In this document: in pieces, positions 1-60,695 of the stretch
Layout: each line of letters begins with the position of its first letter
How positions within the stretch are numbered: position 1 is the stretch's first letter
Source: a virus
Strand: one strand, 5' to 3'
IMG/VR virus record: IMGVR_UViG_3300046000_006303
Span: 1 to 60,695 of that record
Length of the DNA stretch: 60,695 bases
Position numbers and translations under genes: made by a program
Notes under the pieces: generated by a model
What the model was told of the DNA's origin: nothing
Databases searched by the model: none
Seen by the model: only the letters and a program-made list of their open reading frames with translations

Positions 1-13
1 GCTCTTCCGATCT
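1..13. other. Sequencing adapter remnant
   Basis: The first 13 bases (GCTCTTCCGATCT) are exactly the 3' end of the standard Illumina adapter. They are followed directly by coding sequence, so the true phage sequence begins at about base 14. This is an untrimmed read end, not biology. Confidence 0.93.
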
Positions 14-291
14 GGGGAGAAAGTATTTGTGATGTTGCGTTGAATGAGGGGTTTAATGGAAGACATGATTACCAATCACATCCTTATACTGATGTTTACG
101 CATTAAAGAATATCTTTGACTTCTCCTGTATCAATTTTGCGATAGGTTATTACAACTATCACACCCCAAATGAGTATGTTGTTGTTGAAGATGTTTATAG
201 TGGAATTGAGACCGGTAAAAAGATGATTGAGGGGTTGGGATATAAGAAGTATCCGTTTAAAGTTGACAGTAAGTATTTTAAATCATTTTAA
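14..291 (+). CDS. C-terminal part of a zinc-peptidase-like protein (5' end missing)
   Basis: The reading frame is open from the window edge, so the gene is cut at its 5' end; a TTG at 40 and other internal starts are probably not real. The last roughly 90 residues contain GYYNYHTPNEY followed by VVVEDVYSGIE and a helix. In M20/M28/M42-type metallopeptidases a conserved metal-binding His lies in a similar GYYN-H-EY setting near the C-terminus, so a peptidase of that kind is my best guess. The catalytic N-terminal part is outside the window, which keeps this tentative. The gene converges on the Clp-like gene and shares a terminator with it. Confidence 0.45.
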
Positions 292-292
292 T

Positions 293-326
293 AAAAAAAA
301 AGAGGACTATATGTCCTCTTTTTTCT
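293..326. terminator. Bidirectional rho-independent terminator
   Basis: A 7-bp stem (AGAGGAC / GTCCTCT, loop TATAT) has an A run on its left and a T run on its right, so it can end transcription from both sides. It serves the peptidase-like gene on the plus strand and the Clp-like gene on the minus strand, whose stop codon lies inside the hairpin. Confidence 0.88.
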
Positions 327-2352
327 TTCTTGTCTTTTTAACAACTTCCGGTTTAACTACCACTTCTTTCTCTACGGATATAAGAGTGTATGGAACACCC
401 TCCACCATATTTCCTTTGATAATTTCTTCGGACACAAAATCCTCAATTTTATCTTGGATTGCTCTTTTGATTGGTCTAGCCCCGTAGGTCTCATCAAATC
501 CAACTTCAGAGATTAGGTCTAAAATGGTATCATCAAATGTAATATCGTATTTCAAACCAACTAATCTTTTAGATAGTTTATCCAATTCCAATTTCACAAT
601 TTTCTTAACATCATCTTTGATTAGGGTGTTAAAGATAACAACCTCATCAATTCTGTTTAAGAATTCCGGTGTGAAGAATTTTTTAAGTTCTTTTTTAAGA
701 ACATCACGTTTGTATTCTTCATCTGCGTAAGTACTTGTACCAGTTTTAAAACCAACTCCTGAACCAAAATCTTGTAATTTTTTAGCTCCAACATTAGAGG
801 TCATAATAATGACACAATTTTTGAAGTTAATCTTTCTCCCCATACCATCGGTAAGGTGACCGTCGTCTAATACTTGAAGAAGTGTTGAGAAGATATCTTT
901 GTTAGCTTTCTCAATCTCATCAAATAGAATTACAGAATAAGGTTTATTTTTCACTTGTTCGGTTAATTGTCCTCCTTCATCATACCCAACATATCCCGGA
1001 GGTGCTCCGATTAATCTTGAGATGGTGTGTTTCTCTTGGTATTCAGACATATCCACACGAATCATATTATCTTCACTACCAAACATTTGTTTTGCTAGTT
1101 GTTTTGCCAAGTATGTTTTACCAACACCTGTTGAACCTAAGAAGATGAAAGACCCGATTGGTTTGTTTGGGTCTTTAATACCAATTCTGTTTCTACGGAT
1201 TGATTTGGCAATCTTTGAAACAGCGTCAGCTTGTCCGATAACTTTATCAGATAAGTTTGCCTCCATCTCAGATAATAGTTTGGTTTCATCGGCATTTAAT
1301 TTTGTCACCGGAATTTTGGTCATGTTAGACACAACCTCATAAACTAAATCTAATGTGATTTCCTTTTTGTGAGTAAGAAGTTCTTCTTCAAACTTTTTCT
1401 TTTCAGTCTCAAGTTTGGTTAAGATACGTTTTTCTTTATCACGTAAGTTCGCAGCTTCTTCATATCGTTGTTGTTTTACAACATCAATCTTTTCTTGTTT
1501 GATATCAGATGCTTGTTGTTTCAATTTCTCAATTGAATCCGGCATCTTAATATCAACTTGACTTCTTGCTCCCACTTCATCAATGATATCAAAACCTTTA
1601 TCCGGGAATTCTCTATCTGTAATGTATCGGTCAGCCAAATCAACACATACAGACAATACTTCATCCGTATAAGTTACCTTATGGAAGTTCTCGTATTTGT
1701 CTTTTACGTTTTTAAGGATTTCCAAAGTTTCTTCTTTGGTTGCAGAATCCACAACAACCTTTTGGAAACGTCTCTCTAATGCTCCGTCTTTCTCAAAGTT
1801 TTTTCTGTATTCATCTAATGTTGTTGCTCCAACACATTGAATTTCTCCACGAGCAAGTGCGGGTTTAAAGATATTTGATGCGTCCATTGAACCTGATGAA
1901 TTACCCGCACCAACTATGGTATGGATTTCATCAATGAATACGATGATATTAGGTTCGTTTTGAAGTTCTTCGATGATAACTTTCATTCTTTCTTCAAATT
2001 GTCCACGATATTTGGTTCCGGCAACAATTGATGTCATATCCAAAGATACAATTCTTTTGTCCATTAAGTTTCTTGGACAATCCCCATTATAAATCATAAT
2101 GGCAAGACCTTCAACGATTGCGGTTTTACCACAACCAGGTTCTCCAATAATGATTGGGTTATTTTTCTTTCTACGTGAAAGGATTTGCGCAATTCGTGTG
2201 ATTTCTCTTTCTCTACCAATTACCGGGTCAAGTTTACCCTCTTCGGCAAGTTTTATTAAATCTCTACTAAAATTGTCTAATACGGGAGTTGATGAGTCAG
2301 TTTTCACTGATTTATTACCACCATTACTTCCACCATCTAAAGATTCTATCAT
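307..2352 (-). CDS. ClpC-like AAA+ protein unfoldase lacking the N-domain
   Basis: A 681-residue Hsp100 ATPase with two AAA+ modules. D1 has Walker A GEPGCGKT (residues 70-77), a pore loop GTKYRG (about 112-117) and Walker B IVFIDE (137-142). A UVR-type coiled segment (about 292-312) follows, then D2 with Walker A GSTGVGKT (406-413) and Walker B VILFDE (474-479). The UVR segment and lack of a long ClpB middle domain point to ClpC. The usual double Clp-N adaptor domain is replaced by a short Ser/Gly-rich leader of about 25 residues. A GVGF motif (532-535) sits where ClpC has the loop that docks on ClpP, so the protein may feed substrates to host ClpP; no clpP is visible here. ATG start; no TATTTATA box directly upstream. 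Confidence 0.93.
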
Positions 2353-2467
2353 AATTAATTGTTTTATTTAAGTATAAGTATTAAATTCATTTTCTCAAAT
2401 GATTCCACAAAAGTAATGTAAAATATTGGATGTGCAAAACAAATTTGAATTATATTTATAAACATGA
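2351..2467. repeat. Direct repeat, copy A (duplicated intergenic region)
   Basis: This stretch and 5055-5148 share a run that starts AATTAATTGTTTTATTTAAG and continues through CATTTTCTCAAATGATT to CAAAACAAATTTGAATTAT and the box and ATGACACAT. Copy A has about 28 extra bases in the middle. Its last part codes for the C-terminus of the methyltransferase at 2456-3100. The two copies bracket a two-gene cassette. Confidence 0.9.
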
Positions 2468-3100
2468 CACATTGTCTTGGGTTAAAACTTTAATGGGTTT
2501 TTTAAATTTTTTTTCAAAATCATTATATGTTATAATATTAAGATTTTCTCTCACTAAAGTTTCGTTATACACATAATATCCATTGTTAAATGATTCTAAA
2601 TAATCGCCATTATTGGTATCTGTAAAATAAATGATACCACAGCCATGGTCAGCATCAACCACATTTATTTTTAAATCTTTACGTTCAGTTCTTAATTTAA
2701 TAATGGATTTCCAAACATCACCATTCCAAGCAATTGTTCCCAAATCCGACGCTTTTTCTAATGGTATTATTTGAGCTAATTCATTAAATGGAATACAATC
2801 ATGTATTACTAAACAACCATTTTTGTTTAATATTTTTAAAGAATTTATAATATCTCTATAAACAAAATCGGCGTGATGTAATCCGTCAATAAAAACAATA
2901 TCAAATTTTGATTTATTGATTTTAAAAAACTCATCGGATGTCATTAAATAAGTTGGGTTTGACTCTGAGTCAGGGTCAACACACACTTTATGGTCAATAT
3001 TAACATTTGAGAAATTTATTTGGTTTTGAGTCCCAATTTCTAAAAATGATTTATAGTTGTTAACACTTATTAAATGATTAATAATATCAAATCTTTCCAT
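2456..3100 (-). CDS. Class I SAM-dependent methyltransferase
   Basis: 214 residues resembling the Methyltransf_24 type often found beside glycosyltransferases. Motif I is FLEIGT (residues 19-24), an acidic residue binding SAM is likely in CVDPD (40-44), and IDGLHHAD (71-78) followed by IHDC are typical of the family. The likely role is methylation of a sugar or another small acceptor; the substrate is not visible. The start overlaps the stop of the upstream glycosyltransferase in a TAATG arrangement, so the two are probably translationally coupled. The last codons are made from the duplicated intergenic sequence (copy A), which suggests the original C-terminus may have been replaced when the cassette arrived. 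Confidence 0.82.
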   Translation of the reverse strand: MERFDIINHLISVNNYKSFLEIGTQNQINFSNVNIDHKVCVDPDSESNPTYLMTSDEFFKINKSKFDIVFIDGLHHADFVYRDIINSLKILNKNGCLVIHDCIPFNELAQIIPLEKASDLGTIAWNGDVWKSIIKLRTERKDLKINVVDADHGCGIIYFTDTNNGDYLESFNNGYYVYNETLVRENLNIITYNDFEKKFKKPIKVLTQDNVSCL

Positions 3101-5004
3101 TATTTAAAATATTTTTTAGTTGATGTATTAAAGTCATAATAATATAATATTTTATTAATTCTTGATTGGGTTACAATTCTTGGTAACATTCTTAAAGCCC
3201 ATTCATCATCTTCTCCGGTTTTTATATCTTTAAAATATTCAGTAATGTTTTCTTTTTTGTGTACCATTAAATGATTTGGGTGTCGATAATATGCTTCAGG
3301 TTTTTCACAATAATCATATTCCCTACCATATTTCACCAATTTAGGATTATATCCGTCAAAAGTGATTTCCGCATCAAATACAATTACATCAGATTTCCAT
3401 TCATAAATTTCATTTAAAATAGAATCAACATAATCATCAGTTATTCTATCATCGTCATCAATAAAAGATACATATTTACCTTTAGCTAATTTTAATAAAT
3501 TATTTCTTTTAGTCCCAACAGGTCTATTTGCATTGTCACTTAATATAAGAACCTCAACAGGTTTATTCTCAATTTGTTGGTTAATGTTATCAAGTAATTT
3601 ACTTAAAAATGTATTATTTCTTTCAAGAAGTGAACATATTAATATTGATAGTTGAGTACTTGTATTTTTAATAATTTTAGCAACTAAATTCAAACAGTCA
3701 AAACCAATTCTAGTATCTCTATAACATTCAATTACTTTAAGTCCATTATAAGTAATTAGATTAGATAATGATGTTTCATTAAAGTAGTTCATATGAGTTG
3801 GGTCGTCATAGGCATGTTCGTAAGGTATTGAAAATATTATATGACCCTCATTTTTAATTGTTCGTTTAATTTCGTTAAAAAAACTTTCATAATCGTTCGG
3901 GTGTATATGTTCTAATGTATGAAATGAAAAAGCGTTATCAAAATGATTATCTTCAATTGATTCAAGATTTGTAAGATTTGAAACAATATATTCTATATTT
4001 TTAATATTATGTTTTAATAGTAAATTATTAGCGACTTCAATAGCGCTTAAATTTATATCAATTCCAATAATTTTTTGGCTTAAAATATTTTCAGCAGCAA
4101 TTATTGTTACCGCACCATGATTACATCCAAAATCGGCGATAGTACCGGTTAGTAAATCTTTATAATCGGATAATATTAAAGTATTTAAATGTTCTCTCCA
4201 TATGTCAACATCAGGGTCTCTTGTTAAATAAGATTCTTTACTATAGTTATCTTCATTTATTTGATGAAATTCAGGTTTCCATTTACTAAATTCTTCGTTA
4301 AAATGTAAGTTGTTATATTTTATATCTATATTTTTAAATTGTTCATAATCAATTGATGAATCTCTCATACCATTTTTTTCAATAGTTGTAGACTTTTCAT
4401 AATGAATAACGGGTGAATTTAAAATATATGCTCCAACATATCCGTTTTCATATAATTTTGAAAACAAATAATCATCTCCATAAAAAAATCTTAATTCTTC
4501 AGGTATGTTGCAATATAATTCTCTTCTAAAGATTAAGTCCCACCCTTGTCTGTAAGGTGTCTCTTGTATAATATAATCTAAATTTTTAGACCATGTTTGA
4601 AAATCTTTTGAATTTGTTGTGTGATTGATAACGCCTACATTTGGTTTCATGTCAAACAATAAAACTGACGAAGATAAAAAGTTAGGGGATAATCTAACGT
4701 CATTATTTAAAAAACAAATAAATTCTGTTTCAGAATTTTTAACAAAGTCATTCCAAATATGGTTTAATGGTTTATTGTGTCCTGTGTTATATTTCCCTAA
4801 AATATGTATTTTACCATAGAAATGACCTTCCGAGTGTTTTAAAAATAAATCATTAAAATATTCCGTTGTACCCACTTCAGAACTATTTTGGTCAATTAAA
4901 GTTAAATTAAAAGGTATGTCTTGTAGTAGTAAATCATTAACACAATTTTTAGTGTGTTCTAAATTATTTAAATTGACTATTACTATGGAAATTCTTGGTG
5001 TCAT
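3100..5004 (-). CDS. Three-domain protein: GT2 glycosyltransferase, methyltransferase, GT2 glycosyltransferase
   Basis: 634 residues. The N-terminal GT-A domain (about 1-210) begins ISIVIVNLNN and has a DXD-like LNNDVRL near residues 99-105. The middle domain (about 280-435) is a class I SAM methyltransferase with DFGCNHG (291-297), GIDIN and HTLEHI. The C-terminal domain (about 450-634) is a second GT2 domain with SILICSLLERN and FIDDDD (514-519). One polypeptide could therefore add two sugars and a methyl group to a glycan. It is the first gene of a two-gene cassette with the methyltransferase downstream. Acceptor unknown; virion or host-surface glycan modification is inferred from family only. 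Confidence 0.85.
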   Translation of the reverse strand: MTPRISIVIVNLNNLEHTKNCVNDLLLQDIPFNLTLIDQNSSEVGTTEYFNDLFLKHSEGHFYGKIHILGKYNTGHNKPLNHIWNDFVKNSETEFICFLNNDVRLSPNFLSSSVLLFDMKPNVGVINHTTNSKDFQTWSKNLDYIIQETPYRQGWDLIFRRELYCNIPEELRFFYGDDYLFSKLYENGYVGAYILNSPVIHYEKSTTIEKNGMRDSSIDYEQFKNIDIKYNNLHFNEEFSKWKPEFHQINEDNYSKESYLTRDPDVDIWREHLNTLILSDYKDLLTGTIADFGCNHGAVTIIAAENILSQKIIGIDINLSAIEVANNLLLKHNIKNIEYIVSNLTNLESIEDNHFDNAFSFHTLEHIHPNDYESFFNEIKRTIKNEGHIIFSIPYEHAYDDPTHMNYFNETSLSNLITYNGLKVIECYRDTRIGFDCLNLVAKIIKNTSTQLSILICSLLERNNTFLSKLLDNINQQIENKPVEVLILSDNANRPVGTKRNNLLKLAKGKYVSFIDDDDRITDDYVDSILNEIYEWKSDVIVFDAEITFDGYNPKLVKYGREYDYCEKPEAYYRHPNHLMVHKKENITEYFKDIKTGEDDEWALRMLPRIVTQSRINKILYYYDFNTSTKKYFK

Positions 5005-5054
5005 TTTTCAAATATTGTTACGATGTCAGTACCGTCCCATATACTGAGAGGTTC

Positions 5055-5148
5055 AAAATTAATTGTTTTATTTAAGTATAAGGTTTAATTTCATTTTCTC
5101 AAATGATTTTACAAAACAAATTTGAATTATATTTATAAACATGACACA
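5055..5148. repeat. Direct repeat, copy B (duplicated intergenic region)
   Basis: Second copy of the sequence at 2351-2467, shorter by an internal block of about 28 bases. Here it forms the leader, the TATTTATA box and the first codons (ATGACACAT) of the plus-strand gene at 5141. The ancestral order was probably Clp gene, this intergenic region, gene 5141, with the glycan cassette inserted later. Confidence 0.9.
5130..5137 (+). promoter_or_regulatory. TATTTATA box, candidate late promoter
   Basis: TATTTATA on the sense strand, only 3 bases before the ATG at 5141. Same element as upstream of many genes in this window. The tight spacing would give an almost leaderless message if it acts as a -10 element. 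Confidence 0.5.
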
Positions 5149-5473
5149 TAAAAAACATTGGATGAAATATATTGACACATTAGGTGTTGATACTGAACTA
5201 ATTGAAACTTACTACAATTTACGTAAGGCATTCCAACGAGAAGGGTGGACAGAAGATGATTTAAAAAGTCCTCCGTATTATCCAAATGATATAATGGGGA
5301 ATTTCCAAAAATTTTCAAGGTCTAAAGATAAAATATTTTCAGAAATAAGAAGTTTTTTTGGTGATGTTGACCTTAATGAGTTTAATGATTATCTTATGGA
5401 TAAATTAAAAATAATCGACTTAGAAACACCTTTAGAAAATGGCGGTAAAAAGAGAAATAATAGACGGGACTAA
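5141..5473 (+). CDS. Hypothetical protein
   Basis: 110 residues, mostly predicted helical, no signal peptide, no membrane segment and no motif I recognise. It begins MTHKKHWMKYID and ends in a basic run (KKRNNRRD). The ATG is right after a TATTTATA box. The last 35 bases overlap the start of the KTSC-domain gene in another frame, so both are probably made from one message. The first codons belong to the duplicated intergenic repeat copy B. The function is unknown; the overlap with a conserved small gene and the box support its being real. Confidence 0.7.
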   Translation: MTHKKHWMKYIDTLGVDTELIETYYNLRKAFQREGWTEDDLKSPPYYPNDIMGNFQKFSRSKDKIFSEIRSFFGDVDLNEFNDYLMDKLKIIDLETPLENGGKKRNNRRD

Positions 5474-5681
5474 AATCATAAATGAGATTGAGTCAACAAA
5501 CATCGTAAGAACTGAATACGATACGGCAACTAAAAAATTAGTAACGGAATTTAAAAATGGTGCAAAATATGAATATGAAGATGTACCTCATAATGTTTAC
5601 ACAAAATTCAGAATGTCTGAATCTCAAGGTAGATTCTTTACAACAGACATCTCAAAAAAATTCAAATACAAAAAACTTTAA
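5439..5681 (+). CDS. KTSC-domain small protein
   Basis: 80 residues that fit the KTSC domain: an ES(T)NI strand, YD-x-x-x-x-KLVTEF, a NGAKYEYEDVP turn, and a C-terminal S-x-GRFF followed by KKFKYKKL. KTSC domains are small, widespread in bacteria and phages, sometimes attached to lysyl-tRNA synthetases or nucleases, and without an assigned reaction. The gene overlaps the preceding one by 35 bases. The final Cys of the name-giving KTSC residues is not obvious here, so the assignment rests on the overall pattern. Confidence 0.75.
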   Translation: MAVKREIIDGTKIINEIESTNIVRTEYDTATKKLVTEFKNGAKYEYEDVPHNVYTKFRMSESQGRFFTTDISKKFKYKKL

Positions 5682-5699
5682 CAATTATACATTTTTAAG

Positions 5700-5707
5700 T
5701 ATTTATT
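5700..5707 (+). promoter_or_regulatory. TATTTATT box, candidate late promoter
   Basis: Sense-strand TATTTATT 4 bases before the ATG at 5712. Member of the recurrent box family. Confidence 0.4.
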
Positions 5708-5711
5708 GATA

Positions 5712-6461
5712 ATGAGTAACTTAAAAAGTATATTATCTAGCTTTCATCTACAAGATGAGTTAAACCCTAAAATTTGGGAATCATCTGATGAGATGTCTCC
5801 AAAGGTTAGGGAACGTTTGTTGCAAATAGCTTACGAATTTATTGACTTTATTGGTGTGGATATGATTGTTGACGATGTTGTTATGACCGGGTCTTTATCT
5901 AATTATAATTGGTCAAAATATTCTGATGTTGATTTACATATCCTTGTAGACTTTAAACAGTTCTCAGAAAAAGAATTACCTTTATATGAGGAATTATTTA
6001 GATTGAAAAAAACATTGTTTAACGATAAACATAATATCACCATTTTTGGTTATGATGTTGAATTATATGTTCAAAATACAACTGAACCACACACTAGTAG
6101 CGGGGAATATTCGGTATTATTGAATGAGTGGGTTACCAAACCAAAAAAAGAAGATGTTGAGATTGATACAACATTAATTAAAAATAAATCTCAAGAATGG
6201 ATGAAAATGATTGATGATGTTATTAATGATGCGGAAGACGAATCTTCATTAGAAAACTCAAATAATATTATTAATAAATTTAAAGATAAAATTAAAAAAT
6301 ATAGAACTAGAGGTCTTGAAGATGGGGGTGAATACTCAAATGAGAATTTGGTGTTTAAAACATTAAGAAGAAATGGTTACATACAAAAATTGTTTGACTT
6401 TCAAACAAACTACACCGACAAAACCCTTTCTTTAAAAGAAAGGTATTTATTTAATAAATAA
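5712..6461 (+). CDS. Predicted nucleotidyltransferase (pol beta fold)
   Basis: About 249 residues. The signature is MTGSLSNYNWSKYSDVDLHI: a GS motif followed after about 11 residues by DVDL, which is the metal-binding pattern of the minimal nucleotidyltransferase superfamily. A third acidic strand is likely at YDVELYV. The C-terminal half is helical and charged. Such proteins transfer a nucleotide to RNA, protein or small molecules; the target cannot be told. I prefer the ATG at 5712 to the TTG two codons upstream because the box lies immediately before it. It is followed after 4 bases by the OmpA-like gene, whose own box overlaps this gene's end. Confidence 0.75.
   Translation: MSNLKSILSSFHLQDELNPKIWESSDEMSPKVRERLLQIAYEFIDFIGVDMIVDDVVMTGSLSNYNWSKYSDVDLHILVDFKQFSEKELPLYEELFRLKKTLFNDKHNITIFGYDVELYVQNTTEPHTSSGEYSVLLNEWVTKPKKEDVEIDTTLIKNKSQEWMKMIDDVINDAEDESSLENSNNIINKFKDKIKKYRTRGLEDGGEYSNENLVFKTLRRNGYIQKLFDFQTNYTDKTLSLKERYLFNK
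6444..6451 (+). promoter_or_regulatory. TATTTATT box, candidate late promoter
   Basis: Sense-strand TATTTATT 14 bases before the ATG at 6466, inside the last codons of the upstream gene. Confidence 0.4.
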
Positions 6462-6465
6462 AATT

Positions 6466-7485
6466 ATGGGAAAAAAAATTATTAGACTAACTGAGTCTGA
6501 ATTTTATAAAATTGTCAAAAGAGTTATGAATGAACAAAATAGTTCTGAAGATAACTCTTATTATAGTATTGGAGCAACCGGTATTAATGTTAAAATAATT
6601 GATGGAGAATTATATGAGGTATCTATAGATAAAGATGGGGAAGTTAAACCTACACAACCATTAAACGGTAATTTATATGATTTTAAATATAATGTTAAAA
6701 CCCAAGAAGTTATAGATGAAAAATTTAGAACTAATATTGACCTTACCACAGAAAATTGGCAAGGAATTATAAATTCTAATGCCGCGCCTATTCAGACTAA
6801 AAATCTTGATTTTGCGTTTATTGCTGTAGTACCTCAAGACGCCCCTTCTAAAAAATCACCTATTGGTGTTCCAATAGTTTATGGAGCAAGTATTCAAGAA
6901 TTTCCGGGAGATTATTTTAAAAATAACTCTAGATATCAAGAATCTAGAGATGGTATAATCTCCGCTAAAACATATTATAGAAGTAGAGGAAAGTCGTATC
7001 TTATAAATTTCTACCCTGGACAATACAATACATCGTTTAACTCAAATAAACCGGAAGAAGTACCAGTTGATAAACCATTTGAATTAAACATAACAAGCCC
7101 TTTTAATTTTGATAGTGTTGAACTAACAAATGAAGCTCAAAAAGAATTTAATGATTTTGTACAATCTATTAAATCAAATTATTCTAATGTTGAAGGAGAT
7201 GTTGAGGTAATTTCTTCGTCATCTATAGATGGGAATCCTGAAGGTAAAGTTGCGTCAGGTCAAAAAAGAAAAGACTATGATATGGATTTATCTAAAAGAA
7301 GAGCACAGAAAATTGCGACAACTCTTAAATCTAGTTTACCGGGAATTAAATTAAATTTTATTCCTAAAGGTATTGGAGAGACAGACCAATTTGCACCAGG
7401 TAAAAAATTCCCGGAAGTAACAAATCAAAATGAAACCGCACCTAACAGAAGATTAATAATTAAACTTCCAACAATAATGAAATAA
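6466..7485 (+). CDS. OmpA-like peptidoglycan-binding-type protein with N-terminal targeting tag
   Basis: 339 residues. Residues about 205-338 form an OmpA/MotB-like domain: FNFDSVELTNEAQKEFNDF, then LSKRRAQKIATTL, then GIGETD and a terminal NRRLIIKLP. The family binds peptidoglycan. There is no signal peptide; instead the protein starts with a basic amphipathic tag ending IVKRVMNEQ (Glu23). A near copy of this tag (LVKRIMSEQ) starts the protein at 26074-26571, and it resembles T4 capsid-targeting sequences cut after hydrophobic-X-Glu. I infer a virion protein that may be cleaved by the phage prohead protease. The middle region (about 25-200) is not recognisable. Confidence 0.75.
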   Translation: MGKKIIRLTESEFYKIVKRVMNEQNSSEDNSYYSIGATGINVKIIDGELYEVSIDKDGEVKPTQPLNGNLYDFKYNVKTQEVIDEKFRTNIDLTTENWQGIINSNAAPIQTKNLDFAFIAVVPQDAPSKKSPIGVPIVYGASIQEFPGDYFKNNSRYQESRDGIISAKTYYRSRGKSYLINFYPGQYNTSFNSNKPEEVPVDKPFELNITSPFNFDSVELTNEAQKEFNDFVQSIKSNYSNVEGDVEVISSSSIDGNPEGKVASGQKRKDYDMDLSKRRAQKIATTLKSSLPGIKLNFIPKGIGETDQFAPGKKFPEVTNQNETAPNRRLIIKLPTIMK

Positions 7486-7490
7486 TATAT

Positions 7491-7523
7491 AAAAAAAGGG
7501 TCTTTAATGAGACCCTTTTTTTT
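7491..7523. terminator. Bidirectional rho-independent terminator
   Basis: Stem GGGTCT / AGACCC with loop TTAATG, A run on the left and T run on the right. It lies between the convergent OmpA-like gene and the exported-protein gene. Confidence 0.9.
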
Positions 7524-7524
7524 A

Positions 7525-7908
7525 TTAAAATATTTTAATGTTAATTATTTTTTCACCATTATCGTTATCAAAACAAAAAACCATAACATATTTGTTTAAT
7601 TTTGGTTTTAGACCTTGACGAAAATATTCTTTCATGGAAATAGTGTTAGTCTTCTTATCTAATTTAGATATATAACATTCGTATGAGTAGTTGGTGTGTA
7701 AATCTTTATTTAAGTCAAATTGTTTAAAGAATTGTACTGTATCTAATTTAGTAATATTTAAATCAAATTTGGTAATCAATTGTTTAACTGACACTGAATC
7801 TTTTTTCCATAAATCGGATAATTCATAAAAACTCCCCGCTCTTTTTATTTGAGAGAAAGTTAAATTTGAAATAAAAATAAAAAGAATGACGGTAATTAAC
7901 TTTTTCAT
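7525..7908 (-). CDS. Small exported protein
   Basis: 127 residues. The N-terminus MKKLITVILFIFISNLTFSQ is a clear Sec signal peptide, with a cleavage site before or after the Gln that is characteristic of flavobacteria. The mature part (about 108 residues) has no motif I recognise and no membrane segment. A phage protein sent to the host envelope could act in superinfection exclusion or lysis; this is inference from location only. It lies alone on the minus strand between structural genes and ends at a shared terminator. A second protein of the same style is at 23973-24245. Confidence 0.75.
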   Translation of the reverse strand: MKKLITVILFIFISNLTFSQIKRAGSFYELSDLWKKDSVSVKQLITKFDLNITKLDTVQFFKQFDLNKDLHTNYSYECYISKLDKKTNTISMKEYFRQGLKPKLNKYVMVFCFDNDNGEKIINIKIF

Positions 7909-8035
7909 ATCTGTAGATGTTTTAATATTTATACAAAGATAATATTTTTTTTTTAATTCACAACTATTTATAAATAAAATTCGTTGATAAAAATCTTTTT
8001 TAAATAAAAAAAGGGTATTATCAATAATAAACCTG

Positions 8036-8062
8036 TCGGAATTACAACATTTTTAATTCCGA
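8036..8062. promoter_or_regulatory. Inverted repeat upstream of the head-gene operon
   Basis: Perfect 8-bp arms TCGGAATT and AATTCCGA separated by 11 bases, 3 bases before a TATTTATA box. No T run follows the right arm, so it is not an ordinary terminator. It could be an operator or an RNA hairpin. Confidence 0.5.
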
Positions 8063-8065
8063 ATA

Positions 8066-8073
8066 TATTTATA
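8066..8073 (+). promoter_or_regulatory. TATTTATA box, candidate late promoter of the head operon
   Basis: Sense-strand TATTTATA 29 bases before the ATG at 8103, directly downstream of an inverted repeat. The spacing suits a -10 element with a short leader. Confidence 0.5.
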
Positions 8074-8102
8074 TATAAAATAATTTTATAAAAAATTAAC
8101 AA

Positions 8103-9623
8103 ATGGGAAATAATTTAAGACCGATTGGTAGCGAAAAATTACAAGGTATGGACAAAATTCAACGTATCATGGAAATCGCGAAATATAATGAAAACATACC
8201 TACACCGATAAATGAGAGTACATCAGTTGACTATAACAAAACTTTAGCCGATGGTAGAAATTATCAAATTATCAAAGAAAAAAATGGTTATGTTATTAAA
8301 AGAAGTTTATTAGAATCTACAAGTGAAGTGGATTATTTAGAGCCAATGAAAAATAGAAAGTATTATTCTTCTTATTCACAAGCTTTTAAAAGACTTAATT
8401 TAATTGCAAAAGAAGTTAATGTTAACGAAGGTCAAGAAGCCAATGTTAATTTATTTTATGAAAACGACGCAACAAAATATATCTTAAAAATGAAAGGTGG
8501 TGAAACTGAAGAACAAGCTGCACCGGCTCCGGCTCCTGCACCCGCTCCGGCTCCTGCACCGGCTCCTGCCCCTGCACCCGCTCCGGCTCCTGCACCTGAA
8601 GATGAATTTGATATTGATGATGAAGAAGATATTGATTTAGGTGATGACGAAATGGAACCTGAAGATGATGAAATTGTTACTTTAAAAGTAATTCAAAAAC
8701 TAACAGGTAAATTGGCACAAAAATTAAGAGCATTTGAAGATGCTCAAGAAGATGAACCAATGACATCTAAAGACGTTAAATACGTTATAAACTCAATCTT
8801 ATCAGCGTTAGATTTAGAATCTTTAGATGAAGAAGATAAAGAGGAAATTATGAATAAATTTGAAGGTGTTGAAGCTGACGAAGATTTAGGTGGTGACGAC
8901 ATGGGAGGTGAAGACTTAACTGACGATAGTGAAGTTGAAGATATTCAATCAGATATGGATGTTGAAGGTGAAATGGGTGAACAAATTTATGGTTCATTTA
9001 ATGATGATGAATGGTATGACCAAGACGATAGAAAACATAACTCTGATAAATTTGATTTTGATTTTGATGAAGAAGAGTTTGAGGATTTACCTTCTTTAAT
9101 GGCAAAACATGGTCACGACAAACACAAATGGTTTGGTCAAGGAGAACAAGGTGAAAAAATGTTTAACACATATAAGAACCATAATAATAAACCATTTAAA
9201 GTAAGGACTAAAAAATCGGAAGAAATGGAAGAAGATGACTTAACATCTCATCCAAGACATAGAAGATTAAGACCAAACTCAATGAAAGACGACCACGCAA
9301 ATCATTTAGAAGATATGTTTGAAGGTATGTTTACTGAATCAAAAGTTGATGAAGTGTTAAGAGGTTATTTTAAAATTGACCAAAAAGAAAAACAACTATT
9401 AGAAAATAAAATACAAAAAACTAATTTAATTAAAGAAGAGAGAAAAAATAAAATTTCTAAAATCAAACAAATTTCTGAAAGTATTTCTCAAGAAGTTGCT
9501 TCTACTAAATTAATAACAAAATATCCGGGAGCAAAATTAGTTGGTAAAACTAATAAACATAACTTGGTATTTGAAATGAATAATAAACAACTTAGAGTAA
9601 ACACTAAAGGTGAGATACTATGA
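8103..9623 (+). CDS. Acidic virion-associated protein with Ala-Pro linker
   Basis: 506 residues. An N-terminal domain (about 1-135, beginning MGNNLRPIGSEKL) is joined by a pure Ala-Pro linker of about 27 residues to a very acidic, Asp/Glu-rich region, then a basic helical C-terminus (about 410-506). It opens the gene run that leads to terminase and portal, so a virion or head-assembly role is inferred. Motifs such as PINES, SLLES and MFTES are possible prohead-protease sites. No enzymatic motif is seen. The ATG is preceded by an inverted repeat and a TATTTATA box. It overlaps the next gene by 4 bases (ATGA). Confidence 0.75.
   Translation: MGNNLRPIGSEKLQGMDKIQRIMEIAKYNENIPTPINESTSVDYNKTLADGRNYQIIKEKNGYVIKRSLLESTSEVDYLEPMKNRKYYSSYSQAFKRLNLIAKEVNVNEGQEANVNLFYENDATKYILKMKGGETEEQAAPAPAPAPAPAPAPAPAPAPAPAPAPEDEFDIDDEEDIDLGDDEMEPEDDEIVTLKVIQKLTGKLAQKLRAFEDAQEDEPMTSKDVKYVINSILSALDLESLDEEDKEEIMNKFEGVEADEDLGGDDMGGEDLTDDSEVEDIQSDMDVEGEMGEQIYGSFNDDEWYDQDDRKHNSDKFDFDFDEEEFEDLPSLMAKHGHDKHKWFGQGEQGEKMFNTYKNHNNKPFKVRTKKSEEMEEDDLTSHPRHRRLRPNSMKDDHANHLEDMFEGMFTESKVDEVLRGYFKIDQKEKQLLENKIQKTNLIKEERKNKISKIKQISESISQEVASTKLITKYPGAKLVGKTNKHNLVFEMNNKQLRVNTKGEIL
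8517..8597 (+). repeat. Ala-Pro coding repeat
   Basis: About 27 codons alternating Ala and Pro, made of GCTCCG, GCTCCT, GCACCC and GCACCG variants. It is far richer in G and C than the neighbouring sequence and encodes a stiff, extended linker. Confidence 0.9.
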
Positions 9624-10030
9624 GTTATTTAATATATGTTAATGAATTAGGTCCAAATTATAAAGGAGATAACATATATGAATTTATTTTCTCAGATAGT
9701 TCGGAAAATATTTGGGGTGAAAACTGGGATGCTAAACCATCTAACAGATATCCTCTCCCACCTGATTTAGAGCACATAAAAAAAGTAGGAGTTTTGAAGA
9801 ATGATATGATAACCATGTCAGTAATTCAAAACTCTGATTATTTTTCAATGATTGATTCTATGGATGGTATTATTGCTTTGGGATATGAAAATGAAAGTGA
9901 TGACGTTGATTTTGATAGACAAACCAGATTAGTTTTCTCGTTTGGTGAGACAGAAGAATCGGTAAAAAATAAATTATATGAACGAGATATCGTTTTAGAA
10001 TTTGAAAAAAAAGTTGTATATGAACACTAA
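9620..10030 (+). CDS. Hypothetical protein in the head-gene block
   Basis: 136 residues, soluble, mixed alpha/beta, with no motif I recognise. Typical segments are YLIYVNELGPNYKGDNIYEF near the N-terminus and LVFSFGETEESV near the end. Its start overlaps the upstream gene by ATGA and its end overlaps the ATG of the next gene by 11 bases, so it is translated as part of a tight operon. Position suggests a structural or assembly role, with no direct evidence. Confidence 0.72.
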   Translation: MSYLIYVNELGPNYKGDNIYEFIFSDSSENIWGENWDAKPSNRYPLPPDLEHIKKVGVLKNDMITMSVIQNSDYFSMIDSMDGIIALGYENESDDVDFDRQTRLVFSFGETEESVKNKLYERDIVLEFEKKVVYEH

Positions 10031-11012
10031 TCAAAAAAAATTGAAACTTATTAAAGAGGGTTTTAGAGCCTCAACACTTCAATATTTGTCAGAAAAACAA
10101 GTTAATGCGTTATTTACTCGTTTATTAGAAAGCAAAAAAGAAACTAAAGAAGTTCAAACCGTTACGTCAACTAAAGTTATTGCAACACCAGATGAAATTA
10201 AAAAAGGTGTTTCAACTCAAGGTAAAACTATGGCTAAAATGTTACCTGATGGTAAAGTTGAATTCACTGAAGATACTGAGGTAGATAAAGATGATGAAGA
10301 TAAAGGTGAAGTAAGTCAAGACCCTGTACAAGTACAAGGACCTGACGGAATGGATGATGATTCAGATAATCAACTCCAAGAAAAATTTGAATCTAAAAGT
10401 CAACAAAAATATTTTTTTGCAAGATGTAATGATAAGTCTCAACCTAAAAAAATTAGAGATAAATGGTGTAGAATGGCTGATGAATTTGCTCAAGACACTA
10501 AATTTAACAAATTACCTGAAAAGAAAAAAGAAACAAAAGAAGATTTTAGTTTTAAAAATTATGATAAGAAATTAGAATCAGCGGTGACAGGAGGGTTTAA
10601 AAAGAATTTGACAAAAATATCTCCAAGCGTTACTATTGGTGAAAACGAAATAGAAAAACACATCATGAGATTAGTTGAAAAACATATAACACCTAAAATG
10701 TCTAAACAAGATTTTTTAAAATTAATTGAAGGGGATACTAAAACGGCACCGGCAAAACCAAAAGTTAGTCCGGGTACTAAACCAAAACACCCATTTCAAC
10801 CGGACCCTAATAAAAAAGGAGCCCCTAAAGCGAAAAAAAGTGAAATGGATGAGGATACTAAAACAGCACCGGCAAAACCAAAAGTTAGTCCAGGTGTTAA
10901 ACCAAAACATCCTTTTGCCCCGGACCCTAGTAAACAAGGAGCTCCTAAAGCAATAAAAAAAGAATTACCAAGTTTTTTAAAATTTAGTCAGTTAGGGTTA
11001 AAAACAAAATAA
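10020..11012 (+). CDS. Basic/acidic repeat protein with possible capsid-targeting tag
   Basis: 330 residues from the ATG at 10020; an upstream TTG at 10002 is in frame but less likely. The N-terminus runs KLKLIKEG, with Glu13 in a hydrophobic-X-Glu setting like T4 capsid-targeting tags. The middle is acidic and disordered, followed by a patch with four-odd Cys/His residues (YFFARCNDKS, KWCRMADEF) that recalls small metal- or nucleic-acid-binding segments. The C-terminal third holds two copies of a Pro/Lys-rich unit (TAPAKPKVSPG, KPKHPF, PDP, GAPKA). Virion-associated role inferred from the neighbours. Confidence 0.72.
   Translation: MNTNQKKLKLIKEGFRASTLQYLSEKQVNALFTRLLESKKETKEVQTVTSTKVIATPDEIKKGVSTQGKTMAKMLPDGKVEFTEDTEVDKDDEDKGEVSQDPVQVQGPDGMDDDSDNQLQEKFESKSQQKYFFARCNDKSQPKKIRDKWCRMADEFAQDTKFNKLPEKKKETKEDFSFKNYDKKLESAVTGGFKKNLTKISPSVTIGENEIEKHIMRLVEKHITPKMSKQDFLKLIEGDTKTAPAKPKVSPGTKPKHPFQPDPNKKGAPKAKKSEMDEDTKTAPAKPKVSPGVKPKHPFAPDPSKQGAPKAIKKELPSFLKFSQLGLKTK
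10734..10954 (+). repeat. Tandem 120-base repeat inside the gene
   Basis: Two units begin at 10734 and 10854. Each codes for DTKTAPAKPKVSPG, then KPKHPF, PDP and GAPKA. They differ mainly at silent positions, so the duplication is not recent or is maintained by protein-level selection. Confidence 0.88.
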
Positions 11013-11014
11013 TT

Positions 11015-12406
11015 ATGAGTGTAAATTTAGAAATGGAGAAAATATTAAAAATCAAAAGTGATTTAGATAGAAAATTAGTTAATGAAGGGTTAACTAATAG
11101 TCAACAAACTAGATTAACTAAAATTAATCGTCGTTTAAATGAGGCTCCTGTTAGTTATGAGGGACCTGAAAGAATGGAACCGGGTATTGAAAAACAAATT
11201 ACTCAAAGAAAAACTCCATATGCTGAACACCCTGCGTTACCTCAAGATGCGGATAGTGATTTTGTTGAATTAATTTCATCTCAACGATTTAAAGACTCTG
11301 TAGACAAAGTAAGAAGATTTTTAGGTGATACAACACCAATTCAAGGAAATAATCCAATGATGGGTCTAATGGGGTCTGTTATGCGTAGTTTACAACAAAT
11401 TAAACAAGTTGAAGGTCAGCATAAAGAATATCTTGAAAATTTAGCGGTTAATTTAGTTAAAAAAGAATTAGGTATTCCTGAAGGACAATTACAATTTGAT
11501 GTTGAACTAGTTAGTGGTTCTATGGGAGCATCAGAAGGAATGCAAACTAAAGCTGAGGAACCAGATGAAGAAGACGTAGAAGAAGCATTTAAAGAAAGTG
11601 AAGAACACCAAGAAGAAATAGAAGACTTTATGGATTCTATGGAAAAATTTAATTTAGAAAAAGCAAAAAGAAGAATGATTAATTCATTAGTTCAAGGAGC
11701 GGCATTTAAAGGTGGTCATATGTATACATTAGTTAGTGATGAAATAAACAGATTAAGCCCCGAGTTATTAAATCTATATGGTGTTACACAATCACTAATG
11801 GAACATTTATATTGGTTATATCCTGATATGGAAGGAATGGCTGGTGGTGGAAGTGGTCAAATGGGACAATCTGAAGCAGACCCTGAAACTGACCCACCAA
11901 CAATTAAAGCAAAAGCTTTTACATTTCCATTATTAGTTCACGAAATAGTAAAAGGTATTTATTCATTATATGGTGACCAAGGCTTACCAAACGACCCTGT
12001 TCAAAGAAGTATGGTTGTTGGAGCTGAAGATACACTACCGGCAGAAATATGGGATTCAAGATTAGGTCCAATTTTTTGGGAAAAATTTAGAGAATCTTGG
12101 CCTGACAAATTATACGAAGAAGACCAAAGACACCTTCAACAATATTTATTTATGAAATTGTCTCAATTAGAAGCAAAGGATTTTATAGTATTGGCAAGAG
12201 CAATTATGGCAGATAAACCAGAAGCAAAAGAGGTAATAAATAGAATGGTTAGTGAAATTGTTGAAATTCTTAAAAAACATGAATATGAATCAAAAATGTC
12301 TGATGACGATGATGATGGTGATAATTATGGAAATAATGATGATGACGATGATTTTGACGACTTTGATGACTTAGACGATATTGATTTATCTGCTTTAGGA
12401 TTCTAA
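11015..12406 (+). CDS. Conserved-looking structural protein upstream of terminase
   Basis: 463 residues. The N-terminus has two sites resembling prohead-protease cuts: RKLVNEG (Glu24) and RRLNEA (about Glu42). A helical body (about 80-420) includes an acidic linker and a Gly/Met-rich loop (MAGGGSGQMGQ). The protein ends in a long Asp-rich tail (about 425-460). It sits in the place where T4 has small terminase, but its size and sequence do not resemble gp16, so I do not assign that. It follows the previous gene by 2 bases and is followed by the terminase. Function unknown. Confidence 0.72.
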   Translation: MSVNLEMEKILKIKSDLDRKLVNEGLTNSQQTRLTKINRRLNEAPVSYEGPERMEPGIEKQITQRKTPYAEHPALPQDADSDFVELISSQRFKDSVDKVRRFLGDTTPIQGNNPMMGLMGSVMRSLQQIKQVEGQHKEYLENLAVNLVKKELGIPEGQLQFDVELVSGSMGASEGMQTKAEEPDEEDVEEAFKESEEHQEEIEDFMDSMEKFNLEKAKRRMINSLVQGAAFKGGHMYTLVSDEINRLSPELLNLYGVTQSLMEHLYWLYPDMEGMAGGGSGQMGQSEADPETDPPTIKAKAFTFPLLVHEIVKGIYSLYGDQGLPNDPVQRSMVVGAEDTLPAEIWDSRLGPIFWEKFRESWPDKLYEEDQRHLQQYLFMKLSQLEAKDFIVLARAIMADKPEAKEVINRMVSEIVEILKKHEYESKMSDDDDDGDNYGNNDDDDDFDDFDDLDDIDLSALGF

Positions 12407-12427
12407 AAATTGCCGACAACTATATGT

Positions 12428-14197
12428 ATGTCAAACTTAACAAGAGAACAAGTATTAGTAGAATACGTAAAATGTAGTCGAGATGTTGAATACGCACTTA
12501 GAACGTATTTAGAAACATATGATAACACAGTTAAAAAATATGTTCCTTTGGAACTTTTTCCTGACCAATTATCATTATTAGAAGATTACGAAAACTACAA
12601 TGAGAATATAGCATTAAAGTACAGACAAGCCGGGGTATCAACAGTTACTGCGGCTTGGATGTCACGAAAACTTGTATTTGCTAGAAAAGAAACCCCTGAA
12701 AAAATCTTAATTATTGCTAATAAGTTAGACACCTCATTGGAGATGGCTAATAAAATAAAAGCATTTGTGGGTCAATGGCCTTCTTGGACAGGTGTAGATT
12801 TTGACAAAACAAAAAATTCTCAAAAACATTATAAATTAACAAATGGATGTGAGGTTAAAGCCGTTGCAACATCTAAGGATGCCTTGCGTGGATTTACCCC
12901 CACCATACTTATATTTGATGAGGCAGCCTTTATTGAGGCTGATAGTGACTTTTGGGCTGCTTGTATGGCTTCCCTGTCTACGGGTGGTAAAGTAATTGTT
13001 GTATCCACACCTAATGGTTATGATGCGATTTATTATGAGATATATGACCAAGCGTTACGTAATATGAATGATTTCAAAATTACGGAAATGTTTTGGTTTC
13101 GTGACCCACGTTATACTAAAGATTTATTTTTAGTTAAGACAGATGATGTTATTCATTATCTATTAAACAAAGAAGATTACAAACCTGACGATATTATTGA
13201 TTGGGCTAAAATACCATATGAGAATAGAAATTATAAAGAATTAAGAATTATAATGGACGCTGGTTTTAAACCTTGTTCTTCTTGGTTTGAGGCGATGGTT
13301 AAAAAATTAAAATATGACAAACGTAAAGTATCTCAGGAGTTAGAATGTAACTTTTTAGGTTCGGGGGATAACGTATTTGATTCAGTTATGATGAATAAAA
13401 TACGTGAAAATATGATTTTAGAACCTATCAGTAAAAGAATGGGTAATGCTCTTTGGATTTGGAAAGACCCAATTATTGGACATAAATACATTATGGGTGT
13501 TGACGTTTCTCGTGGAGATTCGGAGGATTTTAGTTCTTTTCAAATTGTTGATTTTGACACTATGGAACAAGTTGCAGAATATGTTGGAAAATTACCACCA
13601 GATACTATGGCGGAAATTTGTCACAAATGGGCGACAGTATATTCTTGTTTTGTCGTTATTGATATTACCGGTGGGATGGGGGTATCAACGGCAAGAAAGT
13701 TGCAGGAAATGAACTTTAAAGACTTATATATTGATGGTGTTGATTCCGCAAACAAATGGAAGTACGACCCAAAAGCTGCTGAAAAAATTCCTGGTATTAA
13801 CTTTAACAATAAGAGGGTGCAAATTATTGCATCATATGAAGAAGTTATGAGACACGGATTTAGGATATATAGTTCAAGACTATATAACGAAATGAATACG
13901 TTTATCTATATGAATGGTCGACCTGACCATCAAAAGGGTCATCACGACGATTTAATTATGTCAATTGCGATGGCGACATATGTTGCTGAATCTTCATTTA
14001 GTAAATTAACAAAAGTTACTGAACACACTAAAGCAATGATTGACTCTTGGTCAATTAGTAATAACGATAATGTTAGAGAAGCTATCTCATTTAACCCTGT
14101 AATCCCTAACACTAATGAAAGGGTTGGTCATTTCAGTAATGGTAACATAAGTAAAGACGATTATCTAAAATACGGCTGGTTATTTGGGAATAGATAA
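12428..14197 (+). CDS. terL: Terminase large subunit (T4 gp17-like)
   Basis: 589 residues. The packaging ATPase has a deviant Walker A, LKYRQAGVST (residues 63-72), where the usual GK lysine is Val; an upstream Lys or Arg may take over, as in other terminases. Walker B is ILIFDEAAF (160-168), and a coupling motif VSTPNG follows. The C-terminal RNase H-fold nuclease shows acidic residues in MGVDVSRGDS, VVIDITGGMG and GHHDDLIMS. It cuts and pumps concatemeric DNA through the portal. The ATG at 12428 is preferred over a TTG at 12410. Unlike T4, no sheath or tube gene separates it from the portal. Confidence 0.95.
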   Translation: MSNLTREQVLVEYVKCSRDVEYALRTYLETYDNTVKKYVPLELFPDQLSLLEDYENYNENIALKYRQAGVSTVTAAWMSRKLVFARKETPEKILIIANKLDTSLEMANKIKAFVGQWPSWTGVDFDKTKNSQKHYKLTNGCEVKAVATSKDALRGFTPTILIFDEAAFIEADSDFWAACMASLSTGGKVIVVSTPNGYDAIYYEIYDQALRNMNDFKITEMFWFRDPRYTKDLFLVKTDDVIHYLLNKEDYKPDDIIDWAKIPYENRNYKELRIIMDAGFKPCSSWFEAMVKKLKYDKRKVSQELECNFLGSGDNVFDSVMMNKIRENMILEPISKRMGNALWIWKDPIIGHKYIMGVDVSRGDSEDFSSFQIVDFDTMEQVAEYVGKLPPDTMAEICHKWATVYSCFVVIDITGGMGVSTARKLQEMNFKDLYIDGVDSANKWKYDPKAAEKIPGINFNNKRVQIIASYEEVMRHGFRIYSSRLYNEMNTFIYMNGRPDHQKGHHDDLIMSIAMATYVAESSFSKLTKVTEHTKAMIDSWSISNNDNVREAISFNPVIPNTNERVGHFSNGNISKDDYLKYGWLFGNR

Positions 14198-14205
14198 TAT
14201 TTATC
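14198..14205 (+). promoter_or_regulatory. TATTTATC box, candidate late promoter
   Basis: Sense-strand TATTTATC 12 bases before the ATG at 14218. It lies within a wider inverted repeat (TTATTTG / CAAATAA). Confidence 0.4.
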
Positions 14206-14217
14206 AAATAAACATAA

Positions 14218-14721
14218 ATGGGTACCACCGATAGAAAAACCTCTTCTTTAAATAATAGTATTACGTTTGACGCAAATGCTGATTTGTATGCAAATGCCCC
14301 TCTTAATACAGGTGTCGGTAAATCAGGTGGTTTTGTTAACAGAAAAAAATCAGGAAAAATATTTGCCGGTTCTAGATTGGTTGTTCCGGGTCAAGATATT
14401 TTAAGTGTTAAAGTATTTGAACCTGAATTTGTAAAACGTAGAACTGTTGATGTATTTAGTGGGGCTCTTCCACCAACACCTACTCCGGAACCAACACCAA
14501 CACCAACGCCTACACCACCACCAACAAGTACTCCAACACCTACGCCAACACCTACAATGACTCCGTCACCAATTGTTGAAATTTGTTACTTGGCTACTGA
14601 AGATTATATTAGAATTACTGCAGAAAATGATGACAATTTAATTGTTGAGTGTCACCCGTTTCCAATACCGGTGCCGCCCGTGAATTACCCTACACCAACC
14701 CCCACACCGACGATGCCATAA
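14218..14721 (+). CDS. Small virion-like protein with Pro-Thr linkers
   Basis: 167 residues. The N-terminal 80 residues are Gly/Asn/Ser-rich and look like a compact structural domain. A Pro-Thr repeat (about residues 85-118, PTPTPT type) leads to a short domain with two Cys (EICYLATEDYIRI, LIVECHPF), and the protein ends in another PTPTPT stretch. The same linker style occurs in the proteins at 51349-53694 and 53701-54135, so these may share a place in the particle. It lies between terminase and portal, where T4 has sheath and tube genes, but resembles neither. Confidence 0.7.
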   Translation: MGTTDRKTSSLNNSITFDANADLYANAPLNTGVGKSGGFVNRKKSGKIFAGSRLVVPGQDILSVKVFEPEFVKRRTVDVFSGALPPTPTPEPTPTPTPTPPPTSTPTPTPTPTMTPSPIVEICYLATEDYIRITAENDDNLIVECHPFPIPVPPVNYPTPTPTPTMP

Positions 14722-14742
14722 TAATATTTGATTAATCTCAAC

Positions 14743-14750
14743 TATTTATT
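14743..14750 (+). promoter_or_regulatory. TATTTATT box, candidate late promoter
   Basis: Sense-strand TATTTATT 28 bases before the portal ATG. Confidence 0.4.
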
Positions 14751-14778
14751 AAAATAAAAAAATATTTAAATTTTTCAT

Positions 14779-16641
14779 ATGGAAAACAATCAAAATAATG
14801 ATTTAACAGTTTGGCAAAGGTTATCCAAAGCATTTGGACCAAACTCGTTATTGAACCAAGATTATCCCGTATATAAGTTAGACAAGAAGGAATTATTAAA
14901 AACCACATCTAAAGCCGAATACGAGAGAGAGAAATTACAGGCACAACAAACTTATTACTTAGCCAATCAATGGACTAAAATTGAGAGTAATTTATATACT
15001 CAAGCGGTATATTATGAACCAACTCGTTTAGCCTCATTTTATGATTATGAGTCTATGGAGTATACTCCTGAAATTTCAGCAGCGTTAGATATCTACGGTG
15101 AGGAATCGACAACAGTGGACCAAAATGGTTATATGTTACAGATTTATTCTGAATCAAAAAGAATAAAAAGTATCTTAACAGACTTATTCAATAATGTTTT
15201 AGATTTAAATACCAACTTACCTATGTGGACAAGAAACACTTGTAAATATGGGGATAACTTTGTGTATCTAAAATTGGATGCTGAAAAGGGTATTGTTGGG
15301 TGTATGCAATTACCAAATATTGAGATAGAACGTTTAGAACGTGGTATGGCGGCAAAAGCGGCAAATGTTGATGAACCACTTGAAAATAGAGGATTACGTT
15401 TTAAATGGAAAGTTAAAGACATGGAATTTAATTCATGGGAGATAGCTCACTTTAGATTATTGGGTGATGATAGAAAACTTCCTTATGGTACTTCTATGTT
15501 AGAAAAAGCAAGACGTATTTGGAAACAATTATTATTGTCCGAAGATGCGATGTTAATCTATAGAACTTCAAGAGCACCTGAAAGACGGGTGTTCAAAGTT
15601 TATGTTGGTAATATGGACGATAAAGATGTTGAACCATATGTACAACGTGTGGCTAACAAATTTAAAAGAAGTCAAGTTGTTGACTCTCAAACCGGAAATG
15701 TTGATATGAGATTTAACCAAATGGCGGTTGACCAAGATTACTTTATTCCTGTTCGTGACCCTGCGGCACCAAACCCTATTGATACATTACCCGGAGCTCA
15801 AAACTTAGCTGAGATTGCGGATATTGAATATATCCAAAAGAAATTATTAACCGCTCTTCGTGTACCTAAAGCGTTTTTAGGTTTTGAAGAAGTTACTGGA
15901 GATGGTAAAAACTTATCATTAATGGATATTCGTTTTGCAAGAACAATTAATAGAATACAAAAATCAATGATTGCCGAATTAAATAAAATTGCAATTATTC
16001 ATTTATTCTTATTAGGATTTGAGGATGAATTATCAAACTTTACATTAGCACTTACAAATCCATCTTCTCAAGCTGATTTATTAAAAATTGATATTTGGAA
16101 AGAGAAAATTTTATTGTATAAAGATGCTGTTGCAGCCATTGAAGGTATTGCTCCGGTATCCGTTACATGGGCTAAGAAACACGTATTAGGATTCTCTGAT
16201 GAAGAAATTAAATTAGACTTACAACAACAACGTATTGAAAAAGCCGTTGGTGCTGAGTTAACAAATACCGCCACTATCATTACCCATACAGGTGTATTTG
16301 ACACTATTGATAAATTATACGCAAGTAAATCCGGAACAACTGCTGTTGGAGCCGCTACCCCAGCACCACCTGCTGGCGGTGGAGCATTAGGAGGTCTTGA
16401 ATCTGAATTAGGGGGTGAACCTGAACTAGGCGGAGCGCCTGAACCAGGCGGAGCACCTGAAGCTGGAGGACCACCTGGTGGAGAGGCAGAATTAACTCCT
16501 GAATCAAAAACACGGGAGAATATGAACATTTTATTGGAAAGTCGTAGTTTAACTGAAGATGATTCATATATTGATTTATCTCGAGCAAGAAATTCTTTAG
16601 GTGATATAGAGAAAGAATTGAATAAAATCTTAAATGATTGA
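14779..16641 (+). CDS. Portal protein (T4 gp20-like)
   Basis: 620 residues. Hallmarks of the T4-type portal are ERRVFKVYVGNM, the SQTGNVDMRF strand, a DTLPGAQNLAEI segment and the following KKLLTALRVPKAFLGFEE helix region. It forms the dodecameric ring at one capsid vertex, through which terminase packs DNA and to which the neck attaches. The protein is longer than T4 gp20 (about 520 residues): a C-terminal extension (about 530-620) is rich in Gly, Ala, Pro and Glu and ends in a helix. It contains LLES, another possible protease site. A core-protein gene follows, as in T4. Confidence 0.95.
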   Translation: MENNQNNDLTVWQRLSKAFGPNSLLNQDYPVYKLDKKELLKTTSKAEYEREKLQAQQTYYLANQWTKIESNLYTQAVYYEPTRLASFYDYESMEYTPEISAALDIYGEESTTVDQNGYMLQIYSESKRIKSILTDLFNNVLDLNTNLPMWTRNTCKYGDNFVYLKLDAEKGIVGCMQLPNIEIERLERGMAAKAANVDEPLENRGLRFKWKVKDMEFNSWEIAHFRLLGDDRKLPYGTSMLEKARRIWKQLLLSEDAMLIYRTSRAPERRVFKVYVGNMDDKDVEPYVQRVANKFKRSQVVDSQTGNVDMRFNQMAVDQDYFIPVRDPAAPNPIDTLPGAQNLAEIADIEYIQKKLLTALRVPKAFLGFEEVTGDGKNLSLMDIRFARTINRIQKSMIAELNKIAIIHLFLLGFEDELSNFTLALTNPSSQADLLKIDIWKEKILLYKDAVAAIEGIAPVSVTWAKKHVLGFSDEEIKLDLQQQRIEKAVGAELTNTATIITHTGVFDTIDKLYASKSGTTAVGAATPAPPAGGGALGGLESELGGEPELGGAPEPGGAPEAGGPPGGEAELTPESKTRENMNILLESRSLTEDDSYIDLSRARNSLGDIEKELNKILND

Positions 16642-16649
16642 TATTTATA
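16642..16649 (+). promoter_or_regulatory. TATTTATA box, candidate late promoter
   Basis: Sense-strand TATTTATA 12 bases before the ATG at 16662, starting at the portal stop codon. Confidence 0.45.
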
Positions 16650-16661
16650 ATTAAAAAGAAA

Positions 16662-17381
16662 ATGACAAAGTTTGGAATATTAAAATCAAAGATAGAAAAC
16701 GTATTACTTGAATCGTATAAAAACGATACATTTAAAGACGAATTGAAAACATTTAAAAAACTTGTATTAGAAAATAAAAATGTTAGTAAAATTTTCTACA
16801 TGTATGATGAATTAAACACTAGAAAGGGTTTGAATGATTTATACTCAAGAGAATACATCCATGAATGTATTACTCTATATGAAAATGCTGTAAATAAAAT
16901 TTTACCAGCAGATTTAAAAAAATTAAATACGTGGGTTAAAAATACGAAATCAGATAATTCATATGAAAACATTGATAACCTATTTTCAACAGATGTTTTA
17001 ACTATTGAATCTAGACTTAAAAGTAAAAATTTAATTTTAGAAAATTTAAAAAAAATACCGGTTATACAAACTAAAGGTATTGAACTTCCATTATCAACTA
17101 TGGTTAGTGTGGCAAACAAAACTATTAAAAATTATATTGATGGTTTAAATGAGTCTGATAAAAAAGAAATTATTAAATTGTTATCAGAAAACGATGAAGA
17201 ATTAATAGTTAAATTCAACACTCTTAAAGAAAATGTGGTAGATAAATTAAATGCAATGAAAGAGTCATCTGAAGATAATTCAGTGAAAGGTAGAATTGAT
17301 GAAACACTTACAAAAGTGATATCTGAGAAGTACGACAAATTGACTTATTTTAAACTTAAAAGTTTAAAAGAAAATCTTTAA
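16662..17381 (+). CDS. Helical protein in the prohead-core (gp67/gp68) position
   Basis: 239 residues, almost wholly helical and charged, with no enzymatic motif. It begins MTKFGILKSKIENVLLES, with Glu17 in an L-L-E/S site that the prohead protease could cut. In T4 the small core proteins gp67 and gp68 lie between portal and protease, and this gene occupies that place, so a prohead core or packaged role is inferred from position. Sequence similarity to gp67/68 is not visible by eye. ATG at 16662 chosen over an upstream TTG. The 3' end overlaps the convergent bS21 gene by 4 bases. Confidence 0.7.
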   Translation: MTKFGILKSKIENVLLESYKNDTFKDELKTFKKLVLENKNVSKIFYMYDELNTRKGLNDLYSREYIHECITLYENAVNKILPADLKKLNTWVKNTKSDNSYENIDNLFSTDVLTIESRLKSKNLILENLKKIPVIQTKGIELPLSTMVSVANKTIKNYIDGLNESDKKEIIKLLSENDEELIVKFNTLKENVVDKLNAMKESSEDNSVKGRIDETLTKVISEKYDKLTYFKLKSLKENL

Positions 17382-17572
17382 TTATTATCCGAATAATATT
17401 TTAATTGAACGTGTTTAGCTTTCGCTAACACGTTTCTTTTTTTTACGGAAGGTTTAATAAATTCTTTTCTTTTATTAAGTTCAGAACTTTGACGTGTCTT
17501 AATAACTTTACTTTTATAGAGTTTTAACGCTTTCTCTATTGTTGTATTTTTATCTAATTTAATTATTAACAT
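17378..17572 (-). CDS. rpsU: Ribosomal protein bS21 homologue
   Basis: 64 residues from the ATG at 17572. The pattern is that of bS21: a short strand MLIIKL, a helix IEKALKLYKSKVIKT, an SSELNKRKEFIKPS turn and a basic helix KKRNVLAKAKHVQ. MLII at the start and FIKPSV match the Bacteroidota type more closely than the proteobacterial type. Phage-encoded bS21 is known from other large phages. In flavobacteria bS21 helps mask the 16S anti-Shine-Dalgarno tail, so a viral copy could exchange into host ribosomes and change message choice. It lies alone on the minus strand within the head operon. Upstream are two ATAGGTG repeats and no clear Shine-Dalgarno. In-frame TTG 17590 and ATG 17581 are possible but less likely starts. 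Confidence 0.88.
   Translation of the reverse strand: MLIIKLDKNTTIEKALKLYKSKVIKTRQSSELNKRKEFIKPSVKKRNVLAKAKHVQLKYYSDNN
17408..17444 (+). terminator. Plus-strand terminator embedded in the bS21 coding region
   Basis: Arms AACGTGTTTAGC and GCTAACACGTT pair over 11 bp with one bulged T and a TTTC loop, followed by TTTCTTTTTTTT. It would end plus-strand transcripts from the 16662 gene while also coding, on the other strand, for the basic end of bS21. Confidence 0.75.
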
Positions 17573-17664
17573 ATTATACATATATTTCAAATTAACAAAA
17601 AATTTGACCTAACACCTATTTTCACCTATCTTTTTTAAAAATAAAAGGAAAAATATGAAAATTA

Positions 17665-18135
17665 ATGAAAAAGGGGAAAACCTCTCAACTAAACGGTTTC
17701 AAAACCGCAAAAGTTGTTTATGGAACAGTTGATTCTGTCAACTTAAAATCACTTTACTTAAATATACAAACATGGGTTGAACCATTCTATGATTGTGATA
17801 ATTGGAACAGAACAGTTTTAAACCTAAGTAGGGGAGTAAAACACTCAGTTTACGACTCTTTAAATAATAAAATTTTTGACACAAAATTCATCGTTGATTT
17901 AGATTTAAGGTCAAGCGGTTTAAATTTAGGAAAAAAATCATTTATGAATATTGAAATTAATTTTTTTATTATTGAGGAAAACTTAGATTTTAAATCAAAA
18001 CAAATTAAAGATTCATTAATAAAAATAACAAATCAAATCTTTAATGATAACTTTTATAATAATAATTATTTTAAGTTTTATCTAACTAAAAAAATCAAAT
18101 CCGTTGAATATCCGTTACAAACCGAAAATGTTTAA
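17665..18135 (+). CDS. Hypothetical protein upstream of the prohead protease
   Basis: 156 residues with mixed strands and helices and no motif I recognise. Segments include VVYGTVDSVNLKSLYLNIQT and VEPFYDCDNWNRTVLNLSRG near the N-terminus, and a beta-rich middle (FIVDLDLRSSGL). The ATG at 17665 is taken because it keeps the long frame; an ATG ten bases upstream is out of frame. It is followed by a TATTTATT box and the protease gene. The position between portal and protease suggests a head role, but I cannot support a specific one. Confidence 0.68.
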   Translation: MKKGKTSQLNGFKTAKVVYGTVDSVNLKSLYLNIQTWVEPFYDCDNWNRTVLNLSRGVKHSVYDSLNNKIFDTKFIVDLDLRSSGLNLGKKSFMNIEINFFIIEENLDFKSKQIKDSLIKITNQIFNDNFYNNNYFKFYLTKKIKSVEYPLQTENV

Positions 18136-18143
18136 TATTTATT
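18136..18143 (+). promoter_or_regulatory. TATTTATT box, candidate late promoter
   Basis: Sense-strand TATTTATT 15 bases before the protease ATG. Confidence 0.4.
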
Positions 18144-18158
18144 ATTAAAACATTTAAA

Positions 18159-18884
18159 ATGAGTTTAAAAATATTACAACCGAACGAATCAGGAAAAGGT
18201 ATATTAGTTGAGTATGATGCCGGGTATATTAACCCAAAGGATAATCGTAACGAAACTTTAATTAGAGAATCTAACGAAATGTTAGACCACTCAAAACCAT
18301 TTGAATTTTATGCTGTATTACAAAAATATGACACCCCAAATAGAAATGGTAGATTATACCCTGAACGTATATTAAAAAGAGAAGCCGAAAATTATAAGAA
18401 AATGATTAAAAAGGGTACCGCCCTATCCGAGTTAAATCACCCGGAATCATCTCTTATTGATTTAGATAGAGTTTCTCACGCAATCACCGAAGTATGGTGG
18501 GAAGGTAATGTCTTAATGGGGAAGATTAAATTATTGACATCACCGGGTTACCATGAAAGTGGTATTTGTTCAACCAAAGGAGATTTAGCGGCAAATTACT
18601 TAAGACAAGGAGTTACTTTAGGTATATCATCAAGAGGTGTTGGGTCACTTAAAAAAATTGGTGAACAAAACGAAGTACAAGATGATTTTGAATTAATTTG
18701 TTTTGACTTAGTGTCTTCACCTTCAACACCGGGAGCATACCTATTTTTAAATAAAGAGGATAAAAGTTTGTATGATGAAAACTTAGATGAAGAGAAAAGA
18801 ATGAGTGTTGAAAGACATGTTGGTAATTCAGGTAATAAATCACTTGACTTAATGAAAAAATTAAACGATTATTTAGGTCATTAA
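18159..18884 (+). CDS. Prohead core protease (T4 gp21-like)
   Basis: 241 residues. The family signature is ELNHPESSLIDLDRVSH with the catalytic His at about residue 94, and LGISSRGVG with the catalytic Ser at 157 or 158. Upstream NRNGRLYP is also typical. In T4 this serine protease is built into the prohead, cuts scaffold, core and capsid proteins after Glu in hydrophobic-X-Glu sites, and destroys itself. A matching site (FLINE/A) is present in the capsid protein here. The C-terminal part (about 195-241) is charged and probably autocleaved. It lies in the T4 order: portal, core, protease, scaffold, capsid. Confidence 0.94.
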   Translation: MSLKILQPNESGKGILVEYDAGYINPKDNRNETLIRESNEMLDHSKPFEFYAVLQKYDTPNRNGRLYPERILKREAENYKKMIKKGTALSELNHPESSLIDLDRVSHAITEVWWEGNVLMGKIKLLTSPGYHESGICSTKGDLAANYLRQGVTLGISSRGVGSLKKIGEQNEVQDDFELICFDLVSSPSTPGAYLFLNKEDKSLYDENLDEEKRMSVERHVGNSGNKSLDLMKKLNDYLGH

Positions 18885-18901
18885 ACTAAATAAAAAAAAT
18901 T

Positions 18902-19111
18902 ATGGACGAGAAGTATTTCATTGCAAAAATTACATTAGACTCAGTTGATGAGGCATCAGGAAAGATTAAAAAATTAAGAGAAGAAAAATTAGTTAGTGGT
19001 TATAACCCAACTGATGTAGAAGCGAAAGTTACGAAAGTTTTTGAGCATTATACAATGGAATGGAGAATCACAGCAATTGTTGAAAGCAAAATTGATGAAG
19101 TGATAGAATAA
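18902..19111 (+). CDS. Small protein, possibly DUF4494-like
   Basis: 69 residues with a beta-alpha-beta feel: YFIAKITLDSVDE, a KLREEKLVSGYNPTDVEAKV helix entry, then EWRITAIVESKIDEVI. The pattern (a modified or signalled strand, a DVEAK helix and a final IT-I-ESKI strand) recalls DUF4494, a family of small proteins found in Bacteroidota and their phages, but I cannot confirm this without a profile search. It lies between protease and scaffold and ends at a strong terminator. Confidence 0.65.
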   Translation: MDEKYFIAKITLDSVDEASGKIKKLREEKLVSGYNPTDVEAKVTKVFEHYTMEWRITAIVESKIDEVIE

Positions 19112-19133
19112 GAATTTATATTCAATAATTAAT

Positions 19134-19161
19134 AAAGGAGACAGAAATGTCTCCTTTTTTT
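19134..19161 (+). terminator. Rho-independent terminator
   Basis: Ten-base arms AAAGGAGACA / TGTCTCCTTT with a GAAA tetraloop and a T run. It separates the protease group from the scaffold-capsid group. Confidence 0.93.
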
Positions 19162-19212
19162 ATGCTTTTATTTTTTTGGTAATATTTATTAGTATAAAAA
19201 ACTCAACACCAA

Positions 19213-19241
19213 ATTATCAAAAATAATGATTTTTTGATAAT
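19213..19241. promoter_or_regulatory. Inverted repeat upstream of the scaffold gene
   Basis: Perfect 10-bp arms ATTATCAAAA and TTTTGATAAT separated by 9 bases, ending 6 bases before a TATTTATA box. Same layout as at 8036-8073. Another TATTTATT lies at 19183-19190. Confidence 0.5.
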
Positions 19242-19247
19242 GGGAGA

Positions 19248-19255
19248 TATTTATA
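19248..19255 (+). promoter_or_regulatory. TATTTATA box, candidate late promoter for scaffold and capsid genes
   Basis: Sense-strand TATTTATA 22 bases before the ATG at 19278. Confidence 0.5.
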
Positions 19256-19277
19256 TATTAAAATAACTTAAACACAA

Positions 19278-20825
19278 ATGGCAAAAGAAAAATCTTTAGT
19301 TGAAGAAGCTATCATCCAAATGAAAAATTTGGAAGAAGCGGTAGCTGAAAATGCAAAAGGAATACTTGCTTCGACAATGTCGCAAGAAATCAAAGAACTA
19401 GTAAAAGAATCTCTTACAGAACAAGAAGAAGAAGAGATTGACACTGAAGTTGACATGGATGACATGGACACAGATACAGACATGGATGACATGGATGTTG
19501 ATGTTGATATGGAAGACGACATGGATACTGATAATGTAGATATGGATGATGACGAAGAAACCATAGACCTTACTGACATAGAGGACGATGAAGAAATCTT
19601 ACGTGTATTTCAATTAATGGGACCTGAGGATAATATTGTTGTTACTAAAGATGATTCTGGTAACATCAGTTTAAAAGACAATGAGAACAACAAAGAATAC
19701 ATGATTGTTGGTGAGAACGAAGATGAAATGTTTGAACAATTTAACGACGAAGACGAAGACGAAGACGAATTTGACTTTGAAGATGAAGATGAAGACGATG
19801 ATTCTGAAGGTATTGAAGATATCATCTCTAGAGTATTTGATAATGACGACGAAGATTCAGAAATGGGAGAAGCGTTTGGTGGAAACAAACACGATTTTAA
19901 AAGACGTGATGGTCATAAAATTGGAGATGTTGATGGACACTTTAAAGATTTTGAATCAGAATTTGACGAAGAAGAAGATATGGACGATGAAGAAATCGTT
20001 TATGAAATTTCTTTTGATGATGAAGACGACACAGAGTTAGAAGAACAAGACGATATGGATATGGATGATGATACAGTAGTAGAATCTAAAATGACTGTAA
20101 AACCTAAAGGAACCGGATTAGGAAATCCTAGTAAATTTAAATATGACGCTAAACCTAATCAAAATGGTGGTTTCAAAACTGTAAAAAAATCTGCTAATGT
20201 AACTATGGGTACAGGAAAAGCAAAATTTGATTACAAAGATGGTGAAAATCTTGAAGGTAAAATGAAAACTGTTAAAAAAACAGAAACAAAAGAGCAAGTT
20301 GCTAACACAACTAAAAAAGCTGAAACAAAAGAGGCTTCTCGCACATTAGGTAATGGAAGTAATTTCAGAAAAGGTGGTTTGCCAAAACCAAGAGCACACT
20401 CATCTTTTAATACCGCAATTAAAGAGAATACTAATACAACTGAATTAAGAGTTCTTAGAGAAAAAAATGAAGAATACAGAAAAGCTCTTAACGTATTTAG
20501 AAATAAATTGAATGAGGTTGCCGTGTTTAATTCAAACTTAGCTTACGCTACACGTTTGTTTACAGAACATTCAACGTCCAAACAAGAAAAAATAAATATC
20601 TTAAGAAGATTTGACGGTGTTGAAAACATTAAAGAATCTAAAAACTTATACAAAGTCGTTAAGGATGAACTTACAGGAACTTCTTCTCAACCTATGAATG
20701 AGTCATTAGAAAGAACAATTGCTAAAGCACCTTCAACAGGTTCAGCAATCAATCTAATTGAATCTAAAACATATGAGAATCCACAGTTCTTAAGAATGAA
20801 AGACTTAATGTCAAAATTAAAATAA
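19278..20825 (+). CDS. Acidic scaffold/prohead core protein (gp22 position)
   Basis: 515 residues. The first 280 are extremely acidic, with Met-Asp repeats (DMDDMD) and Asp/Glu runs. A basic Gly/Lys-rich middle follows (about 285-400), and the C-terminus is a coiled-coil-like helical region beginning LRVLREKNEEYRKALN with a FRNKLNEVAVFNSNLAY stretch. The gene lies between the gp21-like protease and the gp23-like capsid gene, exactly where T4 has its main scaffold gp22, so scaffold is the natural assignment. NEVA, NES and IES sites could be protease cuts. The ATG follows an inverted repeat and a box. Confidence 0.82.
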   Translation: MAKEKSLVEEAIIQMKNLEEAVAENAKGILASTMSQEIKELVKESLTEQEEEEIDTEVDMDDMDTDTDMDDMDVDVDMEDDMDTDNVDMDDDEETIDLTDIEDDEEILRVFQLMGPEDNIVVTKDDSGNISLKDNENNKEYMIVGENEDEMFEQFNDEDEDEDEFDFEDEDEDDDSEGIEDIISRVFDNDDEDSEMGEAFGGNKHDFKRRDGHKIGDVDGHFKDFESEFDEEEDMDDEEIVYEISFDDEDDTELEEQDDMDMDDDTVVESKMTVKPKGTGLGNPSKFKYDAKPNQNGGFKTVKKSANVTMGTGKAKFDYKDGENLEGKMKTVKKTETKEQVANTTKKAETKEASRTLGNGSNFRKGGLPKPRAHSSFNTAIKENTNTTELRVLREKNEEYRKALNVFRNKLNEVAVFNSNLAYATRLFTEHSTSKQEKINILRRFDGVENIKESKNLYKVVKDELTGTSSQPMNESLERTIAKAPSTGSAINLIESKTYENPQFLRMKDLMSKLK

Positions 20826-20857
20826 AAATAAATAAAAATTAATAAAAACCAAAAAAA

Positions 20858-22714
20858 ATGGGAGCATTATTAGAATCAGGTCTAGTTGGTAACATCGGGT
20901 TAAAACACCTTAAAGTTATTAAAGAAGACACAATCAACAAATGGGACAAATTAGGATTTCTAGAAGGTCTTAAAGGTCACTTAAGAGAAAACGTAGCTCA
21001 ATTATATGAGAATCAAGCGTCTTTCTTAATAAACGAAGCAACTTCTGACGGGTCTTCAGGTTCATTTGAAACTGTTGTATTTCCTATCGTAAGAAGAGTA
21101 TTCTCTAAATTATTAGCGAATGATATCGTTTCTGTACAAGCTATGAACTTACCAATCGGTAAATTATTCTACTTTGTACCAAAAATTCAAGGATACAAAG
21201 ACGGTATTGACGGTCAGTATTCAGGTGAGCACTACGCACCAATCGGGTCTCCAGGAAATTATCCAGGTTCTCCAAGTGAAGGTTACACAACAGGTTCAGG
21301 AACTAACAACCCAGTGTATGAAAAAAATCTTTATGATTTATTCTACGAAGGTAACGAACCAAGTTTAGACCCACCAGGATTATTTGATTATTCTAAAGGT
21401 CGTTGGTCAGCTATCACAGCTTCAACAACTATCCAAAAATGGACAGGTGGAGTTTTAGTTAATGCTAATATTTCAGGAACAACTGACGGAGCATTTGTAA
21501 TCGCTTCAGGTAACACAAGAAAAGTTATCATTAAAATGTGTGGTTTTGCTGACACAGGAGCTGGAAAATTAATCGGACCTGATGGTAACGAAATGGATAC
21601 AGAATCATTCTTATCTGATTTAGTTATCTATACAGGAAATGGTTTAACAGTTGATGCTACTTCACCATGTACAGTTTCTACAGGAGCTTTATTATTTAGA
21701 GTTGTAACTCAAATATATGGTAAAGGTATTGTGAAATATGGTAACACAACTCAAACAACATTTGCATCTACTGGTAACGGTGGTTCATTCAAAAATGTAT
21801 GTGACGTTGATGGTTGTATTTGGTTAGAAGTTGATTTATCTTGTCCAGTATGTGCTGATTGTGATTCTACATCATTAGATGGTTACACAGGTACAACTAT
21901 TACTGAAGCTGTATCAGGAACTGCTTTCAACGCTGTTTTCAGACGTTACGAAGAATTAGAATTTGAAGATAAAATCGGTGAGGTTTCTTTCGACTTAGAT
22001 TCAGTTACTGTATCTGTTACAGAAAGAAAATTAAGAGCACAATGGTCTCCTGAGTTAGCTCAAGACGTTGCGGCTTTCCACAACATCGATGCTGAGGCTG
22101 AATTAACAGCTTTATTATCTGAGCAAGTTGCTGCAGAAATTGACCGTGAAATCTTAAGAGATTTACGTAAAGGCGCTGCATGGAATTTGAGATGGGATTA
22201 CAATGGTTGGAGAAGAATTTCTCAAGTAACTTCTTACACTCAAAAAGATTGGAACCAAACATTAATTACAGCAATCAACCAATTGTCTGCACAAATCCAC
22301 AAATCTACTTTAAGAGGTGGAGCAAACTGGATTGTTGTATCTTCTGAGGTTTCTGCTATCTTTGATGATTTAGAGTACTTCCACGTATCTAACGCTTCTC
22401 CTGAACAAGACCAATATAATATGGGTATTGAAAGAGTAGGAACATTAGCAGGACGTTACCAAGTTTACCGTGACCCTTACTTCCCAGCTAACCAAGTGTT
22501 AATTGGACACAAAGGAACATCATTGTTAGACACAGGTTACATCTACGCACCGTATGTACCATTACAATTAACTCCAACAATGTACAACCCATTCAACTTT
22601 ACACCTATCAAAGGTATAATGACTCGTTACGCTAAGAAAATGGTTAATAACCGTTTCTACGGACGTATCACAGTTGATGGTGTTAGAACATTCGATTTAA
22701 GAGAATTGAGATAA
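20858..22714 (+). CDS. Major capsid protein (T4 gp23-like)
   Basis: 618 residues. T4-type signatures are HLRENVAQLYENQASFL, FPIVRRVFSKLLAND and QAMNLPIGKLFYF near the N-terminus, and RKLRAQWSPELAQDV with EAELTALLSEQVAAEIDRE later. FLINE/A (Glu60) matches the maturation cut of gp23 (after Glu65 in T4). It is about 100 residues longer than gp23; the extra material falls in the region about 115-365, which is Gly/Ser/Thr-rich and includes a CPVCADC cluster, and may form a surface insertion domain. It ends at a strong terminator. No gp24-like vertex gene follows. Confidence 0.96.
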   Translation: MGALLESGLVGNIGLKHLKVIKEDTINKWDKLGFLEGLKGHLRENVAQLYENQASFLINEATSDGSSGSFETVVFPIVRRVFSKLLANDIVSVQAMNLPIGKLFYFVPKIQGYKDGIDGQYSGEHYAPIGSPGNYPGSPSEGYTTGSGTNNPVYEKNLYDLFYEGNEPSLDPPGLFDYSKGRWSAITASTTIQKWTGGVLVNANISGTTDGAFVIASGNTRKVIIKMCGFADTGAGKLIGPDGNEMDTESFLSDLVIYTGNGLTVDATSPCTVSTGALLFRVVTQIYGKGIVKYGNTTQTTFASTGNGGSFKNVCDVDGCIWLEVDLSCPVCADCDSTSLDGYTGTTITEAVSGTAFNAVFRRYEELEFEDKIGEVSFDLDSVTVSVTERKLRAQWSPELAQDVAAFHNIDAEAELTALLSEQVAAEIDREILRDLRKGAAWNLRWDYNGWRRISQVTSYTQKDWNQTLITAINQLSAQIHKSTLRGGANWIVVSSEVSAIFDDLEYFHVSNASPEQDQYNMGIERVGTLAGRYQVYRDPYFPANQVLIGHKGTSLLDTGYIYAPYVPLQLTPTMYNPFNFTPIKGIMTRYAKKMVNNRFYGRITVDGVRTFDLRELR

Positions 22715-22736
22715 TCAAACTCTTAAAATATTTAAG

Positions 22737-22764
22737 AAAAAGGGACTATATGTCCCTTTTTTTT
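22737..22764 (+). terminator. Rho-independent terminator after the capsid gene
   Basis: Stem GGGAC / GTCCC extended by A-T pairs, loop TATAT, then a run of eight T. The core GGACTATATGTCC is shared with the terminator at 293-326. Confidence 0.9.
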
Positions 22765-22797
22765 ATGCTTATGTATTTGGTTTTATAGATACTGAGG

Positions 22798-22805
22798 TAT
22801 TTATA
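22798..22805 (+). promoter_or_regulatory. TATTTATA box, candidate late promoter
   Basis: Sense-strand TATTTATA 13 bases before the ATG at 22819. The context GTATTTATATGAAAA also occurs, on the minus strand, before the gene at 50441-51298. Confidence 0.45.
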
Positions 22806-22818
22806 TGAAAAGAAAAAT

Positions 22819-23976
22819 ATGAATAATTTATTTGAGATATCTAGTGAGGAAAGAAATAGAATAATGAATCTTCACGAAGGTGCTACAAAACGACAATATT
22901 TAAACTTGGAGCAAGTTTCCACAAAACAATCGTTAACTAGTACTGAATTCCCAATACAAAGTGTTGGAGATAAATTTGGGTTTGGTCAGATTGACTCCCC
23001 AACTGTTAAAAATGATATAATTGCGTTGAAACCTCAGATTGACAAATTTATTAAAGATAACGGTGGTAAGACATTTATAGTTAATATAACATCCGGAGAA
23101 TCAAATGTAACAAATCCTAAGGGATATGAGACGAAGGGAAGTTTGGCGTTGGCGAGAGCAAATTCTGTTAAAAAATATTTTCAAGAAATATTCCCTGATT
23201 TAATTAAGAATGGTGTTTTAACGATACAAGTACCAACAGATGTTAGTCAAGTTACATTAGGTAAAACATCTTATAATAAGACTAAAGGTGATAATAAAAA
23301 CCCTGAAAAAATTAAATTATACAAACAAGAACAGTTTGTTAATTTTGATATTAAAGGAACGGGGGAAGTTAAAGATAAAGATTCCAAAGATATTTGTGAT
23401 TGGGATGGTATGAAAATTGAGGCAGGTCAAGGAGACGCAAGTCTTAATTATGTATTAACTAATGAAAAATTATACGGTAATGGTGTTGTAACTTTTGATA
23501 CCGGAACTATTCCTGATAGATTAGTTGTTCTTAATAAGGGGGAAGAGGTAATTCAAGACACTGGTTATGTGACGACGAGACCACATAAATATGTTGATTT
23601 TAAATGGGTTCCATTATACGTTTATCAATTAACACTTATAAATTCAAGAAATAATGTGTCGGTTAGTGGTGATAAACTTGTAAAAATAACGGCAAATAAT
23701 TATCAGGAGTTATTGGAACAACTTTTAGTTGACCCATCCAAAGCAAAAACATTTAAAAGAGGTGGAGTTGAAGTGGAATATGCTTTAAAAGACCTTCAAA
23801 AACTTTGTAATAAAGGTGTTAAAGAATTTGTTCTTTATACAATAGGTCAGTCACCTATTAAAATAAATTTCAATAGTTCATCAGGAGAATCAATTGTTAG
23901 GGTTTACTCACCAATTGGTACTGATACAATTAAAACCGGATATAGTGTTACAGCACTGTGTAATAAAACAATTTAA
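22819..23976 (+). CDS. OmpA-like virion-associated protein with targeting-type leader
   Basis: 385 residues. The leader has SSEERNRIMNLHEGATKRQYL, giving an L-H-E/G site at Glu20. Residues about 50-150 look OmpA-like: FGFGQIDSPTVKNDI, KTFIVNITSGESN, then SLALARANSVKKYFQEI. Two or more further beta-rich segments follow, including ICDWDGMKIEAGQGDASL and KYVDFKWVPLYVYQL. There is no signal peptide. I infer a packaged or virion-surface protein that may contact peptidoglycan during entry. Its end overlaps the convergent exported-protein gene by 4 bases. Confidence 0.7.
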   Translation: MNNLFEISSEERNRIMNLHEGATKRQYLNLEQVSTKQSLTSTEFPIQSVGDKFGFGQIDSPTVKNDIIALKPQIDKFIKDNGGKTFIVNITSGESNVTNPKGYETKGSLALARANSVKKYFQEIFPDLIKNGVLTIQVPTDVSQVTLGKTSYNKTKGDNKNPEKIKLYKQEQFVNFDIKGTGEVKDKDSKDICDWDGMKIEAGQGDASLNYVLTNEKLYGNGVVTFDTGTIPDRLVVLNKGEEVIQDTGYVTTRPHKYVDFKWVPLYVYQLTLINSRNNVSVSGDKLVKITANNYQELLEQLLVDPSKAKTFKRGGVEVEYALKDLQKLCNKGVKEFVLYTIGQSPIKINFNSSSGESIVRVYSPIGTDTIKTGYSVTALCNKTI

Positions 23977-24245
23977 TTTTTACTTAATATATCTCGTTTT
24001 GGTGGATTTTTTTCAGTTTTAATAATTTTTTTAACCAATTCACCATTTTTAACATAAACAATTGTTGTTGTTCTTAAGTTTGGGTAATCATTAACAATGA
24101 CAGCCCCCACTTTAACATTATAAACATTGGATAACGAATCTAACAAGACATTGATACCTTTATCAATGTTTTTTGGTTTTAGGTTATCTTGAGCAAATGA
24201 GGATAGACTTACAATAAGTAAAAGTGATAAGAATATTTTTTTCAT
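23973..24245 (-). CDS. Small exported protein
   Basis: 90 residues with a clear signal peptide, MKKIFLSLLLIVSLSSFAQ, of the Bacteroidota type (FAQ end). The mature part of about 70 residues contains VGAVIVNDYPNLRTTTIVYV and a basic C-terminus, and has no motif I recognise. It is likely periplasmic in the host. Role unknown; an effect on the envelope of infected cells is plausible but not supported by any motif. It overlaps the OmpA-like gene tail to tail. Confidence 0.7.
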   Translation of the reverse strand: MKKIFLSLLLIVSLSSFAQDNLKPKNIDKGINVLLDSLSNVYNVKVGAVIVNDYPNLRTTTIVYVKNGELVKKIIKTEKNPPKRDILSKN

Positions 24246-24285
24246 AGTGTTTGTATTTTATTTCACAAATGTAAATATAAATTAT

Positions 24286-24516
24286 TTATTCCACAACATC
24301 TTTCTCAATTTTATTTAATGTTCTAATTGATTTTGATATAATTTCAGATTCACCCAATGAAAATATCCCTGAATGGAAAGCGAAGCTAACGGCTTGAGTT
24401 AGGATATAAACTGATTGTTCTTTATCCATTGTTGATAGTAATACATCTAGATGGTCTTCATTATACAATGGGATTGTATTAAATAATTTTCCGAATAGTT
24501 CTTGTTGTTGTTCCAT
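24286..24516 (-). CDS. Hypothetical small helical protein
   Basis: 76 residues, begins MEQQQELFGKLFNTIPLYNE and is predicted helical (SVYILTQAVSFAFHSGIF). No signal peptide and no motif I recognise. It lies back to back with the zinc-peptidase gene, and the short gap contains one TATTTATA box pointing the other way. No terminator is visible after it; the next gene on this strand begins within 50 bases. Confidence 0.6.
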   Translation of the reverse strand: MEQQQELFGKLFNTIPLYNEDHLDVLLSTMDKEQSVYILTQAVSFAFHSGIFSLGESEIISKSIRTLNKIEKDVVE

Positions 24517-24531
24517 AATTAAAATTTTGTA

Positions 24532-24539
24532 TATTTATA
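24532..24539 (+). promoter_or_regulatory. TATTTATA box, candidate late promoter
   Basis: Sense-strand TATTTATA 5 bases before the ATG at 24545, in the gap between divergent genes. Confidence 0.45.
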
Positions 24540-24544
24540 AGTAT

Positions 24545-25534
24545 ATGAATAAAAATATCAAAAGACAAATTAAAGAGGCTACTAGTACAGGTGGGTCAGG
24601 TTCGGTTAGAGTTCCTTTGAGCCCGGGTGTTAGGTTGTTCAATAAAGAACAACTACAACCATTTACTGTACCTACATCAAAATATGATAGTGCTGAATTA
24701 GCGTTTGATAGTTATGATGGTGAGATGAGTACTCCAAAATCTAAAATATCTAAAATAGAGAAAGAATCAAGAAAAATTGCCAAATACGTAAAAAAACATC
24801 CTGAACAGAATGATGAAGAAGGTGGGGTGCTTAATCAAACACCCGGTAAAGGTAAAAAAATTGTCCCTATTGTAACGGAATGGTTTGAGATAACCAAAGA
24901 CACCATTTTAGAAGATATCATCCCAAATGGTCTAAAAACCACCTCAAATTACGAAAGAGTTATTGATAAATTTAGAAAAGACATTCCTGAAGATAAACAT
25001 AAGGCGTTTGATTTAATTGCGAGTAAGATAAAAGATTATGCTCAAGATAGGGGGTATGTAATAAAAGTGTTGAATGCCTGTAATACAGGGTTTAAAGGTG
25101 TAAGAACAAGTAAGGCGATTATAATATGTTCCCCTGAGACATTCTCTAATTTAGCGTCATTTGTTTATGTTTTATTTCACGAATTGAAACACGAACAACA
25201 AATGTCGGAATTTGATTTGAAGGATTCTTATATGGGAGATATTGAAGACTTTGAGGAGTTCTATAAAATTTATTGGGATATGGAAATGGATGCCGATAGA
25301 TATGGAAAAGATTGGGTTAAGAAAATTGGTGATGTTTTAAACTTACCCGAACAACTTTATTCGTTAGATAAGATGATTGAAAATTATCCGACAATGTCAG
25401 GGATGATTAGACAAATGATGACACAATTACATAACCATGTTCAGATGTTAAAAAAACAAGGAATGACCTATAATGATATAAGTGATTTAGATATAGTTAA
25501 AAAACATTTAGATAAATTAGAAGATATGTTTTAA
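24545..25534 (+). CDS. Zinc metallopeptidase-like protein with possible capsid-targeting tag
   Basis: 329 residues from the ATG at 24545; a TTG six codons upstream overlaps the box and is rejected. The catalytic motif is FHELKHEQQ (HExxH at about 212-216), with further acidic residues downstream in WDMEMDADRYG that could supply the third ligand. The N-terminus MNKNIKRQIKEA has an I-K-E/A site at Glu11, like T4 capsid-targeting tags. A linker rich in Lys and Glu precedes the protease domain. I infer a packaged protease that could be injected or act during assembly. It ends at a terminator shared with the convergent gene. Confidence 0.75.
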   Translation: MNKNIKRQIKEATSTGGSGSVRVPLSPGVRLFNKEQLQPFTVPTSKYDSAELAFDSYDGEMSTPKSKISKIEKESRKIAKYVKKHPEQNDEEGGVLNQTPGKGKKIVPIVTEWFEITKDTILEDIIPNGLKTTSNYERVIDKFRKDIPEDKHKAFDLIASKIKDYAQDRGYVIKVLNACNTGFKGVRTSKAIIICSPETFSNLASFVYVLFHELKHEQQMSEFDLKDSYMGDIEDFEEFYKIYWDMEMDADRYGKDWVKKIGDVLNLPEQLYSLDKMIENYPTMSGMIRQMMTQLHNHVQMLKKQGMTYNDISDLDIVKKHLDKLEDMF

Positions 25535-25540
25535 ATAAAG

Positions 25541-25576
25541 AAACCCTTACTCTACAGTAGGGGTTTTTATTTTTTT
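25541..25576. terminator. Bidirectional rho-independent terminator
   Basis: Arms AAACCCTTACT / AGTAGGGGTTT (11 bp with one G-U) around CTAC, with T-rich flank on the right. It overlaps the last codons of the convergent minus-strand gene. Confidence 0.85.
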
Positions 25577-25990
25577 GGAACTATCCACTCTATCTAAAAT
25601 ACTTTTTAAAGAATATTTGATTTGAGACTTCATTTCATTTTTAAGTTCTTGTCTAATACGTTCTACTTTAGTATCGTACATTTTAGTTAATTTTTCCCAA
25701 TCTCTGTTAGACATTAAAATATTACTGTAGTAATATTCGTGATTAATTACACTAATTTTTTTATCATCAAGAATAACAAATATACCTAATTCAGAATGTT
25801 TAATATATCTTTGTGATGAAAGGGGGGCAATTAAAAATTTAGACCCCTCACTAGTTATTAACTTACGACATATTGATTTGCAGATATGTACATCACCTAA
25901 TAGTCCCGAGTCTTGATAATCAAATTGACTTCTTGATTTAACAATACGTCTTATCACCAATCTTTTAAAAAATTTAAATATTTTTTTCAT
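25547..25990 (-). CDS. Hypothetical protein
   Basis: 147 residues. The N-terminus is strongly basic (MKKIFKFFKRLVIRRIVKSR) but lacks the hydrophobic core of a signal peptide. The middle has short strands (GSKFLIAPLSSQRYI, LGIFVILDDKKISVI) and the C-terminus is a charged helix (VERIRQELKNEMKSQI). It could bind a membrane or nucleic acid through its basic start, but no family is recognisable. A TATTTATA sequence at 26004-26011 lies upstream but reads on the opposite strand to this gene. Confidence 0.62.
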   Translation of the reverse strand: MKKIFKFFKRLVIRRIVKSRSQFDYQDSGLLGDVHICKSICRKLITSEGSKFLIAPLSSQRYIKHSELGIFVILDDKKISVINHEYYYSNILMSNRDWEKLTKMYDTKVERIRQELKNEMKSQIKYSLKSILDRVDSSKKIKTPTVE

Positions 25991-26055
25991 TATGTACTTG
26001 ATTTATTTATAGTACAAATGTAATTATATTTTTTGAGAATAAAAAATATTTTTAT

Positions 26056-26085
26056 AAAAAAAAAAGGAGAAATTTAATTTTCCCC
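26056..26085 (-). terminator. Minus-strand rho-independent terminator
   Basis: On the minus strand GGGGAAA pairs with TTTCTCC (one G-U) and is followed by ten T. The hairpin overlaps the stop codon of the gene at 26074-26571. Confidence 0.75.
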
Positions 26086-26571
26086 TTTATTTTTTGATTT
26101 ATCTAAATATTCATAAGCTTTGTCCCCATACATTTGGTAGAGTCGTTTAAAGAATTGTGCAGGATTTTTTCTTATGTACCTAATAACATCATTAGGTATA
26201 TATGCGCCATATTTGTCACCAAATAAAGATTTTGCTTGACGTTCTCTATCACTTGTGGGTCTTTCAACGTCAGTCGAGTAGTCCTGTTCTAAAACATTCA
26301 TATTGTCTTCATTTTTAGTTTCATTCATCATGAAATCAAAAACTTGGTCAATATTTTCTTTTGCTGTTGATAAATGGTCTTGAGCCCAATCATGACCCCC
26401 ATCTAAAACACCTTCAACGGTATTTTTATTTAATTCCAATAACAAACCTGTTTGTCTATGAATTTGTTCTAAATTACTGAAAAACATATATCTTTCATTA
26501 TCTTGTTCAGACATGATTCGTTTAACTAATTCAGTAAGTTTTGATTCAGATAGTTTAATTACTTTTTTCAT
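26074..26571 (-). CDS. Hypothetical protein with N-terminal tag shared with the OmpA-like protein
   Basis: 165 residues. It begins MKKVIKLSESKLTELVKRI and continues MSEQ, a near copy of the start of the protein at 6466-7485, with Glu22 in an I-M-S-E/Q site. The remainder is helical (TGLLLELNKNTVEGVLDGGH, then KENIDQVFDFMMNE) and ends with a small basic region (AQFFKRLYQMYGDKAYEYL). No enzymatic motif. The shared tag suggests that it is targeted to the same place as the OmpA-like protein, most simply the prohead interior. It is followed by a terminator and preceded after 4 bases by the next minus-strand gene. Confidence 0.68.
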   Translation of the reverse strand: MKKVIKLSESKLTELVKRIMSEQDNERYMFFSNLEQIHRQTGLLLELNKNTVEGVLDGGHDWAQDHLSTAKENIDQVFDFMMNETKNEDNMNVLEQDYSTDVERPTSDRERQAKSLFGDKYGAYIPNDVIRYIRKNPAQFFKRLYQMYGDKAYEYLDKSKNKGEN

Positions 26572-26575
26572 ATGA

Positions 26576-26956
26576 TTATGAGTTTAATCCATTTCCGCCA
26601 ATTGTGACCGCATTTAATTGTACAATCGCTTTATTTTGTCCATTTGTGTAAACAGGACGTGGTGGGTTGATTAGTATGTTTCCACCATTACAGTCATCTT
26701 CACAAATTAAACCACCATTACCACCTGTGTTTGCACTAAATGGTATCGCACATTCGTCACAAGTATCAAATGGTCCGTAACTTAACATTGAGTTTGCAAA
26801 TTGTGTTGTTGTTTCACCTGAAGTTAATGTTACGCAATACCCTGTTGGTAATTGATATATTTTATCAAAATTAATTTCACCTGGTGGTAAAATAATAACT
26901 TGTGTCATTTCTCCACCACAAGTCGTTGCTGTTACTATAATATTTAATTCTTCCAT
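26576..26956 (-). CDS. Small beta-rich virion-like protein
   Basis: 126 residues, rich in Gly, Thr and Asn, with little helix. Cys pairs occur in DTCDEC and ICEDDCNGG. The composition and position at the end of the minus-strand tail block resemble small decoration or fibre-associated proteins. It starts right after a box on its own strand and ends 4 bases before the tagged protein at 26074-26571. No family recognised. Confidence 0.66.
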   Translation of the reverse strand: MEELNIIVTATTCGGEMTQVIILPPGEINFDKIYQLPTGYCVTLTSGETTTQFANSMLSYGPFDTCDECAIPFSANTGGNGGLICEDDCNGGNILINPPRPVYTNGQNKAIVQLNAVTIGGNGLNS

Positions 26957-26966
26957 CTTTTTTATT

Positions 26967-26974
26967 TATAAATA
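26967..26974 (-). promoter_or_regulatory. TATTTATA box (minus strand), candidate late promoter
   Basis: Minus strand reads TATTTATA 10 bases before the ATG at 26956. Confidence 0.45.
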
Positions 26975-26976
26975 TA

Positions 26977-28455
26977 TTACAATTGCAAATACTTTGTATT
27001 TACTACTTGAAATTTAATTTGTCGTTTGTATGTGTTTATTTCCCCACTGCTAATTACTTGTATATCAATAAAATATTCGTTAGGTATTTTATCTCTAGTG
27101 TCAAATATAAAATAGTATTCATTAGGGGTTCTATTAATTTTTGTCCATCCCTGAACTTGCACTTCTGTTGTTCCTTCTTTAACGTAGATTCTATATGAAG
27201 CATCAACATTTAATAATAAATTTTGTGTGGTATAAGCTTGTTTAACTATAACACCCACTTTACGAGTATCCGTATTCACAATTTCTTCATTTTGTTTTAG
27301 ACCATAAAAATCAAAACCATATAATAAAGGATTTGCCGATACTACACCCATTTGAATTGCGTTTTTTAATGGTTGTAACGTAAAATCATTTAATACTTGA
27401 GGTAATGGAAAGTTATTATAACTTATATCGTACCATCTATCTGAAAACATACACGGTGTTTTATACCCCATAAGTGGTGGTATAACAACTTCATAAACTC
27501 CTCGAGTTCTTTGACATGTCGTTAACCCCGATAGTCCGGGAATAACATCTCCCATCATATCTAAAATATCAACCTTTGGGGTGTAATCTAAATTGATTGG
27601 GTTCCCATTGTCAAATAAATATAAATACAATTTATTAACTCTACCTAACGTAAATTGATTTCTATCATCCTCAATTAAATCATTATAATTTGTTTCAAGA
27701 TATGGTTCATAAAATGTCTGTGTGTGTCTAGTAAAAAATTGAACCTCGTAGTTATTTGTAAGACCCGTAAGGTTTTCAACTTGAGGTTTATAAGCTATTC
27801 CCCACCCTGACACATTTGGTATTGTACCGTTTAACATACCATTAATTTCATTTGTCATATCAAAAACAATGTTTTCATTACCAAATTCAAAATGTTGAGT
27901 GTCAACTATAGTAATTCCGCTAAAAGGAATCGGTCCTAAATTTTTGTTATTGTAAATTCCTGGTTGTTCCCAAACACCAATTGTTGTTGTTTGAAACCAA
28001 TTTGATGGTCTATCTGAAAAACTTCTATCTGATTCACTGTATTTGTAAACTAAATCAGCAAAATCATAACCAACACCTTCATCCCAAAGTTGGGGTGTTG
28101 ATGGGTCATTATTCAAATAAGGGATTCTAAATAAGATTAAATCAAATGAAGTGGCTCTCATTCTCATTTGAGACGTGAGTGTGTTTAACAATTCCACATC
28201 AAATGTTGAGGTGTTTGTCATTCTTAATGTGTGTGTGATAGTATCTGTACATCCAGTAGTTATAGTACCATCAAAAATTTTCTCTTTTAATAAAGTTAGG
28301 TCTATATCAAAGATGAAACGGCTATAATTGTTTGGGTATTGAGTTGTTGCTACATTACCATAGAATAGTTCCATAACAGGATTTCTACCTGTATTGGTGA
28401 AACTATTTGAAATAAGTGTATTGTTCTTGCTGAAATATGAATTAATAATTGACAT
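26977..28455 (-). CDS. Tail/virion structural protein
   Basis: 492 residues, beta-rich and Asn/Thr-rich with few Lys runs, typical of phage tail or fibre proteins. Landmarks are SRFIFDIDLTLLKEKIFDGT near the start, YNNKNLGPIPFSGITIVDT in the middle and a final domain with YRIYVKEGTTEVQVQGW. The N-terminal half resembles a beta-sandwich (DNRLRE-like layout with a conserved VFDMTNEINGM segment), but I cannot fix a family. It follows the gp5-like baseplate gene on the same strand and has a box before its ATG. Confidence 0.72.
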   Translation of the reverse strand: MSIINSYFSKNNTLISNSFTNTGRNPVMELFYGNVATTQYPNNYSRFIFDIDLTLLKEKIFDGTITTGCTDTITHTLRMTNTSTFDVELLNTLTSQMRMRATSFDLILFRIPYLNNDPSTPQLWDEGVGYDFADLVYKYSESDRSFSDRPSNWFQTTTIGVWEQPGIYNNKNLGPIPFSGITIVDTQHFEFGNENIVFDMTNEINGMLNGTIPNVSGWGIAYKPQVENLTGLTNNYEVQFFTRHTQTFYEPYLETNYNDLIEDDRNQFTLGRVNKLYLYLFDNGNPINLDYTPKVDILDMMGDVIPGLSGLTTCQRTRGVYEVVIPPLMGYKTPCMFSDRWYDISYNNFPLPQVLNDFTLQPLKNAIQMGVVSANPLLYGFDFYGLKQNEEIVNTDTRKVGVIVKQAYTTQNLLLNVDASYRIYVKEGTTEVQVQGWTKINRTPNEYYFIFDTRDKIPNEYFIDIQVISSGEINTYKRQIKFQVVNTKYLQL

Positions 28456-28469
28456 ATAAATGTTTTATA

Positions 28470-28477
28470 TATAAATA
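28470..28477 (-). promoter_or_regulatory. TATTTATA box (minus strand), candidate late promoter
   Basis: Minus strand reads GATATTTATATA with TATTTATA 14 bases before the ATG at 28455; it ends just at the stop of the upstream gene. Confidence 0.45.
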
Positions 28478-30049
28478 TCAATTAATTCTAATATTTTGAT
28501 TTAATATTGTATTTTCTGCATCCGCAAGAATTGCGTTGATTTCTGAGGTTGTTTGTCCATTACCAGCAGCAACCGGAACAGGAGCCATTGTCGCAACTGG
28601 ATGAACGTGTCCTGTAACATATGAAAACATTTTTCTAAGCAACGCCATTAATTCGTCGCCCCTCACAACAGGGTATGTTTTATTAAGAATGCTATTTTCA
28701 TCACCAATAAATTTATCCTGAGGAATTCCATATAAAGTTTGACTTAAACTGATTTTTCCTTTTGGACCTGCAGAATCTTGAGATAAAAAATACATTCTCT
28801 GAGAACCCATAATACTATAACTAATATCTGCCGGAATAAATTCAGTTGGTATAACCACTTCCTCTTTTAAATCTGCTTGTGGACCAAGAATTGGTTTGCC
28901 CGATTTGTTTTCCCAAACTAAAAACCATCCTTTAAATTTTTTACTTGCAGGGTCTAATGTTATTTTATCATAAAATCTTACATAATTAACATATTCCGCA
29001 ACTTCAGTTATAAGGTCATTTGGTGAAAATTTATTTCCGGTTGTGTAAGTTAATTTTGATGGTGTAATAACTAACGGAAATGTAACGTTTGGTGCAAAAT
29101 TTTGAGGATTGTTTACCGTATAACCCGATATGTTAATAAAACCACTAAACACACCTTGTATAAAATTATTTATAGTGGCACACGCATCATCAAATGACTT
29201 AGCGGTAAATTTAATTTCTTCTAACGGAGAACCATAATTTGTTCCAACGGATAAAGTTGTAATAGTATCTGATTTAAAATTTTTACTATTTACGGCAACA
29301 CTTGGAATTACATTATATAAACCAACAGAACCATTAAAAGCCCCAATTAGTGACATATTTTCTAAATTATCAATATTCCAAATAATCATTTTTTTAACAA
29401 CTTTCACTTGTTCAATTAATCGGGTAACACCTTCTGGGTCTTTGGTTGTTTTTTGCTGCGAAAAATTAGATAACTGAAGAAAGGCTCTATTAACATTTCC
29501 TAATGGTAATTGGTCTTTCACCAATCTTTTAGTTTTACCCGCTCTAATTAATATCTCATTTTCTTTAACCACTACATCGGCAGTTCCCCTACCCAATAAC
29601 GCGTTATCGCCCGGTTCCGGGAATACCCCTTTACTCTCTTGATTTCTATACGCACCTACTTGGTTTTTAATTGAAATACCTTGAGCAATTCTATCTCCCG
29701 AAGCTAAGAATTTCTTTGCTCCTTGAAAATTTTCAAAAGGACTAATCATTGGTGATGAAAATGGTCCTTGAATATAAAATTGGTTTGTGAATGGGAAATC
29801 TTTATTTGAATATATTATATGAACATATTCATCCTTAAGTGGTACTTGACTAACATAAAAAGGTAATAACGATAAACAAATTAAAGGGTCTTTTGAAGTC
29901 CAAGGGTCTGTTTCCTCATTCCAATTTGGAATTGCCGCAATAATATCTTGATAATTTTTTGTTTCAGGTACAACACGAAGTCTCCCTAACATCATAGGGT
30001 CTTCATTGTTAAGTACTATTCCTGGAAAAATTATTTGATTAGTTACCAT
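28478..30049 (-). CDS. Baseplate hub/spike protein with gp5-type OB-fold
   Basis: 523 residues. The N-terminus [20 protein letters not shown] is the OB-fold entry of T4 gp5 and related spike proteins, in which a G-V-V-x-x-N-x-D-P-x-x-x-G-R-V pattern is typical. Large beta-rich regions follow ([31 protein letters not shown]). The C-terminus has [12 protein letters not shown], suited to a spike or metal-bound tip. No lysozyme domain is visible, unlike T4 gp5. It would sit at the centre of the baseplate. It overlaps the upstream small gene by 11 bases. Confidence 0.82.
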
Positions 30050-30260
30050 TTTTCTTTGTTCTTGAGTTATATTCTTTTAATATTGTATTATAAGTTAATT
30101 CTAATTTATCTAAATGATGTGTTAATTTAATTAATGATTCTTTAGTTAAAACAAAATCTTCTTGAATAAAATCCATAACAAATGATAAATCTTTATTTGA
30201 TGAATTTTTATATTCTTTAATTATATTTTTCGCTTTTTCAGATTTTTCTTGGATATTCAT
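30039..30260 (-). CDS. Small helical protein between baseplate genes
   Basis: 73 residues, highly charged and helical ([20 protein letters not shown], then [20 protein letters not shown]). It overlaps the gp5-like gene by 11 bases and lies 2 bases after the large baseplate gene, so it is co-transcribed with both. A chaperone or minor tail role would fit; there is no motif to support a specific one. Confidence 0.65.
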
Positions 30261-30262
30261 TA

Positions 30263-32176
30263 TTATACTTTTTTACCGAAAGCACTTGCAGGTACTGTTA
30301 GACCCGCTGGTGTCATTGTTAATGGTCCGATAGCTATTTGTAATTTATTATTATCGCTGTCTTCCTTAGCCATAGCTTTCATTTGACCAAATTTACCTAA
30401 AATATCTAAATTAGGGCTACCGTCAGGTAATGCCCCCGTTGGAATACCTATTTTTTGTAGCTCTTCAATTGCACCAACAAACGCTCTTGATTCTGAGTAA
30501 CCATCTAATAGTTGTGAAGCGAATAATAATGGTAAAGGTATTTGACTACCAAAACCGAGACTACTTGTTATCAAATCTAATAAAGCTAATAATTCATCAA
30601 CAACACTTTTACATTTCCTCCAATCACTAATAAATGAGGCGACAATTAATAATAATTGAATAAGTTTTAGAATCATTGAAATTCTTTTATCAATTTTTTC
30701 TTTAACAATATCAGTAATAACTCTTTGTATTAACGCTAAAATATCTTTTTTAATTAATTCAAATAATTCTTGAACAAATATTGCACCTATTTTAGAAATA
30801 AAATTTATTGCAAATCTTTTAAATTGTTTTACAAAATCAACTAAACCTTTTATCGCGTCTGTTGTTTCCTGTCCAATAGCTTTTAACATTACATATATTG
30901 GAAGTAATACTTTTGGTGTTAAAAACGCACTCGCAATACCTTGAGCAATTAATTTAATAAAATTTAAATTTAATGCTGCTTGAGCGTTTGTTTGAATACC
31001 TGCACCCCATTGAGGATTATCAGCAAGTACTTGAGTTAAATTATCTGCTGCATTGATAAAATCACTATTATTTTCAATTAAATTTAAATTGTTAATTTGA
31101 TTTATAACTGCCGGGAAATCAACCGGTAATAATATATTATCACATTCTTCTAACTCAATTACTTTATTTTTAATATTAGTAACTCTTTGGTCTACTTTTC
31201 TTAAATCAATATCGGTAAATTCAAAAAATGTTTCATCTACACCATCAAGCTCAGGTACTTTAGCAATTCCACTAACATCTATTTCACTTCTATTATCAAA
31301 ACATAACCCAAGAATTCTTTGAATTAAAATATCAAATTTGCTTTGGTCTTCAACCTGACCTACACCAGCACTTGCACTCATAGATACAACACCACTTAAT
31401 GATTCCATTATAGATGCCATCATATTAGTTGGTTCAGTAATTTTAATTGTTTTATAATAATCGGCTAAAAATGTTCCAACTTTATTAACACCGTTTACTC
31501 TGTTTGATAAATCAACTTTAAACCAAGGGCCTGTTTCCCCTTGAAGATTTGTATCAACATATTGAATATTAAATAAATCCTGACCCGATTGTCCAATATA
31601 ATTTTGTCCGTTATCTGTTGAGTATGGTTGTCCTGTTTGAATCAATTGATATAGTTCTTTATTCATTGAAAATGGATAATTCTGAACTAATATTGGGTCT
31701 TTTTCATATAAAGGTTTACCTTCAGTTTTTGGGTCTAAAGTTAGAATGTTTAATAAATCAACTGATTTAACTTTAATATAATATGTAGAACCTCCGTTAT
31801 AAGCCTGTTGTTGGTCACAACCCACAGCATTTATAGATTCTTCTAAAGCTATTTGAGAAAGTTTAGGTTCAACATTTTTAAGGGCGGTAATTAATAATCT
31901 TTTAATATATTTGCTTGAATTACTTCCTTTACCACCGGTTGTATTATTAATATCTAAAAGTTGTTCAAATTGATTTTTAATTTCTTTTTGATAACGTTTA
32001 GTTTGTTCTTTAACTTTGCTAAGTTGACCCGTAACCGCAGCTTTTTTTTGCTCAAAGGCATCCCCGGCTTGTTTTTTAGTGTCATCATATTGAGATTTTA
32101 ACTCATTATAATTTCTAGTTGCGGTAACTTTATCTTGTATTTTTTTATAGTCAGCTCCTAAGTCTAATGATGCCAT
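30263..32176 (-). CDS. Large tail/baseplate-type structural protein with hydrophobic helices
   Basis: 637 residues. An N-terminal coiled coil (about 1-75, KKIQDKVTATRNYNELKSQY) is followed by a mixed domain with strands such as YYIKVKSVDLLNIL and GPWFKVDLSNRVNG. Residues about 415-560 contain several hydrophobic helices (FIKLIAQGIASAFLTP, MILKLIQLLLIVASFISDW), unusual for a baseplate protein and suggestive of a pore or membrane-contacting part. The C-terminus is Gly/Pro-rich. It lies directly upstream of the gp5-like gene, so a hub or needle-associated role is inferred. No family recognised. Confidence 0.72.
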   Translation of the reverse strand: MASLDLGADYKKIQDKVTATRNYNELKSQYDDTKKQAGDAFEQKKAAVTGQLSKVKEQTKRYQKEIKNQFEQLLDINNTTGGKGSNSSKYIKRLLITALKNVEPKLSQIALEESINAVGCDQQQAYNGGSTYYIKVKSVDLLNILTLDPKTEGKPLYEKDPILVQNYPFSMNKELYQLIQTGQPYSTDNGQNYIGQSGQDLFNIQYVDTNLQGETGPWFKVDLSNRVNGVNKVGTFLADYYKTIKITEPTNMMASIMESLSGVVSMSASAGVGQVEDQSKFDILIQRILGLCFDNRSEIDVSGIAKVPELDGVDETFFEFTDIDLRKVDQRVTNIKNKVIELEECDNILLPVDFPAVINQINNLNLIENNSDFINAADNLTQVLADNPQWGAGIQTNAQAALNLNFIKLIAQGIASAFLTPKVLLPIYVMLKAIGQETTDAIKGLVDFVKQFKRFAINFISKIGAIFVQELFELIKKDILALIQRVITDIVKEKIDKRISMILKLIQLLLIVASFISDWRKCKSVVDELLALLDLITSSLGFGSQIPLPLLFASQLLDGYSESRAFVGAIEELQKIGIPTGALPDGSPNLDILGKFGQMKAMAKEDSDNNKLQIAIGPLTMTPAGLTVPASAFGKKV

Positions 32177-32182
32177 AGTAAA

Positions 32183-32560
32183 TTATTTTTTCATTTTATA
32201 GGAACCTTCAGTTTTAGACGCATCTTTTTCAATTAACGTTTTTAACATTTCATCATCAACCCCCAAATCTGAAATTGAGAAACTTTCACTAGCACCACTA
32301 TTTGATTTTTCCCACATTCCTGATTGTAGTTTTGATAGGGTTAATTTTTTTTCAACACAATCGTTAATTATTTTTTGTTGTTTTTCAATAACAGGACCAA
32401 TTAAAGTCATGTCCTCAGGATTTTTCATCATTGTTAACATTTTATTTTGAATTCTAATCGCAGTACTTCTTTGTTCTACAAGTTCATTATAGATTTCTTG
32501 CATCAATGATAACATTGATTCTTTACTTAGATTAATTTCTTTTTTTGTTGGTCTTGCCAT
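32183..32560 (-). CDS. Small coiled-coil protein
   Basis: 125 residues, mostly helical. It begins MARPTKKEINLSKESMLSLM and includes a heptad-like region (IYNELVEQRSTAIRIQNKML, then IGPVIEKQQKIINDCVEKKL). The C-terminus is Ser-rich, then acidic. It lies between the late sigma factor and the baseplate genes. In T4 the sigma factor gp55 works with a small co-activator, gp33, but I see no sequence resemblance, so that idea stays a speculation from position. Confidence 0.65.
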   Translation of the reverse strand: MARPTKKEINLSKESMLSLMQEIYNELVEQRSTAIRIQNKMLTMMKNPEDMTLIGPVIEKQQKIINDCVEKKLTLSKLQSGMWEKSNSGASESFSISDLGVDDEMLKTLIEKDASKTEGSYKMKK

Positions 32561-32563
32561 AAT

Positions 32564-32571
32564 GATAAATA
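32564..32571 (-). promoter_or_regulatory. TATTTATC box (minus strand), candidate late promoter
   Basis: Minus strand reads TATTTATC 3 bases before the ATG at 32560. Confidence 0.4.
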
Positions 32572-32587
32572 TTTAATTTATTGTTTT

Positions 32588-33337
32588 TTAGTTAACCATA
32601 TTTTGAATTAATGTGTAATACATGTTTTTGTATTTTCTCATTGACCCTCTAATTTCTTTAGTTGAAAGATTGGTCATCTCTCTTAAAGACAATAAAATAA
32701 TATTTTTATTAAATTTATTATTATCGTTACCTATAAATATTGAATCATAGTTTTCAAAAATATCATAAAGTGCGTGACCTAACTTAATTTCATTTTCCGA
32801 TAAATTCTCCTCTCTAATAAATCTTTCCAATTCAATTAAAAAGTGTTTGATAACTTTTTCAGAATCTAAGCTGTCATTCTCTATGTAATATGCAAAGTTT
32901 TCATTATTTTCTAAATTTGATGAAATATCTTCATATGATATCTTTCTATTGGTTTCTTTTTGGTCTTTAATGATTTGACCCATTAAATAGTTTTTACATA
33001 TTGTGCCAAAATAAGAATAAGCCTTCTTTTCACGAGAAGGTTTAAACTTATCTATTTTTGTCATTAAAAACGAGTGAGTGTCTACATGTATATCTGTGAA
33101 ATCCATGTCTTTTCTATATAATTTGTATCTTCGTATAATTGAAGATATCATCTTGTCTAAAGGTTTTTTTAAAAATTCGTTGTAAATCTTATTTTTTTCT
33201 TCATACGACGATGATTCTAAAAATCTGACAACAGCTAATTCTTCTCTAACATCAAAATAATTTGCTTGTGTTGGTTTTCTACCTTTCTTTTTTAACTCAA
33301 CATTTGTATCTCCTGTTAAATTAATATTTTCAGTCAT
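32588..33337 (-). CDS. Late-transcription sigma factor (T4 gp55-like)
   Basis: 249 residues. Residues about 60-125 match the sigma-70 region 2 layout of T4 gp55: LDKMISSIIRRYKLYRKD, then KIDKFKPSREKKAYSYFGTI and a CKNYLMGQIIK helix. The F-x-P-x-x-x-x-x-x-Y-x-Y-F core is the part that recognises a -10 element. The C-terminal half is helical with a possible second DNA-binding part (TNLSTKEIRGSMRKYKNMYY), which is longer than in gp55. It would direct host RNA polymerase to late promoters, and the TATTTATA boxes here are candidates. Its ATG overlaps the stop of the glycosyltransferase upstream (TAATG). Confidence 0.85.
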   Translation of the reverse strand: MTENINLTGDTNVELKKKGRKPTQANYFDVREELAVVRFLESSSYEEKNKIYNEFLKKPLDKMISSIIRRYKLYRKDMDFTDIHVDTHSFLMTKIDKFKPSREKKAYSYFGTICKNYLMGQIIKDQKETNRKISYEDISSNLENNENFAYYIENDSLDSEKVIKHFLIELERFIREENLSENEIKLGHALYDIFENYDSIFIGNDNNKFNKNIILLSLREMTNLSTKEIRGSMRKYKNMYYTLIQNMVN

Positions 33338-34143
33338 TAAGATTCTTGAGATTCAAATTTTATTGCTCTGTCATTAATGAAAAAATATTCTTTTTTTGCG
33401 GATTCAATCCAAAATTTAACTTCTTCCGGAGTTAAAATGTCCCTACCATTTTTGTAATTCCAAAAGATTGAACCATCTCTTAAATTTGTATGTTTATAAC
33501 CTATTCTTGGTATAGACATTATGTTAATAGAATTATGTGTTAGTCGTAAGAATAATTCATATCCAAACGTTAATTTAAACGATGGTTTAAGTAATCCATA
33601 ATCAACAAATTTTGATTTTTTAATTACCATTCCTGATGATTGGAAATTTTGATAATCTAATAAAGTATCATGTGTTAAAATACCCATTTCAGGTGTGAAG
33701 TTTGCTGCGAAAGTGGCTTCATTAGTGAACCCGGCAAATTTACCTTTTTGGTCTGTATCAACAACTATTGGTAAAAACGCGTCTATATTAGGATATGCGT
33801 TTGCATAAACCTCAACATTTTTAAACCATATATTTGAATACTCATCATCAAATTCAAATAATGAAATCCATTGAGATTTAGAATTTCTAACACCGTGATT
33901 AACTTGTGCTGCGTAATTAGGGTCTTTTTCCCATTCTAATTTAACAACATTTAAATCACCAAAGTCATAATCGTTAAGAAGTTCAACTAATGGTGTTTCA
34001 TTTGTGTGAACAATAACTAATTCATTAATTCTTAATTTTTGATTGTTTAATGATTCAATACATTTTTTAAAGTAATCCTCAAAAAATGGTGCGGTTGCCG
34101 ATTTAATCGGTAATATAACTGATACGTCAAAGTAATTTTCCAT
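33337..34143 (-). CDS. GT2-type glycosyltransferase
   Basis: 268 residues. It begins VSVILPIKSATAPFFEDYF, the first strand of the GT-A fold, has INELVIVHTNETP for the nucleotide-sugar region, and LFEFDDEYSNIW as a DXD-like metal site. The later GYELFLRLTHNS segment corresponds to the acceptor-side ED motif. It probably transfers a sugar to a phage or host glycan. It lies directly upstream of the late sigma gene with a TAATG overlap, so glycan genes and core transcription genes are in the same operon. Confidence 0.82.
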   Translation of the reverse strand: MENYFDVSVILPIKSATAPFFEDYFKKCIESLNNQKLRINELVIVHTNETPLVELLNDYDFGDLNVVKLEWEKDPNYAAQVNHGVRNSKSQWISLFEFDDEYSNIWFKNVEVYANAYPNIDAFLPIVVDTDQKGKFAGFTNEATFAANFTPEMGILTHDTLLDYQNFQSSGMVIKKSKFVDYGLLKPSFKLTFGYELFLRLTHNSINIMSIPRIGYKHTNLRDGSIFWNYKNGRDILTPEEVKFWIESAKKEYFFINDRAIKFESQES

Positions 34144-34144
34144 A

Positions 34145-35209
34145 TTATTCTTCTATTGTTTGTAGTTTATTTAATTGTTCTTCAAATGATTCTAATCTTT
34201 TTGTTAGGTATCCTTCAAATAAGTTTGTTGCTATTTTTTCAAAATCTTCTTTAGTACTTAAATTTTCCGCTGTTTTAATAATTTCTTGTTCTAAATTTTC
34301 ATTAATACTATCTTCTAACCAATTTTGTAAAAAGTCGGCAACATAATCAACCATTTGAGTTTTATTATTCACCCATATACCGTTATCTTCATTCATCCAT
34401 TCAGGGACTAAGTTTGGTGCTAAACCAACAACAGGTATTTTACATTTCATAGATTCTAATGGAAATGTTCCGTAAGAACTTGTCTCATCAATCCAAACAG
34501 ATAGAAAACAATCTTTCATTGCGGTTGCGAATTCGTCAATAGTTAATCCTCTCATATCTCTAAAAGTTATCCATCTGTATTGTGGAAATTTAATATAAAA
34601 ACTTTTAATCATATTAACAGCTTCTCTTTGTTCTCTAGCGTGAATTGCGATAATTGGTTTTGCCGGTAATGGATTAGGTTTAAATTTGTCTGAAATAAAT
34701 GGTTTTAGAACATCAATTGAAATACCCCTCATAAGATTTTCAATATATTCTTTTTGAGTTTCAGATGTTGTTATACATTTATAAAACCCTAATTGTGACC
34801 ATGTTTGACCTGGTTGTAGAGTTTCCAAAATATGGTCGTGAGCTTGAGATAATACAATTTTACCACAAGGTAACTTTGCAATTTGACTCATAACAAATCC
34901 ATATAATTCAGGGATAACAATTAAATCTTCAGGTGCAATTTCTAAATTTTGACCCTCAATAGTTTTATGAGGTAATGATGTCATATATTCTTCACCTAAC
35001 CATTCTCCAACACCAGTATAGTCCGGAGTTTCGTGTAAGATAATTGGATTATATCCATTTTTTAGTAATGTCATACCTAAATCGTATATGTAAGCAACAG
35101 AGGCTTTTGCATTACCTTTAGTGTCTTGTGCTAAAAGATAAATTCTTGATTTTTTATCTTTCATGTTTTGAATTGACTGTTCTAGTTTTGTAATTTGTTC
35201 TTGTGTCAT
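34145..35209 (-). CDS. GT-B type glycosyltransferase
   Basis: 354 residues. The N-terminal half has SRIYLLAQDTKGNAKASVAY and DLIVIPELYGFV, the C-terminal half PIIAIHAREQREAVNMIKSF, then SVWIDETSSYGTFPLESMKC and IPVVGLAPNLVPEWM. The last two match the C-terminal donor-binding part of GT4-like enzymes (E-x-x-x-x-x-x-P-L-E-x-M-x-C). It probably builds the same glycan as the neighbouring GT2 enzymes. Gap to the next gene is 1 base. Confidence 0.8.
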   Translation of the reverse strand: MTQEQITKLEQSIQNMKDKKSRIYLLAQDTKGNAKASVAYIYDLGMTLLKNGYNPIILHETPDYTGVGEWLGEEYMTSLPHKTIEGQNLEIAPEDLIVIPELYGFVMSQIAKLPCGKIVLSQAHDHILETLQPGQTWSQLGFYKCITTSETQKEYIENLMRGISIDVLKPFISDKFKPNPLPAKPIIAIHAREQREAVNMIKSFYIKFPQYRWITFRDMRGLTIDEFATAMKDCFLSVWIDETSSYGTFPLESMKCKIPVVGLAPNLVPEWMNEDNGIWVNNKTQMVDYVADFLQNWLEDSINENLEQEIIKTAENLSTKEDFEKIATNLFEGYLTKRLESFEEQLNKLQTIEE

Positions 35210-35214
35210 GTTAA

Positions 35215-35493
35215 TTATATTTTATTTAGTAATTTTTTATATAATAGAGTATTAAACGCTAATTTAAAGGGTATGGATAAATTGTTAGTTCCTTTAGCTC
35301 CTAATTGTTCGTCAATCTCTTCAGGTTCATCCATAATTATTTCTAACATTAACTTAATAGTCTCATATTTAATTATACTAATGGCTGTACCTTCCGTATC
35401 ACCTGATGTGATATTCTTTTTTGTTTTTATTTGGACATAATCATCTATTTTATCCAAATCTACATAGTAGTTTTCTCCTAATACTTTTAACAT
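35215..35493 (-). CDS. Hypothetical small protein
   Basis: 92 residues. An N-terminal beta-rich part (LKVLGENYYVDLDKIDDYVQ) leads into a helical part (ETIKLMLEIIMDEPEEID) and a hydrophobic C-terminal helix. No motif I recognise. It overlaps the end of the upstream HAD-like gene by 7 bases and lies 5 bases before the GT-B gene, so it is translated within the operon. Function unknown. Confidence 0.65.
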   Translation of the reverse strand: MLKVLGENYYVDLDKIDDYVQIKTKKNITSGDTEGTAISIIKYETIKLMLEIIMDEPEEIDEQLGAKGTNNLSIPFKLAFNTLLYKKLLNKI

Positions 35494-36089
35494 TCTAAAA
35501 TTTGTTTTAATTTATCCTCCAATTCTTTTATTGATTTTATAGAATGGATTGTGCTAATATTCTCATTATACTCAGTATCATATTTTATTAATATTTTATC
35601 TGAAGGATATTCCAATAATAAGTCTGGATTTGATGTAAGTAAAATATCAATTTCATCCCACATTGAATTAATTGTTGAATTACTGTAAAATTTCACTTTT
35701 TCTAATTGACAACCAAATTTGGATAAAAAGAACAGTGATGCGGGTTTTGATTTACCTATTTCATCAGAAACTATTAGTAAGTCATTATTATCTCTTAAAG
35801 AGACGTAAACCTCGTTTAAATCAGTAAAAGTATTATATTCTGAAGACTGTGCGTGACCAAAAATTTCCATAGCAAATTCTTCATATAAAAATGAATATAA
35901 TTCATTCTCATCCGGAAATGCGAAATGTTCGTTTAACGTTAAACTGTTTATTGGATAAGTCATCTTATATTCAAAAGAGTCCTCATTCTCTATACCATCT
36001 GTTTTATCAATTAAAAATTTTTGATAAGTTTGTTCAATTTTTCCCAAAGTATTTCTTAATACTCCATTAATTTCTATACCAATTCTCAT
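35487..36089 (-). CDS. HAD-like protein lacking the catalytic aspartates
   Basis: 200 residues. The layout is HAD-like: strand 1 RIGIEINGVLRNT, a cap-type helical insert (about 20-105), LLIVSDEIGKSKPASLFFLS as motifs II and III, and a later acidic strand (MWDEIDILLTSNPDLL). HAD phosphatases need DxD in motif I, and here both positions are changed to E-I-N, so phosphatase activity is unlikely. It may bind a nucleotide or protein instead. It starts 60 bases left of a terminator that ends the PhoH transcript. Confidence 0.7.
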   Translation of the reverse strand: MRIGIEINGVLRNTLGKIEQTYQKFLIDKTDGIENEDSFEYKMTYPINSLTLNEHFAFPDENELYSFLYEEFAMEIFGHAQSSEYNTFTDLNEVYVSLRDNNDLLIVSDEIGKSKPASLFFLSKFGCQLEKVKFYSNSTINSMWDEIDILLTSNPDLLLEYPSDKILIKYDTEYNENISTIHSIKSIKELEDKLKQILEC

Positions 36090-36107
36090 ATCAATAAAAG
36101 TTATATA

Positions 36108-36149
36108 AAAAAAAAGATAAGTAAACTAAAATATAGTTACTTATCTTTT
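36108..36149 (-). terminator. Minus-strand terminator after the PhoH gene
   Basis: Long arms AGATAAGTA(A)ACTA / TAGT(T)ACTTATCT form a stem of about 13 bp, followed on the minus strand by nine or ten T. Also T-rich on the plus side. Confidence 0.88.
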
Positions 36150-36172
36150 CTATTAAATTAGTCTTTTTGAGA

Positions 36173-36916
36173 CTATTTGTCTTCGTATTTTTCTAATATT
36201 TTACTTATTAATGGATTTCTAACAATATCATTTTTATCTTTAAATTCAAATGTTGAAACATAATCATCGTCTCTAAATTTTTCAATTGCGTCCCATAACC
36301 CACTCAATGTTTTATTTTTATATTTATCTGACTGTTCAACATCTCCTGATATAAAAAATTTACTATTATAACCTATTCTTGTTAACAGAAGTTTCATTTG
36401 ACTTGGAGAGGCGTTTTGACCCTCTTCAAATATTAATATTGAGTTATCAATATTCATACCTCTCATAAATGCTAATGCAAATACTTCAATAACTTCAATC
36501 TCTTTAAGTTTTTCTCGACATTCTTTACCAATGATTTTATTTAATAAATAATAAGATGGGAAAATGTATGGGTCTAACTTTTCTTCAACATTACCAGGTA
36601 GTGAACCTAATTTTTCTTCTGCCTCTACAGCCGGTCTAACAATTATTATTTTCTCATAAGGGGTTTTTGGGTCTGAAAGTAAGTCAATCGCTGCTTTCAT
36701 TGTTATATAACTTTTACCGACACCCGCTGGTCCCGAACAAACTGTGATTTCACTGTCAATTAAAGTATCGTAATATTTTTTTTGATTTAAAGTTAAAAAC
36801 TTTTCTTTAGTTTTTCTTTTAATAATTTGAGCAATTAAATCTTTTTTACTTACCGGTTTACCGGTCACTTCCGAGTTCGGAGTTGTTGTTGGTTTCTTTT
36901 TTCGCTGTTCAGCCAT
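36173..36916 (-). CDS. phoH: PhoH-like ATPase
   Basis: 247 residues. Walker A is SGPAGVGKSY (about 61-70), then KIIIVRPAVEAEEKLGSLPG, the family signature after the first helix. Walker B is ILIFEEGQN (about 160-168), where most PhoH proteins have DEAQN. The TRIGYNSKFFISGDVEQSD strand near the end is also typical. PhoH-like genes are frequent in marine phages; their role is a putative RNA- or phosphate-linked ATPase and is not settled. The Pro/Lys-rich first 35 residues are extra. It ends at a strong terminator. Confidence 0.92.
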   Translation of the reverse strand: MAEQRKKKPTTTPNSEVTGKPVSKKDLIAQIIKRKTKEKFLTLNQKKYYDTLIDSEITVCSGPAGVGKSYITMKAAIDLLSDPKTPYEKIIIVRPAVEAEEKLGSLPGNVEEKLDPYIFPSYYLLNKIIGKECREKLKEIEVIEVFALAFMRGMNIDNSILIFEEGQNASPSQMKLLLTRIGYNSKFFISGDVEQSDKYKNKTLSGLWDAIEKFRDDDYVSTFEFKDKNDIVRNPLISKILEKYEDK

Positions 36917-36933
36917 TTTATTTTTTTAATTGT

Positions 36934-37692
36934 TTAGTTGTAAATCTCAACAAATTTTTTTATTTCAGATTCAATATTATCACATTTTAAAACCTCATAT
37001 GTGATTATTTGATTATATCCTAATTTTTTAAGTTCATTTGAGAAATTTATATGTATATCAGGATTTATAATTGGTGTCAATTTTATTTCCGAAATATGTA
37101 TATGATTAATATAGTCATAATACTTACTTAATTCAATAATTGGGTCGTAACCTTCTAATTTTAAGTTATGGGTATCAATCATTGTTTTAATATTAATAAA
37201 TTTATTATTTTTAATAAAATCAACAATTTCTTCTATATTATAAAAATAATTCCCTCCATAAACTTTAGAGTTAGGTTCAATAGTTAGAGTAATACCTGTA
37301 TTGTTAAGTGAATTATCAATCCTTTTAAATATTTTAGATAACGAATCATCAACGATTCCATTTCTAATAGTAGGAGACCCAAAAACCATAACCTTAACCC
37401 CTAATATTTTACATATTTCAATTAGTCTGTCAATATGTTTATAAACTATTTTTGTATCTTTAATTCCATCACATTTAACATCATAAAATATTGACTGAAT
37501 TGACTCCATTTTAATATTGTAAGAGTCTAATTTTTTTTTATACTCTATTAAAATATCGTTAGATAATTTATTCCAGTCATCAATTTTGGTTAGAACACCT
37601 TCAATATTATGAATATTGTTGGTCTTTAATATAGTTAAGATTTGGTCGTTATCGGAGATATCCCACGCTAAGTTACTTAATGATAATTTCAT
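36934..37692 (-). CDS. TIM-barrel sugar isomerase/epimerase-like protein
   Basis: 252 residues. The xylose-isomerase-like AP_endonuc_2 barrel is suggested by KLSLSNLAWDISDNDQIL at strand 1, KVMVFGSPTIRNG, LTIEPNSKVYGG, IKTMIDTHNLKLEG and HIHISEIKLTP, which supply the metal-binding Glu, Asp, His and Glu positions. Such enzymes isomerise or epimerise sugars or sugar phosphates, which fits the surrounding glycosyltransferases as supplier of a donor sugar. An endonuclease IV-type repair enzyme is a less likely alternative given its context. Confidence 0.78.
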   Translation of the reverse strand: MKLSLSNLAWDISDNDQILTILKTNNIHNIEGVLTKIDDWNKLSNDILIEYKKKLDSYNIKMESIQSIFYDVKCDGIKDTKIVYKHIDRLIEICKILGVKVMVFGSPTIRNGIVDDSLSKIFKRIDNSLNNTGITLTIEPNSKVYGGNYFYNIEEIVDFIKNNKFINIKTMIDTHNLKLEGYDPIIELSKYYDYINHIHISEIKLTPIINPDIHINFSNELKKLGYNQIITYEVLKCDNIESEIKKFVEIYN

Positions 37693-37714
37693 ATTTTTAA
37701 TATATTTGTATGAC

Positions 37715-38725
37715 TTAAAATTTAATTTTATTTAAAATAAAATCAACAATTGATAAATCATTCTCATCATATAATAATAAATGTTTTATTTTATTTATAT
37801 TGTCAATTTTTGAATTGATGTTTAATAATTCATTATTTAATACGGTTTCAAAATTATTCTCATTTTTGTTTAAAATTACTGAAATATCTTTGAGATTAAC
37901 TATTCCGTCTAACACTTTTTCATATGTGTTATAGTTGTCGTCAAATATTACCGGTATACATCCAAGTAACAAACTATGATAAAACCCTTTTCTCGATTGT
38001 TTATCTCCATGTGGTTGTAATGAAAAATGACTATTTAAATAAAGCTCATCAATTTCATTGTATGTATCTATATTATTAATACTAATCCATTTATCATCAA
38101 TCACTTTATTTGTGTTTAATACCTCAATATTATTAAAGTAATCAATTTCTTTTCGATATCTACCGGCATAACTTATTAAATGTTTTTTGTTTTGGTTTTT
38201 TGGGACAATATAATCTTTTGGGTTTTGTTTAATGTGGGTACAGTAAGGAACCGGAATTTGATTGTTATCGCTAATTACATCTTCATAACAAACAAAATAA
38301 ATGTTTTCGTGAAAATTAAAATGGTTTAAAAAACATCTATTATCTTCCCACATTACATCTGAATAAGGAATAATAATTTTTTTACCATCATTAACACAGT
38401 TGTTAATTAATGGTAAGATTAAGTTTATTTTATTAAGTATTTGAGTAACATCATAAAAATATTTTTTTGACCATGCGGAGCAAAATAAATAAATGGGGAT
38501 AAATACGACATCAGAATTTTCATAATTATTTATTAACTTTTTGTGTTCTTTAAACATATTGTGTAAAACTACCTCTAAAGAATATTGAGACCGTAAATAT
38601 TTATAGTCGTCAAACTTAATAAAATGATTATCAATTATTTCATTATCATTTATGTGAACTGGTAATAAGTCTGAATTAAAATCAGTGTTAATATTTAATA
38701 TATAAAAACATTTATTATTGGACAT
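37715..38725 (-). CDS. Exostosin-like glycosyltransferase (GT47 type)
   Basis: 336 residues. The C-terminal signature FSLQPHGDKQSRKGFYHSLL followed by GCIPVIFDD is that of the exostosin family (P-x-G-D-x-x-x-R-x-x-x-x-x-x-x-x-GCIPV). The middle has SYAGRYRKEIDYFNN as donor-region strand. Exostosin-like enzymes are best known from eukaryotes, and occur in bacteria, giant viruses and a few phages. No signal peptide or membrane anchor, so it would work in the cytoplasm. A divergent relative starts on the other strand 21 bases away. Confidence 0.82.
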   Translation of the reverse strand: MSNNKCFYILNINTDFNSDLLPVHINDNEIIDNHFIKFDDYKYLRSQYSLEVVLHNMFKEHKKLINNYENSDVVFIPIYLFCSAWSKKYFYDVTQILNKINLILPLINNCVNDGKKIIIPYSDVMWEDNRCFLNHFNFHENIYFVCYEDVISDNNQIPVPYCTHIKQNPKDYIVPKNQNKKHLISYAGRYRKEIDYFNNIEVLNTNKVIDDKWISINNIDTYNEIDELYLNSHFSLQPHGDKQSRKGFYHSLLLGCIPVIFDDNYNTYEKVLDGIVNLKDISVILNKNENNFETVLNNELLNINSKIDNINKIKHLLLYDENDLSIVDFILNKIKF

Positions 38726-38746
38726 ATAAACTTATATTTAATAAGT

Positions 38747-39856
38747 ATGAAGATTTTTATTTATAACATCAAAGAATTAGAAGAAATAATGAAATTTTAT
38801 GAGTCCGTTCCATCTGAAATGGATTTATATAATATGTTTTTGAGTAAGTTAAATTTAAAGTATGAAGTTGTTAGTGATATTAATGATGCCGACATTGCGT
38901 TTATACCTATAGATTTTATTAAACTAATTTACGGAAATATAACACCAGCTAACCATCATATTCTTTATAACCATTTAAAAAATTATGATAAGTACCCTGA
39001 TTTAATACCAACTGTACAACCACCTACGTTTGGTGTTGGTCATAAGGATAATTTTATTAAATTTTTTTGGAATAATTTTGTCAAAAATAACATTAATCCT
39101 GATTTAAAAATTCCGCATTTTATTTTATATAGTTATGTCTTGTTTGAAATTTCTTTTGAACCAATAGATGATAATATATTTATTTTAAGTTATGAGGATG
39201 AGGTTTCTTTTTTTAACACTACCACAACATTTAAAATAGGTACTCATAACAGAATGATTACCATTCCTTATATATTAAATAGAAATATTTCAAAGTCACT
39301 TTCTACTATGGAAAAAATAGTAAGTTGTGAAAAAACACGAGAGTTAACATTTATAGGTGCCTTTAATTCCGACAATTCCGAAGACAGACCATTAATTAAA
39401 AGAATTAGAGATTTTATACTATTATTAAATTCGGAAGTTTATATTGGTAATATGTCAAACATCAACCAAGAATTGATGGATACTAAATATTTGTTTGTTT
39501 TAAGAGGGGACACTCCCACTCGAGTATGTTTTTATCAGTGTTTAGTATACAATATTGTTCCCATAATATTTGAAGAGGAATTATTACTATATCAAAATAT
39601 CTTTACTAAAGATATTGATTTAAAAGAAAGTTGTTTAATTTTACCTAATAAAGGTGGAATGTCCGATATGGAGTATTCAAAAATTGTTGATAACATATTA
39701 AACAAAGAACTATTAGACCCAAATAATTATTTTAATAAAATTAAAAGTCATGAAAGATTATTTAATCAAATTAATTATTTTAGTGATGAGTGTTTACCGA
39801 TAGAAATCTCAATAGGAAAAATAAAATTCAACTATTCTAATAGATTAAGTTTATAA
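38747..39856 (+). CDS. Second exostosin-like glycosyltransferase (GT47 type)
   Basis: 369 residues and the only plus-strand gene of the island. FVLRGDTPTRVCFYQCLV followed by YNIVPIIFEE matches the exostosin signature, with GCIP changed to YNIVP. Upstream, DADIAFIPIDFIKLI and TFIGAFNSDNSEDRPLI are also family-like. It is homologous in layout to the divergent gene at 37715-38725, so the pair may come from an inverted duplication, though they have diverged strongly. The gap between the two starts contains only weak TATTTAAT-like boxes. It ends by overlapping the SDR gene by 6 bases. Confidence 0.8.
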   Translation: MKIFIYNIKELEEIMKFYESVPSEMDLYNMFLSKLNLKYEVVSDINDADIAFIPIDFIKLIYGNITPANHHILYNHLKNYDKYPDLIPTVQPPTFGVGHKDNFIKFFWNNFVKNNINPDLKIPHFILYSYVLFEISFEPIDDNIFILSYEDEVSFFNTTTTFKIGTHNRMITIPYILNRNISKSLSTMEKIVSCEKTRELTFIGAFNSDNSEDRPLIKRIRDFILLLNSEVYIGNMSNINQELMDTKYLFVLRGDTPTRVCFYQCLVYNIVPIIFEEELLLYQNIFTKDIDLKESCLILPNKGGMSDMEYSKIVDNILNKELLDPNNYFNKIKSHERLFNQINYFSDECLPIEISIGKIKFNYSNRLSL

Positions 39857-40609
39857 AATAAATTCGTTTACCAATTTTTTAATTTCATTTAAAACTGTCT
39901 CTTTAGGTTTTATGTATCCGGTTGATGAATATTTGGTTGTATAGTCATACAGTATTTTAATTTCTGAATTAGCGACCTTTTCTTTATGAGATGGAAATAA
40001 ATTAATTATTTCTTCACTTTCTAATGGTTCTGTAAATAAGTTAAATATAACTTCGTTAGGGTGTTTTTCACCATACAAACTTATATCGTCCACTAAATCA
40101 TTTAAATTATACCATTGGAATGAAGAATTTTTATTAATCATATGAATGTTATTATTATGTAATAAATCGTATAATATGTTTTTTTTGATATTTTTACTGA
40201 ACAAAGCGGGTAGTCTAAAAACTTTAACATTCTCGTAGATTAAATGTTTTACCACCATTTTTTCAAAAAGATATCTATTTGAACCATAAGAAAAATCTTT
40301 AAATATAGGGTCAAAGTCTTCATCGACCCCTACAGGTGAATTACCGTATACATCAATAGTTGAGATTACGTATATATTTTTATATTTAACATTACCTATT
40401 AATTTAACGATATCTATGATAGTTTCAATATCCGTCTTTGTATCTTTATTAATTAACCATTTTGTTGACGGTAAACAAGATAAATACAAGTCACACCCAT
40501 CCGGTGGTAAATAACTTTGAATAGATTTTGAATTATATTCAAAATCAAAATTTATACTTTCCTTTAAAGTTTGCCCAACTAATCCAGTATTCCCTATTAA
40601 TATTTTCAT
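39851..40609 (-). CDS. NAD-dependent epimerase/dehydratase-like (SDR) protein
   Basis: 252 residues. The Rossmann start is KILIGNTGLVGQTLKE (GxxGxxG). ISTIDVYGNSPVGVDE corresponds to the strand with catalytic Ser/Thr, and FSYGSNRYLFEK to the YxxxK motif, in which Lys is replaced by Arg. The family converts nucleotide sugars, so it would feed the nearby transferases. It starts by ATGA overlap with the upstream gene's end. The Lys to Arg change may lower or alter activity. Confidence 0.8.
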   Translation of the reverse strand: MKILIGNTGLVGQTLKESINFDFEYNSKSIQSYLPPDGCDLYLSCLPSTKWLINKDTKTDIETIIDIVKLIGNVKYKNIYVISTIDVYGNSPVGVDEDFDPIFKDFSYGSNRYLFEKMVVKHLIYENVKVFRLPALFSKNIKKNILYDLLHNNNIHMINKNSSFQWYNLNDLVDDISLYGEKHPNEVIFNLFTEPLESEEIINLFPSHKEKVANSEIKILYDYTTKYSSTGYIKPKETVLNEIKKLVNEFIL

Positions 40610-41664
40610 CGAACTAAATTTGCTTTAATTTCTTTTGATTCTACTAACATATAATTTTTTAAATGATGTTGTAATAATCTTTCCGGATACGAACAATTAT
40701 AATAATATAGAGAATCTACGTGTCCTTCATGTCCTTTTAAATTATAGTTTCCGTTGTCAAAAAAAGTATTATTAGGAACAATTTTAAATTGTTTTAAATT
40801 TTCTTTAAAAAAAGAATTATTTAATTTATCATAATTACCATATAAATTACAATATTTTTCCATTGAATTTTTACTTCCGTATGCGTATAAATCACATATA
40901 ATATTTGTATGGTCAAAATTATGAACTATTGTTCTATTATGTTTGTAATACATATTATCACAAGCCCAACAAGATGTGCCATAATCCATATGGCTATGTC
41001 CGTTGTCTGAATTAGGTGCAAAAATAATATTGTGGTTTTTTATGTTTGAAATTGTTTTATCACTTAAACTAAACACAGTCATATCACAATCAAATCTAAA
41101 TTTTATGACAACATCATATTCAATATTATTTTCTTTTGAATATTCATCCATTAAGTTATATGATTTATTAACAGAATATAATTGAGATTTAATAAAAACT
41201 TCTGGTGACGAAAAATTAAAATAATGGTGTGTGATTTTTTGAGTTTCAATCCAATCTTTATTATTTTCAATTTCGTATTTTTTTACATTAGTAAATTTAT
41301 TTATTTCAGAAATTACTGAAGTTGGGATGGATTCATCGTTTAATAAAGTTTCTTGTAATAGTGAGTGGTCTTTTAACCCAATGTTATCCCATGTGTGTAT
41401 AAAAACATGATGATTTTCATATTCACAAAATTTATTTATACCCTCTAATATTGAGTTTTTCCTAATATGACCACTTAATAAAATGGCAACCTTTAACTCA
41501 TTTAAATTAATTTTTATCGGTGGTAAGTTTAAATATTCCTTACAATTTAATATTTCATTTTCTAAAAAACTAACTGTTTTTCCTCCATGATTCATTAATT
41601 CGTGATTTGTAAAATTTCTATTTAAATATTTGTTAAATAGAAACGATAATTCTTCATTTGTCAT
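40606..41664 (-). CDS. Probable glycosyltransferase-like protein of unknown family
   Basis: 352 residues. The core begins KVAILLSGHIRKNSILEGIN, then HHVFIHTWDN, and later EYDVVIKFRFDCDM with an R-x-D-x-D feature, and HEGHVDSLYYY. This pattern (A-x-x-x-x-G-H/Q-x-R, F-x-H-T-W, K-x-R-x-D) occurs in predicted capsular-type glycosyltransferases of bacteria and large viruses. I cannot place it in a numbered family by eye. It overlaps both neighbours (ATGA at its end; 11 bases at its start), so it is fully embedded in the operon. Confidence 0.68.
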   Translation of the reverse strand: MTNEELSFLFNKYLNRNFTNHELMNHGGKTVSFLENEILNCKEYLNLPPIKINLNELKVAILLSGHIRKNSILEGINKFCEYENHHVFIHTWDNIGLKDHSLLQETLLNDESIPTSVISEINKFTNVKKYEIENNKDWIETQKITHHYFNFSSPEVFIKSQLYSVNKSYNLMDEYSKENNIEYDVVIKFRFDCDMTVFSLSDKTISNIKNHNIIFAPNSDNGHSHMDYGTSCWACDNMYYKHNRTIVHNFDHTNIICDLYAYGSKNSMEKYCNLYGNYDKLNNSFFKENLKQFKIVPNNTFFDNGNYNLKGHEGHVDSLYYYNCSYPERLLQHHLKNYMLVESKEIKANLVR

Positions 41665-42643
41665 TATTAATTAAATTTAAAATATAATCTTCAATAATAT
41701 AAATTCCTTGTATTTTTCCTGTAAAACATGAAATTATATTATTTGTTTGTTTTATTACTGGATATCGGCTATCCGACTCATCATTTACTTTACTTTTTAT
41801 TGATAAAAAATAAGAATCGTATTTAAAGTATTCATTGAAATTTGGCATAAATGTTATAATTCGATTCTCAAATTCTTTAACTTTATTTAAGATAAATTCA
41901 TTATCTATTAATTTTTTATATTCGTCAATCTCTTCAATGGATGAAAACTTTTTTAATGGTGTTAGTTTTACATCAGTTAATGTAAACTTATTATCCTTAT
42001 AGGGGTAAATAGAAAATAGTTCACCATCAACAAATGTAACAGAATCAAAATTTGTTGTTTTAATTTTATCGTAAATTAATGTTATAGTTAATTCATAAAA
42101 AAAATCGACATTGATTAATCCCATAAAATTATTTGTTGCGTCAATGACTAAATTTGAGTTTTTAGATAATTCTTCTAATTTTACTTCATTAATGGTATCA
42201 TACTTTATTAACCCATTTAATTTTTTTTCAAAATAATTTTTAACTTTTTCAAAATTGATATGTTTTTCATTTGTTAAAATACATCCTTTAGTATTACTAA
42301 AATTATGGGGAATTAATTCAGAGGAACTCTTATCAAAAATTTTTAAATATGTGTTTAAATCAATCAACGATAATTTTTTAGGGACACAATAAAAGTTTTT
42401 ATCAATATCGGTCACACAAAATCCGTAGTCATCAATAAACCTATAAAAAGTTGTTTCACACAAATTCCTTGTTTCATAGTTTCTCGCATAATGATAACCA
42501 TAATGTAATCTATTTTGATTATTATAAGAAGTTCCTTTAAAAATTTCATCATTTTTTTCAATGAGTGTTATTTCGTGGTCGTTTTTTAACTGATTGGCTA
42601 AATGACAACCAACCCATCCACCCCCAATTATTGATATTTTCAT
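41654..42643 (-). CDS. FAD-dependent oxidoreductase-like protein
   Basis: 329 residues. KISIIGGGWVGCHLANQL is a GxGxxG dinucleotide-binding start, and ITLIEKNDEIFKGTSYNNQN corresponds to the acidic strand end plus the segment binding the FAD pyrophosphate. NRLHYGYHYARN follows. SNLVIDATNNFMG is the second nucleotide strand. It could be a UDP-galactopyranose mutase-like or amino-acid-oxidase-like enzyme; the island context favours a sugar-related reaction. Substrate not visible. Confidence 0.75.
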   Translation of the reverse strand: MKISIIGGGWVGCHLANQLKNDHEITLIEKNDEIFKGTSYNNQNRLHYGYHYARNYETRNLCETTFYRFIDDYGFCVTDIDKNFYCVPKKLSLIDLNTYLKIFDKSSSELIPHNFSNTKGCILTNEKHINFEKVKNYFEKKLNGLIKYDTINEVKLEELSKNSNLVIDATNNFMGLINVDFFYELTITLIYDKIKTTNFDSVTFVDGELFSIYPYKDNKFTLTDVKLTPLKKFSSIEEIDEYKKLIDNEFILNKVKEFENRIITFMPNFNEYFKYDSYFLSIKSKVNDESDSRYPVIKQTNNIISCFTGKIQGIYIIEDYILNLINNDK

Positions 42644-42653
42644 ATTATTATTA

Positions 42654-43319
42654 TTATATATTTAGAACCATATTTAAACCTGTTTGACCCCAATTAGATT
42701 TATTTTTATATATGTCTAATGACGGGTAATATTCTGTTCTTCTAATGGTATCTGTTCCATACCAATTATAATTATCAACAACTGACCATTTTGGCATATT
42801 TTCATTGTAAAGTTTTGGTGTAGGCTCAGTTTTCCACATAATGTAATCTTCGTTGGGTACTCCCCATATTTTCCATTTAGACATTGATTCGTTAGAATAA
42901 TCGGAATTTTTAATATTAATTAATTTTTGTTTATTCTCTAAAAGATAACTGTATGAATATAATCCCATAGACATTGACGGGTTTCCCTTTAACGCCATTT
43001 TTACTGGTTTTTCTTCAGGAATAGTATAAAGTAATTCTTTAAATTTCTCACCAACTTTACAAGTGTCGTGAATTAAAAACCAATATTCAGAAACTAATTC
43101 TTTTTCGCAAATTTCAATTAAAGAGCTGTATTCAAATGAGTTATGGTTAAGATTATGATACGTAATTCCGTCAACAGCATTTTTTGAATAACTATCAAAA
43201 CCGGCGTTAAATACGTGAATATCATCTTTATTAATTCCAGAATTTATTAATGTTGGTAATAAAATAGGTAAAGTTTTTTTGTAAAAATTTTTATTTGTTG
43301 ATACCGCGATTTTTATCAT
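42654..43319 (-). CDS. Putative GT-A-like protein
   Basis: 221 residues. It begins KIAVSTNKNFYKKTLPILLP and carries YWFLIHDTCKVGEKF, where a DXD-like element would be expected. KMALKGNPSMSMGLYSYSYL and KIWGVPNEDYIMWKTEP follow. The organisation is that of a short GT-A domain, but no clear DXD exists, so I call it a putative transferase or a non-enzymatic relative. It lies 6 bases from the double GT2 gene and 10 bases from the FAD gene. Confidence 0.6.
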   Translation of the reverse strand: MIKIAVSTNKNFYKKTLPILLPTLINSGINKDDIHVFNAGFDSYSKNAVDGITYHNLNHNSFEYSSLIEICEKELVSEYWFLIHDTCKVGEKFKELLYTIPEEKPVKMALKGNPSMSMGLYSYSYLLENKQKLINIKNSDYSNESMSKWKIWGVPNEDYIMWKTEPTPKLYNENMPKWSVVDNYNWYGTDTIRRTEYYPSLDIYKNKSNWGQTGLNMVLNI

Positions 43320-43325
43320 ATTTCT

Positions 43326-44837
43326 TTATTTTATTATTCGTATATGTGTTTTTAATTTTTCAAAGTTTTTAACAACAAAAGGAAATAAGAAATTATTATA
43401 ATCTTCATTAACTTTTTTCATTTTATCTTTTTCAGTATTTCTAGTTTGACTTTCATAATGATATGAAACTAAATTACTATCACAATAATTATCTAATCCC
43501 ATCATTAAACATTGTAAATTTAATTCAACATCTTCAAAACAAGACTGGTAATTTTCGTTAAAATAATTACACTTAATAAATACATTTTTTTTAATCATGA
43601 GTAATGCCGCTGTTGACCCGATTCCTTTTTTAGTTGTATTAGAAAAATTATAATAGGAAGACAAACCAATGTGAGATAGTTTTAAATGTTTATTATTATC
43701 AATAAGACATAAAATACCGTCATGTTGAATGGTATTATCTTCAAAATGTAATCTACATCCCACAGTACCAACATTAGATTTTGTTTTAAAAATATTTAAC
43801 ATTCCATAGATAACATTATTTAACAATTTAATATCATTATTACAGAATAATAAAAATTCATATTCATCGGTTACGTAATTTTTAACAACATCATTATTAA
43901 TTTTAGCAAAATTATAATAATCATACTCAATCAGTTTTATATTATTGTAATCTTTTATATTATTTTTAACTGTTTCTTTTTCGTCATCTGTTGAACCGGT
44001 GTCGGTAATAAAAATATCAAATAATTCAGGATTACAATTATTATAAAACGAATCAACACATTCTTTTAACATTTCTACATTACCTTTAGTTGGTATAATA
44101 ATTGCGACTTTACCAATATTTTTAATTGGTTTTTCTTTAATCTCCGGAATATATACTTGTTGAGGTTTTAAATCTAATGGTAAAACGTGTTTCCACTTCT
44201 CAACAAATCTATCTCTACTTTCCCAAAATTCTCTATTTGGTTGACCAACTGATTGATGTGTGATTTCAAAGGAAGATGTTACACCAATTTTAATACCGTC
44301 CACATAATTAGGTAAACAGAATAAATGGTCATAAAAATGAAATCTTCCAATTGTTTCGTCAAATTGATGTTTAATTTTTGTTTTATCAAATGAGATAAAT
44401 AACCCATCAATAGTCACCACAGGAATTAAAAATGGTAATTTTGGTGAATATTTACTTAACCATTTGTTTTGTCCGTCGGGGTGGTGATAAACTTGTCCTA
44501 CCATTGTTTGTTGCATACGTTCCCAGTATACCCCTGATTCAGGGAAATAACAAGAACCGGCTTTTCCAATAATACCATATTCAGGATTCTCAGAGTAATC
44601 TTTTAAAAGTTTTTTACCCCACCCATTTTCTAATTTAATATCGTTATGACAACAAACAACAATATCAAAAATTGACTGAGAAATACCTTTGTTGTAAATC
44701 TCAGCTAAACTGAATTCGTTATTGTTTTTGTATTCTAAAATTTGAACATCTTTTAAACCAACAGTTTGTAACAAATGTTGTTTAAATTTGTTATTAAATT
44801 GTTCGTCTTTATGTGTTGAGTATATTACTGTAATCAT
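43326..44837 (-). CDS. Double GT2 glycosyltransferase
   Basis: 503 residues with two GT-A domains. The first (about 1-230) begins MITVIYSTHKDEQFNNKFK and has IVVCCHNDIKLENGWG. The second (about 240-500) begins VAIIIPTKGNVEMLKECVDS, with FITDTGSTDDE, FLLFCNNDIKLLNNV as DXD-like site and YQSCFEDVELNLQCLMMGL as the ED motif. Two linked GT2 domains often build disaccharide units or add two different sugars. The start overlaps the dUTPase end by ATGA, so it is co-expressed with nucleotide-metabolism genes. Confidence 0.84.
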   Translation of the reverse strand: MITVIYSTHKDEQFNNKFKQHLLQTVGLKDVQILEYKNNNEFSLAEIYNKGISQSIFDIVVCCHNDIKLENGWGKKLLKDYSENPEYGIIGKAGSCYFPESGVYWERMQQTMVGQVYHHPDGQNKWLSKYSPKLPFLIPVVTIDGLFISFDKTKIKHQFDETIGRFHFYDHLFCLPNYVDGIKIGVTSSFEITHQSVGQPNREFWESRDRFVEKWKHVLPLDLKPQQVYIPEIKEKPIKNIGKVAIIIPTKGNVEMLKECVDSFYNNCNPELFDIFITDTGSTDDEKETVKNNIKDYNNIKLIEYDYYNFAKINNDVVKNYVTDEYEFLLFCNNDIKLLNNVIYGMLNIFKTKSNVGTVGCRLHFEDNTIQHDGILCLIDNNKHLKLSHIGLSSYYNFSNTTKKGIGSTAALLMIKKNVFIKCNYFNENYQSCFEDVELNLQCLMMGLDNYCDSNLVSYHYESQTRNTEKDKMKKVNEDYNNFLFPFVVKNFEKLKTHIRIIK

Positions 44838-45433
44838 ACTAATCCTGTTGAGCCAAATCCGTTATCTCCTCTTTCTTTATCAGTAACTTTTTCTCTTTGG
44901 TCTAAGTGAACCCATCCCCCATTTACAACAGGACATAATACCGCTTGACCAAATTTCATTCCTTTGTGGATGGTTACTGGATGATTATTGGTATTAAAAA
45001 TAATTCCTTTAACTTCTCCGGTATAACCATTATCAACAGTACCGGGAGAATTTAAAACCATAAGACCTTGATTGATTGCCAAACCACTTTTAGTTCTAAC
45101 TTGAATTTCATATCCATCTTTAATATCAAAGGATAGTCCACTAGGGACTAACGCTCTACCAAAAGCCTCTATGATAACATCTTCAACAGAATGTAAGTCA
45201 AACCCTGAATCACTATCGTAATTATACTTAGGTGTTATTGCGTCGGGATGAATTTTAACAAAACCTAATGGTAATCTTGTTCTTGAATTTAACATATCAT
45301 CTTCAAGTTGTTTTAAATCCAAACCAAATTCACTCATTATCTCGTCATAACTCAAATCATCCAAATCAATATTTGCCAATTTTTTTAATTCTTCGGCTTT
45401 GTTTTTTAAGAAATCTAAATCTTCGCTAAACAT
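44834..45433 (-). CDS. dut: dUTP diphosphatase
   Basis: 199 residues. All five motifs of trimeric dUTPases are visible: DSGFDLH (75-81), RTKSGLA (113-119), GTVDNGYTGE (131-140), GQAVL (162-166) and ERGDNGFGSTG (187-197). The enzyme turns dUTP into dUMP and keeps uracil out of DNA. Motif 2 has TK before SG where most have R-S/P-R-S-G. The first 55 residues are an extra helical extension of unknown use. Its ATG overlaps the stop of the exonuclease (TAATG). Confidence 0.94.
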   Translation of the reverse strand: MFSEDLDFLKNKAEELKKLANIDLDDLSYDEIMSEFGLDLKQLEDDMLNSRTRLPLGFVKIHPDAITPKYNYDSDSGFDLHSVEDVIIEAFGRALVPSGLSFDIKDGYEIQVRTKSGLAINQGLMVLNSPGTVDNGYTGEVKGIIFNTNNHPVTIHKGMKFGQAVLCPVVNGGWVHLDQREKVTDKERGDNGFGSTGLV

Positions 45434-46134
45434 TATTCTAATTCTTTTAATTTTTTTATTATGTCTATCAAGACTAACACGTCTCTTTCGCAGTAAGCGG
45501 TGATTTCAGGTAACATATTTTTATTCCAATATGCGTCGTGAACTTTGTCTCCGGTAACATCACCTTCTTTTGGAGATGGAACGTCCATACAAGAACACAT
45601 TAAGTCCAATGAACCAATTGCGGTGTAAGCCCCGTATTGCCAAATCTCTTTGGTATCAATAGCTTTGATTTCCCACGGCTTAGTATCGTATGACGGTAAG
45701 ATTGATGATGGCATCAATCCATTAATTATCATTCTTTTTGCCAACATTGGAATGTCAAAATTCTTAAGGTTATGACCACATAGATAAAAATCTAACTTAC
45801 CACAACGATTAAGTAATGTTTGACAGTCTTTTAATAATGCTCTTTCATCGTCGCCTGAGAATGATTGTTTTTTAATCTCACCGTTGTCCATAACAAAGGC
45901 AACACTAACACAAACAATTTTTGCAAACTCAGGAACTAACGCTGCTCTTTTTTCAAAAACTTTATCAGCAGAAAATCCGGCATCTTCTGGAAATCTCTTT
46001 TGAAACCAATCAAAATACTTTTCAAATTGTTTTGCCACATTAGGATTGTTAACTTTACACTCGGTATAGTTTTTACATCCACCAACAGTTTCTATATCAA
46101 GAAACAATATTTTGGTTAAAGGTATTTTTATCAT
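45433..46134 (-). CDS. DEDDy 3'-5' exonuclease
   Basis: 233 residues. Exo I is LFLDIETVGG (about 10-19), Exo II CGHNLKNFDIPMLAKRM, and Exo III YCERDVLVLIDI (Tyr214, Asp218), the DEDDy form. The overall pattern matches predicted PolB-type 3'-5' exonucleases that stand alone without a polymerase domain. A likely role is DNA repair or nucleotide recycling during replication. It is coupled to dut by TAATG. Confidence 0.86.
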   Translation of the reverse strand: MIKIPLTKILFLDIETVGGCKNYTECKVNNPNVAKQFEKYFDWFQKRFPEDAGFSADKVFEKRAALVPEFAKIVCVSVAFVMDNGEIKKQSFSGDDERALLKDCQTLLNRCGKLDFYLCGHNLKNFDIPMLAKRMIINGLMPSSILPSYDTKPWEIKAIDTKEIWQYGAYTAIGSLDLMCSCMDVPSPKEGDVTGDKVHDAYWNKNMLPEITAYCERDVLVLIDIIKKLKELE

Positions 46135-46144
46135 TTGTTATGTT

Positions 46145-47407
46145 TTATTTAATTAAACTTTTATAAAATTCTGCTCTTGTAACCGTAACCTTATTAAGGT
46201 CATATTTGTCTTTTACGGTATTATATAATCGTTCACCTAATTCAGTTATCATTTCAGGGTTTTGAACTAATTTTTTAATTGATTTGGACCAATCACTATG
46301 GTTTCTTGATTCAGGTATTAAAATTGCGTTACCATTATCGTTAAACTCACCATTTTTTAAACAATGAACTAAATCGATGGTGTATGGTCCAATCTCTGAT
46401 GCGATTAACGCTTTCTTATAGAACCCTGCCTCAATTACTTTTAATTGTGATTTCATTCTATTAAAGATATGATTTTTAATTGGTGCCAAAGATATATCAA
46501 ATTTTGAATAATTCATAGCATAAGAACTAACAGGTTTTGTCCAAACTCTAACGTATGGTAATTCTTTATCTGAAATATATTCACCTTCTTTAAATTCCTT
46601 TAAAAATTTAATATAATTTTCGTCTAAAGTTTTATAGTTATTTGTAAAAATTCCTTCATAATTAACCCATACAGTTTCGTGTGGAAGAATATCTCTCTTC
46701 TTTTGTTCTCCGGTAGTTGGATTAATTTCCGTTACAGAACCTCTTGTATCAAACCCACAAATTACATATTGTAATTTATCGTTAATCTCATAATTTTTTT
46801 GAACAAACGAATCTAATAAATTTAAATCGTGTAAGTGAGATGAACCTCCTAACCATCCTATTCTAATTTTATCAGACGGAGGTGTTGGTTGATTAAATTG
46901 TGGCTCTTTAGGGTCAATAGCGTTTGGTAATACCAATACGTTTTTATTAATCTTACGAATTTCATTTGCAAAAATATCTGTAGTGGTAGTTACCCAATCA
47001 GCTTCTTTTAAATTTGCAACAATTTTTTCGTGAATTTTGTTTTGAACAATAATACTATGTATTGGGTGGTCAACCGTAGGTAACCAATAATCATCAATAT
47101 CAATAACAACCACTTTACCAATTGATTTTAGATATTTAACTATTGCGGGTGTTTGGTCATAGTGACTACCGATATTTCTGTGTACATGAATAATTTGATA
47201 TTTATCCCAATATTTCATGTCGTTTATTCTTGGTTCGTAATCGATATCTACGTGGAAGTCATCCGGATATAAGTTTTGTAAAAAAATGTGAGGGTCAATT
47301 GACCTAAATTTACCTGTTGGTTAACCAACGCCCGTACGGTCAGATGGCAGTACAAGTACGCTAATCTTTTCTTGACCGTTAGGGCGTTGAAGTGAGTTTT
47401 GTGACAT
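46145..47407 (-). CDS. GT4-like glycosyltransferase with an in-frame TAA at codon 29 (candidate translational bypass)
   Basis: The obvious start, ATG 47218 (357 residues), is not the natural one: the frame stays open upstream and encodes KFRSIDPHIFLQNLYPDDF, then HVDIDYEPRIND. Beyond a single TAA at 47321-47323 the same frame continues to ATG 47407 with ISVLVLPSDRTGVG, a typical first strand and Gly loop of GT-B enzymes. So the full gene is about 420 codons interrupted once. Joining TGVG to KFRS by leaving out 12 bases restores a sensible enzyme. Later motifs are IRIGWLGGSSHLHDL and FDISLAPIKNHIFNRMKSQL followed by KVIEAG, as in GT4-like enzymes. The first 28 codons are unusually rich in G and C (about half) and use CTG, CGC and ACG, unlike the rest. 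The endonuclease gene overlaps the first codons. Alternatives: a nonsense mutation, readthrough, or use of the internal ATG. Confidence 0.75.
47312..47329 (-). promoter_or_regulatory. Bypass-like element: GGT, stop TAA, CCA ACA, GGT
   Basis: On the minus strand the codons read GGT TAA CCA ACA GGT AAA. The GGT before the stop and the GGT after it are identical, as needed for peptidyl-tRNA take-off and landing. GTTGG-TTAA-CCAAC (47316-47329) can form a 5-bp hairpin whose loop holds the stop. T4 gene 60 has the same parts: matching Gly codons, a stop right after take-off and a hairpin. Function here is inferred. Confidence 0.55.
47326..47389 (-). promoter_or_regulatory. Long-range stem directly 5' of the in-frame stop
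   Basis: The message arms CAACGCCCTAACGGTCA (47373-47389) and TGACCGTACGGGCGTTG (47326-47342) pair over 15 of 17 positions with a 2-base internal loop. The 3' arm ends at the first base of the GGT before the stop. Both arms are coding, so this is strong structure kept inside a gene. Confidence 0.7.
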
Positions 47408-48293
47408 AGTTTTCTATTATGAGTTCTATCAATTTATTGTTGAGTTTAAGGTCTCCCTCCCACACAACTTCTAAATTATAACCATAACTTTTAATTAAGT
47501 CAATTTTCTTTTTATCATAATCCCATAATTCCCAAGCAAACTTACTCTTTTTTTTATTAAAAAAATCTGATTCGTATTTTTTAGGATTACAATGCCAATA
47601 ATCCCCAAAATATTCTATAATTAAATTTAATGATGGAATATACACATCACAAATCTTACTATCAACACGATATGAATGAATTAATTTGTAACCTAGTTGT
47701 TTTATTTCTTTAACAATTTCTTTTTCTCTTTTTGAGACTATTACAGATTTAATTTTACCACTTCTTTGTGTTTGTTTCATTTGTTCTGAAATAACTTTTC
47801 TATCTAAAATACCATTGTCCCAATTTGACCTCATAATATCTCTACTCATTTGACGATATTTTTCTTGTTTCATATGGTTTTGGTTTCCGGTGTATTGACC
47901 TGTTTTACTTTTAGATATTTTTTTAAGACTTTCTTTAGTATGTGTTTTACCAAAAAAAGGATTACCCTTACCAACTTGTAACTTTAATGAACAGGGTTTA
48001 CATAATGAAGTTCCTTTTAATTTATTAAAATGGTTTCTACAAGCAATTACCTTATCTTTTGAGATTGTTTTAATATCTTTATCACAGTTTGGACATTTAC
48101 GGATTACATAATATTTTTTACTATCCTTTTTAATATCTAAAGAAGAACATCTATCCCTTTTTCTTACAAGATTATGTTTATTTAATACTTTAAGAATTGT
48201 AGGTTTTGATAACCCAATAATTTTAACAATTTCTAAACTACTTTTCCCCCTTTTATATTCAAAGATAATTTTTTTTTCAGTATTGATATCCAT
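47379..48293 (-). CDS. Homing endonuclease, EDxHD/Vsr-like with NUMOD-type motifs
   Basis: 304 residues. An N-terminal helix-turn-helix (about 14-45, SLEIVKIIGLSKPTILKVL) is followed by a Cys-rich zinc-ribbon-like part (CPNC at 67-70, CKPC at 98-101) and a NUMOD3-like motif (GKGNPFFGKTHTKESLKKIS). The C-terminal nuclease (about 185-285) has CDVYIPSLNLIIEYFGDYWH, with Asp216, Glu227, Asp231 and His234 in the arrangement of EDxHD (Vsr-related) homing enzymes. It is a free-standing mobile gene inserted upstream of the glycosyltransferase, whose start it overlaps by 29 bases. A box lies before its ATG and the terminator of the upstream gene precedes that. Confidence 0.87.
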   Translation of the reverse strand: MDINTEKKIIFEYKRGKSSLEIVKIIGLSKPTILKVLNKHNLVRKRDRCSSLDIKKDSKKYYVIRKCPNCDKDIKTISKDKVIACRNHFNKLKGTSLCKPCSLKLQVGKGNPFFGKTHTKESLKKISKSKTGQYTGNQNHMKQEKYRQMSRDIMRSNWDNGILDRKVISEQMKQTQRSGKIKSVIVSKREKEIVKEIKQLGYKLIHSYRVDSKICDVYIPSLNLIIEYFGDYWHCNPKKYESDFFNKKKSKFAWELWDYDKKKIDLIKSYGYNLEVVWEGDLKLNNKLIELIIENYVTKLTSTP

Positions 48294-48308
48294 AACTTAA
48301 TCTTTATA

Positions 48309-48316
48309 GATAAATA
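48309..48316 (-). promoter_or_regulatory. TATTTATC box (minus strand), candidate late promoter
   Basis: Minus strand reads TATTTATC 15 bases before the endonuclease ATG, so the mobile gene appears to use the phage's own box. Confidence 0.4.
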
Positions 48317-48351
48317 TACCGGTTTAATCAAAAGGAAAGTTTTTAAGAAAT

Positions 48352-48386
48352 AAAAAACCCCTTAAGTTTCCTTAGGGGGTTTTAAT
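48352..48386 (-). terminator. Rho-independent terminator
   Basis: Arms AACCCCTTAAG / CTTAGGGGGTT (11 bp with one G-U), loop TTTC, with a T-rich flank on the minus strand. It ends the gene at 48405-48998 and separates it from the endonuclease gene. Confidence 0.87.
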
Positions 48387-48404
48387 TTTTAGAGTAAATA
48401 AAGT

Positions 48405-48998
48405 TTAAGACATTTTTTTTATCTTAGTAACTTTACCCTCAAACACATGTTTTCCCACTTTAAAAGAAAACACTTCATTTGATTTTTGTGTGGATTCGGC
48501 TAAAATACCATTTTCTTGTAAAACCTCCTCAACAACTTCTTTCAACATGTCTCTTAATTGTTTGTTATTAAAATTAGGTTGAGGTTGTGATTGTTCTTGA
48601 AGTTTTTGTTTTGGTTGGTTGATTTGATTACCTCTAGCATCTGTATTCATTAATCTTGCTGCTTTGTCAATTAAATCATTAGACAATGTTGGACCTCCCA
48701 TACCAGCAGGTTGTGAAATAGGGTGCTCAATCATTAATCGTTTAATTTCGTCAGGTAATTTTGAAGCCATAACTCTATCTTGAGTCATTGGTTGATTAAC
48801 TTGTTGTACCGGTACAGACGCTTCTTGTAACATATCTTGAGGTAAATTGTATGTTGCTGGAGGTGCGTTATAAGTTGCGACTTCAGGTGTGTTATATGAA
48901 TCCATAGATGGCATACCACCTCTTGGTGTTTGATTATGTTTTTCCATAATTTGTTTGGAAATCATAAGTTTTTGAATTAAATCATTTTCGTTTGTCAT
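48405..48998 (-). CDS. Hypothetical virion-like protein
   Basis: 197 residues. The N-terminal 85 residues are Gln/Pro/Asn-rich and probably disordered (YNTPEVATYNAPPATYNLP). A helical middle (DEIKRLMIEHPIS, LIDKAARLMNTDARGN) leads to an amphipathic helix (LRDMLKEVVEEVLQENGILAES) and a small beta-rich end with VFSFKVGKHVFEGKVTKI. The EVLQE and ILAES parts could be protease sites. It is the last gene of a minus-strand structural-type group and is followed by a strong terminator. No family recognised. Confidence 0.68.
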   Translation of the reverse strand: MTNENDLIQKLMISKQIMEKHNQTPRGGMPSMDSYNTPEVATYNAPPATYNLPQDMLQEASVPVQQVNQPMTQDRVMASKLPDEIKRLMIEHPISQPAGMGGPTLSNDLIDKAARLMNTDARGNQINQPKQKLQEQSQPQPNFNNKQLRDMLKEVVEEVLQENGILAESTQKSNEVFSFKVGKHVFEGKVTKIKKMS

Positions 48999-48999
48999 A

Positions 49000-49683
49000 T
49001 TATTTTTTAATTAAACTTTGAGATTGTTTTATTAGTTCTGAAACTTTTGGTCTTAAATCATTCTTTTCTTGATTGGATAAATTTCTACGAATTTTATCTT
49101 CAATTCCGGAATAGATTCTTTTATATGATTCAGCGGCTTTTGATAAATCAACCCCTTCTAACGAATCAACACCATCTTTTTCTATAATACTATTAATCAT
49201 ATCATTAACGGTAGTAATGATTACATCGTTAATTACATCATTAACAGCAACTTCAGTTTCTGTCTCAGGTGCCGGTGTTTCCGGTGTTTGTGGTGTGACT
49301 TCAGAAAAATCAGCGTTAATAATAACACGATTCATGCTTTTATCCCCATTAGGATTATAGTTTGGTTTTGCCTCGTTAAATGTTTCTCCTGTTGGTTTGA
49401 AAGAAAATATTTTATCGGCTCTGAAAAGTCTCCATCCTGGTAATGGTTGTTCACCTAAATACGCAGTGTGAGATGCTCCTTGAGAGTCCCATGCTCTTAC
49501 AACAGGGTTATCCGCTTTTGAATAACCAAAACAAACGGGTTCAATTAAACGTAATCCTCTACCACCTGGTTCATCACCATCATAGTAAATTATAATCTTA
49601 TCTCGTTTTTTTATAGCGTCGACTATTGAGTCAACAGACGCTATTTCTAAAATAAGTGATTTAAATGTGTTGTAAAGTTTCAT
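49000..49683 (-). CDS. WYL-like domain protein with targeting-type leader
   Basis: 227 residues. The leader MKLYNTFKSLILEIA closely resembles T4 internal-protein leaders (start MKTYQEFIAEA) with a cut after Glu13. Residues about 18-95 look WYL-like: KIIIYYDGDEPGGRGLRLIE, then PVCFGYSKADNPVVRAWDSQ and LPGWRLFRADKIFSF. WYL domains bind nucleic acid or nucleotides in bacterial regulators. The C-terminal half is helical and partly disordered, rich in Pro and Glu, then Asn/Asp. I infer a packaged protein that could act early in infection. WYL call needs a profile check. Confidence 0.66.
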   Translation of the reverse strand: MKLYNTFKSLILEIASVDSIVDAIKKRDKIIIYYDGDEPGGRGLRLIEPVCFGYSKADNPVVRAWDSQGASHTAYLGEQPLPGWRLFRADKIFSFKPTGETFNEAKPNYNPNGDKSMNRVIINADFSEVTPQTPETPAPETETEVAVNDVINDVIITTVNDMINSIIEKDGVDSLEGVDLSKAAESYKRIYSGIEDKIRRNLSNQEKNDLRPKVSELIKQSQSLIKK

Positions 49684-49976
49684 TATGCACTAGGTGTTGT
49701 GTATGGTGCTACTTCTTTGTATTTGTTAATTACGATTTCAGATTTTCTTTCCATAATGTCTTGGATTGCTCCAGCGCCTTGATTATAAACATCTAAAAAT
49801 CCTCCTGTACCTTTACCCATATCATCTCCATCGGCTAAAGCGTCAGGATTAACAGATGAGTATTGATTGGTGATTTTAAAGTCATTTTTAGGAAATAACA
49901 TTTGTCTTTGCATATCCGCAACTGCTGATAATTCATTTTCAGGTTGTGCGAAATCTAATGGTTCTAAATTTGCCAT
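49683..49976 (-). CDS. Small structural-type protein
   Basis: 97 residues. It begins MANLEPLDFAQPENELSAVA, has a middle NQYSSVNPDALADGDDMGKG and a C-terminal helix EIVINKYKEVAPY. It is soluble and has no signal or enzyme motif. TAATG-like overlap with the WYL-like gene and one-base gap to the upstream gene show co-translation. Role unknown; the neighbours suggest a virion or assembly function. Confidence 0.65.
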   Translation of the reverse strand: MANLEPLDFAQPENELSAVADMQRQMLFPKNDFKITNQYSSVNPDALADGDDMGKGTGGFLDVYNQGAGAIQDIMERKSEIVINKYKEVAPYTTPSA

Positions 49977-49977
49977 G

Positions 49978-50448
49978 TTAAATTATTTTTTTTATTAGTT
50001 CGTTTATTCTTTTTAAATTTTCGGTAATATCTCTATTAATATCTCCGACAGTTGAATTATGGTTTTTACTTGACCTATTCATATTGTTTAAATTATCTTT
50101 TGTGTGTGTTTGTATAAATTGATTTGGTAACACTTCAGCTTTTGCTTTCTTACCGAGATAAACATTGTCTCTCATCCCCCCTAAAGTATCGTTAACCCAA
50201 TTCTTAACATAATGACCACCGTTTAAGATAAATGGTAAATCGTTCTCAAGTCCATTAAAATTATCAAACCAATTTTTTATTCGTTTTAATTGTTGGTAAG
50301 TAACCTCACGACTATCTCTTAATTCTTGATTTCTTTTGTGACCTTCAATTGTTGTGTCATCCGTATTTGCGGAATCAAAACATTGTTGTAAATATTCTAC
50401 AACATCTTCAGGTAATTGAACCGTATTTCCGTATAAATCTTTATTCAT
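49978..50448 (-). CDS. Hypothetical helical protein
   Basis: 156 residues, mostly helical. Landmarks are LPEDVVEYLQQCFDSANTDD, REVTYQQLKRIKNWFDNFNG and FILNGGHYVKNWVNDTLGG, with a charged C-terminal helix (INRDITENLKRINELIKKII). No motif I recognise. It overlaps the upstream gene by 8 bases. The compact operon of five minus-strand genes (48405-51298) suggests related functions. Confidence 0.66.
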   Translation of the reverse strand: MNKDLYGNTVQLPEDVVEYLQQCFDSANTDDTTIEGHKRNQELRDSREVTYQQLKRIKNWFDNFNGLENDLPFILNGGHYVKNWVNDTLGGMRDNVYLGKKAKAEVLPNQFIQTHTKDNLNNMNRSSKNHNSTVGDINRDITENLKRINELIKKII

Positions 50449-51298
50449 TAGATTTCAAAGCTTTTATTAACATATTAATACTAATTCCTTCTTTATCAGC
50501 AATTTTTTTAATTGATTCAATATTTTTTAACAATATTTTACTAACACCTTTATTTTTAATAACATCAGAATTTCCAAAAGACTTTTTAACAACATCAGAT
50601 GATTTAGATTTTTTGGTTAACATATCTTCAACCATTTTAATCATTTTTTGTTTTTGTTGTTCTTCAATACTATCTTTTTCAGATAATCTCTGTCTTAACT
50701 CACCATTTTCAATTTCTTCTTTTGGTAACTTACCAAATTGTTTTGCTCGTTCAATAGCATTTTCAACTCCCATTTCTTCAAGAGTTTTAACGGTGTCGTC
50801 AAAATCCATATCTTTTGTTTCCTCATATCCGAATGCTTCAGAATAATCCACTTCATTTATAACCTCATCAGACTTTTCTTCGCTCTCACCATAATAAACT
50901 CTATAACCTCTAGTTACAGGGTCATTCGTAATTCTTGCCATTGCAACAGTTTGGTCGGTAGTTTTATGAGGTGTTAATGTTTGGTTAAGAAATGGTATTT
51001 TTGAACTTAACATACTACCATCAGAATCAACTAATTCATCAATTTCTTTTTTAGGTTTAATACTTTTTAACTTTTTGGTTAATGCGTTTTTGGAAACTTT
51101 TGTTTTAGATTTTAAAACATTCCCAACAATATTTTTAACTTTTTTAGAATCTTTTTTATCAAAGTCAATTCTCTCATCATTCTGTCTAGATTCAGTTAAA
51201 GTATCCGCAATAGAATAATATAAGGAGATTTTGTCTGTTCTCTCTTTCAAAAAGAAGTAATAATTATTACTATAGTACTCTGTATTAAAATTTATCAT
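50441..51298 (-). CDS. Hypothetical charged protein, first of the minus-strand group
   Basis: 285 residues, strongly charged. An N-terminal aromatic part (MINFNTEYYSNNYYFFLKER) and the TLTESRQND segment precede Lys-rich helices (KKVKNIVGNVLKSKTKVSKN). The middle has MARITNDPVTRGYRVYYGES, and the C-terminal region is helical with repeated Lys/Ser. No family recognised. It starts 50 bases from the divergent fibre-like gene, and each has its own box on its own sense strand. Confidence 0.66.
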   Translation of the reverse strand: MINFNTEYYSNNYYFFLKERTDKISLYYSIADTLTESRQNDERIDFDKKDSKKVKNIVGNVLKSKTKVSKNALTKKLKSIKPKKEIDELVDSDGSMLSSKIPFLNQTLTPHKTTDQTVAMARITNDPVTRGYRVYYGESEEKSDEVINEVDYSEAFGYEETKDMDFDDTVKTLEEMGVENAIERAKQFGKLPKEEIENGELRQRLSEKDSIEEQQKQKMIKMVEDMLTKKSKSSDVVKKSFGNSDVIKNKGVSKILLKNIESIKKIADKEGISINMLIKALKSNE

Positions 51299-51310
51299 AT
51301 AACTTTTTCA

Positions 51311-51318
51311 TATAAATA
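51311..51318 (-). promoter_or_regulatory. TATTTATA box (minus strand), half of a divergent pair
   Basis: Minus strand reads GTATTTATATGAAAA with TATTTATA 12 bases before the ATG at 51298. Together with the plus-strand box it forms an inverted repeat. Confidence 0.5.
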
Positions 51319-51331
51319 CTTCGTTTTAATG

Positions 51332-51339
51332 TATTTATC
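51332..51339 (+). promoter_or_regulatory. TATTTATC box (plus strand), half of a divergent pair
   Basis: Plus strand reads GTATTTATC 9 bases before the ATG at 51349. Having the same-orientation box for each gene of a divergent pair supports it as a directional signal. Confidence 0.5.
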
Positions 51340-51348
51340 ATAAAAAAG

Positions 51349-53694
51349 ATGGCACAACAAAATATAAATCAATACGTCTATCCAAATTGGGGTCTAAATT
51401 TTGCATTAGAAACCTATGATATGTCTATAACATCAGATGAAAGAGACTACAATCAAGAGGTTGTGTTCTCCCCATATTTGATTGCTCAGACCTATGGTAA
51501 TAGATTACCATTTTATTTTGACATTAACAATCCTTTAAGTGTTCAAGATTTAACATTAAATTATAAGGACTATAATCAAAACAATATTTTTGTTTCTCAA
51601 AATTATTATAACCCTAAAGAGTTAGATATAACTTGTTTCAATTCTCACACATCTTGTGATATTGGATTGACCGGGATTGACAATGGTTTAGTAACCAAAA
51701 TGACCGGAGAAACTATAACTTTTACAGAAGGATTATTTTCAGATTATTTAAAATTTGATAGGTTATCTTTTGATAGAAGATTGAAATTGTTCCAAGTTAC
51801 AGGTAATACTCAATCACCTAATGTTAGGTTCTCAGGATTTAATAAAACGGTTTTATATGAAGTTGTAAGTAAGTATAGTCCATATGAAGGTAGATACCAT
51901 GAATTATACGGTGGTTTTTATCAAGGTTTCTATAAGTTATTTGGGTATGACTATGAAATATTCCCTGAAAGAATGAATAGAGGATGGTCAGTTGAAATGT
52001 TGTTAAAACCAAGATTATTCAACGAATATGCACCATCATCAGATGAAACAACATTAAATGAGATTTATCCCCAAAATAAAAACATATTCTTTTATTTAGG
52101 AGCAAGAGCTGAAAATAAATTTTATCATCACGCCGATGGTCATCCTAATTGTTTTACAGGGTATACTCGTGTAACATCTGATTTATATAATTGTTTACAA
52201 ACTTGTGAGTGTTGTAATAGAACAATAACTAATAGTAGATGTATCTACGTATATCCGCCAAGGTCTTTAAATAATGTTCACGACCCCCATGTTAATTATG
52301 GGTGTAATGAATGTAATGGTAACCCTCAAAAAAAGATAACATGCGGATGTGATTGTAATTTAGACCCTTGTGAAACTTGTGGTTGGGAATGTCAAACACA
52401 TACTTGTGGTTCAATTATAGAGCCAACACCAACTCCTACACCAACACCTACATCAACACCGACAAATTGTGAACCTACTACACCAACATGTACTGATGTT
52501 TGTTATAGTTGTTCAACTTGTTATGACTTTGGTAATTGTGAGACATGTAAACCAACAGGGTTTAGTTCAATAGAATATACTTGTGAAACAAATCCATTAT
52601 ATGATGCAATGTCAAATGCGTTATCATTTAAATTATGTGGTGACCCTAAAAATCCTCAAATCGGCGTTAAAGTTTTAAGATTTACGGGTGGATGTGAAAC
52701 TAGTGGAAGTTGTTCAACTAGCGGAATAACATATACCACAGGATATACGGTAACGGAATATTGTTCACCAGGAGGAATTTACCCAACTTGTTTAATTGAT
52801 AATCCGGCTTGGTTAGAGGAAGAACATTGGTTTCAATTAGATGCTGTGTGGGAAAGATATACGTGGTTAGATGATTGTGATTTATGGTATAGAGGTGGTT
52901 TGGGCATTATAACTCAAGAGAAATATTTGGAGTCGTTGGCACATAATTCAATATCGTTAATTACCGTACCTTATACACAAACTGACGGAATTGAACCATC
53001 AAAAATTGAATTAGTTAATTTAAATGAAAGATGGTTAGATGAAAAAAAATATAGAAGAGGAAGATTAAAAATTTATATCAATGGTAAAATATTTTACACG
53101 ATTGAAGATTTTGAAGAAATTATTCCAAGAGCTTTAAGTACGGATAAAGAAAAACAAGTTGGTGTTCCATTTAATATATCATGGGGTGGAGGGACTCAAG
53201 GATTGAGAGAAAATTTAACATTTTCATCTTGTACATTACCTTATGGACCATATCAACAAGACCCTGAATGTTTTCCTGTTAATGATTTAACGGGAACTAC
53301 ATTTAATGGAATGAATACAAATATTGTTATTGAACAAAATTTCGCAGGAACATTTGAAGGGGGTATTTCTCAATTTAGAATGTATGTAACACCATTATCG
53401 GCTCCGGAAGTTAAACATAATTTTAATATATTGAAAAATACGTTTAGAATGTTTAACCCTGATTGTCCTGATTGTAGTACTGAAATTTGTCCTCCGGATG
53501 ATTTCACATACACAATAGGGAATATTTCAACCACAACAACAACGACAATTCCTGTTACAACAACTACCACTACTATACCTGTTACAACAACTACCACTAC
53601 TATACCTGTTACAACAACTACCACTACTACTATACCTGTTACAACAACTACCACTACTATCTGTTACAACAACAATAATATAATCAATAAGTAA
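51349..53694 (+). CDS. Large Cys-rich fibre/adhesin-like virion protein
   Basis: 781 residues. The N-terminal 230 are beta-rich (NQYVYPNWGLNFALETYDMS). A Cys-rich part (about 265-430) has many CxxC and CC pairs (CNRTITNSRC, CDCNLDPCETCGWEC), interrupted by a PTPTPT linker. A jelly-roll or LamG-like region follows, with LKIYINGKIFYTIEDF and GTFEGGISQFRMYVTP, typical of concanavalin-like folds that bind glycans. The C-terminus has four Thr-Thr-Thr-Ile-Pro-Val units and ends CYNNNNIINK, apparently frameshifted within the last unit. The number of Cys suggests metal ribbons or disulfides formed after lysis. Probably a receptor-binding or tail-surface protein. Confidence 0.78.
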   Translation: MAQQNINQYVYPNWGLNFALETYDMSITSDERDYNQEVVFSPYLIAQTYGNRLPFYFDINNPLSVQDLTLNYKDYNQNNIFVSQNYYNPKELDITCFNSHTSCDIGLTGIDNGLVTKMTGETITFTEGLFSDYLKFDRLSFDRRLKLFQVTGNTQSPNVRFSGFNKTVLYEVVSKYSPYEGRYHELYGGFYQGFYKLFGYDYEIFPERMNRGWSVEMLLKPRLFNEYAPSSDETTLNEIYPQNKNIFFYLGARAENKFYHHADGHPNCFTGYTRVTSDLYNCLQTCECCNRTITNSRCIYVYPPRSLNNVHDPHVNYGCNECNGNPQKKITCGCDCNLDPCETCGWECQTHTCGSIIEPTPTPTPTPTSTPTNCEPTTPTCTDVCYSCSTCYDFGNCETCKPTGFSSIEYTCETNPLYDAMSNALSFKLCGDPKNPQIGVKVLRFTGGCETSGSCSTSGITYTTGYTVTEYCSPGGIYPTCLIDNPAWLEEEHWFQLDAVWERYTWLDDCDLWYRGGLGIITQEKYLESLAHNSISLITVPYTQTDGIEPSKIELVNLNERWLDEKKYRRGRLKIYINGKIFYTIEDFEEIIPRALSTDKEKQVGVPFNISWGGGTQGLRENLTFSSCTLPYGPYQQDPECFPVNDLTGTTFNGMNTNIVIEQNFAGTFEGGISQFRMYVTPLSAPEVKHNFNILKNTFRMFNPDCPDCSTEICPPDDFTYTIGNISTTTTTTIPVTTTTTTIPVTTTTTTIPVTTTTTTTIPVTTTTTTICYNNNNIINK
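53551..53660 (+). repeat. Tandem repeat coding Thr-Thr-Thr-Ile-Pro-Val
   Basis: Units starting at 53551, 53578, 53605 and 53635 with periods 27, 27 and 30 bases (the third has one extra ACT). The next unit at about 53660 lacks 2 bases compared with the others (TATCTG instead of TATACCTG), which shifts the frame just before the stop. Confidence 0.87.
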
Positions 53695-53700
53695 TTTAAT

Positions 53701-54135
53701 ATGTCACAATCAATAACAATTAATAGTATAAATTACGACGGGGAGATTGCTAATATAATCTTTACCCCTGATGTTGATAATGTAGTGATTAATTTGGGAC
53801 AACAAACATTACCATTTTTGTTTAGACCTTATTTATTAACTCCACCTAGAGATGTTTATGGTGTTTACACAATTGTCGTTATTGTAAACGGTATTGAATG
53901 TCCAAATATATTAAATGTTGTTAGACCTACTCCAACACCAACACCAACCCCAACTCAAACAAGAACTCCAACACCAACCCCAACATCTACGCCTACTCCA
54001 ACACCAACTGAAACAAAATGTGTTCCATTTCCAACACCAACAACAACAACTAATCATACAACTACAACAACAACAAATTCTCCTACACCTACATCAACCC
54101 CAACAGAAACGTGTACCAATCCTTGTGGTTGTTAA
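53701..54135 (+). CDS. Small Pro-Thr-rich virion-like protein
   Basis: 144 residues. The N-terminal 75 form a beta-rich domain (ITINSINYDGEIANIIFTPD, YGVYTIVVIVNGIECPN), and the rest is PTPTPT with TTTT and two Cys pairs at the end (CTNPCGC). The linker is of the same type as in the proteins at 14218 and 51349. It begins 6 bases after the fibre-like gene, so both are on one message. A fibre accessory protein is likely. The terminator follows closely. Confidence 0.68.
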   Translation: MSQSITINSINYDGEIANIIFTPDVDNVVINLGQQTLPFLFRPYLLTPPRDVYGVYTIVVIVNGIECPNILNVVRPTPTPTPTPTQTRTPTPTPTSTPTPTPTETKCVPFPTPTTTTNHTTTTTTNSPTPTSTPTETCTNPCGC

Positions 54136-54164
54136 TAGTAAACTATTTATTATAAATTAATATT

Positions 54165-54201
54165 AAATCCTCCAAATTAAATTGGGGGATTTATTTTTTT
54201 G
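54165..54201 (+). terminator. Rho-independent terminator
   Basis: Arms AAATCCTCC / GGGGGATTT (one G-U) around an A/T-rich loop, then ATTTTTTTT. Confidence 0.85.
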
Positions 54202-54212
54202 GTTTGTTGTGT

Positions 54213-54238
54213 AAATACTCATTTCACAAGTATTTATA
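54213..54238 (+). promoter_or_regulatory. Inverted repeat overlapping a TATTTATA box
   Basis: Arms AAATACT (54213-54219) and AGTATTT (54229-54235) with the box TATTTATA at 54231-54238, 24 bases before the ATG at 54263. Third case of inverted repeat plus box. Confidence 0.48.
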
Positions 54239-54262
54239 GGATAAATAAGTTTAGACATATAA

Positions 54263-57200
54263 ATGGCAAATATACCTATTTCACAGTTACCTCAAGCGTT
54301 TTCGGCATACCCGGAATCACTATTAGTTATAGTAAACTATGACCTGGTACCTACAGGGCAAACAAATTACATATATTTTTCAGCTTTAACTGCTCAATTT
54401 ACGTCAGGTACGTCAGGTACGTCAGGCACAAGTGGAAAAGGGTTCAATTGGAAAGGTATTTGGTCATCATCTGTTAATTATATAGAAGGTGATGTAGTTT
54501 TTTATAGTGGTAGTTCATATGTTGCCACAACAACAATACCTTCAGGTGGTTCTTCACCTGACACTAATTTCAATTGGGGTTTAATAGCACAAGCAGGTAC
54601 AAGTGGTACAGATGGTACTTCAGGCACCAGCGGAAGTGATGGTACTTCAGGTACTAGCGGAACAGATGGAACTTCAGGAACTTCAGGAACTAGCGGTACA
54701 TCAGGAACTAGCGGTACATCAGGAACTAGCGGTACATCAGGAACTAGCGGAAGTGATGGAACTTCAGGAACTAGCGGAAGTGATGGAACTTCAGGAACTT
54801 CAGGTACTAGCGGAACAAATGGAACTTCAGGAACTAGCGGTACATCAGGAACTAGCGGAAGTGATGGTACTTCGGGAAGTGATGGAACTTCAGGGACTAG
54901 CGGAACAGATGGAACTTCAGGAACTAGCGGTACGGATGGAACTTCAGGGACTAGCGGTACGGATGGAACTTCAGGAACTAGCGGTACATCAGGTACTAGC
55001 GGTTTGAGTGGTGTTAATGGAACTTCAGGGACAAGTGGTACAGATGGAACTTCAGGGACAAGTGGTACAGATGGAACTTCAGGTACTAGCGGAAGTGATG
55101 GAACTTCAGGCACAAGTGGTACGTCAGGAACTAGCGGGACAGATGGAACTTCAGGTACGGACGGAACTTCAGGGACTAGCGGGACGGATGGTACATCAGG
55201 AACTAGCGGAAGTGATGGAACTTCAGGTACATCAGGAACTTCAGGAACGGACGGAACTTCAGGAACTAGCGGTACGGATGGAACTTCAGGCACTAGCGGT
55301 ACGGACGGAACTTCAGGAACTAGCGGTACGGACGGAACTTCAGGAACTAGCGGTACGGATGGTACATCAGGAACTAGTGGTACGGATGGAACTTCAGGAA
55401 CTAGCGGGACGGATGGTACATCAGGAACTAGCGGAAGTGATGGAACATCAGGAACTTCGGGTACAGATGGTACATCGGGTACTAGCGGGACAGATGGTAC
55501 ATCAGGAACTAGCGGAACAGATGGAACTAGTGGGACATCAGGAACTAGCGGTACGGACGGAACTTCAGGAACTAGCGGTACGGATGGTACATCGGGTACT
55601 TCGGGAACAGATGGAACTTCAGGAACTAGCGGTACGGATGGAACTTCGGGTACTTCGGGTACAGATGGGACTTCAGGAAGTGATGGAACATCGGGTACCA
55701 GCGGGACAGACGGAACTTCAGGTACTTCGGGAACAGATGGAACTTCAGGTACTTCGGGAACAGATGGAACTTCAGGTACAAGTGGTACATCAGGAACTAG
55801 CGGAAGTGATGGAACTTCAGGTACAAGTGGTACGGATGGTACATCAGGAACTTCGGGAACGGATGGTACTTCAGGAACTAGCGGAACAGATGGTACTTCA
55901 GGAACAGATGGAACTAGTGGGACATCAGGAACTAGCGGACTAAGTGGTGTTAATGGAACTTCAGGTACTAGCGGAACAGACGGAACTTCAGGTACTAGCG
56001 GAACAGACGGAACTTCAGGAACTTCAGGGACTAGCGGTACGGATGGAACTTCAGGTACTAGCGGAACAGATGGTACATCAGGTACAAGTGGTACATCAGG
56101 AACGGACGGAACTTCAGGAACTAGCGGTACAGATGGAACTTCAGGTACATCAGGAACTAGCGGTACGGATGGAACTTCAGGTACAAGTGGTACGGATGGT
56201 ACATCAGGTACAAGCGGTACGGATGGTACATCAGGAACTAGCGGTACGGATGGAACTTCAGGAACTAGCGGTACAGATGGTACATCAGGAACTAGCGGAA
56301 CAGACGGAACTTCAGGTACTAGCGGAACAGATGGAACTTCAGGTACAAGTGGTACGGATGGAACTTCAGGAACTAGCGGTACAGATGGTACATCAGGAAC
56401 TAGCGGTACAGATGGTACATCAGGAACTAGCGGAACAGACGGAACTTCAGGAACTTCAGGAACAGATGGAACTTCAGGTACAAGTGGTACGGATGGAACT
56501 TCAGGAACTAGCGGTACAGATGGTACATCAGGAACTAGCGGAACAGACGGAACTTCAGGTACTAGCGGAACAGATGGTACATCGGGAACTTCAGGAACAG
56601 ATGGAACTTCAGGTACAAGTGGTACGGATGGAACTTCAGGTACAAGCGGTACGGATGGAACTTCAGGTACAAGTGGTACGGATGGAACTTCAGGTACAAG
56701 TGGTACGGATGGTACATCAGGTACAAGCGGTACGGATGGAACTTCAGGTACAAGTGGTACGGATGGTACATCAGGTACAAGCGGTACGGATGGTACATCA
56801 GGAACTAGCGGAACAGACGGTACATCAGGAACTAGCGGAACAGACGGAACTTCAGGAACAGATGGTACATCGGGAACTTCAGGAACAGATGGAACTTCAG
56901 GTACAAGTGGTACGGATGGAACTTCAGGTACAAGTGGTACGGATGGTACATCAGGTACAAGCGGTACGGATGGAACTTCAGGAACTAGCGGTACAGATGG
57001 TACATCAGGAACTAGCGGAACAGACGGAACTTCAGGAACAGATGGTACATCGGGAACTTCAGGAACAGATGGAACTTCAGGTACAAGTGGTACGGATGGA
57101 ACTTCAGGAACTAGCGGATTAAGTGGTGTTAATGGAACTTCAGGAACTAGCGGTACGGATGGTACTTCAGGTACAAGTGGAACTTCAGGAACGAGTGGTA

Positions 57201-57643
57201 CAGGATTTAATACAGTTCAAAATCCTGCATTAACAAGAGTTTTAACTTCGGATGGAACAACTAATGGAGCAATTGCTCAATCAGGTTTAACATATGACGG
57301 TAATTCGTTAATAATACTTGGTAACCAATTTATTGAATCTCAATCAGGTTCATCTATTAGTACGACGGGAGTTACAATAACAACGTTACCAACTTCAACA
57401 GGTTCAAGTGCGTATTTTGAATATGTAATAAAAGATGGGTCAGGATATATGAGAGCAGGTTTTGTAATGGCTGTTTGGGATAGTTCATCAGCAACATATA
57501 CAGATGTATCAACACCGGATTTGAATGGTTCAACATTAGGATTGACATTTACTGTTACAGTCAGTGCTCCAAATGTTTTACTCAAGGCAAACGTAACGTC
57601 AGGGACTTGGACGGTCAAGGTCGGAACAAGAATAATATTTTAA
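54263..57643 (+). CDS. Collagen-like fibre protein, Gly-Thr-Ser/Asp repeats
   Basis: 1126 residues. The N-terminal domain (about 1-110) begins MANIPISQLPQAFSAYPESL and holds GFNWKGIWSSSVNYIEGD followed by VVFYSGSSYVA, which resembles a small carbohydrate-binding (ChtBD3/CBM5-12-like) module. Residues about 112-980 are Gly-X-Y triplets, nearly all GTS or GTD, with a few GTN and the inset GLSGVNGTSG. Collagen-like triplets form trimeric stalks; here Pro is absent and Thr fills the X position, giving hundreds of hydroxyls that could carry sugars. The C-terminal domain (about 985-1126) is beta-rich with AYFEYVIKDGSGYMRAG and probably trimerises or binds the receptor. ATG has a box and an inverted repeat upstream. 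Confidence 0.85.
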   Translation: MANIPISQLPQAFSAYPESLLVIVNYDLVPTGQTNYIYFSALTAQFTSGTSGTSGTSGKGFNWKGIWSSSVNYIEGDVVFYSGSSYVATTTIPSGGSSPDTNFNWGLIAQAGTSGTDGTSGTSGSDGTSGTSGTDGTSGTSGTSGTSGTSGTSGTSGTSGTSGSDGTSGTSGSDGTSGTSGTSGTNGTSGTSGTSGTSGSDGTSGSDGTSGTSGTDGTSGTSGTDGTSGTSGTDGTSGTSGTSGTSGLSGVNGTSGTSGTDGTSGTSGTDGTSGTSGSDGTSGTSGTSGTSGTDGTSGTDGTSGTSGTDGTSGTSGSDGTSGTSGTSGTDGTSGTSGTDGTSGTSGTDGTSGTSGTDGTSGTSGTDGTSGTSGTDGTSGTSGTDGTSGTSGSDGTSGTSGTDGTSGTSGTDGTSGTSGTDGTSGTSGTSGTDGTSGTSGTDGTSGTSGTDGTSGTSGTDGTSGTSGTDGTSGSDGTSGTSGTDGTSGTSGTDGTSGTSGTDGTSGTSGTSGTSGSDGTSGTSGTDGTSGTSGTDGTSGTSGTDGTSGTDGTSGTSGTSGLSGVNGTSGTSGTDGTSGTSGTDGTSGTSGTSGTDGTSGTSGTDGTSGTSGTSGTDGTSGTSGTDGTSGTSGTSGTDGTSGTSGTDGTSGTSGTDGTSGTSGTDGTSGTSGTDGTSGTSGTDGTSGTSGTDGTSGTSGTDGTSGTSGTDGTSGTSGTDGTSGTSGTDGTSGTSGTDGTSGTSGTDGTSGTSGTDGTSGTSGTDGTSGTSGTDGTSGTSGTDGTSGTSGTDGTSGTSGTDGTSGTSGTDGTSGTSGTDGTSGTSGTDGTSGTSGTDGTSGTSGTDGTSGTSGTDGTSGTSGTDGTSGTDGTSGTSGTDGTSGTSGTDGTSGTSGTDGTSGTSGTDGTSGTSGTDGTSGTSGTDGTSGTDGTSGTSGTDGTSGTSGTDGTSGTSGLSGVNGTSGTSGTDGTSGTSGTSGTSGTGFNTVQNPALTRVLTSDGTTNGAIAQSGLTYDGNSLIILGNQFIESQSGSSISTTGVTITTLPTSTGSSAYFEYVIKDGSGYMRAGFVMAVWDSSSATYTDVSTPDLNGSTLGLTFTVTVSAPNVLLKANVTSGTWTVKVGTRIIF
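54596..57206 (+). repeat. Coding repeat for Gly-Thr-Ser/Asp triplets
   Basis: About 2.6 kb of 9-base triplet-coding units (GGAACTAGC, GGTACATCA, GGAACAGAT and silent variants). The unit GTSGTD is repeated many times with varying silent changes. Copy number from short reads is uncertain. Confidence 0.9.
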
Positions 57644-57644
57644 A

Positions 57645-57680
57645 TAAAAAAATACCATCCAAAAGATGGTATTTTTTTTT
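57645..57680 (+). terminator. Rho-independent terminator
   Basis: Arms AATACCATC / GATGGTATT with loop CAAAA and a run of nine T. Confidence 0.9.
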
Positions 57681-57709
57681 ACACACCCCAATAAATCAAC
57701 ATCTCATTA

Positions 57710-57717
57710 TATTTATA
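57710..57717 (+). promoter_or_regulatory. TATTTATA box, candidate late promoter
   Basis: Sense-strand TATTTATA 45 bases before the ATG at 57763, the longest spacing in the set. Confidence 0.4.
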
Positions 57718-57762
57718 GATAATAATAAAAATTTCTTTTGGAAAGTGAAAAAAGAACTATAA

Positions 57763-60695
57763 ATGGCAAATGAATTCGTAACAAGACGGGGTATAATCTC
57801 TTTAGGGGGTATTACATTTCCCCAATTAACAATAGGTAGTACTTATACTATAACTGATGATGACTATATGGTCGACATTAGTGGTGGTACATTTACAGTT
57901 TCATTACCCACTGCGGTAGGTAAAAAAGGTAAATTGTATGTTATTAAAAATAATGGTACAGGTGCGGTAATTGTTGAACCATACAGTAGTGAACTTATTG
58001 ATGGTTACATCAATATTCAATTAAATCCTCTTGGGTCACTTCAAATAACAAGTGATGGGGCTAATTGGGTAGCAATTGGGTCATATAATCTTCTAAGTAA
58101 TATAAACTCCTCAACGGGTGTTTATAAATTTTCAGGTATAAGTATTGTTTCAACAACACAATTTTATGTAACCCCCTTGACAGGGTGGATTGTTGATGAT
58201 TCAGACCCTTTACTACCATACCTAATTAATGTCACATATACAGGTGGAACACATACGGCAACTTATGTAACAACTGACACAGAATCTTACATTTATATAA
58301 ATAGTGGTGGTACAATATCACAAACAAACATTCCTTTAACAGAAAAACAAAGAAGACAAAACATTTCCTTAGGTAAGTTAGGACACGCCAATAAAACATC
58401 TATTATTAACGCCTTTAGTCAACCGGATTTTATTCAATCTCCGTTGTCTCAACTTCGTGATATGTTTGCTCCAATTAGTATTATTAATGGTGGTGTTTAC
58501 CCATCTCCAAATGGTATTAATTTAAGTTTTAATACAAGTGCTCAATTTATTTATGGTTTGGGTATTAACTTTGCTTCAGACCCACAAAACCCGGATTCTA
58601 TATACGTTACGGGAACAGCTCCTTGTACGTTTCAATATAGAGTTCAATCAGGGGGGACATTTACGGATACAACACTTATTGACCCATTAAATTATGATTT
58701 AAATAGTGTTGTTACACCATTATCAGGTACTAAAGCGACTAACCAAAGAATTTATGTAATACAAAACGGAAAATTTAGGGTTCAATATGGTCAAACATTT
58801 TATTCAACATTAGCAGCTGCGATTGCGGGGATTGATACGGAAACATATAATGAATTCTCTAATTTTAGAAATAACGCTGTTTTAATTGGTGTTTTATCTG
58901 TATTGTCAACAGCGACAGACTTGACTGACACAGCCAAAGCACAATTTTTCCTCGCCTCAAAGTTCGGTGAATCAACGGGAGCTGCCGGAGGATATTCAAC
59001 AACAAATTTACAACAAGCGTATAATAACTCAGCCGACCCTGAAATTGTGACCAATTCAATATTGGATGGGGTTACCTTCAGACGAGGTAGTGCTTCTGAT
59101 GCGGATGCGGTATTTCAAATTCAAGATGGTGCTGGAGTAAATAGAATATCTTTTAATGGTTCGGGTAGAACAACAACAACTAATTTAACAATAACAGGAT
59201 TAACAAATAGCGTATCGTTAACAAGATTTATTTCGGTCGATACAAGTGGAAACACATTTTATCAAACCGGTGGTGTAAACGGAACTTCGGGAACTAGCGG
59301 TACTTCAGGTACTTCAGGAACTAGCGGTACTTCAGGAACAACAGGAACTAGCGGTACTTCAGGTACAGACGGAACATCAGGAACTTCAGGAACTAGCGGT
59401 ACTTCAGGTACAGACGGAACATCAGGAACTTCAGGAACTTCAGGAACTAGCGGTACTTCAGGTACAGACGGAACATCAGGTACTTCAGGAACTTCAGGAA
59501 CTAGCGGTACTTCAGGTACTTCAGGAACTAGCGGTACTTCAGGAACAACAGGAACTAGCGGTACTTCAGGTACTTCAGGTACTTCAGGTACTTCAGGTAC
59601 TTCAGGTACAGACGGAACATCAGGTACTTCAGGAACTTCAGGTACAGACGGAACTTCAGGTACAGACGGAACTAGCGGAACATCAGGTACTTCAGGTACT
59701 AGCGGTACTTCAGGAACATCGGGAACTAATGGTACCGGAGGTACAAGTGGAACTTCCGGAACAACCGGAACTAGCGGTACTTCAGGAACATCAGGAACTA
59801 ATGGTACCGGAGGTACAAGTGGTACTTCAGGAACTAGCGGTACTTCAGGAACATCAGGAACGAATGGTACCGGAGGTACAAGTGGAACTTCAGGAACAAC
59901 CGGAACTAGCGGTACATCAGGAACATCAGGAACTAGCGGAACTAGCGGTACTTCAGGAACTAATGGTACCGGAGGTACAAGTGGTACTTCAGGAACAACA
60001 GGAACTAGCGGAACTAGCGGAACATCAGGAACTTCAGGAACGAATGGTACCGGAGGTACAAGTGGAACTTCAGGAACTAGCGGAACTAGCGGTACATCAG
60101 GAACATCAGGAACTAGCGGAACATCAGGAACGAATGGTACCGGAGGTACAAGTGGAACTTCAGGAACAACCGGAACTAGCGGTACATCAGGAACATCAGG
60201 AACTAATGGTACCGGAGGTACAAGTGGTACTTCAGGAACAACAGGAACTAGCGGAACATCAGGAACTTCAGGAACGAATGGTACCGGAGGTACAAGTGGA
60301 ACTTCAGGAACAACCGGAACTAGCGGTACATCAGGAACATCAGGAACTAATGGTACCGGAGGTACAAGTGGTACTTCAGGAACAACAGGAACTAGCGGAA
60401 CATCAGGAACTTCAGGAACGAATGGTACCGGAGGTACAAGTGGAACTTCAGGAACAACCGGAACTAGCGGTACATCAGGAACATCAGGTACGAATGGTAC
60501 CGGAGGTACAAGCGGAACATCAGGAACAACCGGTACATCGGGAACTTCAGGTACTAGAGGAACTTCAGGAACAACAGGAACTAGCGGAACATCAGGGACT
60601 AATGGTACCGGAGGTACAAGTGGTACTTCAGGAACTAGCGGAACAACCGGAACTAGCGGTACATCAGGAACTAGCGGTACTTCAGGAACGAATGG
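57763..60695 (+). CDS. Second collagen-like fibre protein (3' end missing)
   Basis: At least 977 residues; the frame runs off the window. ATG at 57763 begins MANEFVTRRGIISLGGITF. Residues about 1-500 contain beta-rich parts: TYTITDDDYMVDISGGTFTV and LPTAVGKKGKLYVIKNNGTG resemble short repeat domains of phage tail fibres. A YNEFSNFRNNAVLIGVLSVL helix region and a SDADAVFQIQDGAGVNRISF strand follow. From residue 507 on the sequence is Gly-X-Y triplets: GTS, GTT, GTD, GTN and GTG. A higher-order unit NGTGGTSG recurs. It is a paralogue in design of the 54263 fibre, with different N-terminal and triplet use. The C-terminal tip is beyond the window. Confidence 0.83.
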   Translation, partial: MANEFVTRRGIISLGGITFPQLTIGSTYTITDDDYMVDISGGTFTVSLPTAVGKKGKLYVIKNNGTGAVIVEPYSSELIDGYINIQLNPLGSLQITSDGANWVAIGSYNLLSNINSSTGVYKFSGISIVSTTQFYVTPLTGWIVDDSDPLLPYLINVTYTGGTHTATYVTTDTESYIYINSGGTISQTNIPLTEKQRRQNISLGKLGHANKTSIINAFSQPDFIQSPLSQLRDMFAPISIINGGVYPSPNGINLSFNTSAQFIYGLGINFASDPQNPDSIYVTGTAPCTFQYRVQSGGTFTDTTLIDPLNYDLNSVVTPLSGTKATNQRIYVIQNGKFRVQYGQTFYSTLAAAIAGIDTETYNEFSNFRNNAVLIGVLSVLSTATDLTDTAKAQFFLASKFGESTGAAGGYSTTNLQQAYNNSADPEIVTNSILDGVTFRRGSASDADAVFQIQDGAGVNRISFNGSGRTTTTNLTITGLTNSVSLTRFISVDTSGNTFYQTGGVNGTSGTSGTSGTSGTSGTSGTTGTSGTSGTDGTSGTSGTSGTSGTDGTSGTSGTSGTSGTSGTDGTSGTSGTSGTSGTSGTSGTSGTSGTTGTSGTSGTSGTSGTSGTSGTDGTSGTSGTSGTDGTSGTDGTSGTSGTSGTSGTSGTSGTNGTGGTSGTSGTTGTSGTSGTSGTNGTGGTSGTSGTSGTSGTSGTNGTGGTSGTSGTTGTSGTSGTSGTSGTSGTSGTNGTGGTSGTSGTTGTSGTSGTSGTSGTNGTGGTSGTSGTSGTSGTSGTSGTSGTSGTNGTGGTSGTSGTTGTSGTSGTSGTNGTGGTSGTSGTTGTSGTSGTSGTNGTGGTSGTSGTTGTSGTSGTSGTNGTGGTSGTSGTTGTSGTSGTSGTNGTGGTSGTSGTTGTSGTSGTSGTNGTGGTSGTSGTTGTSGTSGTRGTSGTTGTSGTSGTNGTGGTSGTSGTSGTTGTSGTSGTSGTSGTN
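59281..60695 (+). repeat. Coding repeat for Gly-Thr-X triplets, open at the window end
   Basis: About 1.4 kb of triplet repeats. From 59.7 kb a higher-order unit containing AATGGTACCGGAGGTACAAG recurs at intervals of roughly 60-110 bases. The window ends inside the repeat, so the assembly may have stopped because of it. Confidence 0.9.

Follow-up and report, generated by a model that had tools for sequence, protein, structure and literature searches.

A candidate family of very short translational bypass sites within a mobile homing-endonuclease cassette of viral glycosyltransferase genes

An interrupted glycosyltransferase gene

Does a stop codon near the start of a viral glycosyltransferase gene silence the gene, or does the ribosome pass over it? 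The question is raised by a 60,695-nt virus sequence from IMG/VR (record IMGVR_UViG_3300046000_006303; hereafter, the window), in which the minus-strand frame running from ATG 47407 to TAA 46147-46145 has a single internal stop, TAA 47323-47321. The codons around this stop are ACG GGC GTT GGT TAA CCA ACA GGT AAA TTT AGG, with GGT codons on both sides of it, 12 nt apart. When the 12 nt that begin with the stop and end with the second GGT are left out, the frame encodes TGVG-KFRSIDPH, as the uninterrupted relatives do (MKEKINVLVLPSDKTGVGKFRSIDPH). An original prediction, made from the window alone, had proposed a translational hop at this point. Translation of 47407-46145 bore out its claim that the frame is broken only by this TAA; the matching Gly codons that it saw flanking the gap are GGT 47326-47324 and GGT 47314-47312, and the natural glycosyltransferase N-terminus that it expected from omission of the 12 bases recurs as the same TGVG-KFRS in uninterrupted homologues. 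The interrupted gene comprises the following features:

47324-47407, minus strand: first glycosyltransferase coding segment, MSQNSLQRPNGQEKISVLVLPSDRTGVG, with a cassette-specific N-terminal extension (translation)
47324-47326, minus strand: predicted take-off codon GGT (Gly), from alignment with uninterrupted homologues (TGVG/KFRS)
47315-47323, minus strand: putative untranslated gap TAACCAACA, with the stop TAA at 47323-47321, missing from uninterrupted relatives
47312-47314, minus strand: predicted landing codon GGT, the matched codon, at which homology to the uninterrupted allele restarts
46145-47311, minus strand: second coding segment from KFRSIDPH, the body of a GT-B glycosyltransferase with its stop codon (PHROG 7162, GT-B model)

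The second segment matches the PHROG family 7162 (glycosyltransferase, E 1e-43), and the predicted structure of an uninterrupted homologue, L003, is a GT-B fold with BshA, GlgM and MshA as the best PDB matches; a search of PDB sequences with the glycosyltransferase profile gave no match. In the model (moderate confidence, pLDDT 73), the hop junction falls where the first helix begins after beta-1, a position at which extra residues would probably do harm. The standard genetic code is in use, since TAA, TGA and TAG all end ordinary ORFs (47, 6 and 2 in the window, respectively) and Trp is encoded by TGG; thus, an altered code was rejected. A single assembly error was ruled out as well, because the same interrupted allele recurs in two other metagenome contigs, L001 and L002, in which the 12-base insert was found on the search of other genomes suggested by the original prediction. 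The small GTTGG/CCAAC hairpin noted there around the stop is real in the window but absent from relatives (L020, TTAACAAAAC; L070, TTAAATCAA); judged by this comparison it is probably incidental, and a hairpin in the gap was dismissed as a signal common to the family.

Interrupted and uninterrupted relatives

IMG/VR was searched with the protein, a GGN-stop-gap-GGN pattern, an endonuclease profile, a Ser-type pattern and the glycosyltransferase from a Ser-type allele. After removal of duplicates, these searches yielded 42 distinct interrupted alleles and 83 uninterrupted ones, the latter found in response to the proposal that homologues be searched for an uninterrupted TGVG(K/Y)FRS. Several pattern-search matches were unrelated chance hits. 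All collections are metagenomic, and the 42 interrupted alleles are related through a mobile cassette rather than being 42 independent cases. The annotated phages searched gave distant glycosyltransferase and nuclease matches only, and the inspected stretch of one of them, LR756501, contains no hop site.

The interrupted alleles have several features in common: (i) the interruption point is identical in all of them, between the same two residues, (ii) the stop directly follows the take-off codon in 42 of 42 alleles, which is also the criterion by which they were collected, (iii) the take-off and landing codons share their first two bases in 41 of 42 alleles (GGN/GGN or AGY/AGY), and (iv) the hop would restore the sequence of the uninterrupted homologues in every case. 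The codon pairs of the GVS lineages are AGC/AGC, AGT/AGC, AGC/AGT and, once, AGT/GGC, and the intact relatives of these Ser-type alleles read GVS/YFRS, as expected from a hop. The sole exception to codon matching is L160 (3965-3980), with AGT as the take-off and GGC as the landing codon; a tRNA-Ser with the anticodon GCU could land on GGC by a G.U pair at the first position.

Other properties of the site vary. The distances from take-off to landing are 5 nt (3 alleles), 6 nt (25), 7 nt (3), 8 nt (2), 9 nt (1), 11 nt (5), 12 nt (2) and 13 nt (1), with all three frames represented, and the stop is UGA in 24 alleles, UAA in 17 and UAG in one. L070 and L089 carry the exact leader peptide of the window together with an 11-nt gap, and this comparison indicates that the gap tolerates a change of 1 nt. 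The same hop site was also observed in a longer glycosyltransferase of about 770 aa (L161, L162, L165, L171 and L180).

A conserved RNA stem upstream of the take-off codon

RNA folding and covariation place two paired segments in the N-terminal extension:

47382-47390, minus strand: 5' arm of the lower stem (TCAACGCCC)
47325-47333, minus strand: 3' arm of the lower stem (GGGCGTTGG), extending into the take-off codon

In the window, the pairing of 47390-47382 with 47333-47325 is continued by ACGGTC/GACCGT, and the lower helix extends to the first base of the take-off codon. The folding energy of this stem is -27.3, as compared with a mean of -12.0 (sd 2.8) for 200 synonymous recodings. The leader has 26-29 residues in all interrupted alleles and mostly 17-20 in uninterrupted ones; the additional codons are paired with the stretch immediately 5' of the take-off codon. 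This N-terminal extension is present in all interrupted alleles and, among uninterrupted ones, as a single remnant in L256 (about 2400-2510), which has a cassette-type leader (MNKIKNIITPVSHK), no gap and a decayed stem, and which we interpret as a natural gap-free recombinant. The ranges of hairpin energies do not overlap (-25.1 to -35.4 for interrupted and -1.9 to -15.6 for uninterrupted alleles), and length-matched control folding gave a mean of -8.6 and an extreme of -17.9. The 75 nt after landing have similar folding energies in both groups (-8.3 interrupted, -8.9 uninterrupted), revealing no 3' structure.

The stem covaries among the relatives. At position -7 all six pair types were observed (G:C, C:G, U:A, A:U, G:U and U:G; paired in 38 of 39), at position -4 the pairs are C:G, G:C and A:U (39 of 39), and at position -1 they are U:A, A:U, C:G and G:C. 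The reading frame of the 5' arm differs between cassettes; for this reason paired positions are out of register when the leaders are aligned with MAFFT, and the pairs were taken from individual folds anchored on the -6 pair. Shuffling of 5' arms between sequences (2,000 trials, relatedness uncontrolled) gave a mean pairing of 0.771 and a maximum of 0.815 versus the observed 0.87. Despite the relatedness in this test, opposite changes at third codon positions make the pairing hard to explain otherwise. The different reading frames of the 5' arm suggest that the RNA is what is kept, and the frequent G.U pairs point to RNA rather than DNA hairpins. Thus, the upstream stem ending at the take-off codon, as originally described for the window, folds there and is conserved and covarying in the relatives.

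A mobile cassette with a homing endonuclease

The recoded 5' end of the glycosyltransferase gene lies within a larger unit defined by the following features:

47379-48293, minus strand: homing endonuclease of 304 aa with a NUMOD3 motif and an I-Bth0305I/Vsr-like C-terminal nuclease domain (ORF, Pfam, PHROG, fold)
47315-48342, minus strand: mobile cassette consisting of the endonuclease, the recoded 5' end of the glycosyltransferase gene and the stop gap (BLASTN versus L003/L010)

The endonuclease ORF matches NUMOD3 in Pfam (E 8.6e-7) and homing endonucleases in PHROG. Its predicted nuclease fold resembles the catalytic domain of I-Bth0305I (3r3p, Foldseek probability 1.00, TMt 0.78) and Vsr (1vsr, TMt 0.58; also 1cw0), with Foldseek E-values of only 4e-3 to 1e-2. 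The cassette is about 1 kb long and takes the place of about 0.1 kb of the uninterrupted allele. BLASTN homology to L003 and L010 ends at 48343-48348 and restarts at 47314-47315, at the landing codon (48348 and 47314 for L003); thus, the unit appears to bring the nuclease, the recoded 5' part of its target and the gap together. The nearest relative, L003, is without the cassette, and this comparison indicates a recent acquisition in the window. The feature had originally been confined to 47219-47407; the interruption within this range is real, but the element reaches upstream to about 48342 and includes the homing-endonuclease gene. A strong terminator-like hairpin (CCCCCTAAGGAAACTTAAGGGG followed by a T-run) is located exactly at the upstream border of the cassette (48345-48391).

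Nuclease sequence was found next to 36 of the 42 interrupted alleles and next to 16 of 80 uninterrupted ones, a linkage that partly reflects how the loci were collected; searches of genome contigs gave remote endonuclease relatives only. The label of an allele, hop or intact, switches 17 times on the glycosyltransferase tree, with at least 14 of the switches forced by well supported branches. Three alleles keep the hop with nuclease remnants only (L033, L077 and L089), two with no nuclease found (L058 and L096), and the nucleases of L130 and L136 contain stops within the matched stretch, which argues that the hop is stable without the nuclease. Among uninterrupted glycosyltransferase genes, the residue before PSD is changed (VLVTPSD/VLVAPSD) in 7 of 16 genes with a related upstream endonuclease and in 0 of 64 genes without one (loci L032, L024, L137-L151 and L181), as if the target were protected by substitution, not by a hop.

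Two further regions of the window are of note. Several more sugar-related genes, glycosyltransferase-like and epimerase-like by eye, lie beside the hop gene (33337-45433), suggesting a surface or DNA glycan pathway. An ORF of 1,126 aa (54263-57643) consists almost wholly of GTSGTDGTSGTSG repeats and probably encodes a tail or collagen-like fibre protein.

Selection on the downstream segment and alternative explanations

Codons 1-28 after landing have a pN/pS of 0.22 among interrupted alleles; because the cassette is mobile, this value alone could reflect selection that acted before insertion. Sister alleles with a shared out-of-frame gap are a stronger test. The dN/dS is 0.02-0.05 over 388 codons, at dS up to 0.28, for L068, L098 and L127 (13 nt, one clade), 0.06 at dS 0.62 for the pair L070/L089 (11 nt), and 0.08 at dS 0.88 for L054/L096 (11 nt, no endonuclease detected). 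The downstream ORF is full-length in every interrupted allele whose contig allows this to be seen.

These data bear on the three alternatives that the original prediction had listed, all of which were rejected, and on a further one. If the stop were decoded, by readthrough or a suppressor tRNA, 2 to 4 extra residues would be inserted (G-X-P-T-G in the window). The 6-, 9- and 12-nt gaps are in frame (28 of 42 alleles), and the 6-nt UGA type on its own could be read in this way; however, the 5-, 7-, 8-, 11- and 13-nt gaps of the other 14 alleles are out of frame, a second in-frame TAA is present in the 13-nt gap, all three stops serve as ordinary terminators with TGG for Trp, the inserts would hit the start of helix 1 beside the invariant GVG-(K/Y)(F/Y)RS, and the matched flanking codons are left unexplained. 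L070 and L089, with the leader of the window and an 11-nt gap, amount to an indel experiment done by nature, in which readthrough would have failed; we consider readthrough very unlikely. Single frameshifts were rejected, as they cannot restore the uninterrupted sequence and the out-of-frame gaps would need plus or minus one-base shifts. A nonsense-mutated, non-functional copy of a dispensable gene, with the insert as a scar of endonuclease activity, would agree with the position of the insert next to the endonuclease and with the recent acquisition of a cassette that L003 lacks. The purifying selection among sister interrupted alleles (dN/dS 0.02-0.08), the full-length downstream ORFs, the covarying stem specific to interrupted alleles and the matched codons in 41 of 42 make such decay still less probable.

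Production of two proteins, a 28-aa leader peptide and a glycosyltransferase restarted downstream, is conceivable in the window, where an ATG is present at 47218, but for many interrupted alleles no ATG was seen within 60 codons of landing, or its position is very different. Moreover, codons 1-28 after landing, which precede such a start, are conserved, and a restart would delete beta-1, helix 1 and the conserved GVG-KFRS of the GT-B fold; we find this reading scarcely credible. Removal of the gap from RNA or DNA, by a tiny intron, editing or programmed deletion, would result in the uninterrupted sequence too. Nevertheless, no Rfam intron match was obtained, the 2-10 nt between the codons correspond to no known splicing mechanism, and the need for a landing codon that matches the take-off anticodon is characteristic of tRNA re-pairing; this is the least probable explanation of all. 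Only re-pairing of the peptidyl-tRNA at a matching codon gives one product in all alleles, which argues for hopping. Thus, a programmed, very short translational bypass within a mobile homing-endonuclease cassette is very probably what the locus encodes.

Proposed mechanism

The sequences themselves show the gaps, the matched codons, the covarying stem, the purifying selection, the linkage to the endonuclease and the borders of the cassette; that ribosomes hop, and how efficiently, is inferred from them, as are the spring role of the stem and the protection from cleavage. In the proposed bypass, the ribosome would read 28 codons until GGT occupies the P site and UAA the A site; the peptidyl-tRNA-Gly would then release, slide 12 nt and re-pair with the landing GGT, and decoding would restart at AAA to give TGVG-KFRS, as in the uninterrupted homologues. 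The cis signal would be the covarying RNA stem, in which the N-terminal extension pairs with the codons that lead up to take-off. Refolding of this stem behind the ribosome probably acts, by analogy with the 5' stem-loop of T4, as a spring that pulls the mRNA forward. The cassette replaces the resident 5' end of its target gene, its gap most likely destroying the target of the endonuclease and hopping keeping the gene active. The gap most likely exists to protect the cassette from its own nuclease, given where it lies, at the cassette end, and the T4 precedent; that related endonucleases are also found next to uninterrupted genes counts against this.

Comparison with known bypassing systems

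The site resembles that of T4 gene 60 in its matched Gly codons, a stop right after take-off, a gap near the 5' end of the gene, an upstream stem able to refold behind the ribosome and a homing endonuclease gene upstream (PMC3014915, PMC5009743, PMC11194080). The two differ in most other respects. T4 gene 60 has a 50-nt gap, a take-off hairpin, a KKYK nascent peptide and a 3' stem, whereas the distances in the glycosyltransferase alleles are 5-13 nt and many of the gaps are too short for a hairpin. KKYK is absent from all the 26-29-residue leaders of interrupted alleles, although another peptide signal is possible. The target gene and the nuclease type are unrelated to those of the T4 cassette, and take-off occurs at Ser as well as Gly codons. 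Since the gap hairpin, KKYK and any sequence relation to T4 are lacking, the glycosyltransferase hop site is not a member of the T4 gene 60 element. Thus, the independent and very short bypass element that had been proposed for the window gains support from the gaps in relatives, the codon matching, the covarying stem and the purifying selection; by these comparisons, it is far shorter than that of T4 and uses other signals.

T4 mobA and gene 60 were reportedly described as a mobile cassette by Bonocora et al. in 2011. The T4 mobA product is an HNH endonuclease, apparently defective in T4. Here, too, a homing endonuclease and a bypass element are neighbours, and the insert is proposed to shield the target; in contrast to mobA, the nuclease gene, of the I-Bth0305I/Vsr-like type, is in most cases an open ORF, and there are dozens of alleles with clear exchange between phages. 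The proposed protective role of the gene 60 insert is mentioned in PMC5009743. Synthetic "stop-hops" in Escherichia coli are laboratory constructs with matched codons flanking a stop (PMC5009743). The 6-nt alleles (GGC UGA GGU) are arranged in just this way, with 9 nt encoding one amino acid; unlike the constructs, the natural site is accompanied by a conserved stem. According to a 2016 review, no natural in-frame stop-hop was known, and shorter-distance counterparts of bypassing had long been presumed to exist (PMC5009743). A search of open-access journal papers found no later report of a natural stop-hop; the window and its relatives seem to be the first natural family of stop-hops as short as these. 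The byp elements of Magnusiomyces capitatus mitochondria are similar in that inserts occur in many places and are tolerated by ribosome jumping; however, according to their description, they do not depend on the mRNA context, and their codons, in a relaxed mitochondrial system, are often mismatched, whereas the glycosyltransferase site has matched codons and a conserved RNA stem.

Implications

To our knowledge, T4 gene 60 was for decades the only well-proven natural example of efficient bypassing in bacteria and phages, and its complexity (a nascent peptide, a gap hairpin and several stems) obscured what is essential. The present family offers dozens of natural alleles at one site, together with uninterrupted controls. 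Among the alleles, evolution has varied the stem, the codon pair, the stop codon and both the length and the frame of the gap. With this family, what ribosome hopping minimally requires can be tested directly. We consider it reasonably likely that an RNA stem in front of a Gly or Ser codon and a stop is a transferable cis element, by which bacterial ribosomes may pass over the stop to a matching codon 5-13 nt away in any frame, and that homing endonucleases repeatedly used it as an expression-neutral way to destroy their own target site. The family suggests that bypass elements evolve repeatedly as harmless self-immunity devices of homing endonucleases, in genes that would be miscalled as broken by gene finders.
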